64,000 nt of DNA from positions 3,182,866-3,246,865 of the forward strand of contig WARS01000044.1 in assembly GCA_008933995.1 (NCBI GenBank). Reading direction: 5' to 3'. Positions 1 through 64,000 of the stretch are shown here, piece after piece (within the stretch, counting starts at the first letter, position 1; each line of letters begins with the position of its first letter). A program made the position numbers and the translations under genes. The notes below the pieces were generated by a model. The model saw only the letters and a program-made list of their open reading frames with translations, was not told the DNA's origin and did no database searches. Source of the stretch: Datnioides undecimradiatus. Lineage: Eukaryota; Chordata; Actinopteri; Lobotiformes; Datnioididae.

Positions 1-3000
1 TGACGTGGGGGGTGATCCATATTTATCTGAAATGACAGAACAGAGAGAGGGAGTGACAGAGAGAGAGAGAGAGAGTTATTCAAGCGCAAGTACTGTGGTT
101 ATTAATTGTGCAAGCTGTAATTTGTAGCAGGCAATCAGCAAAGCTAACACACCCTCTGAATTATTTATGTGTCTGTACAGTTATGCCAGACATCTTGAAG
201 ATGAACAGTGGGAGAAAAGCGCATAACACACACACTGTTACAGAACATTAAAGATTAAGTTTCTCGTGCTAGGAGTGAGAATTAGGAGGAAACTAAATGA
301 AGTGAGAGCTGAAAAGCATGATTACCCAACAGTACTAAACATGATCGGAAGACGTGTTGATGTATAAATGATTACATCGTGTTTTCCTCTGCAGTCGCTG
401 CACACTGCCCGAAGCAAACTGGGGTGTCAAACCAGCCACCGCTGGCTGGTTATGGTAATATGACTATTCATTCATACGCAGGAGGAAGACTTCCAGCTGT
501 TGCCTCCTACTGATTTCCATGAAGCCCAATCTCAAAAAGGAAAGTCAAAATACAGAACGCAATATCTCAACTTTGATTATGACTTATTAGTCCATAGAGT
601 TCACTTTAAATCTTTTCTAAATCACAGGAACACACTGAACTTTCTCTTTTACTTTCTGAACAAAAGATAAAACTATCTTTGACAATCTTATCTCTTGTTC
701 TCATCCTGGTCTTTCCAACAGACTTGTGTTTCTAGATTTTCATGTACAAGCTTAAAATAACAATCTTAAAATCTCCCTCTCACTGAATTATTTTCATTCC
801 ACAGTTTAACAATTACTTTGTCACATATAAAGTTCAGTTCATGTTCGCTTTTGGCAGATAATCACTTGAAGATAGCGATTTGAACATGGGGTAAGCGCCA
901 GTAAGTGTAACATCAGAGGTAAAAGTACAAAACAGAGTGATAAACCTGCAGACCTTAGCACCAGTCCAGAGTGGAATATTAGGTCACTGCATAGAAATGA
1001 GACACTTTGAATGACATGTCATCTCTCTTAATGTTAGTATATTTTAGTTTAAATCCCATGGACTGAGGAGGTGAACTTCAGATTCAACAGGACTTCTCCG
1101 GCCTCTGTAGCTTCATGAAATGACATTTTTTTTTATACTCAGCTGGAAAACACTAGTTTTGTAGCACAGCTCGATTCGGCACAGGTCACTATGAATTACA
1201 GTTAACAGACGAGTGGAAAAAAAATAAACAGTCATCCACCAACGCTCATCTGAGAAACACTGGCTCCTCTGTTTGTCCAGCCAAGGAGAGTTGGCTTGGC
1301 CGGGGCCCTTGTCTCTCCTTGGGAACATAAGCCGCAGAGGGCATATCTGGAGCAGGGTGCAGTGTCACCCAGACTATCGTATTCACAGGATTATATTTTA
1401 AAAGATACGTTTTACCCATGACTGGCCTCCAGTTTAACAAATCAAACTGAAAATAATGTCACATCCTTATTTAAACCCATTCATTGGGTAAAAATAGATA
1501 AAGTGTCTCAATAAGTTTCCAGTTAAAATACCGCATGCACCAAATTCATCTGTACTGTACTGTAGGTATGAATCATTGAAAATCTTGGGGTAAATAAGTA
1601 TCTCATCTTGATGCAGTATTCAGGCTCTAGGCAATGTGGAGTGGGAGTGAATATATTCTTCCCCCTGCTCCTTGTGAATTGATCTGACGGCAGCAGGAGC
1701 AGCGTGCATCTCACATCAATTCAGCCCAAAATAACACTTGACTTAGACTGTGTGCTGCTTGTTAGCCTGATTCTGCTTGCTATGCATCACAAAAACACAC
1801 ATGCTCTCCTTGCATAGCAGCAGTGCAGGAGTGTGGACAACATCTTGATCGAAGCAGTTAAAGAACATTTCAGCTGTATGATGCTTCATTGTCAAAGGCT
1901 CATGTGCTGGCCGTATGTAGGTTGCGTAAGCACTGATTTTCTGCTGCAGGAGTAAGCACTTAAACTAGCCGCCAAGCTACCGAAAGCTTAATAGGTCTCA
2001 CGTCTCTCTCATCGCCGGCTCTAATAAGAATCAGGACAGCTGTCCCAAAATACTTCAGCCAGCCGCCAGTGGAGCAGCAAAGGACTCTCCCCATAATCTC
2101 CAAACTCATCTGTAGTCAGACATCTGAAGTCTGTGGATCTGATCATCACGTTTGTTCTATTTCTGGCAGTGCCAAGATTCTCAGCAGGACTAAGTGTGAA
2201 TGTGTAATTTCCACACACAGCAAATACAACTGGTGGGTTAAATATGCTGAGATGGATGAGAGTGCCTCTAGCACTGAGGTTGTGTACCATGTACCAGGTG
2301 GGAGAGCCACACCTCCTCCCACATCCAACTTCATAGATTAATGGAATGCAGTTAAAAGGGGGTGGGAAAAATGGCTTTGAGACACTCTGATCAGCTTTCT
2401 ACACACATAAATAAGCAGACTGGAACAAGCCCTGCTGGAGGCCCATTTTGAACAGGAGAATGTGCTTTAAAAAAAAACATTACAGGCTCGTTACCTGCTC
2501 CATTTGAGCTGAAAATAATGATTCTATTCATATGCATTTCTATAAACTTGTAGAAAATGCCAGAATATAGTGCAAAAGGCCAAGATGAAGTCTTCATATT
2601 GATTGTTTTGTTCAAATTGGAGCCCAAAACAGGGGTATTTGACAAACATATAGAGGACTGTGAGAACTAGCAAAAACTCACATTAGAGAACCTGGTATCA
2701 GTGAAATTCTGTACGCATGCAAGATTTGTATTCAAAATCCCCCTCAGCTGCGTTCAGTCCAGCCTCTTAGGTGCCTTTACCTAAATGTCACAACACAAAT
2801 AATGGGGCCGTTAGCAGCAATATGACTCATCTGTGTCTGGCTTTCTGCCACTTTATTCACTGACTGTACAGCGTTGCTCTGCACTGGACCCAAGGTGCTC
2901 TGCAGTTTGAATGCATCACATGGTCCATTGTTTACTGTACCTAACTGACCGCTGCAGGAGCACAACTTCCAACACGAACCCAACGCAACTACACTGAAGC

Positions 3001-3403
3001 AGCACCAGCACCAGCTTGCATGAAGCAGTAAAACTGACCATATTTATAATGGAAATATTAGATTCTGTTAAGATAATAAACCCGGCACGTTTATAATTAA
3101 TACAACAGCTTCATTGGTCTCTGATCCCCCAGCGGCCACGCAGTGATCTATGATGTATTATTAACAACCGCACTGGGCGTCTGTAAACAAATTCACCACA
3201 TGGCTGGAGGCAGACAGCCACAACAATATGGCCTCTTTGTAGGGATGCTCCATTGGTCTGGCCTGTAAGTGATGCGAAGGGAAAATGCTTCATTGTCGGC
3301 AGCCTGATGAGATGGTAGTCGTTCGTCGTTCAGCTGCGCACTTGTTCAAACCTGACAAATGTTTGATTGAATCCTGACACCTGACTGGTGTCGGGTCGTT
3401 TAC
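1..3403 (-). other. intron 1 of the spire gene (partial)
   Basis: This stretch lies downstream, on the minus strand, of the exon-1 donor site at 3403/3402. I found no open frame resembling the second half of the KIND domain or the WH2 repeats, so exon 2 is expected left of the window. The sequence is AT-rich with a short GA run at 51-75. ORFs of 60-90 codons occur on both strands but none has family resemblance or splice-site support. Confidence 0.6.
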
Positions 3404-3749
3404 CTGTGCTGCCTTCAAAGTGCAGTCTGACAGTCCCGTCTCTCCAGATCATCACATCCCCGGGTCCTTCAATCCTCCTCGGACAGTCGACAGCCGAAGC
3501 GCCGGCAGACTTGGAGCTTTTCCTCCGACGTTTCTGCGCTAAAGTCCGACAACACTGATAACACACCGCCCATGCCTGTTCCTCGTTAATCGGCTGGCTG
3601 TACAGTTTTAGGATTTCCTCCAAGGAGACCTGAGTGGCTGCGTCGCCGCAGTCCATGTTCATGTCCCCGACGTTCAAATCGGCTGCGAAATCCCGGAGAA
3701 TAGTCGGCGAAGTCAGCATCCCGTCGTCAGTCCCCGGTCGTTTGGCCAT
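3404..3749 (-). CDS. spire1: Spire-family actin nucleator, first coding exon (KIND domain, N-terminal half)
   Basis: Spire proteins nucleate actin filaments through WH2 repeats, and their N-terminal KIND domain recruits formins for vesicle transport and oocyte actin meshes. The exon encodes about 115 residues. The hallmark KIND segment SLEEILKLYSQPINEEQAWA followed by VCYQCC is visible, and a WRDGTVRL motif lies near the exon end. The start is the ATG at 3749-3747, which has A at -3 and G at +4; the GTG six bases upstream is a weaker choice. The exon ends at a clean CAG/GTAAAC donor with one base of the next codon. Only this exon is in the window. The CYQCC and WRDG segments resemble spire1 more than spire2, but the paralogue call is an inference from recalled sequences. 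The 33 residues before SLEEI look lineage-specific. Confidence 0.85.
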
Positions 3750-3751
3750 CC

Positions 3752-3985
3752 TCACCTCATTATAACCACAAACCGTAAAAAGGGAAAAAACGGGAGGGGA
3801 TTGTCAGTAAATATTTCAGAGTCACTGTGACACTCAGAGACGGACGCTGGCCTCTCAATCAACTGTTTAATCTCCGGCGAGAACGAAGTGCACCAACGGC
3901 TCAGAGTGAGCGACAGCCAGCTCACAGCGTGCGCCGCGTGGTCCCAGTGTCCGCCGTGTAAAATACGCACGGCTGGCTCGTCCAT
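3752..3985 (-). other. upstream ORF in the spire 5' leader
   Basis: An ATG at 3985-3983 opens a 77-codon frame that stops with TGA at 3754-3752, two bases before the spire start codon. The first ATG lacks a purine at -3, so many ribosomes might scan past it. It can act only if transcription starts upstream of 3985, which the sequence cannot tell. I see no family resemblance in its product. It could reduce initiation or allow termination-reinitiation at the spire ATG. Confidence 0.4.
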
Positions 3986-3989
3986 CAAC

Positions 3990-5518
3990 TAAAGGAAACT
4001 GAAGGAACTGAACGGAAATCGTCATTTTATATGTCACAGAACTTCCGCCATCAATTGTGCAGGCCAAATTCCATATGAAAAATCACAAAATTAATGCATC
4101 ACCTCTTATTTTGGGATGGCATGACCTGATATTTACACTGAAAACAGACATTGTTTTGCTCTAACCTATCAATATGTTCAATACGACTTTGATTAATTCT
4201 GCTGCAGCTAATGTGAAATGACTGCACACGTCACTCCGTTTTGGGTTTCACAACTTAAGAAGCTGACAACAACTTTAATTTAAAGAAGAAAAACGTGGCA
4301 AATCCTGTGTGTTAAAATGTTTTTTTCCATCACAAAAAATGGCCTGTACACTTCTCAACTCTGGACAAGCAGCAGTTTTATCAAGTATAATATGTTAGTT
4401 CAGACTCCGACCATAAAGCCGATTGCCTTTTCAGTTATTCTCCAGCAGAGCTGACTTCTATCAAATAATTATGTTTTTAAAGTGGTTGTTGTTGATGACA
4501 GTCCAGTTGAGGTCTGGTCAATGATGCCATCTGCTGGCCACAAATCTCACTTTCATGAATCAGTTCTGGATGTAGCTTTTAGTGTTTTAGTGTTTTTTTC
4601 TATTTTCATATGTACCAGATAGGCAAAATGTTGACCATGACAGCTTGCTTTTCAGAATGTTTGGCTGGAGACATTTTGTCACCAGTGCTTGATCAATTTG
4701 AGGTTGATTTATACATGCAGACCAGTGTAAGCCATACAAATGACACGTCATTATAAAGGATAACATTATACAACGTAAAATAAGATGTCAGAGAACTGTA
4801 GAACACATAATACTGAACAAAATAAAATAAAATAAATAACAACAGAAAATGAACATGGAGCAATTAAGATCAAGATGAATTATAGGCACATGCGGGTGTG
4901 TTTGTTTCTTTATCTTGCAAAGGCTGGATAAGACAGTCTTCAGCCTTCAAGCTTCAATCCTCCAAATCTCAGTTTCTAAACAGCACTTCAGGGTCTTCTT
5001 AAATGAAAATCATTTACAGCATTGACTGAGGTTAAACAGCATCGTCATTGGTTCCCACACTATAATTTCTCACTCACAACAAAAGGAATATATTTGCACA
5101 AATAACTGAAGCAGAATCTTGAGGAAACGTTTGATGTGCAGATTGTGATTATCATGTGCATATGGGAAAAGTCTGTTCTGGTTTTCTTAAAATTGGCTTA
5201 ACACAGTGACACATTCCCTGACTGGCACCATAAGCATGGGAGAAAAGCATGGTGGAGGGCGTGAACACTGTTTGTGAGCCGCTCTCTGCTTCACACATGC
5301 ATTGGCAATGGCACAACAAAGATGCAGCATCCCAAGATCTTTGGATGGAGACATATGCAGGTGCTTATATTGTATATCACTGAGATCGACAGCCAAGATC
5401 TTGCAAAAGTCTCTAACAAACATCATCCACATCTTTTCTGTAAATCACCATCCTGTCGTCTGGTGAACTGCACACAGCTCTGGCCATCTTCCTCTTCACA
5501 GAGTATCTTGGCTTGTCT
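3990..5518. other. baalc 3' UTR and spire upstream region
   Basis: On the minus strand this runs from the baalc stop codon to the presumed spire promoter. An ATTAAA on the minus strand (TTTAAT at 4274-4279) is a possible baalc polyadenylation signal and would give a UTR of about 1.2 kb. An AAAAT-type simple run sits near 4818-4840. Nothing else coding is supported. Confidence 0.4.
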
Positions 5519-7562
5519 TCATCTTTCATCGCACCCATTTCCAGATTCAGCGTCTCCACTGCTGTTGATATTGACAGGCTGCCCATCCTTAGACAAAGAG
5601 CTGGCCTCCTTTGATGACCTCCTTTTGGAGTCGCGAGTGGTTTGCTGTGAAAAGATGTAAGATTTTGAATGTCACGTCATTTAAATGCCACCACAGTGGA
5701 CAGAGAGCGAGTGGGCAAAGGCACCCAACTGAGTCCTGAGTCACTGAAGCTTAGAGGATAAGTGGAAGGTTAAATAAATAAAACACGGCAGTATTTGTTC
5801 CTGAGTCGCTGAAAATGTAATTTCTTGGGACAGAGGAATTGATTTTTTTGATATTTTTGAATGTTAAATTAATTTTGCAGGGAACTAAAAGAAAAAAAGA
5901 ACCCACACTGAATTTAAAACAAGCTGAATAAATGTCTCCATACAGTGTCATCTGTCTGTCTCTTTCTAACTGCTATTCATTGGTATTAAAGCCCATAAAT
6001 TTGCATTTGGAGCAGATGACAGTGTCTGCACCCAACTTTCTTTTGTGCAGTTAGCTCAAAGCCGAAGGATTAGGCAAACAGATGGTTGAAAGAAAATGCT
6101 GTGCGTGTTCCTCAGAGTGCAGAACATTTGCATACAACTCTCGTCAGTCCTGTCCTTACTAAAGTATGACTATAACTGTCTTGAAGAATGACACTTTTAC
6201 TCAGATAGATACATGCGCAGAAAACAAATTGTTCTTTTCATTATGGATTAATCTTAGTTTCTAGATCATTCATTGTTCTGTAAAATATAAGACAACAGTG
6301 AAAATTAAAAGTTGTAATGTACAAAGACATTCAGTTTTGCTAATTAACTAAGAGCTAACAGCCCACGCACACTACAATAGGACTTGCTGGTATTTTTTTA
6401 AATTATTGTTCAATCCACTGTTTATTTTAGCAGTTAATCCTTCACTCTGCATAATATCAGCAGTGGAAACACATTTCATCATAACAGATGCATATTATAC
6501 ATATAGCATACAGGAACACAACATGTATACACTGCTGATGCTGAATTGTGCTTGGTTCTGGTTGTAGTCAGTTTTAGCATGTGAATGATTTTACTGCTTA
6601 TCTCTGTCTGTGGGGTGTTGTAAAAATGAGTTTTGTAAAAACCTGTAAATGTCTTGCAACTATTATCTCATATTTTGAGATATATACTGCATCTTCAATG
6701 TGGCCTTCATCCCCCGAACCCTTAGTGTTTTCTGCTCCGTGCTGTTGTGTAACTTTTTATGCTGCCATCTTGGCCAGATCTGTCTTATAGTGGAAGTTAA
6801 TAACTTCACAGGTACTTACCTGCTCAAATACAGATTAAATAAAATGAATGTCCACAGCATTTGATATAAAGAACAGTTTGACTATGACTTTCCAAGACTG
6901 CATGTGTGGGGTAATACCCTGCATAACGTACACAATGTTACGTGCTGGTGCATACGGAGGCTGTTGGTGTTCTTATTAAGCAGTAAAACATGCCAATGCA
7001 CCAACACGGACGTGCACCTACATCGCTCAGGGAGCGTCTGGGTCTTCTCTGATGGTTGGATCCAGTGGATGTGAGGGCCTGTTTCCCACACTGAGTACCT
7101 GTGTTCACCATCCTCTTCTCCCTCAGACTGGCCTCCAGAGCTTTACCTTAAGACAACATTTAAGGTCTTTGGTTATCATCTGAAACACAACCAGATTCTT
7201 GATATGGCTTCATTCAACATCAAGACAATAACAGGGATGGTAGAAAACTGCTATGTCAGGGAGTTGACAGCTGGTAGTTGTGTTTAGAGTGGTTCCTTTA
7301 GCTTTCTTTCTTGTGAGCCCTATTTGTGGTGTTTTGTGAGTAAAAGAGCTTGCATTTTGAATGTAACGTGGTCTGCGGTACACATAACGAGTAATCTTGC
7401 ATTTTCCCGTTAAGAAAGACGACGGAGGCTCTTACTGTTTGCCACTGTTAGAGAGGTCTCTACGTCCGTGTTGGTCAGCCACGTCGATTCCGTTTCTCTG
7501 GTCCAGCTCTCGTGGTACCTCGGCTCGATGATCGCGTCCGCCCGACTCCCCCCACAACCCAT
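5519..7562 (-). CDS. baalc: BAALC, membrane-anchored adaptor, complete CDS in three exons
   Basis: BAALC (brain and acute leukemia, cytoplasmic) is a small lipid-anchored protein of neural and haematopoietic progenitors, linked to ERK signalling. Exon 1 (7562-7436) encodes MGCGGSRADAIIEPRYHESW followed by TRETESTWLT, nearly identical to the mammalian N-terminus, with Gly2 for myristoylation and Cys3 for palmitoylation. Exon 2 (7146-7022) carries EKRMVNTGTQCGKQALTSTG, resembling the mammalian EKKTNCETQC region. Exon 3 (5644-5519) begins QTTRDSKRR, like mammalian QTTEAKRDAKR, and ends at TGA. The joined frame is 126 codons (125 residues, against about 145 in human). Exon 1 is secure. The exon 2 acceptor (CTTAAG/GT) is not a strong site; it was chosen because stronger upstream AGs put a stop in frame. 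The same orientation next to atp6v1c1 is seen in mammals. Confidence 0.8.
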
Positions 7563-7697
7563 CGGGAAAATCATCCACGGCAGGTGCAGCTGACACGGAC
7601 TAAACACAGCTCGGTTCGTCTCAGAGGAGCAGGCAGCATCCTCCCCTCGGATCTCTACTGCAGCTCCATCCGTGTTTCCTTTTCCATCATCAGTCTG

Positions 7698-7720
7698 AGC
7701 TGCTGCTGCTGCTGCTGCTG
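7698..7720. repeat. CTG/CAG trinucleotide repeat
   Basis: Seven consecutive CTG units on the plus strand read as CAG on the minus strand. They lie about 140 bases upstream of the baalc start codon and may fall in its 5' leader. Confidence 0.85.
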
Positions 7721-7868
7721 GAGGCTGGTGCTGCTCTCCACAGACAGCAGCTGACTAGTATTAACACAGACCGGAGATATCTGCGTCATCCAGAGGGAAG
7801 GGGGAGTTCAATCTGCATCTGACCGCTGATAGGCTGTTTATGAAAGCAGCTCCAGCTAGTGTCGACAC

Positions 7869-7889
7869 CATCATCATCATCATCATCAT
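7869..7889. repeat. ATC trinucleotide repeat
   Basis: A short run of TCA/ATC units, about 21 bases, lies upstream of baalc. Confidence 0.85.
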
Positions 7890-7899
7890 GTAAATATGC

Positions 7900-8845
7900 A
7901 CCAATACTAGTCCTAATCATTATGGGATCACTTTATTATAAATCACTTTATTTATAAGCAGTATAAAAACATTTAATAAGTGGTTTGTAACAAGTTGTGG
8001 TCGGACATGAAGATGTTTTTAAATGTTTATTATAAATGGCAAATATTTGTAAACATATATAACCGTCTTACTATATTCTCACTCTTTACCTGGTCACACA
8101 TGGGTAGAGGTGGAATAAGTTCTGAAATCCTTTACTTGAAAATTCAACAAACTCTACATTTAAAACCCTACTTGGGTAAAAGTTGTCAGAAGAAAATTAC
8201 CCAAGTTATCAAAAGTTAAAGCACCCATTCGTTATGAAAATGCTGTCTTACCCTTAAGTCATGTTTTTGGATGAGAAATGAAATTATAAATGCATAAGCA
8301 CAGCAATATTTACAGATTAACAAACACTCACTTGTTAGTCCACTAAAGTTAAAAGAAAGCACTTTTAAGAAGCCATTGGTGGATTTTGAAAGTTTGAGTT
8401 TAGCATGTAACATCTGAATTTTACAATGACCCACTTAATGGACAGATGTGAATATTAATAAGTTGTTAATAAATAGGATTTTTGTTAAGATGCCTAACAA
8501 ACATACCCACAGGTGGTCCATTTACAGTCCAGTGGAGCAGTCTTCCTGATTAATCAAGAACTGAAACAGAACAAACCAAGTGTGGAGGAGAAAGAGCAGC
8601 TATGGATTTTTTTTTTTTATGACCAAGCAATCCTGGAGTTGTTCTTTTTAACGGCTTTTAAGTGATCCATGATGAAGAATGTAATAGCTATTAATAAAGC
8701 CATTAGCTGCAACTTGTGAATCCTTTATAAAGGAACTACTCAGATACACAGAATATTAAAACAGCTAACACAACTTCTGAATTAGATCAGCCTGAAACAG
8801 TTCATAAACTGTATTCTGTAGTCAAAAAGCACAGTGAGCTGAAGT
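7900..8845. other. intergenic region between baalc and atp6v1c1
   Basis: AT-rich spacer between the baalc promoter side and the atp6v1c1 3' end. Apart from the repeat remnant at 8101-8330 I see no gene. Confidence 0.5.
8101..8330. mobile_element. decayed interspersed repeat of a teleost 'ACTTAAGTAAAAGT' type
   Basis: The segment reads like a diverged copy of a very common teleost non-autonomous repeat: GAGGTGGAATAAGTTCTGA, then CCTTTACTTG, CTTGGGTAAAAGTTGTC, and a later stretch comparable to the ACTCATTATG part. No coding capacity remains. The family assignment is from memory of fish genomic sequence; a RepeatMasker or Dfam teleost search would settle it. Confidence 0.45.
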
Positions 8846-8859
8846 CATATTTCACAGAG

Positions 8860-8865
8860 TTTATT
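8860..8865 (-). promoter_or_regulatory. polyadenylation signal of atp6v1c1
   Basis: TTTATT on the plus strand is AATAAA on the minus strand, about 785 bases after the atp6v1c1 stop. It is the best AATAAA before the next gene and would give a 3' UTR of roughly 0.8 kb. Confidence 0.6.
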
Positions 8866-9266
8866 TTTCACATTTATTTTAAATATGTGGTTCAGTTTTT
8901 AGTTATACTGACAACACAGTATTTGCACATAGACCTATCATTATTTTTCTTAAACTGCTCAATATACAGAAATTTATAGGAGCATACAATCAGCAAACAT
9001 ATTGCTTCTTTATACAGTAAAATGACCTTGTCTCAGTATTTCACAGGATTACTGTTTGGATGGGGGCAAACGATGGTCAACATCTACTCATTAACAGACA
9101 TTTCTTACATGGAGCTAAAAACACGTCACTTTCAAAAACTAAACAAAAACATATTCACTGATTTCAGAGGCTTTAAATAAATACTATATTTAACATACAG
9201 TTACATTTCTCCCCAATTTACCCCACACGTGTATCACCTTTGTTGATTTAAATAAAGTGGGATGAT

Positions 9267-9280
9267 GGGGGGGGGGGGGG
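9267..9280. repeat. homopolymer G14
   Basis: An uninterrupted run of 14 G on the plus strand, read as C14 in the atp6v1c1 3' UTR. Confidence 0.9.
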
Positions 9281-9600
9281 ACAAAATAAAAGTGTAGTAT
9301 TTTACATGTCTGATGATGCTATGAGGGAATGTCAAATGTGGTGGGAATAAACTCACCTTTAAAGCATGGTACAAAGAGGAAGCAGCAACAGAGAAGAGGG
9401 CCCACATTTGTCACGTGTTATGAGAAAAGAAGTTGACTAAATGTGGACCTGGGAATGTAACCAGGAGCATGACCGAGGAAAAGAGGATAAGAACCAAAAA
9501 AGAAAAACAAGAGAAACACAGTGGGAGTGGAAATAAATTAAAGCTCGATGATGTGAACATGTCACATGAGAACACTACTGCACACTAGGTGAGTGAGATG

Positions 9601-9645
9601 ACCATGATGTTGATGATGGAGATGATGATGATGATGATGGCAATG
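9601..9645. repeat. imperfect ATG/CAT repeat directly after the atp6v1c1 stop codon
   Basis: About 45 bases of ATG/GATG units lie just 3' of the stop codon at 9649-9651, so they would be in the 3' UTR as CAU repeats. Confidence 0.8.
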
Positions 9646-9648
9646 AAT

Positions 9649-11319
9649 CTAGACTTTGAAGTCCAGCAGGTTGCAGTCGATCTTGTAGTAAACATAGGGG
9701 TAATACTCCTGCTGGCTCAGGTTCAGCCCTGGGATGTCCATAGAGGCCTGCAGGCACACAGAGATACAGAATTACACACACTGAATTCTTGGTTGAGTCC
9801 TTTTTCAGTGTCCTTTGATGTACAGAATATAGAGTTGGTGATCAGTAAAATGATCAAAATGCATTCCCCTGGTCAACCTGCCAACTCCCCGCTTTCCATC
9901 CAAACGTAAGAGAGAGCACATGGCCAGAGGGGTGATTTAGTGGAATATGTGAGTCTAGTCTGTCTGACTCATTGAACCTTTATCTGACTGAGGTTTGTGC
10001 AGCGTAACACTCTACAGCCTTGGCAACATATCTGAAATATCACTAGTCTAACTAGCCTGAGAAATCCACGGTGCTGTCCGTGGTGCTGAAGTCGCAGATT
10101 CATGGGCCTTTTTCTTTCAGTTTCTCAGTTTCATCTTAGAATTATAATATTTTTTAAACTATATTGTATAAATATTCAATTTTATACTATGTCTGCAATC
10201 TACAATTCAGAGTAGTGTCACTTTCAAAGTTGGATTAAATGGTTTGAGTCATCCCCAATCATCACCAGTCCAGATCAATTCTGGACCTGTGGGTATGTTA
10301 ATGATTTGTTTTCATTGTTATATTGAGTTTGCAGCCAGGTGACACCAGTCAGTCACAAGTTATTTATAACAACAGCAAGCAGCTAGGAAAATGTAGGTTT
10401 AGCAGGCCTATATGGCAACAGGAATAAAGGCTGATTTATTTAGTTAGTCCTGAAATGAACGGGATGATCAGGACAGAAGGACAGGGCTTCCTTAAATAAC
10501 TTTAGACTCACATCAATGATGGCAGCACTGCTGTCCAGGTGTTTGTACAGGTCGTACAGCACCTCCCTCAGCTTCTTCATGTTCTTCTTGTTGGGCTGGA
10601 GCAGCATGGCCTGGAAGTTTACCGGCAGCCCATATCTATGAAACACAACAAGTCTGTCAGGCCACCTGTCATCTAGTAATTACATTTAAAAGATGGATGA
10701 ATGAAGGGGAAACCTAAATCTTGCTGTTAGTCAAAGCACTAAGAGAACAGCAGACTGCTGCTGGATCTTAATTTGCTCACCTCAACACTGACTCCACAAA
10801 CACACGTAGAGCTTTTATGTGAATCCATGCGATGAAGGCTTCACTGAAATTCACTTTCAGCCATCGAACCAAAGGCCCCTGGGTGAATAAAAACACCCTG
10901 TCAAGTTGCTGAAATTGAGCATTCTCACAAGTCTTTTCAACTTTGCTTGTGAATTACCAGGAATCATAATGACAGATTGAAAAAATGATGCGTGGCCAGG
11001 TACACTCAAATTAAACAGTGAATTAAATATAAATAAAGCTCTGTAGCTTGGGATTCTTAGGTTGCACACAGGGCTCCATTAACTTCTTTAACACTTAGTC
11101 AGTAGTACTGTTTGTAAGGAAGAAGGAAAAAAAACATCCATACAAACTGTTTCTTCTTGTCAGTGGACAAACGTGTCATCTCCTCTTTGTCTGCCTTCAT
11201 CTCCTCCTCATTGTACTGGAAATCACGCACTGTAAACCTAGGTCAGGACACACAGCAGAGAGCTGGCAATCAGCTGTCAGCACGCACACACACTCAAGTG
11301 CACTTCTGAAAATGGGCTA

Positions 11320-11357
<38 letters not shown>

Positions 11358-14300
11358 AGCATACACAATGAGATCCCTCTGTCGTGCTAATTGGAGAGAC
11401 TGTTGAGGGACAAAATTGTGTTGATTATAGAATCATTTTTTTAAACTTAACAAGCCAGTTCCGGTGTTTCCAAATAGGCAGCCTATTTCATTCATGAGGT
11501 ATCATTACCACTCTTCATCTGAGGTTAATTTCCCAGAGGATATATAAACATCACTCATGGAAAAACACAAGGTAATAAATATAATCTGCATAACAAAGCA
11601 CAAAACTGATACGCAGCTCTGGTGGAACTGTAATAAAGTTCATACTGGTCATACTCGAAAAATACTATGAAAAGTGAAATGTAATAATTTACTTGTTTTC
11701 TCTGGCCTTATGCTTGAAGTCATCTATAGCCTTTCTGAAGAGAGTGACGCTGAACAGGCCGCTGTCGTTGTCTTCAAACAGCAACCTGGAGGAAAGGACA
11801 CGAGATGTCAGATCAGAACAGGGGAGCTGACGAACACGGCACAGCTGACACATTTCAGCAGGTTTTCATAGACAGAATAACATTGCTTGTGTTTGTGGGT
11901 GCCATTTAATGGTTAGAAGGACATAAAGGAGACTAACTGCAGCACAGCTGTGCTGTTTGTTTCTGTTATTTGCCTATTTTCATCAGTGTCCTCTGTGCTG
12001 TACGTCGTGCACTTAAGTACATTTTTAAAGTACCTATCATGAATATTACCAATTTATACTTCTATGTCACAACATTTTGGAGTCAGTTTTTCTTCCAAAG
12101 ATTTTTCCAAAACATATTTGAGAGCTTCAGTTGCTAGTTACTTTACAAATTTAGATTATTAATACAAAATATTATCAACAAGCAGCCGTGAGCTCCACCA
12201 TTCATCATTACTTTCACCACTTTTTTTCACTTCTTTTCTTTGCTAAATGTGCAGCACAACAGCAAAAGGTGTACAACATGGATAATATATTTGTTTATAA
12301 GAAATTTTAAAATTAGTGCTAACAGTACATAAACAGTCTCTGGTGGTTGACGACCCTGCAGTGTCTCCTACTATAGTATGTCATCAGATTATCTCATAAC
12401 AGTCGAAATGCTGGGTCAACAGTGCAACATGTAGCTGGTTGTTCAAATTAATTTCACCTCTACAAACAAATCTGCCGTTTCCTTCACTAAACAACAAACT
12501 GTTGGAATAAAAACAAACCGAGTATGTTTGCGGGTACCCAATACATGGATATTACATATAAAGTATCTGCAATAAAGGATCAAGTCTGCATGACCAAAGA
12601 ACTCTATTTGGCACAGGCATTAAATGTAGCCACTGACAACAAACTATCACAAAATGGGTCCCAATGTATTTCCAATATAGTGGAATGTAAATCAATACAT
12701 TTATATGAGAGCAGATATCATCTTAGATTGTGTGTTGTAATGTTGTGATTTTAAAGGCTGCATAACAGTAAAGTGAAGTAATTTTTGAGTTTGTGAGACT
12801 GTTGACCTTAGTCATTATATCCACATTACTGAAAATCTTTAGCATGTAAATGTTTTATAAAACAACCAATACTCATCTGTACAAAGTTGTCACAGTAAGA
12901 ATATCAAGGTATTTGGTCAAAAACGTTGCATATCACCCTGTCATATCGCAAAACAATTGTGACTGAAGGAAAACTTCTCTTGCTGCTGCTCTGACTGAGA
13001 TGTTTCCTGTCTCCATGTCACACTGAGAGACGGTGCCCCATATCTGTTCTGGAAATACAGGTTGCTAGGTTACCACATCACACTGAGCCGTGTCCGTCCA
13101 AAAGCCCGGACATAACGCCTCAAATCATCTGGCCTCATTGGCAAAAGGTCAGTTGCTTTCTACAGGTCAATCACGTAATGTTTTCTATTCTAATACGAGT
13201 CAATTGCTTTCTTCAGGTCAACCGTGAAATGTTTCCAGTTTTGATCGGAGTCAAGCAGGAGGCTAAACCAACTGCAGAGGCCATGACGCTGCCAAAGTCA
13301 GAGCCAGGAGCGAGTCATTTTTGAAGATGAAGAAGACGATGAGATGGAAAAAATTGGGACTTGAACGACACAAAATACTGTCTGCATATAAAAACATAAC
13401 TACTGACACGTTACTGACATCTACTGACATCTGTCGATATGTGACGCACTGCATGACATTAATAACAAACACTGATATATCACAGAGCAGAACTGCCCTC
13501 TTCCTGTGGTTGATCATTCAGACATTTGGCAAAAGAAAAGAGATTAACTGAGTCATCTGGTTGTTCTTACTTGGTGGAGCGTGGAACGACCATTTCTGCC
13601 AGGGTTTCATACGTCTTCTGCCAGTCTGCATAGCTCGTCCTGGTGAGAAGGGGAAAGGGAAAGATAGCAGCAAAGACTAATGTTTTATAGTGTGATTCAT
13701 AACAATTTGACCATTTCCATGGTCTATATGTATTCTGATATGACGGGAAGGATGCCTTGCGCTCCATCATAATTACATTATCATAAAAAAATGATTGGGG
13801 TAAATAAACATTTCTTGAGAAAAAACAGTTTACATGCTGTTTTTATGTCGCTGCGATCAGAAGGAAAACTCCGTCTGACCTGGCTGTATAGACACTGATG
13901 TAGGCATACTTACTTTGGGACAACCACCAGCATGGTAATCAGGTACTCCGAGTCCAGTACAAAGTCCTCCTTCTTCACTATGTCTGCCAAGCTCCTGGTC
14001 AACAGGCTACCCCTAAAGAACGACACGCACGGTTCAGATTGTCCTGAATCCAGATACAAAATGTGTAGCGCAGACATACAGTACAAATTCCTGAATGCTA
14101 CACAGAGCTGTTATATTATCCACGACAAAACGGTACAAGGCTTAATTTCAGAGAGGAGAACTCGAGGAGCAATGCAACATGGGTTTTTGCACTCCAGCTG
14201 GAGCAGGAGAGAGGAAAGCTAAAGAAAAAAAGGATTTCATTTTATGTTTAATGTTCATAACCGAGTGTGTAGATGAAGCATAGATGAAGCTGAATACCAA

Positions 14301-15683
14301 TGACTAATCTTGACACTCAAACAGTTTTTACACTTTCATTCACATTTTGAAGAGCTTGAGGTGTTTAGGTTCATCTCATTCTGTTGTACAGCAGAACAAC
14401 TAAAAGATAAACTATGAGCTGATCAAGTGTGATTAAGCTAAAACAAAGAGTTTCAGTATTTGACTTCAAACAGTACTCCAGTAATGACATTACAGACAGC
14501 GTACAGCTGATGGGCAGATGTTTTTGTGTTACTCACGCATTCTTCCTCTCCAGGTTCTGCAGGTTTCCCTTCAGGTTGTTGTAGGCTGAAGCTCTGGCCT
14601 TCAGGTCATTGTCTATCTGAGTCGCTTGCTACAGAGCAAGCAAGAGCCGATAAGTACTATGCATTACTTCTTTCTTGCACCAAATATAAAACTAAACTAT
14701 TTCACACTTTGTCTATATGTGTTATGTATGCAATATTGTTTGTTTGTGTGCTTTCGTGTTACTTGCTATGTTTGTTTTTCGTATTAGTGCTGAGATCTCT
14801 CTCACAAAGCTATATAAATACCTTGGAGATGATCTCAGAGATGTTTTTCAGGGACTGTTTGATTGGATACTTCGCCATGTCCCACTGAAATCTGGTGATA
14901 TAGGTGACCAGGTCAACTGCAGAGAGAAAAATAGGTTCATGTCATTAGCATTAATCAAAGCCATTTCCATGTGCTCTGTATGGTATAATGATTGCACATT
15001 TGCATACACAGCGCTCCATTAGATCTTTCTTTGAAGCCTTTCTACCACCTCCTTCGCCTCACATCTGTTTGAAGGTCTGATGATTAACGGTATTACCTCC
15101 GTTAGCAAGAAGGTTCTCCTGGACTTTGTCTCGGCTGTCCTCCAGAACATCAGCCATGTACTGTGCAACTTTTTTCACCACACTGAGACACAAGACAGGT
15201 TGAGCAGATCCGTTAGAGACCAGCACAGAAGAGGAACGACAGATGACAAGTAGAGACAGAATTGTACAAGAATGTAACAATTGCTCATCTCAAAACTCAC
15301 GAGTCTCCTACTACTTAACAATTATGGAGGAAGTTTCTGATTTAACTCTTTCAACTAGGAAAAAAGACATAAGAAAGAAAGCTTACCTCTCCACAAAAGT
15401 GTCAAGTTTAGCGAGTTCGTCCGACAGACCAACCAAGACATCTAGTGTCCCAACCTGTTAGAGAAGAAAAGCACGTAAAAATATGAACTATGCTGGTTAT
15501 GTGTGGGACAATTCTCTGTGCTGGAGAGTGAAGATGACTGGTGTGTTCAACCTTGAGATCAGGGATGTTGAACTTGTTGTTAGTAGACAGGTTGTTGGTG
15601 CGCGTGGTGGCCACCATCAGCTTGTCCCAGGTCTGCTGACATGTCTTCTCCCCCGGAGCAGAGATCAACCAAAATTCTGTCAT
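9649..15683 (-). CDS. atp6v1c1: V-type proton ATPase subunit C1, complete CDS in twelve exons
   Basis: Subunit C1 belongs to the cytosolic V1 sector of the vacuolar H+-ATPase. It bridges the peripheral stalks to the Vo sector and is released during reversible disassembly. Coding exons are 15683-15552, 15454-15387, 15182-15097, 14916-14822, 14628-14537, 14012-13914, 13639-13571, 11785-11693, 11237-11144, 10878-10781, 10635-10512 and 9747-9649. The phases all match, giving 383 codons or 382 residues, exactly the human length. Landmarks are [19 protein letters not shown] at the start, [37 protein letters not shown] and the C-terminal [20 protein letters not shown]. The 1.7 kb intron before exon 8 is the longest. 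A noncoding first exon is likely upstream of 15683. The gene sits divergently to azin1, as in mammals. Confidence 0.97.
11321..11350. repeat. AC dinucleotide repeat in an atp6v1c1 intron
   Basis: Fifteen AC units followed by a short ATATAT run, about 85 bases upstream, in gene sense, of the exon at 11237-11144. Confidence 0.9.
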
Positions 15684-18039
15684 GGCTGCTGGTTAGAGGT
15701 TTGTCCACAGGGCTTTTAAGGTGAGGAAGTCGCTAAAGGTGAAGTCAGAGAAAGAATATCAGTAGAGCTTTATTGTGACTGTCTCATTAGTGAATATTAC
15801 ATTATTCGTGGTGCTGATAATGATGATATATACCATGAAACAATAAAAAAAAAACCCATGTTGGATGTCAGATTATTGCTGTATTATTTATACCATGGTA
15901 GCTATTCCTTGAAACTACTTCCTTGTAAACTACAGTTACACTTGGGTGTTTTGTGCAGTTATATACTTCCATATCACTGCATTTCAGAGGAAAATATTGG
16001 GGTGTTTTTTAATCCACTACACTTATCTGACAATTATAGTTTCCATTTAATTTGGATTTTTAGGCAAAACCTTGTTCAGTTTATAAAATGAACATAAAAT
16101 GATGCCTTGGTGTACATCAGACTAACCAACTGCACATAAACAGCGCATAGCTTGGCCTCAAACGGTTACAACACTAAAATTATACATGTTAATGCATCAG
16201 TAATAATAATACAATATAGTAATTATTCTGCACAACACATTCTTTTGTTTTTGATTCTTAAGCATATTTTGATGACTTCAGTACCTAAGTGCATAATTTA
16301 ATGCATGACTCTTGTGCTTACACATTATGAGATTACTACCTTTGCTAAATGTGTGGCTACTTTCCCACTACTGCATAAAGGATAGATACTTAGTATCCCT
16401 AAATGAATAGGAGTCATATTATAAACCTCTTTGTTCCTCTTTTTGGTTCTATTTTGCGTCTGATTCGTGAACTTCCCCACATTTCCCCACAGTGTGATAT
16501 GCACACACACGGACACAGTGGTTGATTGCATCAGTAAAGCACACGAGAGACAAACAGGTCTCCCTGTCTGCTGATTGACTGTCATATGATCAGTTTCTGT
16601 TCGGTAGAGGACATGCTAAATACTGATCCTGATCTTAATTAAACGCAAAGAATATCATATGACGAAGAGCGGCAACTGTTTCATTTGTCAATCATTCTCA
16701 AAGAAAAAAAACATGATAGACAGCAAAAGAAATCTGGTTCATACATGGTTAAATTCAGTGTTAGCTTGCTGCTGACATGAGCTTGTGTGCAATGCAGTCT
16801 CACGCTGTCACGACGTCAATAATCGGTGTATTTTCGTACTTACCGATGTGTTTACTGGCTTCAGTATTTGGTACACACGGTGTGATTCAGTTAAATTGTC
16901 GCAGCTTCCCATACATAGCGCAGAAAATTGCAGCTTTTCGACTCAATGGTCCTTCAGCAAAGCATCTCACTCACAGTCAGCTGATCAAGACAGTAGTTGT
17001 GAGTCTGCGCAAAGGCTGCTGCGCACTGTGCTGCCTTCACGTGACCGACAAGTCCTCGTTAGGTTCAGTGTCTGAATGTAAAGTCAGAAATGGAAACAGT
17101 TGGGAGGCTGAGAGGTGTTTTAAACAAATGTTTTTATGAAAAATAAAACGAAATAAATACAGGTATATATGTAATGGATAAGTGAATTAACATAAAACTT
17201 AACAAGTGAGATAAATAGTTGAGATGGTTAATTAGGCATGAGGTACAATGGATAAATGTTTAAAATAGCAGTCACTGCGATGGAAAATTGCTTAATACAG
17301 TTTAACATAACTGCTAAATTGTTGTAATTATTAGCTAATAGTAATGGATAAATATTTGAAAGATTGACTTGAAGCAAAACATAAGTAGTTCAAATATTAC
17401 TTTCAAAGGTAGTGTAAATACAAAGCGTTTGTTGTTTCTTTTTGGCTGCCTGTTTTCTGTATAAACTGATAAAATGATATGATACATTTTCTCTTGTGTG
17501 TTATGAGTCAAAAGTCCTTAGATTCATATTGTTCAGATGATGATTACTTGCCCACTTCTTTGTTTAAGTCACGTTCAAGAATTCTTCTCGGTATCATTTT
17601 AATCAAGTGACGCCAGTATTTCCGATAGTTTTTAAAGGCAACATTAGTACTTGTTTTGACAGCTCAGTCAGTATCTCTCAATATTGACCTCTTCTGGTGA
17701 GATGTAACTACTACACCACTTAATAGTTACTGTCTTAGGAGTGAAACTAGAAAGCTGGATGGATTTTCATATCTTGACCTGCAATAGTACAATGATTAGA
17801 GTTTCTTTAGCCGTGCATGATTATTTACAATATCAATATTTAATTAGATTTTGAATAATAAACATTTTACACAGAGGACAATTGTGACATGTCAAAGTAA
17901 GAAAACTGCATGTGTGAACTATAAATTATATTCCATTTAACTGCTTCAGGTTCAGGGTCGTGATGATGTTCACTAGGTCCCTATCAAGGCCACTGGGACC
18001 TTGATGTTATTAGTAACGCCTGCACTTTTCCCACTGTGA

Positions 18040-18040
<1 letters not shown>

Positions 18041-18125
<85 letters not shown>
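18041..18125. repeat. GATA tetranucleotide microsatellite
   Basis: About 21 uninterrupted TAGA/GATA units. The minus-strand ORF across it is a repetitive Ser-Ile-Tyr-Leu artefact. Confidence 0.95.
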
Positions 18126-18845
18126 CTGTAAATAATATCAACATGTACCACAGGGGACATTTTATGACATAAAATAGTGACTAATAATACTTCCTGGATG
18201 ACCAACTATATTTTGGTCATTTATTTACTAATATGTCTTGTTACCTATCAGTTATCATAAAGATAATTCTGCCTTAGCATTAACTGTCCAGCCACTCTAA
18301 GATCCCTTAAACTTACTTTTGTTGTGTTACTTAAGTCTTAATATTTTGGAAAATGTTTTACTTTGGATGTGTGTGAATGCTGGTGATATTGAGAATCACT
18401 TATTTATGCTGTTATTTGTTTATATCTTTTACTGCTAACCTCAAATTGAATTTCCTTCCTGAGGACAGTGAAGGCATTTAACTGAGATAAGCGGAACCAA
18501 TACACAAAATCTAATTTACCCCTGTCCTCATGGACCAAACTTTACTTTAACTTCACACTTTAGATATTAAAGAGTGGCATTATACCTATTCATAGTAATT
18601 ATCAAAGACTTTGACCAGCCTTGATTAAGCTACTGTAATACTATGATACATCACAATCCAAAACTCTTCTAATTGTCAACAAAAACTGGAAAGGGGGCAC
18701 AAATGACTCCGAAAAGCTCTGATAAACTGAATTATTTCAAAAGTGACATTAAGATATCATTATAATATCTATCTATAATATATCTTATTGACTGAATAAT
18801 ATTTTCTCAGCTTGCTTTTAGGCACACCTTGTTTTTATTGTCATC

Positions 18846-18893
18846 AGATAAACTGCTTAACAGAGGTGTATGCCTCTGTTAAGCAATTTATCT
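18846..18893. repeat. near-perfect inverted repeat (hairpin)
   Basis: Two 21-base arms at 18846-18866 and 18873-18893 match at 20 of 21 positions as reverse complements and are separated by six bases (TGTATG). The flanks do not extend the pairing. A transposon tip, a cruciform-prone palindrome or a short structured RNA are all possible. The stem is short for a microRNA precursor. Confidence 0.8.
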
Positions 18894-20087
18894 TTTTATC
18901 TTACAGTGTAGTGCACACAATTCCTTTTCAAATAAACCCTGGCTGTCCCAAAAGTCCTGAATAGATTTAGAAGTCAGTCAAATATATCTAGAAATACCTT
19001 AGTTCTCAGAAATGGGATGTGTAGGGCCCAATTTGATTAGCCATTCATGTTGTCTGTACCACAGGGCCATTAGTGCAACTGTACAGCATACAGTCCGCAC
19101 ACTTAATTCAGTCACTTGGTCTCTAACATAGTAAAGAAGATCAGAGAGCTAAGAGCCTTCAAGATATTCATGTTGGGGCGCTTCCATATAGGACTGTCCT
19201 TGTTGTTTGGAAACCAATGTTTTCTAGGCCATGTTGTTTTGTGAGCACAGTGTGCCCTAGAGTGACAGTCATAAAACAAAGATAAGTGCTATAGGACACT
19301 CAGACAGCTATAGACACAAAGCTGAAGGCATGCAGCATGTCGTTCCAGTGCTCCAGTCTTCCAAGACAAGTCATACGACTAAGGTGGCTGCAGGCTCAAA
19401 TTCTATGCTGATCTTGCCAGTCATTCAATGTTGTACTGAACTCCTGACCACCATGCTTAATGAGACAAATTTTGCTAAATTAATTTCTTCCTGGATTGCA
19501 TAAAACATTTGGTTTTGGAGTTGAAATGAGGTTAGAAGTGAGTGTGACAAAGGCTTAAGGACTAATCAGCAAAATATTCAATAAGCTCTTGAATCTTAAT
19601 AATCCCCAGATTCCATGTGACAAAAACAGCAACACAGTGAACAATAAATATCCACGACCTAGACAGAGGCATATTTTGTATGTTCTGCCTGTCCTATGTT
19701 GTGAAAGTTCAACAGTGCAAAGCTGTTGTTTTAAGACTGATTAAGTCTCCATACTTAAGCATAAAAAATGTGCTAACCTGAAATTCAGCAAGTTTGCCTT
19801 CAGTGTTAATAAATGCTGTTTGAATAAACAAGGAAAACACAAATATCCTCAAAACTTACCAAGAGATGTTTAAATAAGTGTCTTCATTAGTTTTCGATTT
19901 AGGGTAAACAAGCATATGTAATTAAAGGAAACATATAAAAGGAAACTAAGCAACCAAATAGTTGTAATGAATAAATAGATGGAAACATACCTCTGGATAA
20001 ACACAAAATTATTATAAAATAACATTATAAAATGGTTGTGAATTTAAGAAAAAGATGCAAAAGATAAGCCTAAATTGACAAAGATAT

Positions 20088-20212
20088 GAAGGAGCTGAGG
20101 GGTTCAGGTGGTGGGGTTGAACTTCAACATCCCCAGCTTCTGCCAAGACCTGCTAGAGGTCTGCACCCATGTACTGTCAGATGCACACTGTTTGTTTGAC
20201 ATGGGGCTAGGA
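20088..20212 (+). pseudogene. orphan duplicated fragment of azin1 coding exon 6
   Basis: About 125 bases closely match the 3' part of azin1 exon 6 (near 23785-23910), including the shared CATCCCCAGC, CTGCCAAGACCTGC and ACTGTCAGATGC blocks and the few intron bases after the exon. Roughly 15 substitutions separate the copies. One extra base near the left end shifts the frame. The donor GT has become GC (GGGGCTAGGA against GGGGGTAGGA). Most of the rest has no stop codon. The match runs past the exon end, so this is a genomic duplication, not a retrocopy. No other azin1 exon was seen nearby. Confidence 0.85.
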
Positions 20213-20220
20213 CTTCAATT

Positions 20221-20270
20221 AAAAAAAATAAATTAAATAAATAAATAAATAAATAAGTAAGTAAGTAGAA
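20221..20270. repeat. AAAT tetranucleotide repeat
   Basis: A-rich run grading into AAAT and then AAGT units, directly after the azin1 exon copy. Confidence 0.85.
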
Positions 20271-20804
20271 ATGAATCAATGAATCAAATTACAATTTCGG
20301 TGTTTACAAAGACTGCACAGGAGTGTGCATACAAAATGGATTTCTTGTCAGGGTAGGAAATCTGTTTCATATGACAGATTTATTTTAGATTAGCAAGTTT
20401 TGTCAAAGGGTAGCAGAGCGTCTGGCAAATGTGCACAGTGTTAATAGCCTTGCACGGTTTCGGCAAGTAAATTACACCAACAGTGGCTTGTAAGAAAAGA
20501 TGTTTAACATTTGTTTTCCATCGAGCTTAAATATATGTGTATAGATGCTTATAGCAATGATTGGACCGTGTGATATGAGTTTTTGCAAAGTGTCTGTCTC
20601 CGTCACATAAATCATAAAAACTGGAACTGTACAACAACAAGTAGATGTGAACTGTCCCATGTAAACAAGAGCTTTGGAGATCTTGGCCTGGTTGACTGAA
20701 ACGAGTGGCCATCTAAGGAAAGTTTATGGTTATGTAACTCCACAGATCTACTGCGGCCTGTATGATATTCGGAAATACATATTTGGTATGCTCTCAAAAA
20801 TGGT

Positions 20805-21061
20805 GCATACTCATTGGTAGAACTGAACTGTGACCCCGCCCACGAGCCGTTGATTACCTTTTCCACTTCCCCCTGCTCGGCTTCAGTAGTTCCACCCATC
20901 AGCCGACGGAGAAGACGCTACTCAACCGACGCTCGTCCCTCATCTAAACATATGGCAAAAACAGCCCACTTTCTTTCTTATATCGTTGTGCCCACTACTC
21001 TTTAAAAATTCCGCCGAAAAAGAGAAGACGATTTTCCAAAACATTCTGGCCGTTATCTCAC
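20805..21061 (+). promoter_or_regulatory. azin1 promoter and first exon
   Basis: An inverted CCAAT box (ATTGG near 20815) and a GC box (CCCCGCCCAC near 20835) precede a stretch that ends at a consensus CAC/GTAAGT donor at 21061/21062. The transcription start itself cannot be read from the sequence. Exon 1 carries the start of the conserved upstream coding element described separately. An ATGGCGG element resembling a YY1 site lies at 21118-21124, just inside intron 1. Confidence 0.55.
20952..21005 (+). other. short AUG upstream ORF preceding the azin1 conserved uORF
   Basis: ATG at 20952-20954 opens 17 codons and stops with TAA at 21003-21005, two bases before the AUU codon at 21008. It matters only if the transcript starts upstream of 20952. 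Confidence 0.4.
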
Positions 21062-22058
21062 GTAAGTAATGCGAAATACTTCGGTTGAGTCTCTTGGATT
21101 CAGCAGGCGGACGTAACATGGCGGGCTAGTCTTTCTGCCTTCTTGCCGCACATGACAGACCGTTTCATTGAATTTTGTATTCTCGACATGGTAAACTTAA
21201 AACTAGTATTGAGTTATTAAACTATCCTAACGTCTAAGTCTGCTGTTTCTATTTGTTTATATTGGTGTTGATGTTTCTTTGGTGGGTTATTAACAAAATA
21301 CAGTGCTAACATAAACGCCTTCCTTCGACGTGCCAGTTCAACGTTAGCAGCTCTCGTTGCCAGGAATCTCTGTGCGGCGCGTTGCCTCGCAATGGCGTTT
21401 ACTATGTTCCGTAAAGCCGCACGTTCACGTCTTTAACATAACGGTTAATGACAGATGTGTTGTGTAAGCTTCATGTTATGTCTTGGTGACGCATCGCAAC
21501 AATAATAATAATAATAATAATAATAATATGCCACCCGTCAAGTTGTGACGCTGCTATCACTGTTTTATTTAAACAAATATCGCCGCATGTTGAGTAATAG
21601 TGTTTGAGATCGGGCGGCTGAGATAACGGTTAAATGATGATTTAGGAGGAAATAGCACACCAGGTGTTTATTGGGTTAAAAAAAAACAAGCCACGTAAAC
21701 GGGCCTGGAGTTGCTTAACATATCGATTTGGATTTCGGTAAAATTTTGCCCACAGTGAAAACAAACGGGAACTCACTGATAATAGCGGTAAATTTGGTGA
21801 AAGCAATAAAAATCGAAGCGACTGACCAGTTTAAAACGTGAATATTGCGTCTCGTGTGATTTCGCTTGTGGTAAATACACGACAAATGTCTCTTTATAAC
21901 GGATCTTTCACATGTGTTCTGATGTATTATTTATATTTATCCCTTAGGGCTCCCCTGTCTCTGCACAGGTGTATGAGCGCTACCCAGAGGGCCTAGGGGC
22001 GGCTCTTTACCGGGAGCACTTTGACTTCAACGCTGAGCCACCTTGGGATCCTAGCTGA
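21008..22058 (+). promoter_or_regulatory. azin1 upstream conserved coding region, non-AUG start, split by one intron
   Basis: Exons 21008-21061 and 21948-22058 join in frame into 54 codons plus TGA. The frame opens at an AUU codon with A at -3 and contains no in-frame AUG. It ends YREHFDFNAEPPWDPS. It is established that vertebrate antizyme inhibitor mRNAs carry such an upstream conserved coding region starting at a near-cognate codon. When polyamines are high, elongating ribosomes stall on it at a Pro-Pro-Trp motif, queue, raise initiation at the weak start and repress the main ORF. The PPW motif is present here four codons before the stop. The exon continues to the donor at 22091/22092, and exon 3 with the main AUG starts at 22516. 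Confidence 0.88.
21500..21528. repeat. AAT trinucleotide repeat
   Basis: About nine AAT units in azin1 intron 1. Confidence 0.9.
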
Positions 22059-22612
22059 TAGCGGGACAGGTCCATCTCCTGACTTGTCCATGTGAGTGTC
22101 TCTTCTACACAGAAAAAGACGCATGCTCAATTAAACACACGCCTCTAGCAAAGTCCAGGATCATTGTGCTGTGGACAGACTTTGTACAAGTCATGGTGTG
22201 GTTAAGCAGGTGCCTGAAGTTAACAAATTATTCAAGAAATAATGTTTTCTTGTTTTTGTTGGTACAAAGTTTTGTGAGATTATGAATAGAAACAATTTCA
22301 GTCTTGGGTTAATAAATCACAGATGATAGGGTAGACATTTACAAATGAAATACATTCATTAGTGATTATTTACTATCATTACTATTGTGGGGGTTTTTTA
22401 AGCACGGTATGAATCTAGGGTGATGTTTGTTAGCCATATGTCTGTGTATTTCTTTTGCCTGGTTCAATTGTTGTTAACACAGCCCCCCTTCCCTATCTCT
22501 CTCTCTCTTTTCCAGTTTGTTGCATACCGGCAGGACCCCATTGGCTCAGTCGTGACCCCTTGACTTGTTTATCTGTTCTTTATGATTGTTGGCTTAGCGG
22601 AATACGGTTGAG

Positions 22613-25600
22613 ATGAAAGGACTCGCTGACAAACCCAGCTACATCATTGAACTCCTGGAGGGAGGAGTGACCATTGAAGATGTCATTGATGGACACATCT
22701 GTGAGCAGGCTCTGGTCAGTTCAGTTTGAAGGCCTTTAATAGATTCAGGTTGCAGTTTGGGGAAAAAAACAACCCTAAAATTCTTAAATAGCTTTCATGA
22801 AACTGTAATTAGTGCCCGTCAGTGTTTTAGCCAAAGGTTAACAATTAGATGTGATTCTAATGGTTTGATCTATTGCTTTGTGTACTCAGTGTAGCTGTCA
22901 TCTTCTCTTACTTTCACAGGTGGAGAAGAATGCATTTGCAGTAGGTGATCTGGGTGCCCTGATGCGGCAGCATGCATGCTGGCAGAGCGTAGTGCCACAA
23001 TTGCAGCCCTACTACCCAGTTAAGTGCAACAGCAGCCCTGCAGTCATCGAGGTGCTGGCGTCCTTGGGCCTGGGCTTCGTTTGTGCCAACAAGGTAAGCT
23101 TTAAACTTCACCAAACCAAATTCAGGAAGCTTTGAGTTTTTTGTTGCTTTTTTTTTAACTGCACAGTGCATCATCCTCTTATGAAAGCACTTGACATTAT
23201 GGGGCAATTACATTACAAGCACTCAATTGATTACGGGCAGCTGATGACTGTTATCCGTTTAACTTATGAAACACACTTAATACCTTTTTGATTCTTTTTG
23301 AAGAGGCTTTTAGACTTTGTTGTGTCCATTTCTGTAACATTTTTGCCTGTATTTTTTTTGTCGCCAAGGCTGAAGTGAACCTGGTGCTGGAGCATGGTGT
23401 GCCACCAGAAAACATCATTCTGTCAGGTGTTTGCAAACAGGTGGCACACATCAAGCATGCTGCCAAGAACAACATCCAACATCTTGTGTGTGAAAACGAG
23501 GCAGAATTGTCCAAGATTTCCCGCTTGCATCCAAATGCAAAGTGAGACATCAAATCAAAAAATATTCTCCTGTCTTCCTTTAATTTTTATGCTTTTTTTG
23601 TGAAACTGAAGACTCAAAAATGCTATAAGGAAGAACAACATTTTACGCAACATAAATGTTTCATTAGTGTTTTGGTATGTTTCTTTTAGGTTACTGGTGC
23701 AGTTGACCACCCAGGCCCATGCGGCTGACACCAGCATGGCATTCGGCTTCTCTCTGAAGAGCTGCCGGCACCTGCTGGAAGCAGCCAAGGAGCTTGGGGT
23801 TCAGGTGGTGGGGGTGACCTTCCACATCCCCAGCTCCTGCCAAGACCTGCAAGAGGCCTACACCCATGCACTGTCAGATGCTCGCTGTGTGTTTGACATG
23901 GGGGTAGGAAAATGTATTTAATTACAAAGTGATGACTCAATTGGAGTTACATAGAAATGCTTACAAAGATGTGTACAGATGTTTGCCTTCCTATTTCTTA
24001 TGCTTTCTTTTTTTAGGGGTAACAACTGAACAAATGTTTTCTTTTTCTGTTCAGGTGGATCTGGGCTTTAACATGAACATCCTGGACATTGGTGGTGGAT
24101 TTACTGGTTCAGAGTTTCAGCTCAAACAGGTAAGTAGTTAAGAGCTGCAATCTGACCGGAAACACTTTGCTTAGACTTCAGAGCTGCAATTTGTCACTGG
24201 TTGTATTATTTGTTTTTATTCTTTCCTGGAAATGCCCTCTGAATGTCTTTTTGCTGTAACATTGTGTGCAGGTTGAGTCTGCAATAAGGCCGCTGCTGGA
24301 TGCTTACTTCAGCCCATTGTCTGGTGTGCAAGTGTTGGCCCAGCCTGGCAGCTTCTACGTGGCCTCAGCTTTCAGCCTGGCTGTCAATGTGATTGGCAAA
24401 AAGGTGGTGACCCGCCACTGGGACAGCTTAGCACAAGGTGAGTTACTCAGTTCTCCCAGGGGTTCTCTTTATCTTCTATAGTCCAGCTGTATCTGACCGT
24501 AATGCCTTTGTTTCTGTACATTGACTGTGAATATGAGCTAATAATGATATGATCTTAAAAATGTGTTTTGTCAAGATTTTTTACACATTGGTGTTGCATA
24601 ATGATAAAAATCTTGATCAAGCCCTCAGTTTGTAGATAATACAGTATATTCCATATATTTGACTTGGTCACCTGCTTTATTTACCCAGATGAGAACAATG
24701 AAGATACAGAGTTCCTGTACTACATGAATGAGGGTGTTTATGGCCCATTCAGCCACAAGCTGCTGGGAAACTCCATTGCGGCCCCGTCAGTGCACAAGGT
24801 TAGTAGGCCTCCTCCCAAGAGAGTCGACACCATTCAGGACTGAACGAAGTATCTGATAGCGGCTTGAGTTGAGTAAGGAAAGGGGGTCATGTATTATGAG
24901 TATTTAAGAAAGTGAGATCAGAATCACTTTGCATAGTGAATTATATTACCCCCTATAAAGACCCTACTGCAGGTTTTTCATACAAAGATGTGGTATTTAA
25001 GCTTGATATTCTCTCAGGATGTGAAAAGGTTAATGGCAGCTCAATAATTGTTTACTCAACTGTTGTTAATGATGCACTTCCTCCTCTATGCTGTTTATCT
25101 CACAATAATAATAAAATGTCAGGAACTACACAACATTAAGTAAAACTTAACTGTAGTAAACCAATAATGTAACAACAATGTAACAAGTTAATATAACAAT
25201 ATAACAAACTAATTTAAAAGTTGAATAAGAGATTGCTATTGAAGAAGAAATTGTTTTATAGCTGTTGTAATTCACTTCATGCACCTAAGACCCCTGGATT
25301 AATGAGCTAACAGTCATGGGCTGCAACCTCTTTACTAAATAATGTCTGTACAGTTTTTGGGTTAATGGCTTTCAATTAAGCAAAAGAGGTTTTGATACAA
25401 TTTCTAACATCTTGTAGCTACCACAGGCTCTAAATGATGATCCATCATATTATATAATTTATTATAATTTGATTTTATAATAATAAGAAATTATAATACA
25501 ACTGTTGTTTATTGAATACTTATGAATACTTTTATTTATTATATATTTTTTGTGATCCTTTTATGGTGCAGCAGAAATGTCATCAACTGGGACATAAGGT

Positions 25601-26071
25601 CTTAAACAGAAGAATTGCGATCAGTAACATTTCTGATCGGTACCTGTTCTGATGAAGCTGTTTCCTCTTTCCAGCATGTGCTTTGTGCTGACGAGGCGGT
25701 GTATCCCAGCAGCCTGTGGGGCCCGTCACTGGACCAGCTGGACCATGTTGTGGAGCGCTGCTTGCTGCCTGAGCTCAGTGTGGGAGACTGGCTTCTCTTT
25801 TCCAACATGGGAATGTGTGGCCTGGAGGAGTTCAGCTCCTCCCAGCTGCCTGTCTACTACACTATTTCCACCTCTGACTGGTGAGTATGGAGGCATGTGA
25901 AGCATGTGGAGGTTTGCCTCAGATACCACAAATGTAGTAAGAAACTGACTCATTTTGAGAGAACTGACTCTGACTCTGACTTTTGTTGCTTACAGGTACG
26001 AAATGCAGGAGGCTGGTGTGGCACTGGACAGTGCCATGAAGAACTTCTCCATGGTCCAGTACAATGCTTAA
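22613..26071 (+). CDS. azin1: Antizyme inhibitor 1, complete CDS in nine exons
   Basis: AZIN1 is a catalytically dead ornithine decarboxylase homologue. It binds antizyme more tightly than ODC does, so it frees ODC and raises polyamine levels. Coding exons are 22613-22714, 22920-23093, 23369-23541, 23690-23903, 24055-24129, 24272-24437, 24689-24798, 25675-25880 and 25996-26071. The frame is continuous: 432 codons, 431 residues (human 448). The fold motifs YYPVKC (Lys at the ODC Lys69 position), [12 protein letters not shown] and [13 protein letters not shown] mark AZIN1, not ODC or AZIN2. Inactivating changes are Ser273 in QPGSFYV (Arg in ODC) and Leu357 in WGPSLDQLD (the catalytic Cys360 of ODC). 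The C-terminus ends soon after [10 protein letters not shown] and lacks the ODC degradation tail. Translation is likely governed by the upstream uORF. Confidence 0.97.
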
Positions 26072-29000
26072 CTACCCTCTGCCCCTGTCCTGTATTATAT
26101 TGCACAGATCCTCCTTAGCCTCTGCTTTCACCGTGTGAGAGGAGGGGTCAGTGGGGTATTTGGGACAAGGGGTTAAATGTGGTCAACATTCCAGCCTCCT
26201 CACAAAATGCAGTGTCCTAATATTTCTTCCAGGAATATCCCCCCCCCCCCTTTTTTTTTTTTTTTTACATTGTTAAAATTGGAAAAATTGGTTGTTCAAT
26301 ACCTCAATTGTCTAATTATTTATCTGGAAGATCTTCATTTCTGCTCCTCCCTCTGGACTCTAAACATCCGTCAGCTAAAAGAACTCTAGCCCAAGCTCAA
26401 ATGACAGTATGCAACAAAATGGACGACGCTTCGGAGATGGGACCCCCCGACATGTTTGGGGTGGTTTGTTTCCTAAATCAAATCCAGTTTACAAAATGTA
26501 CAATTGATTCAAATCATGTTCTCTATTAATTACCTGTTGACAGTCTTGTAAATCCTGTGTCTGTTCAACACAAATACATTTTGTCTGTAGATGATTTTTG
26601 AAGTGTTGAAATGAATCAATGCCTCATGTGGATTCTGTATGTCAGACCCCTCACTTTGCAGAGTTTAAATCGAATTATGACAATGATGTAACCTCTTTCT
26701 TTATTGCAGCTCACCTCAATGCATTTTTATTTATTGGATTCAGATATTACTGGGGCATATTTAAAGCTCCATCTTTAAGTGTGTTTAGCCCGGGTATTAT
26801 GCTGTGGCCCATCTAACAGTGTTTTCCTGAAGATATTGATGTGTTTTTTAACGCTACATGGATTAAGTGTGCTGTGATTGCCATTTGTGACCTCAGTGGT
26901 TTCCCTTTACTCAAAAAGGCATGATATACACCCTAATGCACTCCTTACCTCCATTATGAAGAGGTTAATCTGGTTTAAAAATGCACAACATCTTTTGTAG
27001 GTTAAAGAAATACTGTGACATTTTACAATGCAGCCCTGATTTTTCAGATATTCCCATCGGTGTCTTTCACCAAGGGAGTGGTCCTTTATTTTTCCCGTGG
27101 GTCTGAAAAACCAGCTGGGCTGTTTCTGAAGAGTGCTCAAACATAACTTATCTGTATGTGGCAGATGTGGACATGCACATCTATATCTCTCAAGTGGAAG
27201 GCATGCTAGTACTCCTCTGAGGCAATGCAAAAGAACATACCAGACCTATCTCTCTAAAGTTATGGGGGACATGATGCACAGTCTCATGTACAGCTAAATG
27301 ATTCGTGTCTAATATTAAAAATGACCTGACTTAACTGCAGTTTTCAAAGAATCCTGCCCTGGTGTGTTACAAATGACTAATGTATTAATTACTTGCTTGT
27401 CTAAGGCACTAATGGACCATAGCCTGTTTTTGACTGTAAATTGTGCTTGTTAAAGTAATGAAAGTGATTAATTTAATACATTTCTGACTGAAATCATCTA
27501 TCTTGGTATGTGTGATCTTTGAAACAGTTCGGATATCTACATGTGTTATTGATCAGATCTTCATTTAACTCAAAACCACGTTTCTGATCATCTATGGGTC
27601 ACATTTCTAGTTGTACAGTGGTTAAATGTTCTAGAAACGATCTGTAATCCAGATTTAAAGATGCCAGGAATGAGATCCTACATTCTGCTCTAACCAGTAA
27701 TAGCTAATAAATTGCTACAAAAAATAACTTGGTTATTAAAGTTAGTCTGAACTGTCTTTAGCTAGACACCAAAGTGTGATTATATATATTTTTTAAAAAG
27801 GTCTTGTCATCACACAAAAAAGATGGTTTGGTGTTTCAACTTTCAATGTACAGTTCTTATGCCTTTTAATTCAGTTAGCCTTTATAGCTTCTTCATACTA
27901 TTGCCCCAAAAAGAAAATCAAATCCACTCAGTTTAGATATAAACACAACAGCATCATCCTCAACCAGAAGAGAGCAGTTTTTCAGTGAAATCAGCAGCTA
28001 CCACAATTTGTTGTGATGGAACCCAGTATGCTTGTTGGGTTGGTTGTCAAATACAATATATGATAAATACATCTACTTATTAACAAGATCAGCTCCCTCC
28101 CAAACGTCTCTTTCCACTGTATATAACCATATGTATATATTTGGTCCATAAGCCCTTTTCAAACTTAAGACAGCTTCAACTTTAGTGATAGATTTTTATT
28201 TTTTTGTTGTAAAAATCAGATCAGAATGCCTGCTGCCTAGGGCTTGAGAGGGTCATTTTGGTCATTTCCATAACTATATGGAAATAATATGTTCCGGCAA
28301 TGTGTCCCTGAAAAGACACTCAAGCTCTCACCTTCTTATGTGCTAAGTAGTTCCCAACAAGGTCCTTGCCTGATTTTTGTATGATTGTTTGCTGATAATT
28401 AGATTTTACCCATAGATATGCTTGCATATCAGAGCCTTGACATTATTGGAATGTGAAGGAAATATTAATGTATACATGTCTCTGAATTACTGAAACAACT
28501 TTTGGTCCTGAATGAGAGAAGGAATAGGACACGTCACTCTTAAGAGGAGCCATTATGGCTCCAATGAAGTGTCTCATAGGGTTTATTGGAGGTGACACTA
28601 ATTTCAAAATAAGACTAATAGATCATTGGAGCTTTCATAAAGGTTCACTCACTACTCAGTGCATGTGAGCATGATAAGGAAGTGTTTTGTAAAGTGTATG
28701 CAGAAGAAATGGTCATGGTGTAGTTGGTAGTGATGGTAATCATGATAAAATAACAGACAATTTATTAGTCTGCCAGGGGCACACACACTTCTCAACACAC
28801 AACACGATCCTGCACTCCTACAAATAGACTTTGCAATTACAAGGTTACAACACAGAGGTGATAGATTTGAAATGACATGATTGAAGAGTAACTCTTGATT
28901 TGCAGGCTGTTCAGTATGACTGAACAAGCATGAATGATCTCTAAGTGATTGGTGGCTCACTGATTGGTTTCACTGAATAAAGTTATATTGGTTTGGCAAG

Positions 29001-30230
29001 AGGGGATCTCACAGTTAATTTCCCTTTCTTCTCTACTTCGGGTTTAGAGATGATGTCATCTAATTCGACTGTCCTTCAGCAGTCCTACCTTTGGGATGTG
29101 AATGCTCTGCCATGGTAAGAAATGCTGCAGTAGAGCCATTAAGAACATTAACACGTTACTCTGTAAATAGCGGCCCTCTGTTTGCACAGAAAATGATTGC
29201 ATTGTCAGCCAATTTAGTCAAATTGTAAATAAGCTTGTTATATTTTGTTGTAATGTGACACTACGTCTTGCCACAGAATTCTGTTTTCTTTTTTTCCAGT
29301 AGTCAAGTTAAGATTCGACAGGTGAGGAAGGTGTCATATATCTGGAATATGACAAATTACAGCATACGTTTTGTAGATAGGACTATTGGTGGTCTAGTGG
29401 TCTCATTTACAGCTTTTAAAATGATTCACAAGTTTTAAAAAATGGTAAAAAATGGTACAGTACATTGGAAATGCAAGAAAAAAATATAAATGATATAAAA
29501 TTAGCTCACTAGTTCATAGCAAAGAAGCTTTAGACTAGTGAAACATAAAGACACTAGGAAGATCATTTGTCTACACACAAACCTCTGCTCGTAATAGGCC
29601 GTAATTCAGACAGGTGGCTTAGGTTTTGCGCAAAATGTGCGAACGAGCAAACATAATCTGAAAAAAAGTTTAATATTCTTTTATAAGCAGATCACCAAGC
29701 ATGAAAATATAAAATTTTGTTTTCCTATAAATTATAAGACGTTAGTAGCTAGCCATTTTTTATTTTTTTTTGCTATTGTTAAACATATTAAAAAGTCCTT
29801 TAACTTGATGCTATGCTAGCTAAAATACATCTGACCTATCCATTGCACTCTCTCTCCAATCAAAATGGTGGTTCAACTTAATTGGCTAAAAAAAGTAGCA
29901 TGATGTGACGTCACAACAGAAGGACCACCCATTTAGCTCATTTTCTCGATAGCTCATTGGTTAACTTTAGTCATGTACCACGTGACTGCCAGTGGGGGTC
30001 GTAGTAGCCACGCCCCCAAACCTAGCTATAGGGTGATGAATACAGAAGTCCAATTAACAAGCCAGTCAATACATGAAATTAAAAAACATGATCATAAAAC
30101 ACATCACCTGGACTCTCTTGAACAATGCCTGACAGTCTGAGTGAGAGACTAAAAAGTTTTTCAGTTTTTAGGCTGAGAATGTTCCCATTGGTCAGTTTGT
30201 GCAGTATGCAAATGAGGACAGCTACGTCAG
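26072..30230. other. azin1 3' UTR and azin1-adnp2 intergenic spacer
   Basis: The azin1 3' UTR begins at 26072. Candidate plus-strand AATAAA signals are at 27706-27711 and 28976-28981. The first would give a UTR of about 1.6 kb, typical of the gene, but I cannot prove the choice. A C12T16 tract lies at 26239-26266. No further coding sequence is supported. Confidence 0.45.
26239..26266. repeat. C12-T16 homopolymer junction
   Basis: A poly-C run passes directly into poly-T in the azin1 3' UTR. Confidence 0.9.
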
Positions 30231-30260
30231 ATCCTGAACTTGAGCGCCATTTTTTCCTCA
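29895..30260 (+). promoter_or_regulatory. adnp2 promoter region
   Basis: Clustered motifs include a full palindromic CRE (TGACGTCA near 29906), an E-box CACGTG near 29980, an inverted GC box (CACGCCCCC near 30010) and GCGCCATTTT at 30244-30253, whose reverse complement AAAATGGCGC is a YY1-like core-promoter element. They precede the predicted first noncoding exon. Confidence 0.55.
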
Positions 30261-30531
30261 ATAGGGGAAGAAAGGGACAAAAGCTGGACCAAAAATAACT
30301 TATCTCAGGAGGTGGTTCGCAAGCATCACCTCTCATATTTGACTACATTCTTCATACAGCGTTGTGTGTGGACAGAGGATGCTGCTCGGATGAGGATCTG
30401 TGTGCAGCACCGGGAGCAGACGCAGCTTACCGACACACACACAGTTGAGGCCGGTGGAAGTGGAAAACGTTAGCCCTGTCGGAGGTGGCACAGCGACAAC
30501 TAACGTTAACCTACACTGAAAATCGTACGAG
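30250..30531 (+). other. adnp2 first noncoding exon (5' boundary approximate)
   Basis: An ACGAG/GTAAAT donor lies at 30531/30532 after a GC-richer stretch, with promoter motifs immediately upstream. The next acceptor (TTTTTCACAG/GG) is at 32351, 15 bases before the start codon. The left limit is a guess. Confidence 0.5.
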
Positions 30532-32365
30532 GTAAATGTCTGTGAGGAAGCTGTGGGCATCCTTCAGTGGGAAGAAATGGCGTGGCCGGCTGAGTGACCC
30601 GGCTTGTCGCTGTCAGCGTGCTACCAGGGGCTTTTTAATGACTCCAGTGTGGGCAGCACACACACAGCTGTGTGGATGGCATCTGTGTACAGGCACAGGT
30701 TTTAGTTTGTAGGTGACCAAAATCAAAATGCACACTTTAGACACGCAAAGTTCTTCTGAACCATCAGTACATGAGTAGCAGTCATATATTATTCGTACTG
30801 AGGCTTACAGAGGGAGATACCCGAAAAGTAGAATCAGCTGTTGCACAGCAGTTGTTGTGTTTTTTTTTAATGTAAGATTGTTATCGATGGGACATAAATA
30901 ACAACTATATAACAACATAACCACATGTTACCATAGCCATGCTGTTGCTTTCATTCTGTCATGTCATGTAGCAAACTATCATGATGTTACCTTTCTGCGG
31001 CAGTTAACCACGTTACAGTACGTCATTCTTTCAGTATGTCCATCATCTCTATGCAAGTTTTGATGTTGTTAGCAGTGTGATGCTGATACACATTAGACGT
31101 TTAATGGCTTAATATTACACAGAATCAGATCCTAGGTTTGCTGAAGGTTGCTGGCTGGTTGGTACACATACTGCAACTATTAACTGACCACAGCAAAGTG
31201 TATTGACTGTGTGCCTTTGCCATTCTTCACAGTGCAATAGGTGCTATTTCCTGTAGGCTACTCTTGATTTATACAATCTATACACTCTTCATCCAACAGC
31301 TGTGTTTGGGGCTGCAGCAGGATGGGAAATTGACTTTTTGAACCTCTAATTATTATTTTATATATTGTTTTATATACATTATTGCAAGCATTGGGCTGAT
31401 GGCTGGTGCTTATTCCCCACCCTGCAGTAAAAAGTGGAAATTGACAGTGTATTATATCTGATGAATGATTTTCTGAGATCTCTACGTTATCAGCAAGATC
31501 AATAATTACTTGGAGAAACCAATTTTATTCAATCTACCATAAGTGGCACAATCTAGTGGATTGTCAGTGCAATGCAGGAGGGAGGCAGTCCTTGTTTACC
31601 AAATTCAAAATGGCTGTTTCCCTGTTGAGACTCACATGACTTACCAATATATATACTTATTTTGCAGATTTTGAAAAAGTTGTGGTGCTTTTAATGATTT
31701 GATTTAACCAGTTCAAGATTTAATTGTATCCTTACAAGACTTATCGGGTGGAAATTCGTGCTCTTGACATACCCTTTTTCAGAAGTCAGTATGGCAAAGT
31801 AAAAAGTGAAATGGAAAGAGTAAAGGTGGAGAGAAGAATTTGACACCTTTGTCAAAACAGAGCAAGAACCCAAGCTTATGTGGCACAACACACAACCATG
31901 AATTAAAATAGAAGAAGCTGCAGATATAAGATAGAGCGTACAGAATAAGGGAAAACATTTAATAAATAGAAATTAAAATGACACATATGTTGCTTTATAC
32001 CCCAAATCAGTGGACATGAAGGTTTTTTTATGTGTCGTTGATTTAATGAACACTTGTTAACCACAAGTGCAGTTTCCTCATGTTACTGAGGATGGAAGAA
32101 AACTAATACTGTATAATAACATCTAATATAACAAATACAATAGATATGGTTATTTGCTCCACTATATTAAAATAAAGATAACTAATAAATAAATGACAAA
32201 TTTGATAAGAATGCATAATAGGTGATGTTGTGACACATTTGAATGTGTTCCAAATGCATGCAGAATAAAAGGTCAGTGACATTGGTCGTATCTTAAGAAA
32301 AATGATTTGTGTTAATGCTCCGAAACATCACAGTTTGTTTTTTTTCACAGGGTTTGTGAGGAATA

Positions 32366-35300
32366 ATGTATCAGGTTCCTGTTGGAAATATTGAGAAGAT
32401 CCGAAAGGCACGCAAGGCAGTGAAAAGCATCTTAAGTGAGATTGGCCTGGAAGACTGCAAAAAGCTGTTGGAGGTGTGTTTTATCCTGGAAAAGAATTAA
32501 AAATGTCTTTTAAGATGTGGTAACAAATGCACAGATACTTTGTGATGATTTATGTGTGAGGTCCTATCAACATGTTTTGAGACCATGCCCATAAAAAGTC
32601 AAATCTATCCCTGATTTAAATTTGGCTGCAATCCCTTTGGAAGTAGTCACCTTGTGCAGCACTACACCACTGTCAGTGCTCCTGCCAAGCATGGATCACA
32701 CCCTAGAAGTCCTTTTTATGTAACCTTATAAAGCACCATCTGCAATCAACACTGGATGTTGTCTGGATCTCCTCCACTCTGCCAAAGCGGCGACCCTTCA
32801 GCTTGAACTTTATTGAACACCAAATCCTTGTTAAGTGTCCTGTCTGGTCTCTGACTCTCTGGTGATAGTGCAGCATCGTGGACACAGACCTGCAAGTTAT
32901 CACATAACAGCGTTTATCTCTGGCTGTGCATGTAATGACTAAGTGTTCCTTGGTTCACTGACTCAGGAGAGTTTTTTGATCACAACTGCTGCATGTTTTG
33001 TTACTGAGCTGTTCTGCTTTCAGGAACAGCAGAAACTGTCTGAAATCATTTTGACAGCACCCCACATATAATCGTTTCTGTCCAGAACATTGTCACTCTG
33101 CTCGTAGATCCAAGGCTAATAGCCCAGCCACCGCTAAAGGGGGTTCAGAAGTACAGTTGAATCATAACAAGTATGGCACTATGCATTACATGGGTCAAAA
33201 ACAATAATATATATATGGGCTGTGTTTGTTGCTGTATTACTGTACAGCCATCTTTATAAACATGCAAAATTTTAAAGTGATTCGGTGACATTCACGTTGC
33301 CATTCAGAAGGGTTTTTTTTCTTTGGTTGTTATGGCAACAAGTGGGGTTTGGACGATATGATGTCATGCCTACTGATTTTCTACTGACACAGGGAAAATG
33401 CTGCAAATCAGTGGGCAGACCTGCTTTATGGACGTTTGATGTACAGTAGTTTTTTCCATGAATGCATTAACATGCCCTGATTTGTCAAATGTTCTCATTA
33501 ATTTGGATATTTATGAATATTTTATTCCAGCTATAGCAACAAGTTAGGAAACAGATGACCAGAGCAGTGCTTAGTTTGATGGATGAAATCTTACTACTTA
33601 ACCTTAATTGTTTTATCAAAATTCAAACACCTGTATCAACTATTTTTCCATTACACTGCATCCATGAACATACAGTTTTACACAGTTAAAAACTTAACTA
33701 CATTCAGTGTTACATTTAGGTGGAAGCACTTTGATTTATCTAATGGCTGTAACTGCTTCTTAGATTATCTTTGTAGATTAACATTTTATATGACATATAC
33801 ACTCAATTTTCAGTTAATCGGATACACCGAAAAGTAAAACAGTTAATCCAAAGCTCACAAAGATTTTGTTGATGCTGTTCAGAGAGGTGTTGATTTAACT
33901 TACAGGTCATTTTGGGTGCTTTAATTTGTGGTGCTGTTGCATTGCATTGCATGAATTTTTACCCTGCACTCGTTGATATAAGCAGACAGAATATTAGAAA
34001 CTTCTCTTACTGTAATGCAATACGGTTTAGCCTCCAAAATGACCACAGAATTTGGTGAGTATATACTGTATGCTTTGCTACATGATTGAGACTTGTATTG
34101 TTTGCTGCTATTCCCTATTTCCTTAGATACAGTTCTTAATGCAGGACTTTTTAATGGGTTTGTTTTCCAATGCAGCACTGTTTCAGAATACTTTTGTGTG
34201 TTGTTTACTGTACAGAATCTCAATGAAAACTCTGAGAAAAACTCAGATGAAGATGATGCCTTTCGGGAAACTGGGTGGCTTGATTTCACACATGGGTACA
34301 ACAGCAGACTACAGAAAAAGGTGAATATAATACTTGACTCCCGTTCACAACTTTTGGTAAAAACCTTTGTCTGCAAAAATAAAAATATTAGCTAGTTCAA
34401 GCTGGGCAAATCATTAAAATTTTACTGATAAAGAGGAGGGAAGTCATTCCAAATTGTGTAAGATGTGTGGGTTGATATAAGTCTTTACATTATATGTTCA
34501 CTGAAATTAGCTGAAATACCTTTTCTCTCTCTCTATTCAGTGGCCCTATCGGTCTCGAGCTCTGTGCTGTAACCTGTGCAAGTACTCTTCACAAAACATC
34601 TACAACTTCAGGAGCCATGTCTCTCGCTGCCATGGATATGTGCAGTCATTCTGCGCACTGGCACCATGTTCTCAGTGCCTCTTCATCGGCCACCCCAAGG
34701 TTGTCAAGAAGCACATGCTGTTCTTCCATGCCAAAGTCAACACCCACGTACAGCCTCCAAGGGAAACATCTTTAGCCACGCATCGTGGAAATGAGAGATA
34801 TCAATGTAGAAGATGTGCGTTCCCATCCTCTTCTATCTTTGCAATGAAGAAGCACATCATTCTCAAGCATCTGGACCGTGTGGCAGAACAGTATATTGGT
34901 TACAGATTACACCTTCAAGGCACCACATCTGTAAAGGTCTACTGCTGCAAGGTGTGCAGGGTGAACACTGGAAATCTAGACCAAATGTTGCATCACATGC
35001 TGGTTGAGCCATCGCACTATTCGGTCAGCACACAAGTGCAGAGTATGATTTATGAGAACAAGAACTACACCATTAAATCAACACCCAATGGGAATGGCCT
35101 GTTTGTGACATTCCCAAGCATTGCTCCGAAACCACAACAACCTCAAATGTTCAACAGTAAGTCCTTGGTGTTACCAAGTAATGGCCAACCTGCTGGGACT
35201 GTAGTTGCATTACAGCAGTTACAAGGACCTACAAACAGTACTACTCTGATCTGTGCTCCTGGAACCAACCAAGCTTTTCTTCCCCCTCAAGCGTCAGCAC

Positions 35301-37267
35301 TAGTGCAGCTAGCTAGTGCTGAGGCAAAAGGTTTACTTCAGCCTGGTGCTACAATAGCCCTCCGAAGTGCTTTGCCCCAAGGACCATCCATGGTCCAGCT
35401 TCCCACGGTGTCTAACGTGTCTCTGAAACAGGCGCCGGTAGCTCTGACTCCTGCCTCTGCCCAACCACAACAGACTCCACAAGCACAGCAAATTATTCTT
35501 CCATCAGGACTGCAGGCCAATGTGGCAGCTGGACCTGGAACTGTATCCAAGCCAGCTGTGGTGACTCAAAATGCACCAACGAACCAAGTCACCCTACAGG
35601 GTACCATGCTGACTTCACAGTCTCTGCTGAGTCATTTAATCCCAACTGGCAACAAGATGAATGGCATGCCCACGTACACTTTCGCACCACTGCAAGTAGC
35701 AGTGCCTGTTTCTCAGAGCACAAGTACCCCTCTCAAAACTGTTGAGCAAACAAGTAACTCTGCACCACAAACTAAAAAGTGGATTACCTGTCCCCTCTGC
35801 AATGAACTTTTCCCTTCTAATGTCTTTGACATGCACACAGAAGTCGCTCACCAGACAAAATCCAACTCAAACAAATCAGAAAGTGTGGCAGCACGAGCAG
35901 CGTTCTTGAAGAAAATGCCTGACAAAACTGTCAAATGCCTAACATGCAAAATCCTACTATCAGAAAAAAGCGTCTTCCAACACCTGCTGCATGGCTTGAG
36001 TTGTTTGTACTGCTCCGCTTTGTTCTTTTCAATCAAACAGCTCGCTGAGCATGTAAAGCAGCATAATCCCACAAGCAAGGCATACTGTGATTTCTTAAGG
36101 CAGAAGTACAGGGTCTACTCAAAAGGTGTTGGAGGAATCCTGTTCCCTTACTTTGATGTGCACACCACCGCCCCAAAAGAGGTCTTAGGAGAGACAGAGG
36201 TCAATCTTGCCCTCGTCACAAATTCCCTCGACCTGATTTTCTTTAAGTTGCAGCCCAGCAGTCAGCCTGAAGTCTGCCCGGCACCTGTGAAAATCAACAG
36301 TTCGTACTGTCCCTTCTGTGATGAAAAGTTTGCAAATGAATCCAAACATCTTCAGCACCTGAAACAAAAACACTTTGTAGCACCCACCATTCATGCCATC
36401 CTCAAGACAGAGGCTTTCAAGTGCATATACTGCAATGGTGTATACACAGGAAAGGTCACGCAGCAGGCGGTGATGCTTCATATTCAGAGATGCCGGTGTT
36501 CACCAAAACAACCTCAGCCACCTAAAACTACAGCAGCACCCCAGCAGCCACCAAAACCAGCTCAGCAGGTCAGTCAGCCGTCCGGACTCTACTTTCTCCA
36601 AGTGCCACAAGGGCTGACCGTGAAACAGACTTTAGCTCCAGCTTGTGTGATCCCCGCTGCCACACCGACTGCAAAGCCTCCAGAAACAGAAGCTGAGGTG
36701 CTGTCTAAGAAGAGGCTGGAGGCTGCATGGAGGGAGGCCATTGAGGCAAACAAACGGGAACGGGAACAAAGAGCAGCCATACGCAAGAAGCGAGAGCACG
36801 ATAAGATGTTGCCCCCACAAGAGCCCGTGGTTCAGATCGATCCAACAGTAAAGCTTGTGTTGGAGCCCACCCCAACTGAGCGCCGCTGCAGTGAGGAACG
36901 TAGAGACTTCATATCCAATTACTTCAACCTGAATCCCTACGCGACCAAAGCCGAGACTGACGAGCTTTGCAAGAGGCTGTCCCTCACCAAGGCAGAGTTG
37001 GCAGCCCACTTCAGCAAGAAGCGCAGCAAGTGCATGAAGAGCCTGAAGAGGAACACTACTGCCGTTCTCCTCGGCTTCAACATGACAGAACTAAGCAAAG
37101 TCAAGCACAATCTCTTAATCCCAGAACCGCAGGGCGCAGATACTGCAGAGCAGCTGCCTGCTGATTCAACAGAGCAGATGGAAAACAGCGAGAATGGACC
37201 AGAACCGATGGATGAAAGTGGAAATGACAAGGTTGCGGATGAGGAACTGGTGGAGCAAATGGAATGA
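32366..37267 (+). CDS. adnp2: ADNP2, activity-dependent neuroprotector homeobox 2, complete CDS in three exons
   Basis: ADNP2 is a nuclear zinc-finger/homeobox protein related to ADNP, a chromatin regulator. Coding exons are 32366-32473, 34216-34320 and 34541-37267, all joined in phase 0, giving 979 residues (human 1131). The N-terminus [20 protein letters not shown] matches the family start. About nine C2H2-type fingers are spread over residues 80-620, including [25 protein letters not shown] and [12 protein letters not shown]. The segment [18 protein letters not shown] is characteristic of ADNP2 as opposed to ADNP. A divergent homeodomain lies near residues 855-920, followed by [18 protein letters not shown] and an acidic tail of about 45 residues ending EQME, longer than in the human protein as I recall it. 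Most of the protein is in the single last exon, as in the family. Confidence 0.95.
32555..32900 (-). mobile_element. remnant of a mariner-type transposase (C-terminal part)
   Basis: On the minus strand a broken frame reads [15 protein letters not shown] and, further on, [14 protein letters not shown]. These correspond to the conserved LKGRRF..VEEIQ and AAQGDYFEGD ends of mariner transposases. Stops and frame changes show it is dead. It lies in the first coding intron of adnp2, antisense to the gene. I could not identify terminal inverted repeats. Confidence 0.65.
33790..34040. mobile_element. interspersed repeat remnant in an adnp2 intron
   Basis: CACTCAATTTTCAGTTAATC, then GATACACC, TTCAGAGAGGTGTTGATTTA and TTTGTGGTGCTGTTGCATTG resemble a widespread teleost interspersed repeat as I recall it. 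The later ATATTAGAAAC...TGTAATGCAATAC part resembles a segment at 43480-43540. No protein-coding content was seen. The family name is not determined. Confidence 0.45.
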
Positions 37268-38246
37268 TTTCATACCTGCGAAAATGGGAGTGACCTTAAA
37301 ACGACAAATAATGCAAGCGCAGATGTTCCTGATTAAAAACTGAAGCAGATACTTTGATGGCCTTTTGTGTTGAGTTACTAGAGCAGTTCATCATGCAGTG
37401 CATAAAATGTATTTCCTGACATATAAGTTACCTGTACATGAGGGCAGTTTCTTAATGTAGCCTTCATTAATAGTGCTTTGTTTGACTTCAGTATGTTGTC
37501 AGTGGTCCATATCCTAATTTCCACATAAACGCAGAGCCATGATGTGATGCTCCTTTATAACATAATAATGAAGAGGCCGATATATTGTCACCTAAATATT
37601 ATAATCAGACTGTTGAGCTGCGAGAGTATTTAGCTGATTACAAACTTTCATTAAACAATGACTTCATTTAAGCACTGACTTCTGCTCTTGGTAGCTGCTT
37701 CCTTTCTCCGCCTCACCCTTTATTTAAGCCACTTTTGTACAAAATTGCGATTCCTACATCATTGCTTGCCTGCTGATATCAAGACTTAAGTGCACACTTC
37801 AGCATAGACTTGATTTATTATATTATGCTTTCCTTTACAAATCAATGTTTGCATATATGGACCTATCTGTGTCTTGTACACAGCTTTATTTTGTTCTCTC
37901 ATCTTTTTAAAAAAATATGTCACACTGTTCACATCAGCACCGCCTCCCTACTACATTTAAGCAGGTTTAAGGGGAAAATGTTTCTCAGCCACTGACTCCT
38001 GCAGACCGATTAGGTGAATGTTCAATTTTCAGTTTAAAGCCAAATTGTGAAAGAATGTACAGATGAATGAGTTGCCAGGTTTGCTTAATTCCCACAGTTA
38101 ATGACCATTTGGCTATCACAAATCTGACCATGTTGCTTGCATGAGCTTTTGTTTTATCGTCACGATTTGTGCCATTGTGAAGTCTACATATTTGCACAGG
38201 TTTGTAGATGTTTACCTAGAGAGTCAGCATAACATAAAAAATGTTA

Positions 38247-38381
38247 CTGGGTGTACAACAAGTTTCAGTTCTCCTGACAACCATTTTTTGTACTATACAT
38301 GTATTTTCTATAATTCCTAGAGGATCAAAAATGTTAGGAGAGGTGCAAATTTAGATCTGTCCAAGGCCACTGTGTTGTAAA
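38247..38381. repeat. direct repeat, copy 1 (end of adnp2 3' UTR)
   Basis: 135 bases from CTGGGTGTACAACAAG to GGCCACTGTGTTGTAAA, repeated at 38870-39001 with about two substitutions and a three-base length difference. Copy 1 runs directly into the likely polyadenylation signal. Confidence 0.95.
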
Positions 38382-38869
38382 AAAAAAATAAAGTGGTTTC
38401 CTTTTACGCAAAAGGATTCATTAATTTTTATTTTTCATTTCGTAATAAAGAATTTAATTTAAAATTAAGCTGTGAAAGACCCCCAAGCTATGTTTCTTTC
38501 ATGAGTAACTGAATGATGTGTAGAATCAGTCAAAATATTAAAACTATTTCTCTATCTGCAGGAACAGAGCATCATGGTTAGAGTCATAATAAAGACAGTG
38601 CAATAACACTCGTAAGGTTGTTTTATCAGCATTTAATATTACCCTGAGAAATACTGGAATTACATGATTTTCTGCCTGTCATGTAAGTTTCAGTGAAATG
38701 GCTCAGGAACAAGAAACAGTTGTCAACAGACTTCTAAGATGAATTGCATGATAGCACGGTGAAATAAGAGATAAGGTATGAATGTGTTGGACCCAGTCAA
38801 ACATCTGTTATTAGGTGCATGTACTATTAAGTTCTGACCACACTGCAGTGCTGATATATGTGAAATGTG

Positions 38870-39001
38870 CTGGGTGTGCAACAAGTTTCAGTTCTTCTGA
38901 CAACCATTTTTTGTACTATACATGTATTTTCTATAATTCCTAGAGGATCAAAAATGTTAGGAGAGGTGCTTTAGATCTGTCCAAGGCCACTGTGTTGTAA
39001 A
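38870..39001. repeat. direct repeat, copy 2
   Basis: 132-base near-identical copy of 38247-38381, 488 bases downstream of it. The A-run and AATAAA that follow copy 1 are absent here, where the sequence continues ATGGACC. Confidence 0.95.
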
Positions 39002-39731
39002 TGGACCTTGAGTTAAGTTTTGTAACTACTTGATATGATGTCTGCAAATGTACTCCATGAATGAGCAGAGAGGAGAGGAGGAATGAAGGGAGTGGAGGGA
39101 GATAAACAGAAAGTACCAGAGTTTCTGGTGAGTGCTGAGCTCAGTCTATGGCTGAACTGAACACACACGTACACACATCTACAGACACAGCTGGTGCCTG
39201 TTGATGCTCATTAGAAGCTGTTTCTTCACATAGTAGCCAATGTAATGTAATTAGCGTCTTTTTAGCTTTTCTGATAATATATTCGAAAATATCAAAGTTT
39301 GATGTTTTCAATTCAGTGTCAATGATTTCAGCTAAATGCTTCCAACTGCACTCTGCCATTTCGCTTTCACAGTGCTGTGGCACTCAGACGACCAGATTTG
39401 TGAGCCGCAGTGGGCGCTCGGGTCGCTGACTGTTCTTTGCCAGGTCTTTTGTCGACATGGGCAACTTGTTCAAGCAGTGCTGCAGATATCTGTACAGCTG
39501 TGGCTAAAATACAGTCTATCGTAAAGCTATCCAGCAGGCAGACAGTGGACTGATTTACCCAACTTAACTGGCACATTTGGCATTTCAATTTCAATTTTGG
39601 CAATACATTTCATTTACCTATAACGCCATTTGTCCACTAATTCTTTGCACTGGAAAAAGTTGTTTGCCACTTTCATAATGTAACACATGGTAGCAACCTA
39701 TCATAGGGTCCACTTAGTAGCTACTCCATTT

Positions 39732-39737
39732 TTTATT
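39732..39737 (-). promoter_or_regulatory. polyadenylation signal of ggct
   Basis: TTTATT on the plus strand is AATAAA on the minus strand, 100 bases after the ggct stop codon, giving a short 3' UTR. Confidence 0.7.
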
Positions 39738-39836
39738 TCCTTTTAAATATATCATCCCATGACAGCTACTGAATAGACCTTGTGGTTTCTTTTGTCAGAC
39801 GATGTTTCCAAAGTCAAGAATGTGAACTTCCAGTCT

Positions 39837-41487
39837 CTACTTCATAACTGTTCTGATTTGATCGAGGACTGAGGGCCCACTGTAGTTGTTGGTTTGAATA
39901 GCCTCCAGCCTCTTCAGGTACTCTAAAGGGAGTCCATTCTGCTCTGCACCCAGACACACCACCTGGTATGAAACACAGAGGGAGAGAGAGTCAATTGAAT
40001 ATGCTGATGTAGCCCCCAGAACACTCAGTCCAGCCAAAACACTGGACTGAACAAGAGGTGGTTTCGTTATAATTAGGGTGCAATATGTTGTTACTGCATT
40101 ATACAACTTTTATAGCATAACTCCAGTGTGTTGGCAGTGTTTACAAACACACACCTGTTTGTACTGGGGAGATGGAAGACAGGCATGGAAATTGTTCATC
40201 TGATACGTCCTGCAAAGAATCGGGCCCTTATCAGTCTCCACTGAAACCTCCAGAGGAGAGTACTTTCCCAGGCTCACACCTTCCTGCCTGAAACAGGGAG
40301 ACGAACCATGAATGTTGGTTAAAATAACCAGTACTATGAATGGTGAAACTGACTGACAGGCATTTGTGCATCTCACTCGTCCAGGCTTGTGAGGTTTTCG
40401 TTGCTCAGAGTCCAGATCACGCCCCAAACTTCTGCCCCTGGATGCCACTCAATGGTGGCCACTCCACCATGCCAAGTGTTGTCCACATGTTTCTCCCACA
40501 GGCCAAAGTTCAACTCATAGTCCTGTACACACACACAAACAAACAAGGGATGGTGATGGGGTAGGGGGTGCAGGACAAAAGGCTGTGAACAGGGAAGAGT
40601 CACTGTGCATTTTCAACAAAATGTCTTTTATTGCATTGTGACGTTAACAGTATTGTTAGTGTTTTCAGCAGTGTCCCTGCTCAGCCTGTTTGCTGCTGGT
40701 CATCACGTCATGGCCTCCCCACAGCGCACCTCGACCCTTTTGCTCTGGTTCTTTGGTCGTTTAGCTGAATTAGAATGAGAGCACAATGGACGGGGTCGCA
40801 CAGTCACTTGTTTTCAATACCGGGACATGGTGCGTTACTGCGACCTTTGACCAAACGGTGGGCGATGTACTTACGATATTGCCATGGTTACCAGCCATTG
40901 CGCCGTGATTCAAGGCTCCAGTTTAACTATTACTGGACTGTTTGAAATGTCACAAGTTGAACGGGCAAAAACAACAACAGCAACAAATATAATGTGTGGC
41001 AAGATAACCAAAATTAGCTATAATGTAAACGGAATTTAGTCGGCCAACAGAGATTACAACTAACTATTTACTTTGCTTCAGTGACTCCGTGATACATTCA
41101 CGGGCATCAACCTCACAGCTAATACGAGTCAATGCTGTGTTCAAGTACCGTGATGAACGACAGGCATTGTCTCAACTAGATAGAGTTCATACTGTTGGAC
41201 GTGTTAGTATAAGGTTGACACAATGAACCAATAGCTAGCGTTTACGTGACATGTTAAAGACACCATGAATCTACACGTACAGCAGGGTAATGGTGCTCAA
41301 AAGGTGCTCTTCCACGCGTCAGTAATATTGACAGCAATACTGTGAAAACCACTTCAAACAAATCAATTACCTTAAGTCGGCCTGTGGTGCAAAATATCGC
41401 CGATGGGTTAGCTAGTTGCAGTCTCTCCCTCAACAAGTTGCTTCCAAAAGCGAAATACATGAAGCGACCGTCGGCAGCACCGGACAT
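39837..41487 (-). CDS. ggct: Gamma-glutamylcyclotransferase, complete CDS in four exons
   Basis: GGCT converts gamma-glutamyl amino acids to 5-oxoproline and a free amino acid in the cytosolic gamma-glutamyl (glutathione) cycle. Coding exons are 41487-41371, 40522-40377, 40287-40155 and 39962-39837, giving 174 codons or 173 residues (human 188). The substrate-binding motif YFAFGSNLLRER lies near residues 11-22 (YFAYGSN in human). TWHGGVATI and EVWGVIWTLS follow. SLDEQEGV carries the catalytic Glu, residue 90 here and Glu98 in human. The C-terminal region GAEQNGLPLEYLKRLEAIQ is well conserved. The start is the ATG at 41487-41485; an in-frame GTG upstream at 41511 is not used. The protein is slightly short at both ends. 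Confidence 0.96.
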
Positions 41488-41559
41488 CCTTTTATATTCC
41501 TCCGTGGACACCCGCCGAGTGGACGAGACATATGAGTTCTGCTTGATATTTTAGGGATG

Positions 41560-41700
41560 TTAGTGGACAGTTGTACAGGGAGAGATATCCTTGTCTTTAG
41601 CTCAATGAGTGACAGACACTGATCGCGCCGGTGCAGTCACGTGGCGATGAGTGTATTCGCGTACCCATGATGTCATCTCCAAAATGGCGCTATGCACCAT
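41560..41700. promoter_or_regulatory. ggct upstream region, possibly bidirectional
   Basis: CACGTG near 41638, a CRE-half-like TGATGTCATC near 41668 and AAAATGGCGC at 41681-41690 lie 70-200 bases upstream of the ggct start. AAAATGGCGC is the same ten-base YY1-like element found inverted at the adnp2 promoter. Confidence 0.45.
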
Positions 41701-41765
41701 AGATGTATCGAGAGAGCTGCATGCCGCCTGCAAGGCCAACGACTCAAGCTGTGTGAATGGAAATG
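41684..41765 (+). other. candidate first exon of a divergent transcript
   Basis: ATG at 41684 with A at -3 and G at +4 opens 27 codons (MALCTIDVSRELHAACKAND and on) ending at a good AATG/GTGAGG donor at 41765/41766. Read through, the frame stops at 41783-41785. I do not recognise the peptide. Any continuation would run antisense to snrpd1. The ATG overlaps the YY1-like element, so the strong context may be coincidental. Confidence 0.25.
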
Positions 41766-42120
41766 GTGAGGATACTTCCTGGTGAATAACAGCTTGTAGT
41801 ATTTGTGTTCCCAGAGAAACTTTAAAAAAAGATTGGTGGCCAAAAATCATTGTACAAATAATATTTTACACCTCACAATAATACTCCCACCTGGAATCGT
41901 AGTGTTTTTGATATAGATCATTTCTCAGTGACTGGCTGGAAAAAAAGGTTTGGCCTGTAATCTGGCAACATTGTGCCTTGAGGACTTTTGTATAAAAGTC
42001 TGGTGCAACTGTATATATAAGGTTAATTAAAGCACACCAGGCAGTGGCATTACAAGAGCATGAACATGTTCCTAGTTGCTGTAGGCTAGTCTCTGGCAAC
42101 ATGTAAACCCATTTCCATTC

Positions 42121-42126
42121 TTTATT
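42121..42126 (-). promoter_or_regulatory. polyadenylation signal of snrpd1
   Basis: AATAAA on the minus strand, about 240 bases after the snrpd1 stop codon. Confidence 0.65.
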
Positions 42127-42364
42127 GATCCATATAACTAAAACAAAGTTGTGTAAACAAAGTGAGCGAACAACAATTTCTAATGCTGCAATAACACACA
42201 GATTCAAATGTGTCCTCTTCAGGGTTTTAATGTACAAAATAAAGAAAAACAAAGCTTGAACAAAAACACATTGAGTTCCACAAAAGTTTGCTCTGAAAAA
42301 AGAAAAAGATAAATCCTGTACAGACAGCGAGGGGGTGGAGGCCAGCAAATGTACAGCCTGGTGA

Positions 42365-45300
42365 TCATCTCCTTGGGCCACCCCGACCTCGTCCCCTTCC
42401 TCTGCCACGTCCTCGTCCTCTGCCTCTTCCACGTCCTGCCACTGAAAACACACATAAGGGTGATGGTAAGTTTTCAAGTTCAATGGGCTTGTGAATATCA
42501 AGTCACTTTTCTAGCTATTTATAGTGATCTTCTGGGAACCTATTCCACACATTTACGCAGACATGGTTGTGCTGTTTACCAAAGCTGCATGTCGGTTTTG
42601 TCTTTAAGGTGGAGTAAAACAACTGTGGACAGAGCGGGTGGAAATTCCCTGCTGTCCACTGTGTGTGGACGCGTGACCATAAGCCTGATTTATAATTTTT
42701 TAAACAATTGTTACTTTTGCTCAAATTACTCTAATCAAGAAAAGAGAGAAGACATCAGGAGATGGTGTGTCCGAACACTGAGACAATGAGACAACTGAGG
42801 AAAAATGTTTTTGTGCTCATCTGACAACTGAGGGACGTGGAAAAGAAAAACATTTCAGATATTTATCATTATCACTGAAGAAAATCTTCATCGTTAGAAT
42901 TCTCTCAAAATTGTACTTGAGTATTTGGTAACCCAGCAACTGACTAATTAAAATTATGCCGTTGTTCCTATTAACAGTAAGTGTATGCATGCATGTATAA
43001 ACAGGAACTGAAGAAATCTAAAGTTGTAAAAGTAACCATTATTTTTTAATTTTATTTGAAATTGCTGCTGCTTCTCAAATTTGTCAAACATGGCCTGTGC
43101 AGCATGTCTGCAGGAGGATGCTGCCAAGCAGACCAGTCACAGTTGATATGGTGTGCTTCACCGCAAGGTGTAGTTATATTTTGGGGGAGGTGAATGTACA
43201 GTGTAGTGAACGCAGCCACACCAGACCTACAGCTGAGACTCATCACAGAAATATAAATCAAGTTATAGGAAGTTGAGGTTTGCCCTCCCCAAACACACAG
43301 AACAGACAAACTAGCTCAAATATAAATGACAGAAAAACATGGCAGATGACGCTCCGCATAGCTGCTTTTCTATCTCTCATGATTTTTTTTAACTTAACTT
43401 GTGATAAACATCCTGCACATGATCAATTGTTTTGGGCTTCACAGCATCCTAACTGCCTTTTTTATGCCTCATAAGTAGTGGATAAAACATTAGAAACACC
43501 TTTCAGTACAATGAGACAGCAGCTAAAAGAGCTTACTGAACCCAGCTTAACAAAACATCCTCACAACTCAAGCCTCAATTCATAAATAATGTATCATATC
43601 CATCTGGGCTATACTGCAGTGAAAAGATCCTTCCAGAAACTTCAAAGTCAATTAAAAAACATTTTGCACTATAAAGTTGAGAACTTTATAGTGAAAGACA
43701 AACAAGCAAGCCACAGTCTGAGAAGAGCAGAGTGTGAGGAGACACTGATGTGTAGCAGTATAAAATCTAAGTTGTGTGTGCACTAAAAGCAAGACACAGC
43801 AAGCCTTTAGTATTTGCCAAAATGCTCTGACTCCATATAATATACACTAAAACAACAAGATTACAACAAGAAATTAGGGCCAATGTGCTGTATTGTGGTC
43901 ATCTTTCGAAAGAAACTCCCAATGATGTTTCCACATTTCTCACCTGCTTCCCTCTTCTTGGACTTGATTTTCGGCTCGATGTCTACCAGCAATGTGTCCA
44001 AGGGAAGGCTGTCGGGAAGGATGAAGTAGCGAATGTTGTTGCCACGGATACTCAGTGACTCCAGCTGAGTGGGCTCCCTGTTTTTCAGGGTCATTTTCAC
44101 GGCCTTCAGGTGGGTGTTCATGCTCACATCAACACCTAAATGTGATCAGAAAGGAAACAAGGGTTAAAAATGGATGGATGCATGAATAAGTTGAATGTCT
44201 ACATCACACAAGCCTCCATTTGATAATAGTTTACATAGCTTAAAAGAAAGTGACTGCAAAAGACCAGAGGACTCAAGAGTATATCCACACCAAATCGCAA
44301 ACACTTTCTCACAGTTTCAGCTTCTAATCCACATAAAATCTTTCACACCAGAAAAACTGTTAGGAGCTTCTGCTAGAAAAAGCTAGAAAGCTAGAAAAGT
44401 AAAACTGAAAATAAGGAAAGTGGTAACGCAAAAGTTGTGTTAATGTACAGGTGGACTGGATTGGAGGACATCTCCAGACAGAGATTTACACACAATTACA
44501 ATATGATTTAATGTTGAGACTTCACAGACTGAGAGACCACTCCTCACTGTCCCAGGCTTTCCCTTTGATGCAATTTTATAGTCAGATAAAAAAGACAGAT
44601 AAAAAAAGGAGTTAAAAGAAGAGAAAATAGGGGGATATGCACACAAATAAATTAGCAGCACCACACACCACAACCTTTACAATGACCATTCAGCTGAATC
44701 AAGAACCCACAAAACAACATTTAAACATTATAACCATCACAAAGTTTGGGTTAACTGCGGGACTGCTGTATGTCGTCTGCATTCACTTCACGAAGGTAAA
44801 CACACATAGTATAGCTGGCTACTGAGTAACTGCTAAGCATTGCCTGTGAAATTTCTGAGCAAAGGACGCCTTAACTTTAAACAAACGGTGCAGTTTACTT
44901 TTATGGAGGCAGCTCCAACTCCAGCATCGTCAGCTCTTACCTGTGATGGTACCATGGACCTGGGTGCCATTCTTCAGTTCAATGGTGACCGTCTCATGGC
45001 TGAGTTTCATCAAAAACCTGTGAGTATCGAACAAAATTACAGTATGCACTTATTTTCGAGCTCAGCCTTGAACATGAACATTGTTGCAGCAGTACTCCTA
45101 TGTACTCGTATGAGGTTAGAATTAGCCTGATGCTAGCTACATATTAGCTAGCAGCCGTGCAGCTTACAGCACAACACTCTGTACACACAAGTACTCTGGC
45201 GAAAGAATGGTAAATATTGGAAAGCAGCACTCATTTCATTTGAACAGAAGTAATGAATAATAACATTTCAAGCTACGGCTATTTACTATGCTGACTGGAC

Positions 45301-45656
45301 TCTACGTAGCAAACAGACGGGGCCTGGGAGTTAGCTAGTAGTGTCGGTATGATTGTTAAATCTAGCCAGAAAACGTCGGCGCCATAATAACAAAGCGGTT
45401 TTACAACTAAATCCACTTCTCAGTTAGTATGAGTCCGGTATGTTTGTGTGCATCCGTCGGATTATTGCAGAGTTCGACGTCTGGTCACAGTAATACCAGA
45501 AAGCCTCCATTCATTCCTTTCACTGCTTCCCGCCTCATCGCAGTCCAAACGGTTACATCCAAAACCATCCACAGTCATCGCATTGCTTTTGTCATCACAC
45601 AGCACAATAGTTGACGCACGGCGACATTTCACGACCTATTACCTGACTAGTTTCAT
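42365..45656 (-). CDS. snrpd1: Small nuclear ribonucleoprotein SmD1, complete CDS in four exons
   Basis: SmD1 is one of the seven Sm proteins that ring the U-rich site of spliceosomal snRNAs. Coding exons are 45656-45643, 45017-44941, 44135-43944 and 42441-42365, giving 120 codons or 119 residues, the same as human. Exon 1 codes only MKLV and part of Arg5. Then come [20 protein letters not shown] (Sm1), [19 protein letters not shown] and [20 protein letters not shown] (Sm2). The last exon is the Arg-Gly tail, the target of symmetric arginine dimethylation for SMN-dependent assembly, ending GGPRR. The plus-strand ORF opposite the RG tail is its antisense shadow. Confidence 0.97.
43475..43610. 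mobile_element. interspersed repeat remnant in snrpd1 intron 3
   Basis: GGATAAAACATTAGAAACAC followed by CTTTCAGTACAATGAGACAG resembles the ATATTAGAAAC...TGTAATGCAATAC segment of the repeat in the adnp2 intron near 33990-34030. It is a short diverged fragment of uncertain family. Confidence 0.3.
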
Positions 45657-46634
45657 GATGGTGACGGACTGTAGGGACAAATCCTCCACCAAAGAGAAAA
45701 AATTACAGCGCTCAAGTGAAAAACACAGGCCGCTGTTGTGCGCTAAACGTTTAAGTCGCGCTGATTCAACGTCATCAGCCGAGCGACGACAGAGAGGAAA
45801 TGTTCAACATCGCCGCCCAACGGTGGGAGTATCGAACAGGTTTAGCACATCATGATTGGAGAGGGGCGTCATTGGTTGTGAATGTTGAAAGCAACTATTC
45901 AATATTTTATATAATTTATAATTTAACTTTTTCACGTAATTCAGTTGCCGTTTCCAGCTTGTTTTCACTTGCATCGACCAACTGCACCCTAAGCTCCAAC
46001 TAGGAAGTCAAATTGCAGGGGAAAGCTGAAACATCTCATTTTAAACTGCTGAAAGTGTCACAGTTTTGACACTACACGCACAAATTTCATGCTCAGCAGG
46101 GTCTACTGTATCTCACAATGCCACTATTTAGACAATAGCAGACAATGTGGATGGCGTTCACTCAGAGAGGCGCAGCACAGTCACTCTGCTAACAGGTAGA
46201 GCCCTAAATGTCTATATTATATATGTCTTTAATAATCACCACAGCATAATAATAGTTTCATTTAATTTCATTATAAAAGTTTAAGTGGTACCACTTAGTG
46301 ATGCACTTGTGTGGATCGAAAAAATCAGAACTGAGTGACAGAAACATTTAACTGTTTAAATAATTATAGTATCCAAGTTGTCAACTTACATATTAATTTG
46401 GCGTTTTTTCATACATGAGTAAAAAAAAAAAAAAGAAAAAAAAAAAAGGAAAAAGCAAAAAACCTGATGATAAAAGTTACTATTAATATGCCAGCAGATG
46501 ATGCTAAAGAGCTGCCTAATTTGGCAGTTTTCTCACTTGGTACTTTACCCCTCTCATCCAGTGACATTTTGTTGAGATGACTTTGGATATGACTATCTCA
46601 GAACAAATCTCATATCACCACACTTTCAGCTCTT
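45657..46634. other. snrpd1 upstream region
   Basis: This should contain the snrpd1 promoter just upstream of 45656 (GC-richer to about 45840) and the spacer to the ankib1 3' end. An impure A-run of about 45 bases lies at 46423-46467. No coding sequence is supported. Confidence 0.45.
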
Positions 46635-49441
46635 TTTATTGAGAGTAAACTTTGCACTGACACTTTCATTTACAGTTTTGGCCACACATCAAACCTCTCT
46701 TATGGACCGACTGGGAATGTATCAAGTATAATCTATGAGAGTGCAATTTCATTTTTTAAAAATTCTGAAGTGGTTGGTTGAGGGATTGTTAATATATAAA
46801 CATTATATATGGAGTACAAAATGGCACAGGACCATTCCCATGACACCATAAATTCAATCCTAAATCAAGGAAACAAAAAGATAAATAATAATATTAATAA
46901 TAATAAAAGCCACACTCATCAGTCCTCCACATCTTGCTTGACAGCACTGGATTAGTTTAACACATTAATAGCATGCTTGTGCAAATTAAAAGACCCCAGA
47001 CTCAATGCTTCCATTGTGCTGCAACCATGCAACCTAAAATAAATGTGTGCAGTCGTGTTAAACGAGCCATTCCTCAGGAAACAAAGTCTGAAATGTTAAG
47101 GGCATCACCAACCCTCACATCTCAGAAGGCTTTAATGAAATGTCTTCATCAGCAACTACAAACTGTCCTGCACCTTCACAGTTTAATGTTCAACACAGAG
47201 AGGCAAAGGTGTTAATTTAGGGCAAGTCAGAATCACTTCAGTGGAGCACTCTTCACACCTGAAACAAGCTTAAACTTCAAACTATCAGTCATAAGTGTTG
47301 CATTTGTGATTACGTGTCACTTCAGTTCTGTATATCTGGCAACTTTTGTAAAGTAGAGGGAGAAATTTAACCTAAATGAAAATTTGCTCTTTCATTTGTC
47401 TTTCCATTTTTTTGGCCCATCTTGAAAGTATGATTGAAACACTCCATTGTTAATTGTTAATATTATGCCAGTCTTCAAAGCACCAAATTGTATCTCAACA
47501 CAACAGGCAGTGTTTAAATCTCTTGTAAACATAACAGCTGGGCAAACGAAAACTTAAGATGAAGGCTGAATGACAAGATTCAAGATCCTGATAATAAACG
47601 GCAACAAAAAATAATCCAAAGGCCAAATACATTAAATAACTTTCAGATAAATTGATTGTTAACTGTGTGTAAATAATTGACAAATGAATCATTTCCCATA
47701 GCTTCGAAACAGTTCTTAGGAAGGTAAAATTGTCAAAATTTGGGCACCGCTTGTCTCAGAGATAACGTAAAGTAAGATACAACTGGGGTTTAAGGACAAA
47801 CGATAGCAATGTGCGTCAAGTGTGTGGTGATGTGTTCTCTGTCATCTTTCATCTGCAACTTTGTGTATCACATTTTAAAAAGTAATGACACTAATAAATA
47901 CCAACAATTAAACAAATACAATGAAAACAAAAAGGCACACGAACCCAACAATTCTGGTCTCAACTTCATCTCTATAGTAAGAAACAAAGGATTAAGAAAA
48001 AAAAGATAAATTACAGTTAAAAACCCATCTCCCATCTATTGGCAGCACACTGGACTAACCATCAGTAGTGGAATAGATATGATCAAAACAAATCAAATTG
48101 AGTGTTTTCATTTACAGTATTGTCTGATTGCTTTGGCTCAGTTTTCACAACAGCTTCAATGTGCAAACTGAGTCTTCACAGACCAGATGATGCATCTGTA
48201 TTACCACAAGTTTTAATTTTTACTATTCAGCAGACAGATCACTGAATGAATGCAATGTGTATTTTAATATAGCCCTGGTAAAAAGTTAAATCATGAAATG
48301 TTGCAGTGTACTGAGTTACAGTAGTGACATTTGTAGTATAATGTTTAATGCTTTGAAGAGTTACAGTGAGATTTGATAAGGATCATAACAATCTAAAATG
48401 TGATTACAATTCAGTGGCAAACAACATAGTGATGCTTTGATGATTTATGAAGATATTGGTTCCTGGTGTGAAAACTGAGCCATTGTCACGTTGAATAGGT
48501 GGCCGGTGGTGCAGCGAGCAGGGAAACTAAAGGGTTCAATTCCCCCGGACAGCAAGCACACATCACTGTGTTCATACCTGCTTACGAGGGTGCTGACTAA
48601 CCTCTGACCTCCCTGTGCAAAGGGACAAGACTATTTCTCTTGTGTGGAGAATAACAAAAGAATCATTACTGTCATAGAACCAGGTAAGCATGTTGTACTA
48701 GCGTGACCTTTACTGAGCAGACAGGTGTATCGTCCTTCTTTGCAGCCTACCAAAAGGAAACATCAGCATTGCGCTGGGCTCTCTAACAAAACAGGCACAG
48801 TGTGCATGAAGGTCCAAAAATCAGAATTAGGCCTTCTGATTGTACAGTACGCTAAACAAGCTCCAAGGTTACAGGTATCACCATATTTGGCTCTAGGAGC
48901 TCAGAACAGGCTTGTGGTTGGGCCAGTGTGTTAATAAAGTGTGGGTATTACGAGGCAAGTCTGGATTTCAGCATGATCAGCACCAAAACGTTCACCCTGG
49001 ACAAACCGAGAAGACAAATACAAGAGGCAGGGAATAAATAAAATAAAGAAAACAAAAAAAAATCATGTGCAGCATTTTATGTGTTATGATATCAGTAGCT
49101 TTCCATTGATGTTTTGTTTTAAACACTCATTTGTTTCAAAGAATAGTTTGTCTGTTTTTAGAGCAGACAAGAGCACTTAAAAAAAAAAAACAGCGTATGA
49201 CATCATCTTTACTGGACAAAGTCCGCAGGGCTTTATGTCCTCTCTAGATACAGTATAATACACACAGTAAACACTCTGCTCCAAAACACCTACATCTTTC
49301 ATTGAGGCGTCCCCGTAAATCTTATATTTTCCATCAGTGCTTCTCTCGTCTTCCCAGTCTTTTTCATTCCTCTTTCCTCTCTCTCTGCTCTCTCTTCTTG
49401 TACTTGGCTCGACTGTTTCTCTCCACGTCATTCAGTCACTG
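46635..49441 (-). other. probable ankib1 3' UTR
   Basis: No gene was seen between the ankib1 stop codon and an AATAAA on the minus strand (TTTATT at 46635-46640). If that signal is used, the 3' UTR is about 2.8 kb. Earlier signals could be used, so the limit is tentative. A SINE-like segment lies within it. Confidence 0.4.
48498..48665 (+). mobile_element. tRNA-derived SINE-like remnant
   Basis: GGTGGTGCAGCGAGCAGG resembles a tRNA A-box region, and GGTTCAATTCC about 35 bases on is a good B box (GTTCAANNC). A body containing TTTCTCTTGTGTGGAG follows, similar to the common fish SINE motif TTCTGTGTGGAG. The tRNA-like part cannot fold into a complete cloverleaf, so it is not a tRNA gene. Confidence 0.45.
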
Positions 49442-52400
49442 TCACACCAGGTGCACCTGTTCCTCCCACTCCTCAGGCGATTGGTCCTCCTCTAACTGAA
49501 GGATGAGGTCTAAGTCTCTCTCTGTGGCCGGGGCAGTGTGCGTGGGACTGTCTCCAAGCTGGGAGTGTGAACATGGGTGTGTGTGCGCTTCGTCCAGCGA
49601 CAGGTCAGCCACACACCCTGCGTCCACACCCTCCTCGCCAGCCTCTCTGTTTTCCAGGTCCAGAGTGTTGGGTCTGGATGTCTTCAGGCCTAGCGCAGCC
49701 ACCGCACCGAGACGGGGGCTCGCCGACCCTTTGTCCGCTTCTGGCTCGCCCTCCAGGGGCTGCCAGATTGGGGCGGGTGTCACGTCCCTGGAGGTCTGGC
49801 TCTCTGTCTCAGTCTCAGTGTGTGTGTCAGGGGAGGAGTCAGTTTCTGTGGTGGGTGGGGAGGGAATGAGGGCTAGGCTCTGAGGGTTGTTCTGTGGGTT
49901 GATGTTGTTGTTAAACCAGGCCATGATGTTGTCCAGCAGCTGGGCACTGGCTGTGGGGTCCAGGGCCTCCAGACTCTGAGGGTCACTGGGGGTGAAAGGA
50001 CCCCCCGGAGGGATCACAGGTGAAAGCAGCAGCTCCGGCTCGAGCTCTGGAGACGGGAGGCACAACTGGGTAGGGGGCTGGGGGTCTGATTTGGGTGGGC
50101 GTTCAAGAGCGTAGGTGTTGGGACGCTCCTGAGTGTAAGAGCTACTGTGTTCTGTGCAGGGGTTGTAAGAGCTGTCTGTTTTTGGGGCACCGTCATATGT
50201 GGCTGCGTGTTCCCGATTATATGAACTGGGATGGGCCATGTTTTGAGTGCATTCAAGCACACCCGAGGCAGTGTGCTCAGCCTCAGCCAGATAAGCACTG
50301 GCGTGGCAGTAACTCTGCTCTTTGCCATCATAGCGAGCATCTGTGATGGCGATATGGTCGAGCATGTATGGGGTGGTCAGTGCGCTCTGGTCTTGTCTAT
50401 GGCTGCAGTCGCTGTACGTAGGTTCAGTGGAGTAAGGAGCAGTGAGTGTACTGTGGTTGTATGAGTGGTGGGAGCAGAGCTGCTCCTGTGTCTGTGTGTC
50501 CAGGTCATAGGGAGTGGTTATGCTCCCCAGTTTCATAAGGCTGTCTCCCAGCTCCAGCAGCTCTGCACTGAGGGAGGGAGGCGGAGGAGGGAGGGGGAGA
50601 GGGTTAGTTGTTGGAGGCTGGGAGGTGGAGTCTGTCCTGTTAGGGGGGCGAGGAGGATCTAGCAGAGAAGAGGGGAAGGGTGAGCCCCTAGCGCCAGGGG
50701 GACCGTCTGTGTTCAGAGAATGCAAAGCAACATCACCCAGGTCTCCTGCAGGACCTGGCCTCCTCTCCTGTCCTCTGTCCAATCCACGCTCCAGCTCTAC
50801 TCTCGCCTCCATCCCTCCCTCCAGGCCACGCTCTCTGCGGGACTCCTGAAGGGACAGCTGGATGGCCAGCAGGATGTTTGGGTCATCTTCATCCAGTGAG
50901 CCCAAAGCTCTCCTGCGGCCTTCACTTCTCTCTGGAGCGTCTGGAACATAAAATGTTGCATTAACACAAGCACTGCTTTGTATAGTTTGATTGGAAATTG
51001 ATCCCAGTGACCAATGCCACTGTGCGCTTCGACCAGACTCAGATTCATGAAGCAATAACTTAAAATCCCATTTGCTGGATGTCTGGTTTAGTGAGAAGTC
51101 AAGATTTACTGATACAGGCAAAGAATGGAGCTGGATAAAGATCCAGAGTTTGTGGCAGTATACTGCTATAAAAACATCAGTTCTATTGCCTATGGTTCTC
51201 GAGTGAAAACATGGCGTGTTCAGTTAATTTTCAAACTGCCCCACACAGTAAACACCTTTTTACCTTTTGGATAATCTTTTTTTTTTTTAAAAAAGGGTGA
51301 ATGTATTGCACATTAAAATGTTTGCCAGACCTGTGTTGTCACTCCTCCTGCTGGTCTCTGGGGTGTTGCTGCTGCTTCTGAGGTTGTGCAGACTCAGCAT
51401 GTCTCCTCTGCGCCGTGGCCTGTGTCTGCGGCGGTACTGGATGTCAGCATAATCCTACAAGGAATGATTCAAGCTGGGTTATTACAAAACCAACTATAAG
51501 ATCAGCGTTGTTAGTCTATTTTGTATCATGCAGGTTCACAATCAACAGGGCAAAACAGAATTTTAGCCCGTGCCCATGCACAAAATGAAATAGAGTCCGT
51601 TACCTGTGACTGTCTCTCTCGTTCTCCTGCTCCTAGTACAGAGTGACGACTCCCCATCTTAACACACATAAGCAAACTCAGTCAGCTGCAGCCATGGTCA
51701 TGCATTAGATGACTTAGCTCACTAAGTGCAGGTTTGGGGAATAGCATTAGCTGGGTATGAGCCACAAAAAAAGAGTGTGCGTTTCAATGTTGCAGGAGGA
51801 GCTTCTGTTTACCTCAGGGGAAGCAAAGCCGAGGTACTCCCAGTCCCATGATCCTCCAGGGTAACTGGAACAAACACAAGAATGTTTGCTCACAGTGACA
51901 CACGTGAAACAGTTAACGTCACACCAACAGTCATTTTTGATGCAGTTTGTAATCACATATTTATGCGTTTGTCATCTGTATCCCTGCCAGTGGAGGGAAG
52001 CAGAAGCAAACAAATCCATGCACTCTGAGTGTGTCCATACTTCCTGCGTGGAGGCTCAGGAGAATCATTGGGAGCGACGCCACGGGCCACTGATGCCAAG
52101 AATTCTTGCCTCTTCTGCTGCACCAGACGGGCTGCGCTGATTATCTTGTGGCAGGGTGTCCTCAGGTACGGCCGATTGACTTTCTGAGCCAGGTCCTCCA
52201 CAACCATCTCCAGGTCCGTCTTGGAAGAAACAAAAGATGACATGTTAACTTCCATGTGCTCCCAGACCGAAAAGGGGATTTGTCATCATATTCAATTCTA
52301 ACTATTACAGCAAAGACAGAGGATAAGTATATTTTGACTATTCCGTATCTCACAGGAGACTTTTGAAGCCAGATTTAGTGTCAAAAGCAAATGAATTGGA

Positions 52401-54029
52401 CCTCTGTTGGTTCTAATACTTTGACACCCATGACACCTACTCTGCTTAGTGCTATTTAATATCTATACAACTACACACTACTACTACAATAACAACTGCA
52501 AGCCACAACAATTTCCATGAATATTTATATGAATCATGGTCCTCAGGATAAGACCGTTCTGTTAATCCCTTGACCTGTGTTCAGCATCACCATCAGGCCA
52601 AAATACCAATTAGTATTTTAGAAAGAGAAAGTCTAATGGTCACATTACCAGAGGAATTTACAAACAGTACTTTGTTTGTTCTAACCAGTTTGGCCCTGTG
52701 TGGTTGAATGAACACAGCAGACTTTGGGGATAACCTGGGGGGGCTTTAAAGTTGCTAGTCTTGATATAGCAGAGCATAGATACAGGTCACAGATATGTAT
52801 TAGATTACCTGCATGAGCTCAAATATCTCTTTCTGGGTGCTGCCTTGTTGCAGGAAGAAGCCGTATGGGTAAGAGCACTTCAGGACTCGACGTGTCTTCA
52901 GCAGCTCACACACACCGTCCTCAATGAACCGCGTGTCAGGAGGAGTGCCTTCACCTGGACCGAAAAAGGAGGCAAAAACACACAAAGTGGGCTAAGCAGA
53001 GATTGGGTATATTTCTATTTTAGTGGCAATCTTTATTTCCTGTTTTGTTCATAATAAAAACAAAACTGGTTCATTCTAGTTCAGTCTGCCTCCACCTCTA
53101 GCGTCAAGGCTGGCCAGTCATTAAAGAAAATGCACTACACACCTCTGGTCAGCTGAAAGGAATACACTTAAGCAGCTAACAAGCTGCTAACATAAATGCC
53201 ACATATCTTCCCAACAACAAGCTGAGCACAGTCTGAGAGACTTACGACAAATGAAGGCTCTGCTCAGCTGCTCCATCTTCTCTTTAGCCGTTTTCAGCAG
53301 TTTCTGCTCCAACTAACACACGAGAGGACAGAAAACAGGTGATCCTCAGACTGTAAAGTATGACTCAAAAACATTTTAGGAACTCAAGCCAACTTTACAT
53401 CTTTCTAAGTCTTAGAGTGCATGTTGAGAGTGTATTACCTTATAACTGTGTTCATGGTTCTTGAAGCGAGTATAATAATGCATGAACCGGTCCAGCTCCT
53501 GAAAACTTTTGTGCTTCTTTTCTGCCTGAAATAAAATGCAGGTTGTTTTCACTCAGATGGCCTGTGTGAATACACTTTGCATGCATAGCGCGCGTGTGTG
53601 TGTGTGTGTGTGTGTTTGTGTTTTGATACCTCTACAGTCATTTCCTTGGACTGCTCCTCTAGCTGTTGGATAACCTCATAGCGAGTGCAGCGATAGTAGC
53701 CTCCTGTTGACGAGCTGTGCTTCTTCCACTCCTCCAGACAGATCCAGCAGAAGTCATACTTACACTACAGAGACAGTGAGTTTATATAAAAATAAAGAAA
53801 TAAAAATATAGAGTTAACAACAGACAGTAGCCACATCTCATTATCTATACAAATGATGACATGCAGCTGACAAAAAGATTAATGTGTATACTTTGGCACA
53901 CTGCATATGGTTGCAGCCCTCATTCTTCTGAATGGGCGACTTGCAGTTGGCACATGGTTTAGAGTTGGTCAACAGCCACAGGCAGTTAGCAGCATCCTCA
54001 TAGGCCTCACTCACACCTGCCACTGTGGG

Positions 54030-54071
<42 letters not shown>

Positions 54072-57000
54072 TAGCAACATCTCAATTGTGCAACACCTGC
54101 CCTGCAGAAACACCCTTCAGCAGACACATTTGGCAAATATCAATGACCAGAACACCTGCCACTATGTTATAAAAATACATTAGACACATCCTTGTAGGCC
54201 AACCTGACAGCTGCTGCTAACTGGCTTACTGTGGTGCCAGCTTACTGAGGTGCAGCTAAAATGATCCCCAGTAACACTGAAAAAAAGAAAAACTGGAAAC
54301 ACAAACAACACAAGAACAGACTTACACTCCTCAGGCTTCATCTCTGTGACTTTCTGGAGCCAGTTCCTCCACATCTGACAGTCACATGGCTCATGGGCCT
54401 CGCCAAGGCACTCCCTGCAGACAGGGAGGGTGATAAACAGAGAATTAGGTGCAGAAACAACATATCAGCTTGTTACTAGTTCCTAGAAAGAGAAGCAGAA
54501 AAAAACAGAGTAAGGAAAGGCACAGAAGATTGCAGTCAAATGTTCCAATTAAATCTACCTTTCATGTGTTTTTAGGCAAATCTTGAGTAAAATTAGACAC
54601 TAGGTTTGCTAAATGGCACGTCAGCAACAATATCAATGAAACAACTGTTGCTGTAAGTGCACAATTGTTTGTGTATGCAGCTGATAGATCATGAAGTGTA
54701 CCAGCAGAAGAGGTGACCCTTGCCACAGTCGACAGCTGGGGAGGGCAGCAGGGGGAAACTCTGTGGGTCACTGTCCCCAGGGCCAGGTCGGGTGAGCCGT
54801 ACTGCCCGCTCACACCGTGCTGCAGGACACCAGCGAATGGCAGGATTGTTCTCTACAAATGCCTGTAGTAGGGAGAGGAGAGATAACATAGAGGTAGGGG
54901 GGGAAGAAGAGCACACAAGAGCAGAAGCTATTGAGACATGCTAAAAAAACAAGAAGCAGCAAACTGAAATGAAGAACATTTTCTATACATATTCAGCAAG
55001 GAAAGACAACAGACAAGGGACAAAGGCACACAACATACATTTACAGTTGTTGCTCCACAAGAACATGAACACAGATATCTAAATGAATGAATGTATGTTT
55101 TGTTTTGTTTTTTTACCTTGATGTCAAACTGTAGATATCGCTGGTCCATCTCTCTGGAAACCACACTCTCAATGACATGCACCGGCACCAACTGGTAGCA
55201 CTCATAGGCCGGGCAGAAGATATTGTGTGCATCTCCCTCCTGAATCTTCACATTGAGAAACCTGAGAAACACATGATTACGCACATAGGGGAATTGATGG
55301 GTATACATTCAAACAGACTGAAGCATGAAGCATGTATACACACACTACACAGGTCCCTACCCTTCCCAGCATGCTCTGCAGAACTCATGTCCGCAGGACA
55401 TGTCCACCGGATCCTCAAACACTGAGATAGAGCAGAGACAGATTCCACACTGCAGGGAGACAGAGGACAAAGAAATCACATGATTTTCAGAAGTTGTCTG
55501 AGACTCAACAATGTCACAGCGATGCCTAATACACAACCATATATACTATTAACTTGAGGATGAATTAATTTTTCCTGCGGAGTTTAGAGAGTATGATGCA
55601 AACCAACCAAACAGACCTGCAATAAATCATAACTTTGTGAAGATGGCTGTGCTTAGTTCTGTGATAAAGAAAAGTCCATTTTTGAGGTCAAGATGCCGAA
55701 TCAATATGTAAGACTTTATCACCATTACATTGTGATATTACAGTCAACCAACATAATCCCATCCCGATGTCCTTTGACTCTGACATGACTTCACGTTTAA
55801 GGAGTCTAACAGCTTAAGGTCCAAACACTGTCATAGCCTCAAAGTTAAATCAAAGCCAGGCTTTGTGAGCAGGGTTATCAAACCTGCCTCAACAGCAACA
55901 GACTGATGTTTATGTGCAACCACAAAGGAGAATCATCGCTGGGAAGATGGACTCTGCCCTCTTTTATTCTCATAAGATTAGACATTAACCTGCTATAATC
56001 AATCTGTCAAATATTGAACTAGAATAAACTTTTGGCAAGACAAGTCTGAAATATATCCTCTAAAGTAACACATGACTGTCATTTTCAAACAGGGGATATT
56101 GAGGTCACAGCTGGTGGTTTGTACTTCATATCATGCAAGACTGGCAAGACAGCAAGGTGAGTGAGCTTCTCCTGATTTGAGGGGAAGAGGAAATCAGGTT
56201 GTACAACTGCACGTCAAAAACGATAAGAGAAGGAGGGATTGCTCACAGACAAGACAGGTAATAGACAAAAAGGTAAATAACTCATTTTGGGTTAAAGAGG
56301 GTTTAAGTAATGATTGGGTGTCTCACCACAGACAGACCCTCCTCTCCAGGTGTGAGGCAGCTGTCGGTCGGGGAGGTGAGGGTGAGAGTTAGGGGTGAGC
56401 GCGGGGTCCTGGGCGTGCGAGGCGAGGGTAATGTGTCCCAGGCATTGTATCCGCTGGGTGGTGGAGTGGGCATTGCCACACCTGAGCGCTGGCAGCAGCC
56501 CTCAGCGTCTGACATCCAGGCTTCCAGAAGCTTCTCTCTGTCCCAGTCTGAGAGAAAGTGAGGTCACGCGCACAAATTTAGAGGGAAAAAGTTTGGAATT
56601 CTCTGTGGACACCATCACAATGACAGCAAGAGTTTGTGAAGGTCACATGAATGTTAGCTTTCTCTAATAGGCAAACATACACACCATGTGCTCGAAGGAG
56701 GGCCTCAGCAGTGAAGAGGGGGGCTTGCAGCATGTCTGCTGTCTCTACAATCAACATGTCCTTCAGCCTGCGCAGATCCTGAAGCTTCAGTCCCTCGTAA
56801 GGCTGAAAAGGACAAAGTGGGAGAAATGTTAGAAAAACACAGAGAGAAATAAGAGACAGAGGAGGGAGAACTGAAAGAGACAGAGACGAGACGATGAACA
56901 GAAAGGGAGGGTGAGGGCAAGAAATGTCAATACAGAAACAGAAAGAGGAAAAAGTCATTTAACAAGAACAAGGAAAGTTTGAGACCGAGATATGTTTAAA

Positions 57001-60000
57001 GGAAGTGAAAAAGATACTGTGAGTAAAAAATGAAAAGGACAGGGATGTGGGACAGCGGGGTTGGGGGTTGGTGTTGGTGGTGGTGGGAAAGAGAGATTAT
57101 GTATTAGCATAGATTTGGCTGCAGGAAGAAAGATCAAACTGCTATCAGTTGGCAGCAGCTGCTCCTGGAAGTCTGCACTGGTGCCCTCTTACTAGACTTG
57201 TAAAAGCATGTGAAAAAGAAGAGCTTTTAGAGACATTCGAAGGAGAGTAGTGCAAATTTTGTCGTAGGCACTGTGGAGCCGGTGATGCAGATAAACGAGA
57301 AATTTAATCTGCTTGGGTTGTTGGTCCACAAATGAAAGCACAAAGATGCGTGCAGAATAGCATGGACTAGTAGCTACTAAGGTTTATGTACTGGCTGACA
57401 TTTCTTTGCTGGACTCAGCAGAAGTAAATCCAAGGTCGGATGAACATGAGTAACATAATGTAGAATGTCTTCAAAGTACTGATCCCATTACTGGTTTCTC
57501 ATTTGTTTTAAGGTATACACATGCTGTAGCGTGGCACAAGCTTGACTATTCACAATAACTTCCAAAACCATAAAACTTAAAATTTTAAATCTTATTTTCT
57601 GCCTTCACCACAGAAAACTGCGAGCAACAGTTTCATTTGACGTTGTGAGAGGGAAATGTTTACGCCAACACACCCACAAAGTATCAACAATGAAACAAAG
57701 TCCTTGGTTGAAGGACACTAAAATCAAGGTGACATCTTATTACCAACAAACTACCTAAATTATAATTATAAAAAAACATTTGATATCAAACAGAATTAAA
57801 TAAGAAATAAAAGTGACATTAACAGGACAAAACACAGGACGTAATGTTTCCCACCACTGTGAGGATGAGCCCAGTGAAGTGAATTCATCAAACACTTACT
57901 TGCTAAAATCTGTGACCTTAGAAAGTATAAAAATAACACATTCAATCTAAAATGAGCCAGCAGGGAACCCCCAGATCTCGTAACTGTGGTCTCACCTCTT
58001 TGTATTGCAGCAGGTTGGTTTCACCATGTGCGTCTGTGTTTGACTGCTGAGCTGAAGAGGAGGAGAAAACCATCTGTGACTCCAGGCTGAGGGCCAGCTC
58101 GGTGTGGTGATGCCGCTCGGCGTGGTCACATGGCGTCAACTTGTCCTCGTCTTCCACAAAAAGGTCCGCCTCGCTCTGGATTAGCAGCTAGAGGGAGGGA
58201 CGAGGAGGGAGAGAGGGGAGAACAAAAGGAATGGGAGGAAAATGAGAGAAGTGGATAATGGAGAGGAAGAAGAAATTGAAGGGACTTGCAACAAAAGAGA
58301 ACAAAGGAAGCAAGAGGCGAGCACAAGTCGAACAGACAAAGAGAAAATGGGAGGACACAGAAAGGAGAGAAAGAGAAAACAAAGATGTGATGTAGAAAAC
58401 AGAAAAGAAATACAAGAATGGGAGGAAGGCAACAAAATGCAAAGAAAATAGAGGGAGAAAAAAACAAAATGACAGGGACAAAAAAGGCACAAAGTGAAAA
58501 CGAGTAAATGCAGTTTATGTAAGAGCTGAATCAAAGAGGAGAGGAGGTAGATAACGTAGTGGTGAAGAGAGCTGTCTTAAAACATTTTATCTTAAAAAGG
58601 AGAATATCTGGGTTATTTTCCTCTGGCTGCACATATCAGAACTGAGTTGGATCTTCTTTCGAGCCAGGAAGTAAATTTTCTTCCTAATTCAAATGCTGAA
58701 AAACAAGAGAGGAAGGAATACTTGGATCTGACACTAATGAAACACAAAGCAGATGCTCCTGATGCAAGGACCGGCAGAATACTGTCAGGCAGATTTTACT
58801 GGCTGTAAAATCTTTGCCATATCCAATCTCACAGAGCACATGCAGATCTGCTGCTTGGAAGAAAAAGCCCATCCTAAAGTGAGTTCTGTGGGCCACACAC
58901 ACACTTTCTCTCACCTCTACACAGCTCTTCATGCCTGCAGCGGCAGCATAGTGAAGACAGGTGCTGTGGTGATTGTCAGTGGCGTTGACATTGGCCTTTT
59001 CATACTGGCCTCCCTCCAGCCTGGCACCAGTCCAACTTAAGATCATCTGGCAGTGGGGAAACCCACAAACACACATTATTTGTATGTCAACTTCATTGAA
59101 AACCAGGGACCAAGCTATACTATGTGTTTGTACCTGCAGGCAGTCCGCTCGACGCTGCTCATCCCTCTGGGGTCTGGCCAGTCGCGGGGACAGTGCACCC
59201 TCTGCGAGCAGCAGGATCTGTGGGCCTTGGCACAGCACATGGAGGCACGTCTCATTGTGCACATTACGCTTGTTGGGGTTCCCCTCTTTACTGAACAGGA
59301 AGGACCTATGTGATGCAGGTAACAAAAAAGGGAGTGAATAAAACTGAGAGCAAAACAAGTGTGGAGAAGTTCAGAAGTGAAGAGAGCAACATGAAGAAGA
59401 CTTAAATCAGAGGGTGAAAGGGAAGGAGGAGGAAAAAAGTGAAGCATACTGAAGAGAGAGAAAGACAGATGTAGAGAAGCTAGATATGAGGATGAGTGGA
59501 GATGATATGAGGATAAAGAATAGTAAAGAGATGAGTGTTGCCAGGTAAGAAGAGCAGCAAAGAGAGGGAAGAGAAAAAAGATGGCTGCATATCGACTATT
59601 TCTGTTTAACATCTCTGAGATAATGGACATGCTGGCTGGCTGGTGCACACACACAAATGCACAGGCACACACACACACACACACACACAGGAGAAGGTGA
59701 TGGATGTGGCAGTTGTCCTGGGAGCCTGGCTGTGGTTGCAGTTCTGTTTAGTAAATAGTTTTTCTCTGCCCTTTGTCTGTCAAAACCTCCATCTACTGAT
59801 TAGCTTTTTGCTCTTTCATTTGGCTCCACATGTCTCTGCGTTTCTGTCATTGTCCAGCTCTCCTTTTCTATCCAATAATCACTTCTGTTTTCCTTCTTAA
59901 TAATGTCCTTTTAGCATCGTGTTCTGTCTCTCTTACATTTGACATCCACTGTACAGTATCCCATGCTGTATGTAAAACTGCAGAGAAAAGCCTGTTCCTG

Positions 60001-62264
60001 TTTACTCAGTGGTATATAACATTAAGAGTGGCACATTAGAAAACACCATCACCATCTTGTTAATGCAACAGAAAAAAGAAGAAAATAATAGGATGTCATT
60101 GGATTTCCACTTGTTGAATATATGCAAAAATACAGCAAAAGCTCTTCCCCTCCACTTCAGAGGACAAATCTGCAGCAGCTACTATTGGATTATTATTTGA
60201 ATGTTTCTTTATTGTGCGGCCTGTCAGCCCATTCTTCCAATGCTGTCCTGCTCTTCCACTTTTGACCTTCTTATCCTGACAGCACAAGCCCCTGCAGCCT
60301 CCCCCTAATGACAGTGCACTGCCAATTCACCCACACAGCAATAATCACTAATTATTCCCCTCTCAACTATAGCCCAACAGCCCTCCTCATCTCTACACAC
60401 ACATCCATGCACATAGCCCCATGTTCAGGATGGATGGCCCTAATATCAGTCTGCTAGAAACAACAGGCTAAAGGACGTCACATGTTTTGCTGCACTTGTC
60501 GAACACTAAAGCTGCTCAGATCGTGCAGTATTTTGACGATAGCAGCATACCTCAGAGGAGAGTAAAGTGGTAATGTTCTTACTAAATATGTGACCAGAAA
60601 GGAACAACACACACGCACACAAAAATAAAAAGAGGAAGTTGTTGGGACGTTGCTGTATGTTGACAAATAAATCAGCTGTGTGTCTTGGCAAATAACAGGA
60701 AATCAAGTGTTAACAATGAGTAACCAAGTCACAGTTGTTATTTACATATTTCTACGGATGTTCTCTGTTGTTATGGAGGAAGGGCAGCACTTCCTGAACT
60801 ACACCCGTTTTTCAGTATTAAGTCTATTTGTACATTTCCAATTTTGCACATCTCATGGGGTTACTGTCCAATCTGACCCACGGAGACAACTAGAAGAGAG
60901 CGAATAAACATGGAGCAGATACATATTAAAAATAATCTAAAAAGCCCTGCATCTACCAGCCCACACTTGTCCTCCATGAGTCTTTATTTTGTCTGAGATT
61001 TCTCAGCCGTCTATCTGCCTGCTTCTGTCCAACTGAGCCACTGGAACAAAGAAGCATTTCCTCTGATACTTATCAGGAGCAGAGCGCTGCATTCAGCACG
61101 CCTCTCTGGCCCATTATAGGTTAGTAGGAAGGGACGCAAATAGCTCACCATGATTCACTGTGTTACATTCACAGATTCGGACACATTAAACAGTTGTGGA
61201 GTCAGATTGCCCTCCTCAAAACACACGCACGTGTGCACACATGCAGATGCACAAATAATTGGCTGGCCCTTTCAAACAGCTTCCTTTGACCCCCCAGCCC
61301 CATGTAATCATGGAAAGAAAGGGCAAAAGAGAAAGAGTATGAAGAGGAGGAGGAGGTGAGGACGGCTATTGAGTCACTGAATCAGCTGTCTCGGTCATGG
61401 CCAGCAGGCTGATTATCCCTGCAGGGGGTAAAAAGACAAACTGGTGTCATGCTCTCTGTATGTTTTTTCGTTTGACCCCTTTCTGCTTAGACTCAGTGAC
61501 TCCTGTCGTAAGACTTTATCTAAGAGAGGTTGTGCTGGTGTGTGCGTACACCTGTTTCACAAAAGTATTTGTGCAAGGAAACTCCTTACAGCACAATAAC
61601 CATGCAGCAGATTCAAATGTGTGACCACTCTTGAAGTGACACTGCAGTGGTCAAGCAGTGCACTTTCATTCAGTTTGGGGGCTCACAAGAATGGAAAAAC
61701 ACCTGAAGTGCAACAGCATTTTTCTAAAATGTTCTTTCAAATTCTATGCAACACATTTGTAACACACGATTTGAGAAGAATTTGTACCCAATTCAAGATA
61801 ACCCTGATGAAATCATTAAGTATTTCCACAAAATTGAGAAAACTGTCCTTACAGATTGATATTACTCAATACACAGAACCCTCAGAAATCTATTGAGGCC
61901 AACATACTGATAACTGTTATTTAATTTAATGTGACTCACTTACAACTGCCTTTGTAGCTATATTGGATAACTGGTTAATAACATTACAGGTCTGAAAAAT
62001 GCACAAATTCAATCAACATCTGTGTCATTCTCAACCACATTTAAAAAAAAGAAAAACAAAACAACGAGTTTCTCACCTGAGCAGACGTGTCATGGCGTGG
62101 CGGCAGACGTAGTGCAGAGGTGTGTTGTGCTGGTACTGCTCTCCATACGATGCATTTGGGTCTAAGCCGTCCCTGAACTGAGGGTTGCCCTCATACAGCT
62201 GCCATGCCAGGGCCTCGTCGCCGCCCACCAGGGCCTTGCGGAACTTGGTGGCTGTGTTGCCCAT
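49442..62264 (-). CDS. ankib1: ANKIB1, ankyrin and RBR-type E3 ubiquitin ligase, complete CDS in twenty exons
   Basis: RBR ligases load ubiquitin from E2 onto a RING2 cysteine before transfer. Coding exons are 62264-62077, 59305-59134, 59046-58915, 58187-57996, 56802-56685, 56547-56327, 55449-55361, 55261-55117, 54862-54702, 54414-54326, 54022-53892, 53764-53630, 53525-53439, 53312-53246, 52954-52809, 52219-52041, 51864-51813, 51657-51604, 51454-51331 and 50940-49442. All phases join, giving 1326 residues (human 1089). [12 protein letters not shown] offers a myristoylatable Gly2. Ankyrin repeats lie around residues 45-200, RING1 starts at Cys342 ([17 protein letters not shown]), an IBR lies near 415-480, and RING2 [19 protein letters not shown] holds the presumed catalytic Cys539. 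Ariadne-like helices follow, then a ubiquitin-interacting motif ([15 protein letters not shown], near 845-860). The 499-codon last exon accounts for most of the extra length. Confidence 0.96.
53591..53614. repeat. GT dinucleotide repeat in an ankib1 intron
   Basis: Twelve GT units. In ankib1 sense this is a CA repeat starting about 15 bases after the donor of the exon at 53764-53630. Confidence 0.9.
54032..54070. repeat. AC dinucleotide repeat abutting an ankib1 splice acceptor
   Basis: About 19 AC units. In ankib1 sense it reads (UG)19 UUUCCCACAG directly before the exon at 54022-53892, which carries the catalytic cysteine. Confidence 0.95.
56803..57090 (-). other. long pyrimidine tract before ankib1 exon 5
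   Basis: The plus strand is strongly purine-rich, apart from short interruptions, so the ankib1 transcript carries an extended pyrimidine tract directly upstream of the acceptor at 56803. Confidence 0.6.
58188..58545 (-). other. long pyrimidine tract before ankib1 exon 4
   Basis: About 350 bases of mostly A and G on the plus strand, read as a C/U-rich tract in the transcript. The minus-strand ORFs full of Phe, Ser and Leu in this interval are products of this composition. Confidence 0.7.
59320..59590 (-). other. long pyrimidine tract before ankib1 exon 2
   Basis: About 270 bases of purine-rich plus strand immediately upstream, in gene sense, of the acceptor at 59306, similar to the tracts before exons 1, 4 and 5. 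Confidence 0.65.
59667..59690. repeat. AC dinucleotide repeat in ankib1 intron 1
   Basis: About 12 AC units following scattered CACACA runs. Confidence 0.9.
59691..62076 (-). other. ankib1 intron between coding exons 1 and 2
   Basis: The largest intron of the gene in the window, about 2.8 kb overall. I see no exon or conserved RNA in it; the ORFs of 60-90 codons have no family resemblance. Confidence 0.5.
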
Positions 62265-62410
62265 GGCTTTAAGCTTGCTAAAGGCTGCCTAAAGGGAGCT
62301 GTGGCAGATGCCCGCCTGCCTATGCCTCCCTCCTTCTCCTCCTCCTCTTCCTCCTCCCCCGTTAACCACAGATCACAACTTAGAGCAACATGGTTCAGTG
62401 TTTTCCTGCC
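62265..62410 (-). other. 5' UTR part of the first ankib1 coding exon
   Basis: A TTACTTACAG/GG acceptor on the minus strand at 62411 marks the left end, in gene sense, of this exon. It leaves 146 bases of leader before the ATG and implies at least one upstream noncoding exon, which I could not place. Confidence 0.55.
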
Positions 62411-63272
62411 CTGTAAGTAAAACAGAGAGAGGGGAAGATTGATTAGAGGAAAGGGATGATGGAAAGAGGGACATGAGAAAAGGAAAGAATTGGAATGAAT
62501 GGCAGGGAAAAAAAGGTTGGTGAAGGTAGGAAAATGGAGAGCAAAATACCAAGACAGAAGACGGAAAGTAAAAGAGGAGAGAGACGGATGGAAAGGGAGA
62601 CACAGAGAGAGCAGCTCAATCAATCAGTCCATCCATCGATCAGCTGATGCGCTGCAGGGAGGATGTTATCTTACCGGAAATAGAGGGGGAAACAGAGGGA
62701 AAGAAGAAAGAGGCTAGAAAGACAAAGAGATAATTATAAAGAGGGCAGACGAGAGGGGAAGGTTAATGATATCCAGGCCATCGATTTGTAAGTCAGTTGA
62801 TGAAAGGCACGGTCAATATTACCACAGCTGGCCACCGCGAGTCCAGTCAGCCCGTGTTTGTGAGGAATTTGCATATTTTAGGCTGTTTACATGCTTGTCT
62901 GCCACTGGAGATATGAGCGTCTGAGTGTGTGTTAAACCATGCAGCGCTAATACACTGGGCCAAAAACCAGTTTTACTTTTCCTCTCAGGTGCTAAACCAA
63001 AGAATCACAGGAATCGCAGCTATGGCTGCCGCAGCTGAGTTTACTCTGCAGCAACAGCTTCCAAACCTGTGGTTGATTCACAAGTTATTGTGATCTTTTT
63101 GAATCTACTTTATTTGTGCAATTTTAATATAATATGCAAAATAAGAGTAATAACAGTGTGGGGAAAAGGAACAGATATGAGAAACAAACACACTAGTTCT
63201 TGCATTCTTACATATTGTATATAATCTCTGTCTTTATCAATGTATTCCAGTTCATTTCCTTCCTTCATTTTC

Positions 63273-63312
<40 letters not shown>

Positions 63313-64000
63313 TACACACACTTTATACTGTCTTTAACAGACAAACACACACCATTGCATCCTGTATTGAGTGGAGTCTGTATGAGTGTGCATGCGTCTC
63401 TGTCTGTGTGTGTCGGGCCATTGAGGGTATCATTACAGTCTTCATTCTATGGCCATCTGTCTGGCCCTCACAAAGAGCCTCTTTTAGCCCGGCTACAGTT
63501 GGCCGCTGGCTGGCCGGGCTCTGGAACATTTGAATAACGCGGCTGGCCGCCTCCCCTTTCTATGCAGTGACAGACAGGGACACAGTCAGGCAAAACACAC
63601 ACTGACAGACGGAGGCATACAGGCCGCACAGAAGCTGCTACCACTGTCGAATAATAGCCAACATCTTGCAAGTTCTGCTTCTGTGAGGCATTCAGTAAGC
63701 CGGACCTTGTGTGTCTGTGTGAGTATATTTGAGTGGTGATGGTGGTTGGGGGGTGGTTACTATAGTTAATAGGTCAGTCTGTCTGCTTGGCTCTCTGTTT
63801 TGTGCACACTGGTTTACTTCCAGTTCACTTCACTCCTCTGTGTATCTCTGCCCATGTCTCTCTGTCTCTCATACTAAATAAGGACAGGAAGTCGGGACAT
63901 AGAGGAACTTTGGAATTCCAGGGATCACAAGTCCTGCTATTTGCACTTGGCAGTGGCAGTGCAATTATGCACTATTATGAAAACTCTTAAGGGCTGTGCC
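62411..64000. other. ankib1 upstream intron or flank
   Basis: The part nearest the exon (to about 62760) is purine-rich on the plus strand, another long pyrimidine tract in gene sense. Further right is unique sequence, the TC/AC compound microsatellite and no supported coding sequence. Confidence 0.45.
63271..63325. repeat. compound TC-AC microsatellite
   Basis: About 13 TC units followed by AC units, interrupted once. Confidence 0.92.

Follow-up and report, generated by a model that had tools for sequence, protein, structure and literature searches.

According to the available text of PMC4458265, every vertebrate antizyme inhibitor (AzI) mRNA available at the time has an upstream coding region (uCC) of about 50 codons, which contains no AUG and has a conserved AUU. 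In the mouse, mutation of the AUU abolished the repression by polyamines, and so did mutation of the last 10 sense codons (PMC4458265). In the portions available of PMC9082881, PMC8705083 and PMC11058473, high polyamines are described to impair eIF5A at a Pro-Pro-Trp (PPW) motif, with ribosomes pausing and queuing and initiation at the AUU increasing.

Among other described systems, the uORF of yeast HOL1, likewise a polyamine gene, ends in Pro-Ser-stop, and high polyamines impair HOL1 termination according to the account available. Both uCC copies presented here also end in Pro-Ser-stop and resemble the HOL1 PS-stop motif, the comparison being made by motif alone. However, HOL1 differs in gene and kingdom, and the established pause of azin1 is the PPW. 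For ATF4 uORF2, an RNA stem-loop has been proposed to cause ribosome queuing on the leader (PMC11058473), but both the gene and the signal are different, and the part of the source available describes no PPW motif. The human AZIN1 5' leader includes AZIN15Q1, a G2-quadruplex/hairpin that responds to polyamines, as far as it is described in the available text of PMC6067879.

The locus described here is situated in a window of 64,000 nucleotides of Datnioides undecimradiatus, the whole stretch of DNA that was analysed. Its uCC is the expected copy of the already known element. As in the available descriptions of the vertebrate AZIN1 uCC, it belongs to the same gene, starts with AUU, lacks an in-frame AUG, comprises about 50 codons and has PPW near its C terminus, and the comparison showed no feature distinguishing the element of the window. 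The finding is an ordinary one, since a vertebrate uCC with a conserved AUU, as well as PPW pausing and queuing, are already in print. An initial annotation had named the stretch an azin1 uCC, and the element proved real and rightly named, as indicated by the frame, the AUU, the PPW end and a second copy of the gene (L009) in the same genome. The stretch is very probably an azin1 uCC working by the published mammalian polyamine feedback, the mechanistic part being carried over from that work.

The azin1 gene and its upstream coding region

The main ORF was identified as AZIN1. Its best phmmer matches were antizyme inhibitor 1 (4zgz, E 2.8e-109; 3btn, E 4.8e-109), followed by ODC chains, the best of them at E 8.2e-86, and the joined coding exons gave a Pfam match to Orn_Arg_deC_N. 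The phmmer and Pfam analyses of the joined coding exons place the first coding exon at 22613..22714 on the plus strand, which is also the strand of all leader features given below. Leader exon 2 ends at 22091 and exon 3 starts at 22516, its leader part covering positions 22516..22612 and its acceptor context TTTGTTGCATA being common to L009. After splicing, 130 nt separate the uCC stop from the main AUG (22613). An azin1 coding exon (23787-23909) has a partial copy of 124 bp upstream of leader exon 1, at 20089-20212, on the same strand and with 88.7% identity. The copy looks like a decaying duplicate, because its splice-donor GT reads CT by eye.

The uCC frame is preceded by an in-frame stop at 20945. 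When ten types of start-like codons were looked for between this stop and the frame end, only ATT at 21008, AAG at 21020 and GTG at 21969 were found. The number of in-frame ATG codons was zero, in agreement with the AUG-less frame and the position of the AUU in the initial annotation. The AUU (21008..21010), which is the presumed start codon, has A at -3 and belongs to the block TTTAAAAATTCCGCC, identical in both copies. Exon 1 of the uCC consists of 18 codons, IPPKKRRRFSKTFWPLSH (21008..21061), as does exon 1 of L009, and is followed by the 5' splice site GTAAGT of intron 1 (21062..21067), with the donor sequence GTAAGTAA present in both the window and L009.

Exon 2 of the uCC (21969..22058) includes the 29 codons VYERYPEGLGAALYREHFDFNAEPPWDPS and TGA. 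Its end reads AEPPWDPS, as had been claimed, and is closed by the TGA at 22056-22058. The codons CCA CCT TGG (22038..22046), at which the Pro-Pro-Trp pause is predicted, are identical in L009, and so are the Pro-Ser-stop end CCT AGC TGA and the second in-frame stop TAG after it (22050..22061). The intron splits the element after codon 18, as described earlier, and the intron of L009 is at the same codon boundary. Also the view that splicing is needed for the sensor holds: if intron 1 is retained, the frame meets a stop after 26 codons, without the PPW.

The two exons had been joined in frame into 54 codons, and of this the in-frame join stands but the number of codons is probably wrong for the conserved form. 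Two acceptors are in frame, the upstream one (TTAG before 21948) giving 54 codons and the second one (GCACAG before 21969) 47 codons. Only 21969 has a counterpart in L009, with both copies reading 18 + 29 = 47 codons, and the conserved uCC is therefore one of 47 codons. The seven in-frame codons GSPVSAQ (21948..21968), which are present in the mRNA only with the upstream acceptor, are without a counterpart in L009. Use of acceptor 21948 in the window gene, giving 54 codons with GSPVSAQ in the middle of the peptide, or production of both forms by alternative splicing is less likely. The upstream AG is the first one after the intron, both acceptors keep the frame, and a home-made matrix of 14 sites does not separate 21948 from 21969, giving similar scores (6.05 and 5.89) that are lower than those of every training site. 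Against this stands the paralogue, which has the downstream acceptor only and 47 codons. The 47-codon uCC is thus taken as the conserved form and the 54-codon one as a possible alternative form of the window gene. The distance from the AUU to the second Pro is 42 codons in the 47-codon form and 49 in the 54-codon form, against about 30 codons from the AUU to the stall in the known element, as given in the available part of one review (PMC9082881). An AUG inside exon 2 at 21973 (MSATQRA) was discarded as a candidate; the paralogue has no equivalent of it.

The second azin1 copy and conservation

The genome (581 Mb) was searched for every DNA spelling of PPWDP, which is encoded once in the six frames of the window. 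The search gave 60 places, one of them that of the window, and a reversed control pattern also gave 60 places in the same genome. The translated surroundings of the other 59 places were all scored against the exon 2 peptide (67 rows, 8 places being present twice). L009 (on C307) scored 141 and the next best place 47, and among the 60 places only those of the window and L009 were uCC-like. Two places, G000 C471:1445990 and C472:1446226, have PPWDP at nearly the same position in contigs of nearly the same length and with the same flanking translation, and because of this agreement part of the assembly may be present twice. No relatives were confirmed in viral contigs or in bacterial and archaeal genomes, which is expected for an animal leader, and a literature text search for the string EPPWDP produced no match.

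L009 is a second azin1 gene, as its first three main-ORF exon pieces, when joined, had AZIN1 as their best match in the PDB (E 5.1e-57). In its leader an ATT is found at L009:4170 within the identical 15-mer, and the donor, the length of exon 1 and the position of the intron are shared with the window. An apparent second exon 1 copy far upstream in the paralogue (L009 ~3340) was rejected, 10 of 300 shuffles aligning as well. Exon 2 of L009 includes 29 codons, VYNNYPEDLGAALYREPFDFNAEPPWDPS, with the same PPWDPS end and the same two stops.

Between the window and L009, 25 of the 29 residues of exon 2 are identical, with pN 0.096, pS 0.287 and no change in length. Exon 1 has seven identical residues out of 18, six of these among the first eight, and is for the most part poorly conserved after codon 8. 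The four main-ORF exon stretches compared share 120 of 196 residues, with pN ranging from 0.20 to 0.32 and pS from 0.57 to 0.79. The uCC exon 2 is better conserved than these AZIN1 stretches, synonymous sites included. This conservation evidence consists of two azin1 copies of one genome, and the homology to the mammalian uCC is by description only.

The gene that has the uCC in its 5' leader encodes an antizyme inhibitor, and the leader exons are conserved between the two copies. Its length is 47 (or 54) codons vs about 50, with no in-frame ATG and with ATT as codon 1, and both copies have PPWDPS-stop near the C terminus. The open frame alone is weak evidence, as 12% of the sequences made by shuffling the bases of the 54 codons also stay open.

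Predicted RNA structure of exon 2

Exon 2 was folded because its pS was low. Both copies folded to the same consensus structure over exon 2, the structure being derived from these two sequences. A long hairpin is predicted over the exon 2 codons at 21979..22062, in which the codons of YPEGLGAAL pair with those of PPWDPS-stop-stop. Both copies keep every one of the 26 consensus pairs, including one double change and two compatible single changes between them. A second predicted hairpin, of 9 bp, is placed at 22064..22089. It begins 5 nt downstream of the uCC stop, and 2 nt lie between it and the end of leader exon 2. Of its nine pairs, five are the same in both copies, two differ by a compatible single change, one has changed on both sides and one is broken.

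In column shuffles, which preserve base and conservation classes and not dinucleotides, the whole exon 2 reached z -3.9 (0/500 as good), the coding part (columns 1-94) z -2.3 (12/500) and the post-stop part (columns 95-123) z -5.8 (0/500). The post-stop signal was weaker when ten more columns were included (columns 85-123; z -3.5, 3/500 as good). Seven other regions analysed with the same method had z values between -1.6 and +2.2. Among 62 control windows of 29 columns the minimum was -3.4, compared with -6.2 for the post-stop window; exon 2 is 82% alike between the copies vs 55-68% in the controls, so that the method has more power in exon 2. With dinucleotide shuffles the whole exon 2 gave z -2.0 in the window and -2.3 in the paralogue (5 and 2 of 200 as good), and the coding part z only -0.8 and -1.2 (38 and 17 of 200). 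A 3'-letter shuffle on the 9-bp hairpin was powerless with two sequences, 140 of 500 shuffles reaching the observed values.

The RNA around the uCC end may, as modelled here, be conserved in shape. The exon 2 hairpins, predicted from two sequences, are possibly new; the available descriptions of the vertebrate AZIN1 uCC mention neither hairpins nor an abutting AUG uORF. The two matches from Rfam fell far short of the gathering score and were taken as chance. MIR2907 at 21947-22005, overlapping the start of exon 2, was rejected with 25.8 bits vs the gathering score of 60 (E 0.027). The four-GG pattern of the AZIN15Q1 type is present in exon 2 of the window and absent from that of the paralogue, with other leader matches in each copy, and a G-quadruplex was rejected as the cause of the exon 2 conservation.

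The predicted 9-bp hairpin (22064-22089) could also serve the splicing of intron 2 and not translation, which is rather unlikely. The 5' splice site lies 2 nt beyond its 3' end, and polyamines are reported to alter the splicing of mammalian AzI, though the variant described in the available parts of PMC4458265 and PMC6313458 truncates the main ORF. However, the hairpin follows the uCC stop equally closely and could act on ribosomes there.

It is very improbable that the leader is conserved for its RNA structure instead of for a translated peptide. The low synonymous divergence of exon 2 in comparison to the main-ORF stretches (pS 0.287 vs 0.57-0.79) and the fold common to both copies speak for such conservation, and 13 (window) and 27 (paralogue) of 1000 synonymous recodings folded as well as the natural sequences. 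Yet exon 2 has a lower pN (0.096) than pS, both copies keep the frame open, and unchanged in length, over the common intron, and permutations of the existing codons of the coding part were as good in 63 of 500 cases in the window and 8 of 500 in the paralogue. Also the published mouse mutations of the AUU and the last codons abolish the response, according to the text available of PMC4458265.

AUG uORFs in the leader

An AUG uORF of 17 codons, MAKTAHFLSYIVVPTTL (20952..21005), has its stop ending 2 nt before the AUU. In L009, a uORF of 14 codons, MALILFSISNPTTV (L009:4123-4167), also ends 2 nt before its ATT, and both of these uORFs begin with MA and have PTT followed by L or V at the end. By chance an AUG frame would be open before the AUU with a probability of about 0.23 per copy, and the adjoining uORF is for this reason treated as a lead only. 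The uORF is inside the mRNA only if transcription starts upstream of it; as a sequence feature it is possibly new. The TTTAAAA before the AUU could be read as a TATA-like core promoter element, with transcription starting downstream of the AUU and exon 1 misdrawn, as the two copies agree fully in the block TTTAAAAATTCCGCC and are little alike upstream of it, but this is hardly credible, since the conserved block continues into the IPPKK codons and the published uCC begins at the conserved AUU (PMC4458265, in the text available).

A further AUG uORF, of nine codons (MIVGLAEYG-stop; 22582..22611), ends 1 nt before the main AUG. In L009, MPVGLEENG-stop (L009:6517-6546) ends 4 nt before the main AUG of that gene. 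Between these two uORFs there are two synonymous codon differences and three that replace a residue.

Other genes in the window

An ADNP-like zinc-finger protein is encoded at 34511-37266 on the plus strand (Pfam ADNP_N, E 5.9e-41), and an ORF with a KIND domain is present at 3330-3803 on the minus strand (Pfam, E 1.8e-26). Also on the minus strand, the regions 41254-41550 and ~49442-62600 include what we take, by eye, to be gamma-glutamylcyclotransferase-like and ANKIB1-like pieces. Four ORFs from these two regions had no Pfam match.

Proposed mechanism

The features that can be tested from the sequence support a fit to the published mammalian mechanism, with the polyamine response, the use of the AUU and the pausing assigned by analogy. 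Following that mechanism, most scanning ribosomes would skip the weak AUU when polyamines are low, and AZIN1 would be translated. When polyamines are high, the function of eIF5A at Pro-Pro-Trp would be impaired and the ribosome on the uCC would pause. The queue of scanning ribosomes would then back up to the AUU and lead to more starts there, by which the AZIN1 output would fall and the feedback loop would be closed. Splicing of intron 1 would join the AUU to the PPW.

Where the uCC ends, the block may be made stronger by the Pro-Ser-stop together with the hairpin that follows it; this part is our own and the least certain. The hairpin 3' of the stop would, we infer, meet the ribosome at the last uCC codons. 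On a tentative and rather doubtful view, the sensor would be a composite one and not the peptide alone: the AUG uORF ending 2 nt before the AUU may deliver ribosomes, the PPW, the Pro-Ser-stop and the hairpin 5 nt after the stop may together form a graded block set by polyamines, and the long hairpin may hold the synonymous sites of exon 2.

In one genome, both azin1 copies carry a nearly intact two-exon uCC. The queuing model depends on exact codon numbers, as the distance from the AUU to the pause (42 or 49 codons) sets how many ribosomes fit between them. If the hairpins recur in other species, an RNA component would be added to the PPW mechanism.
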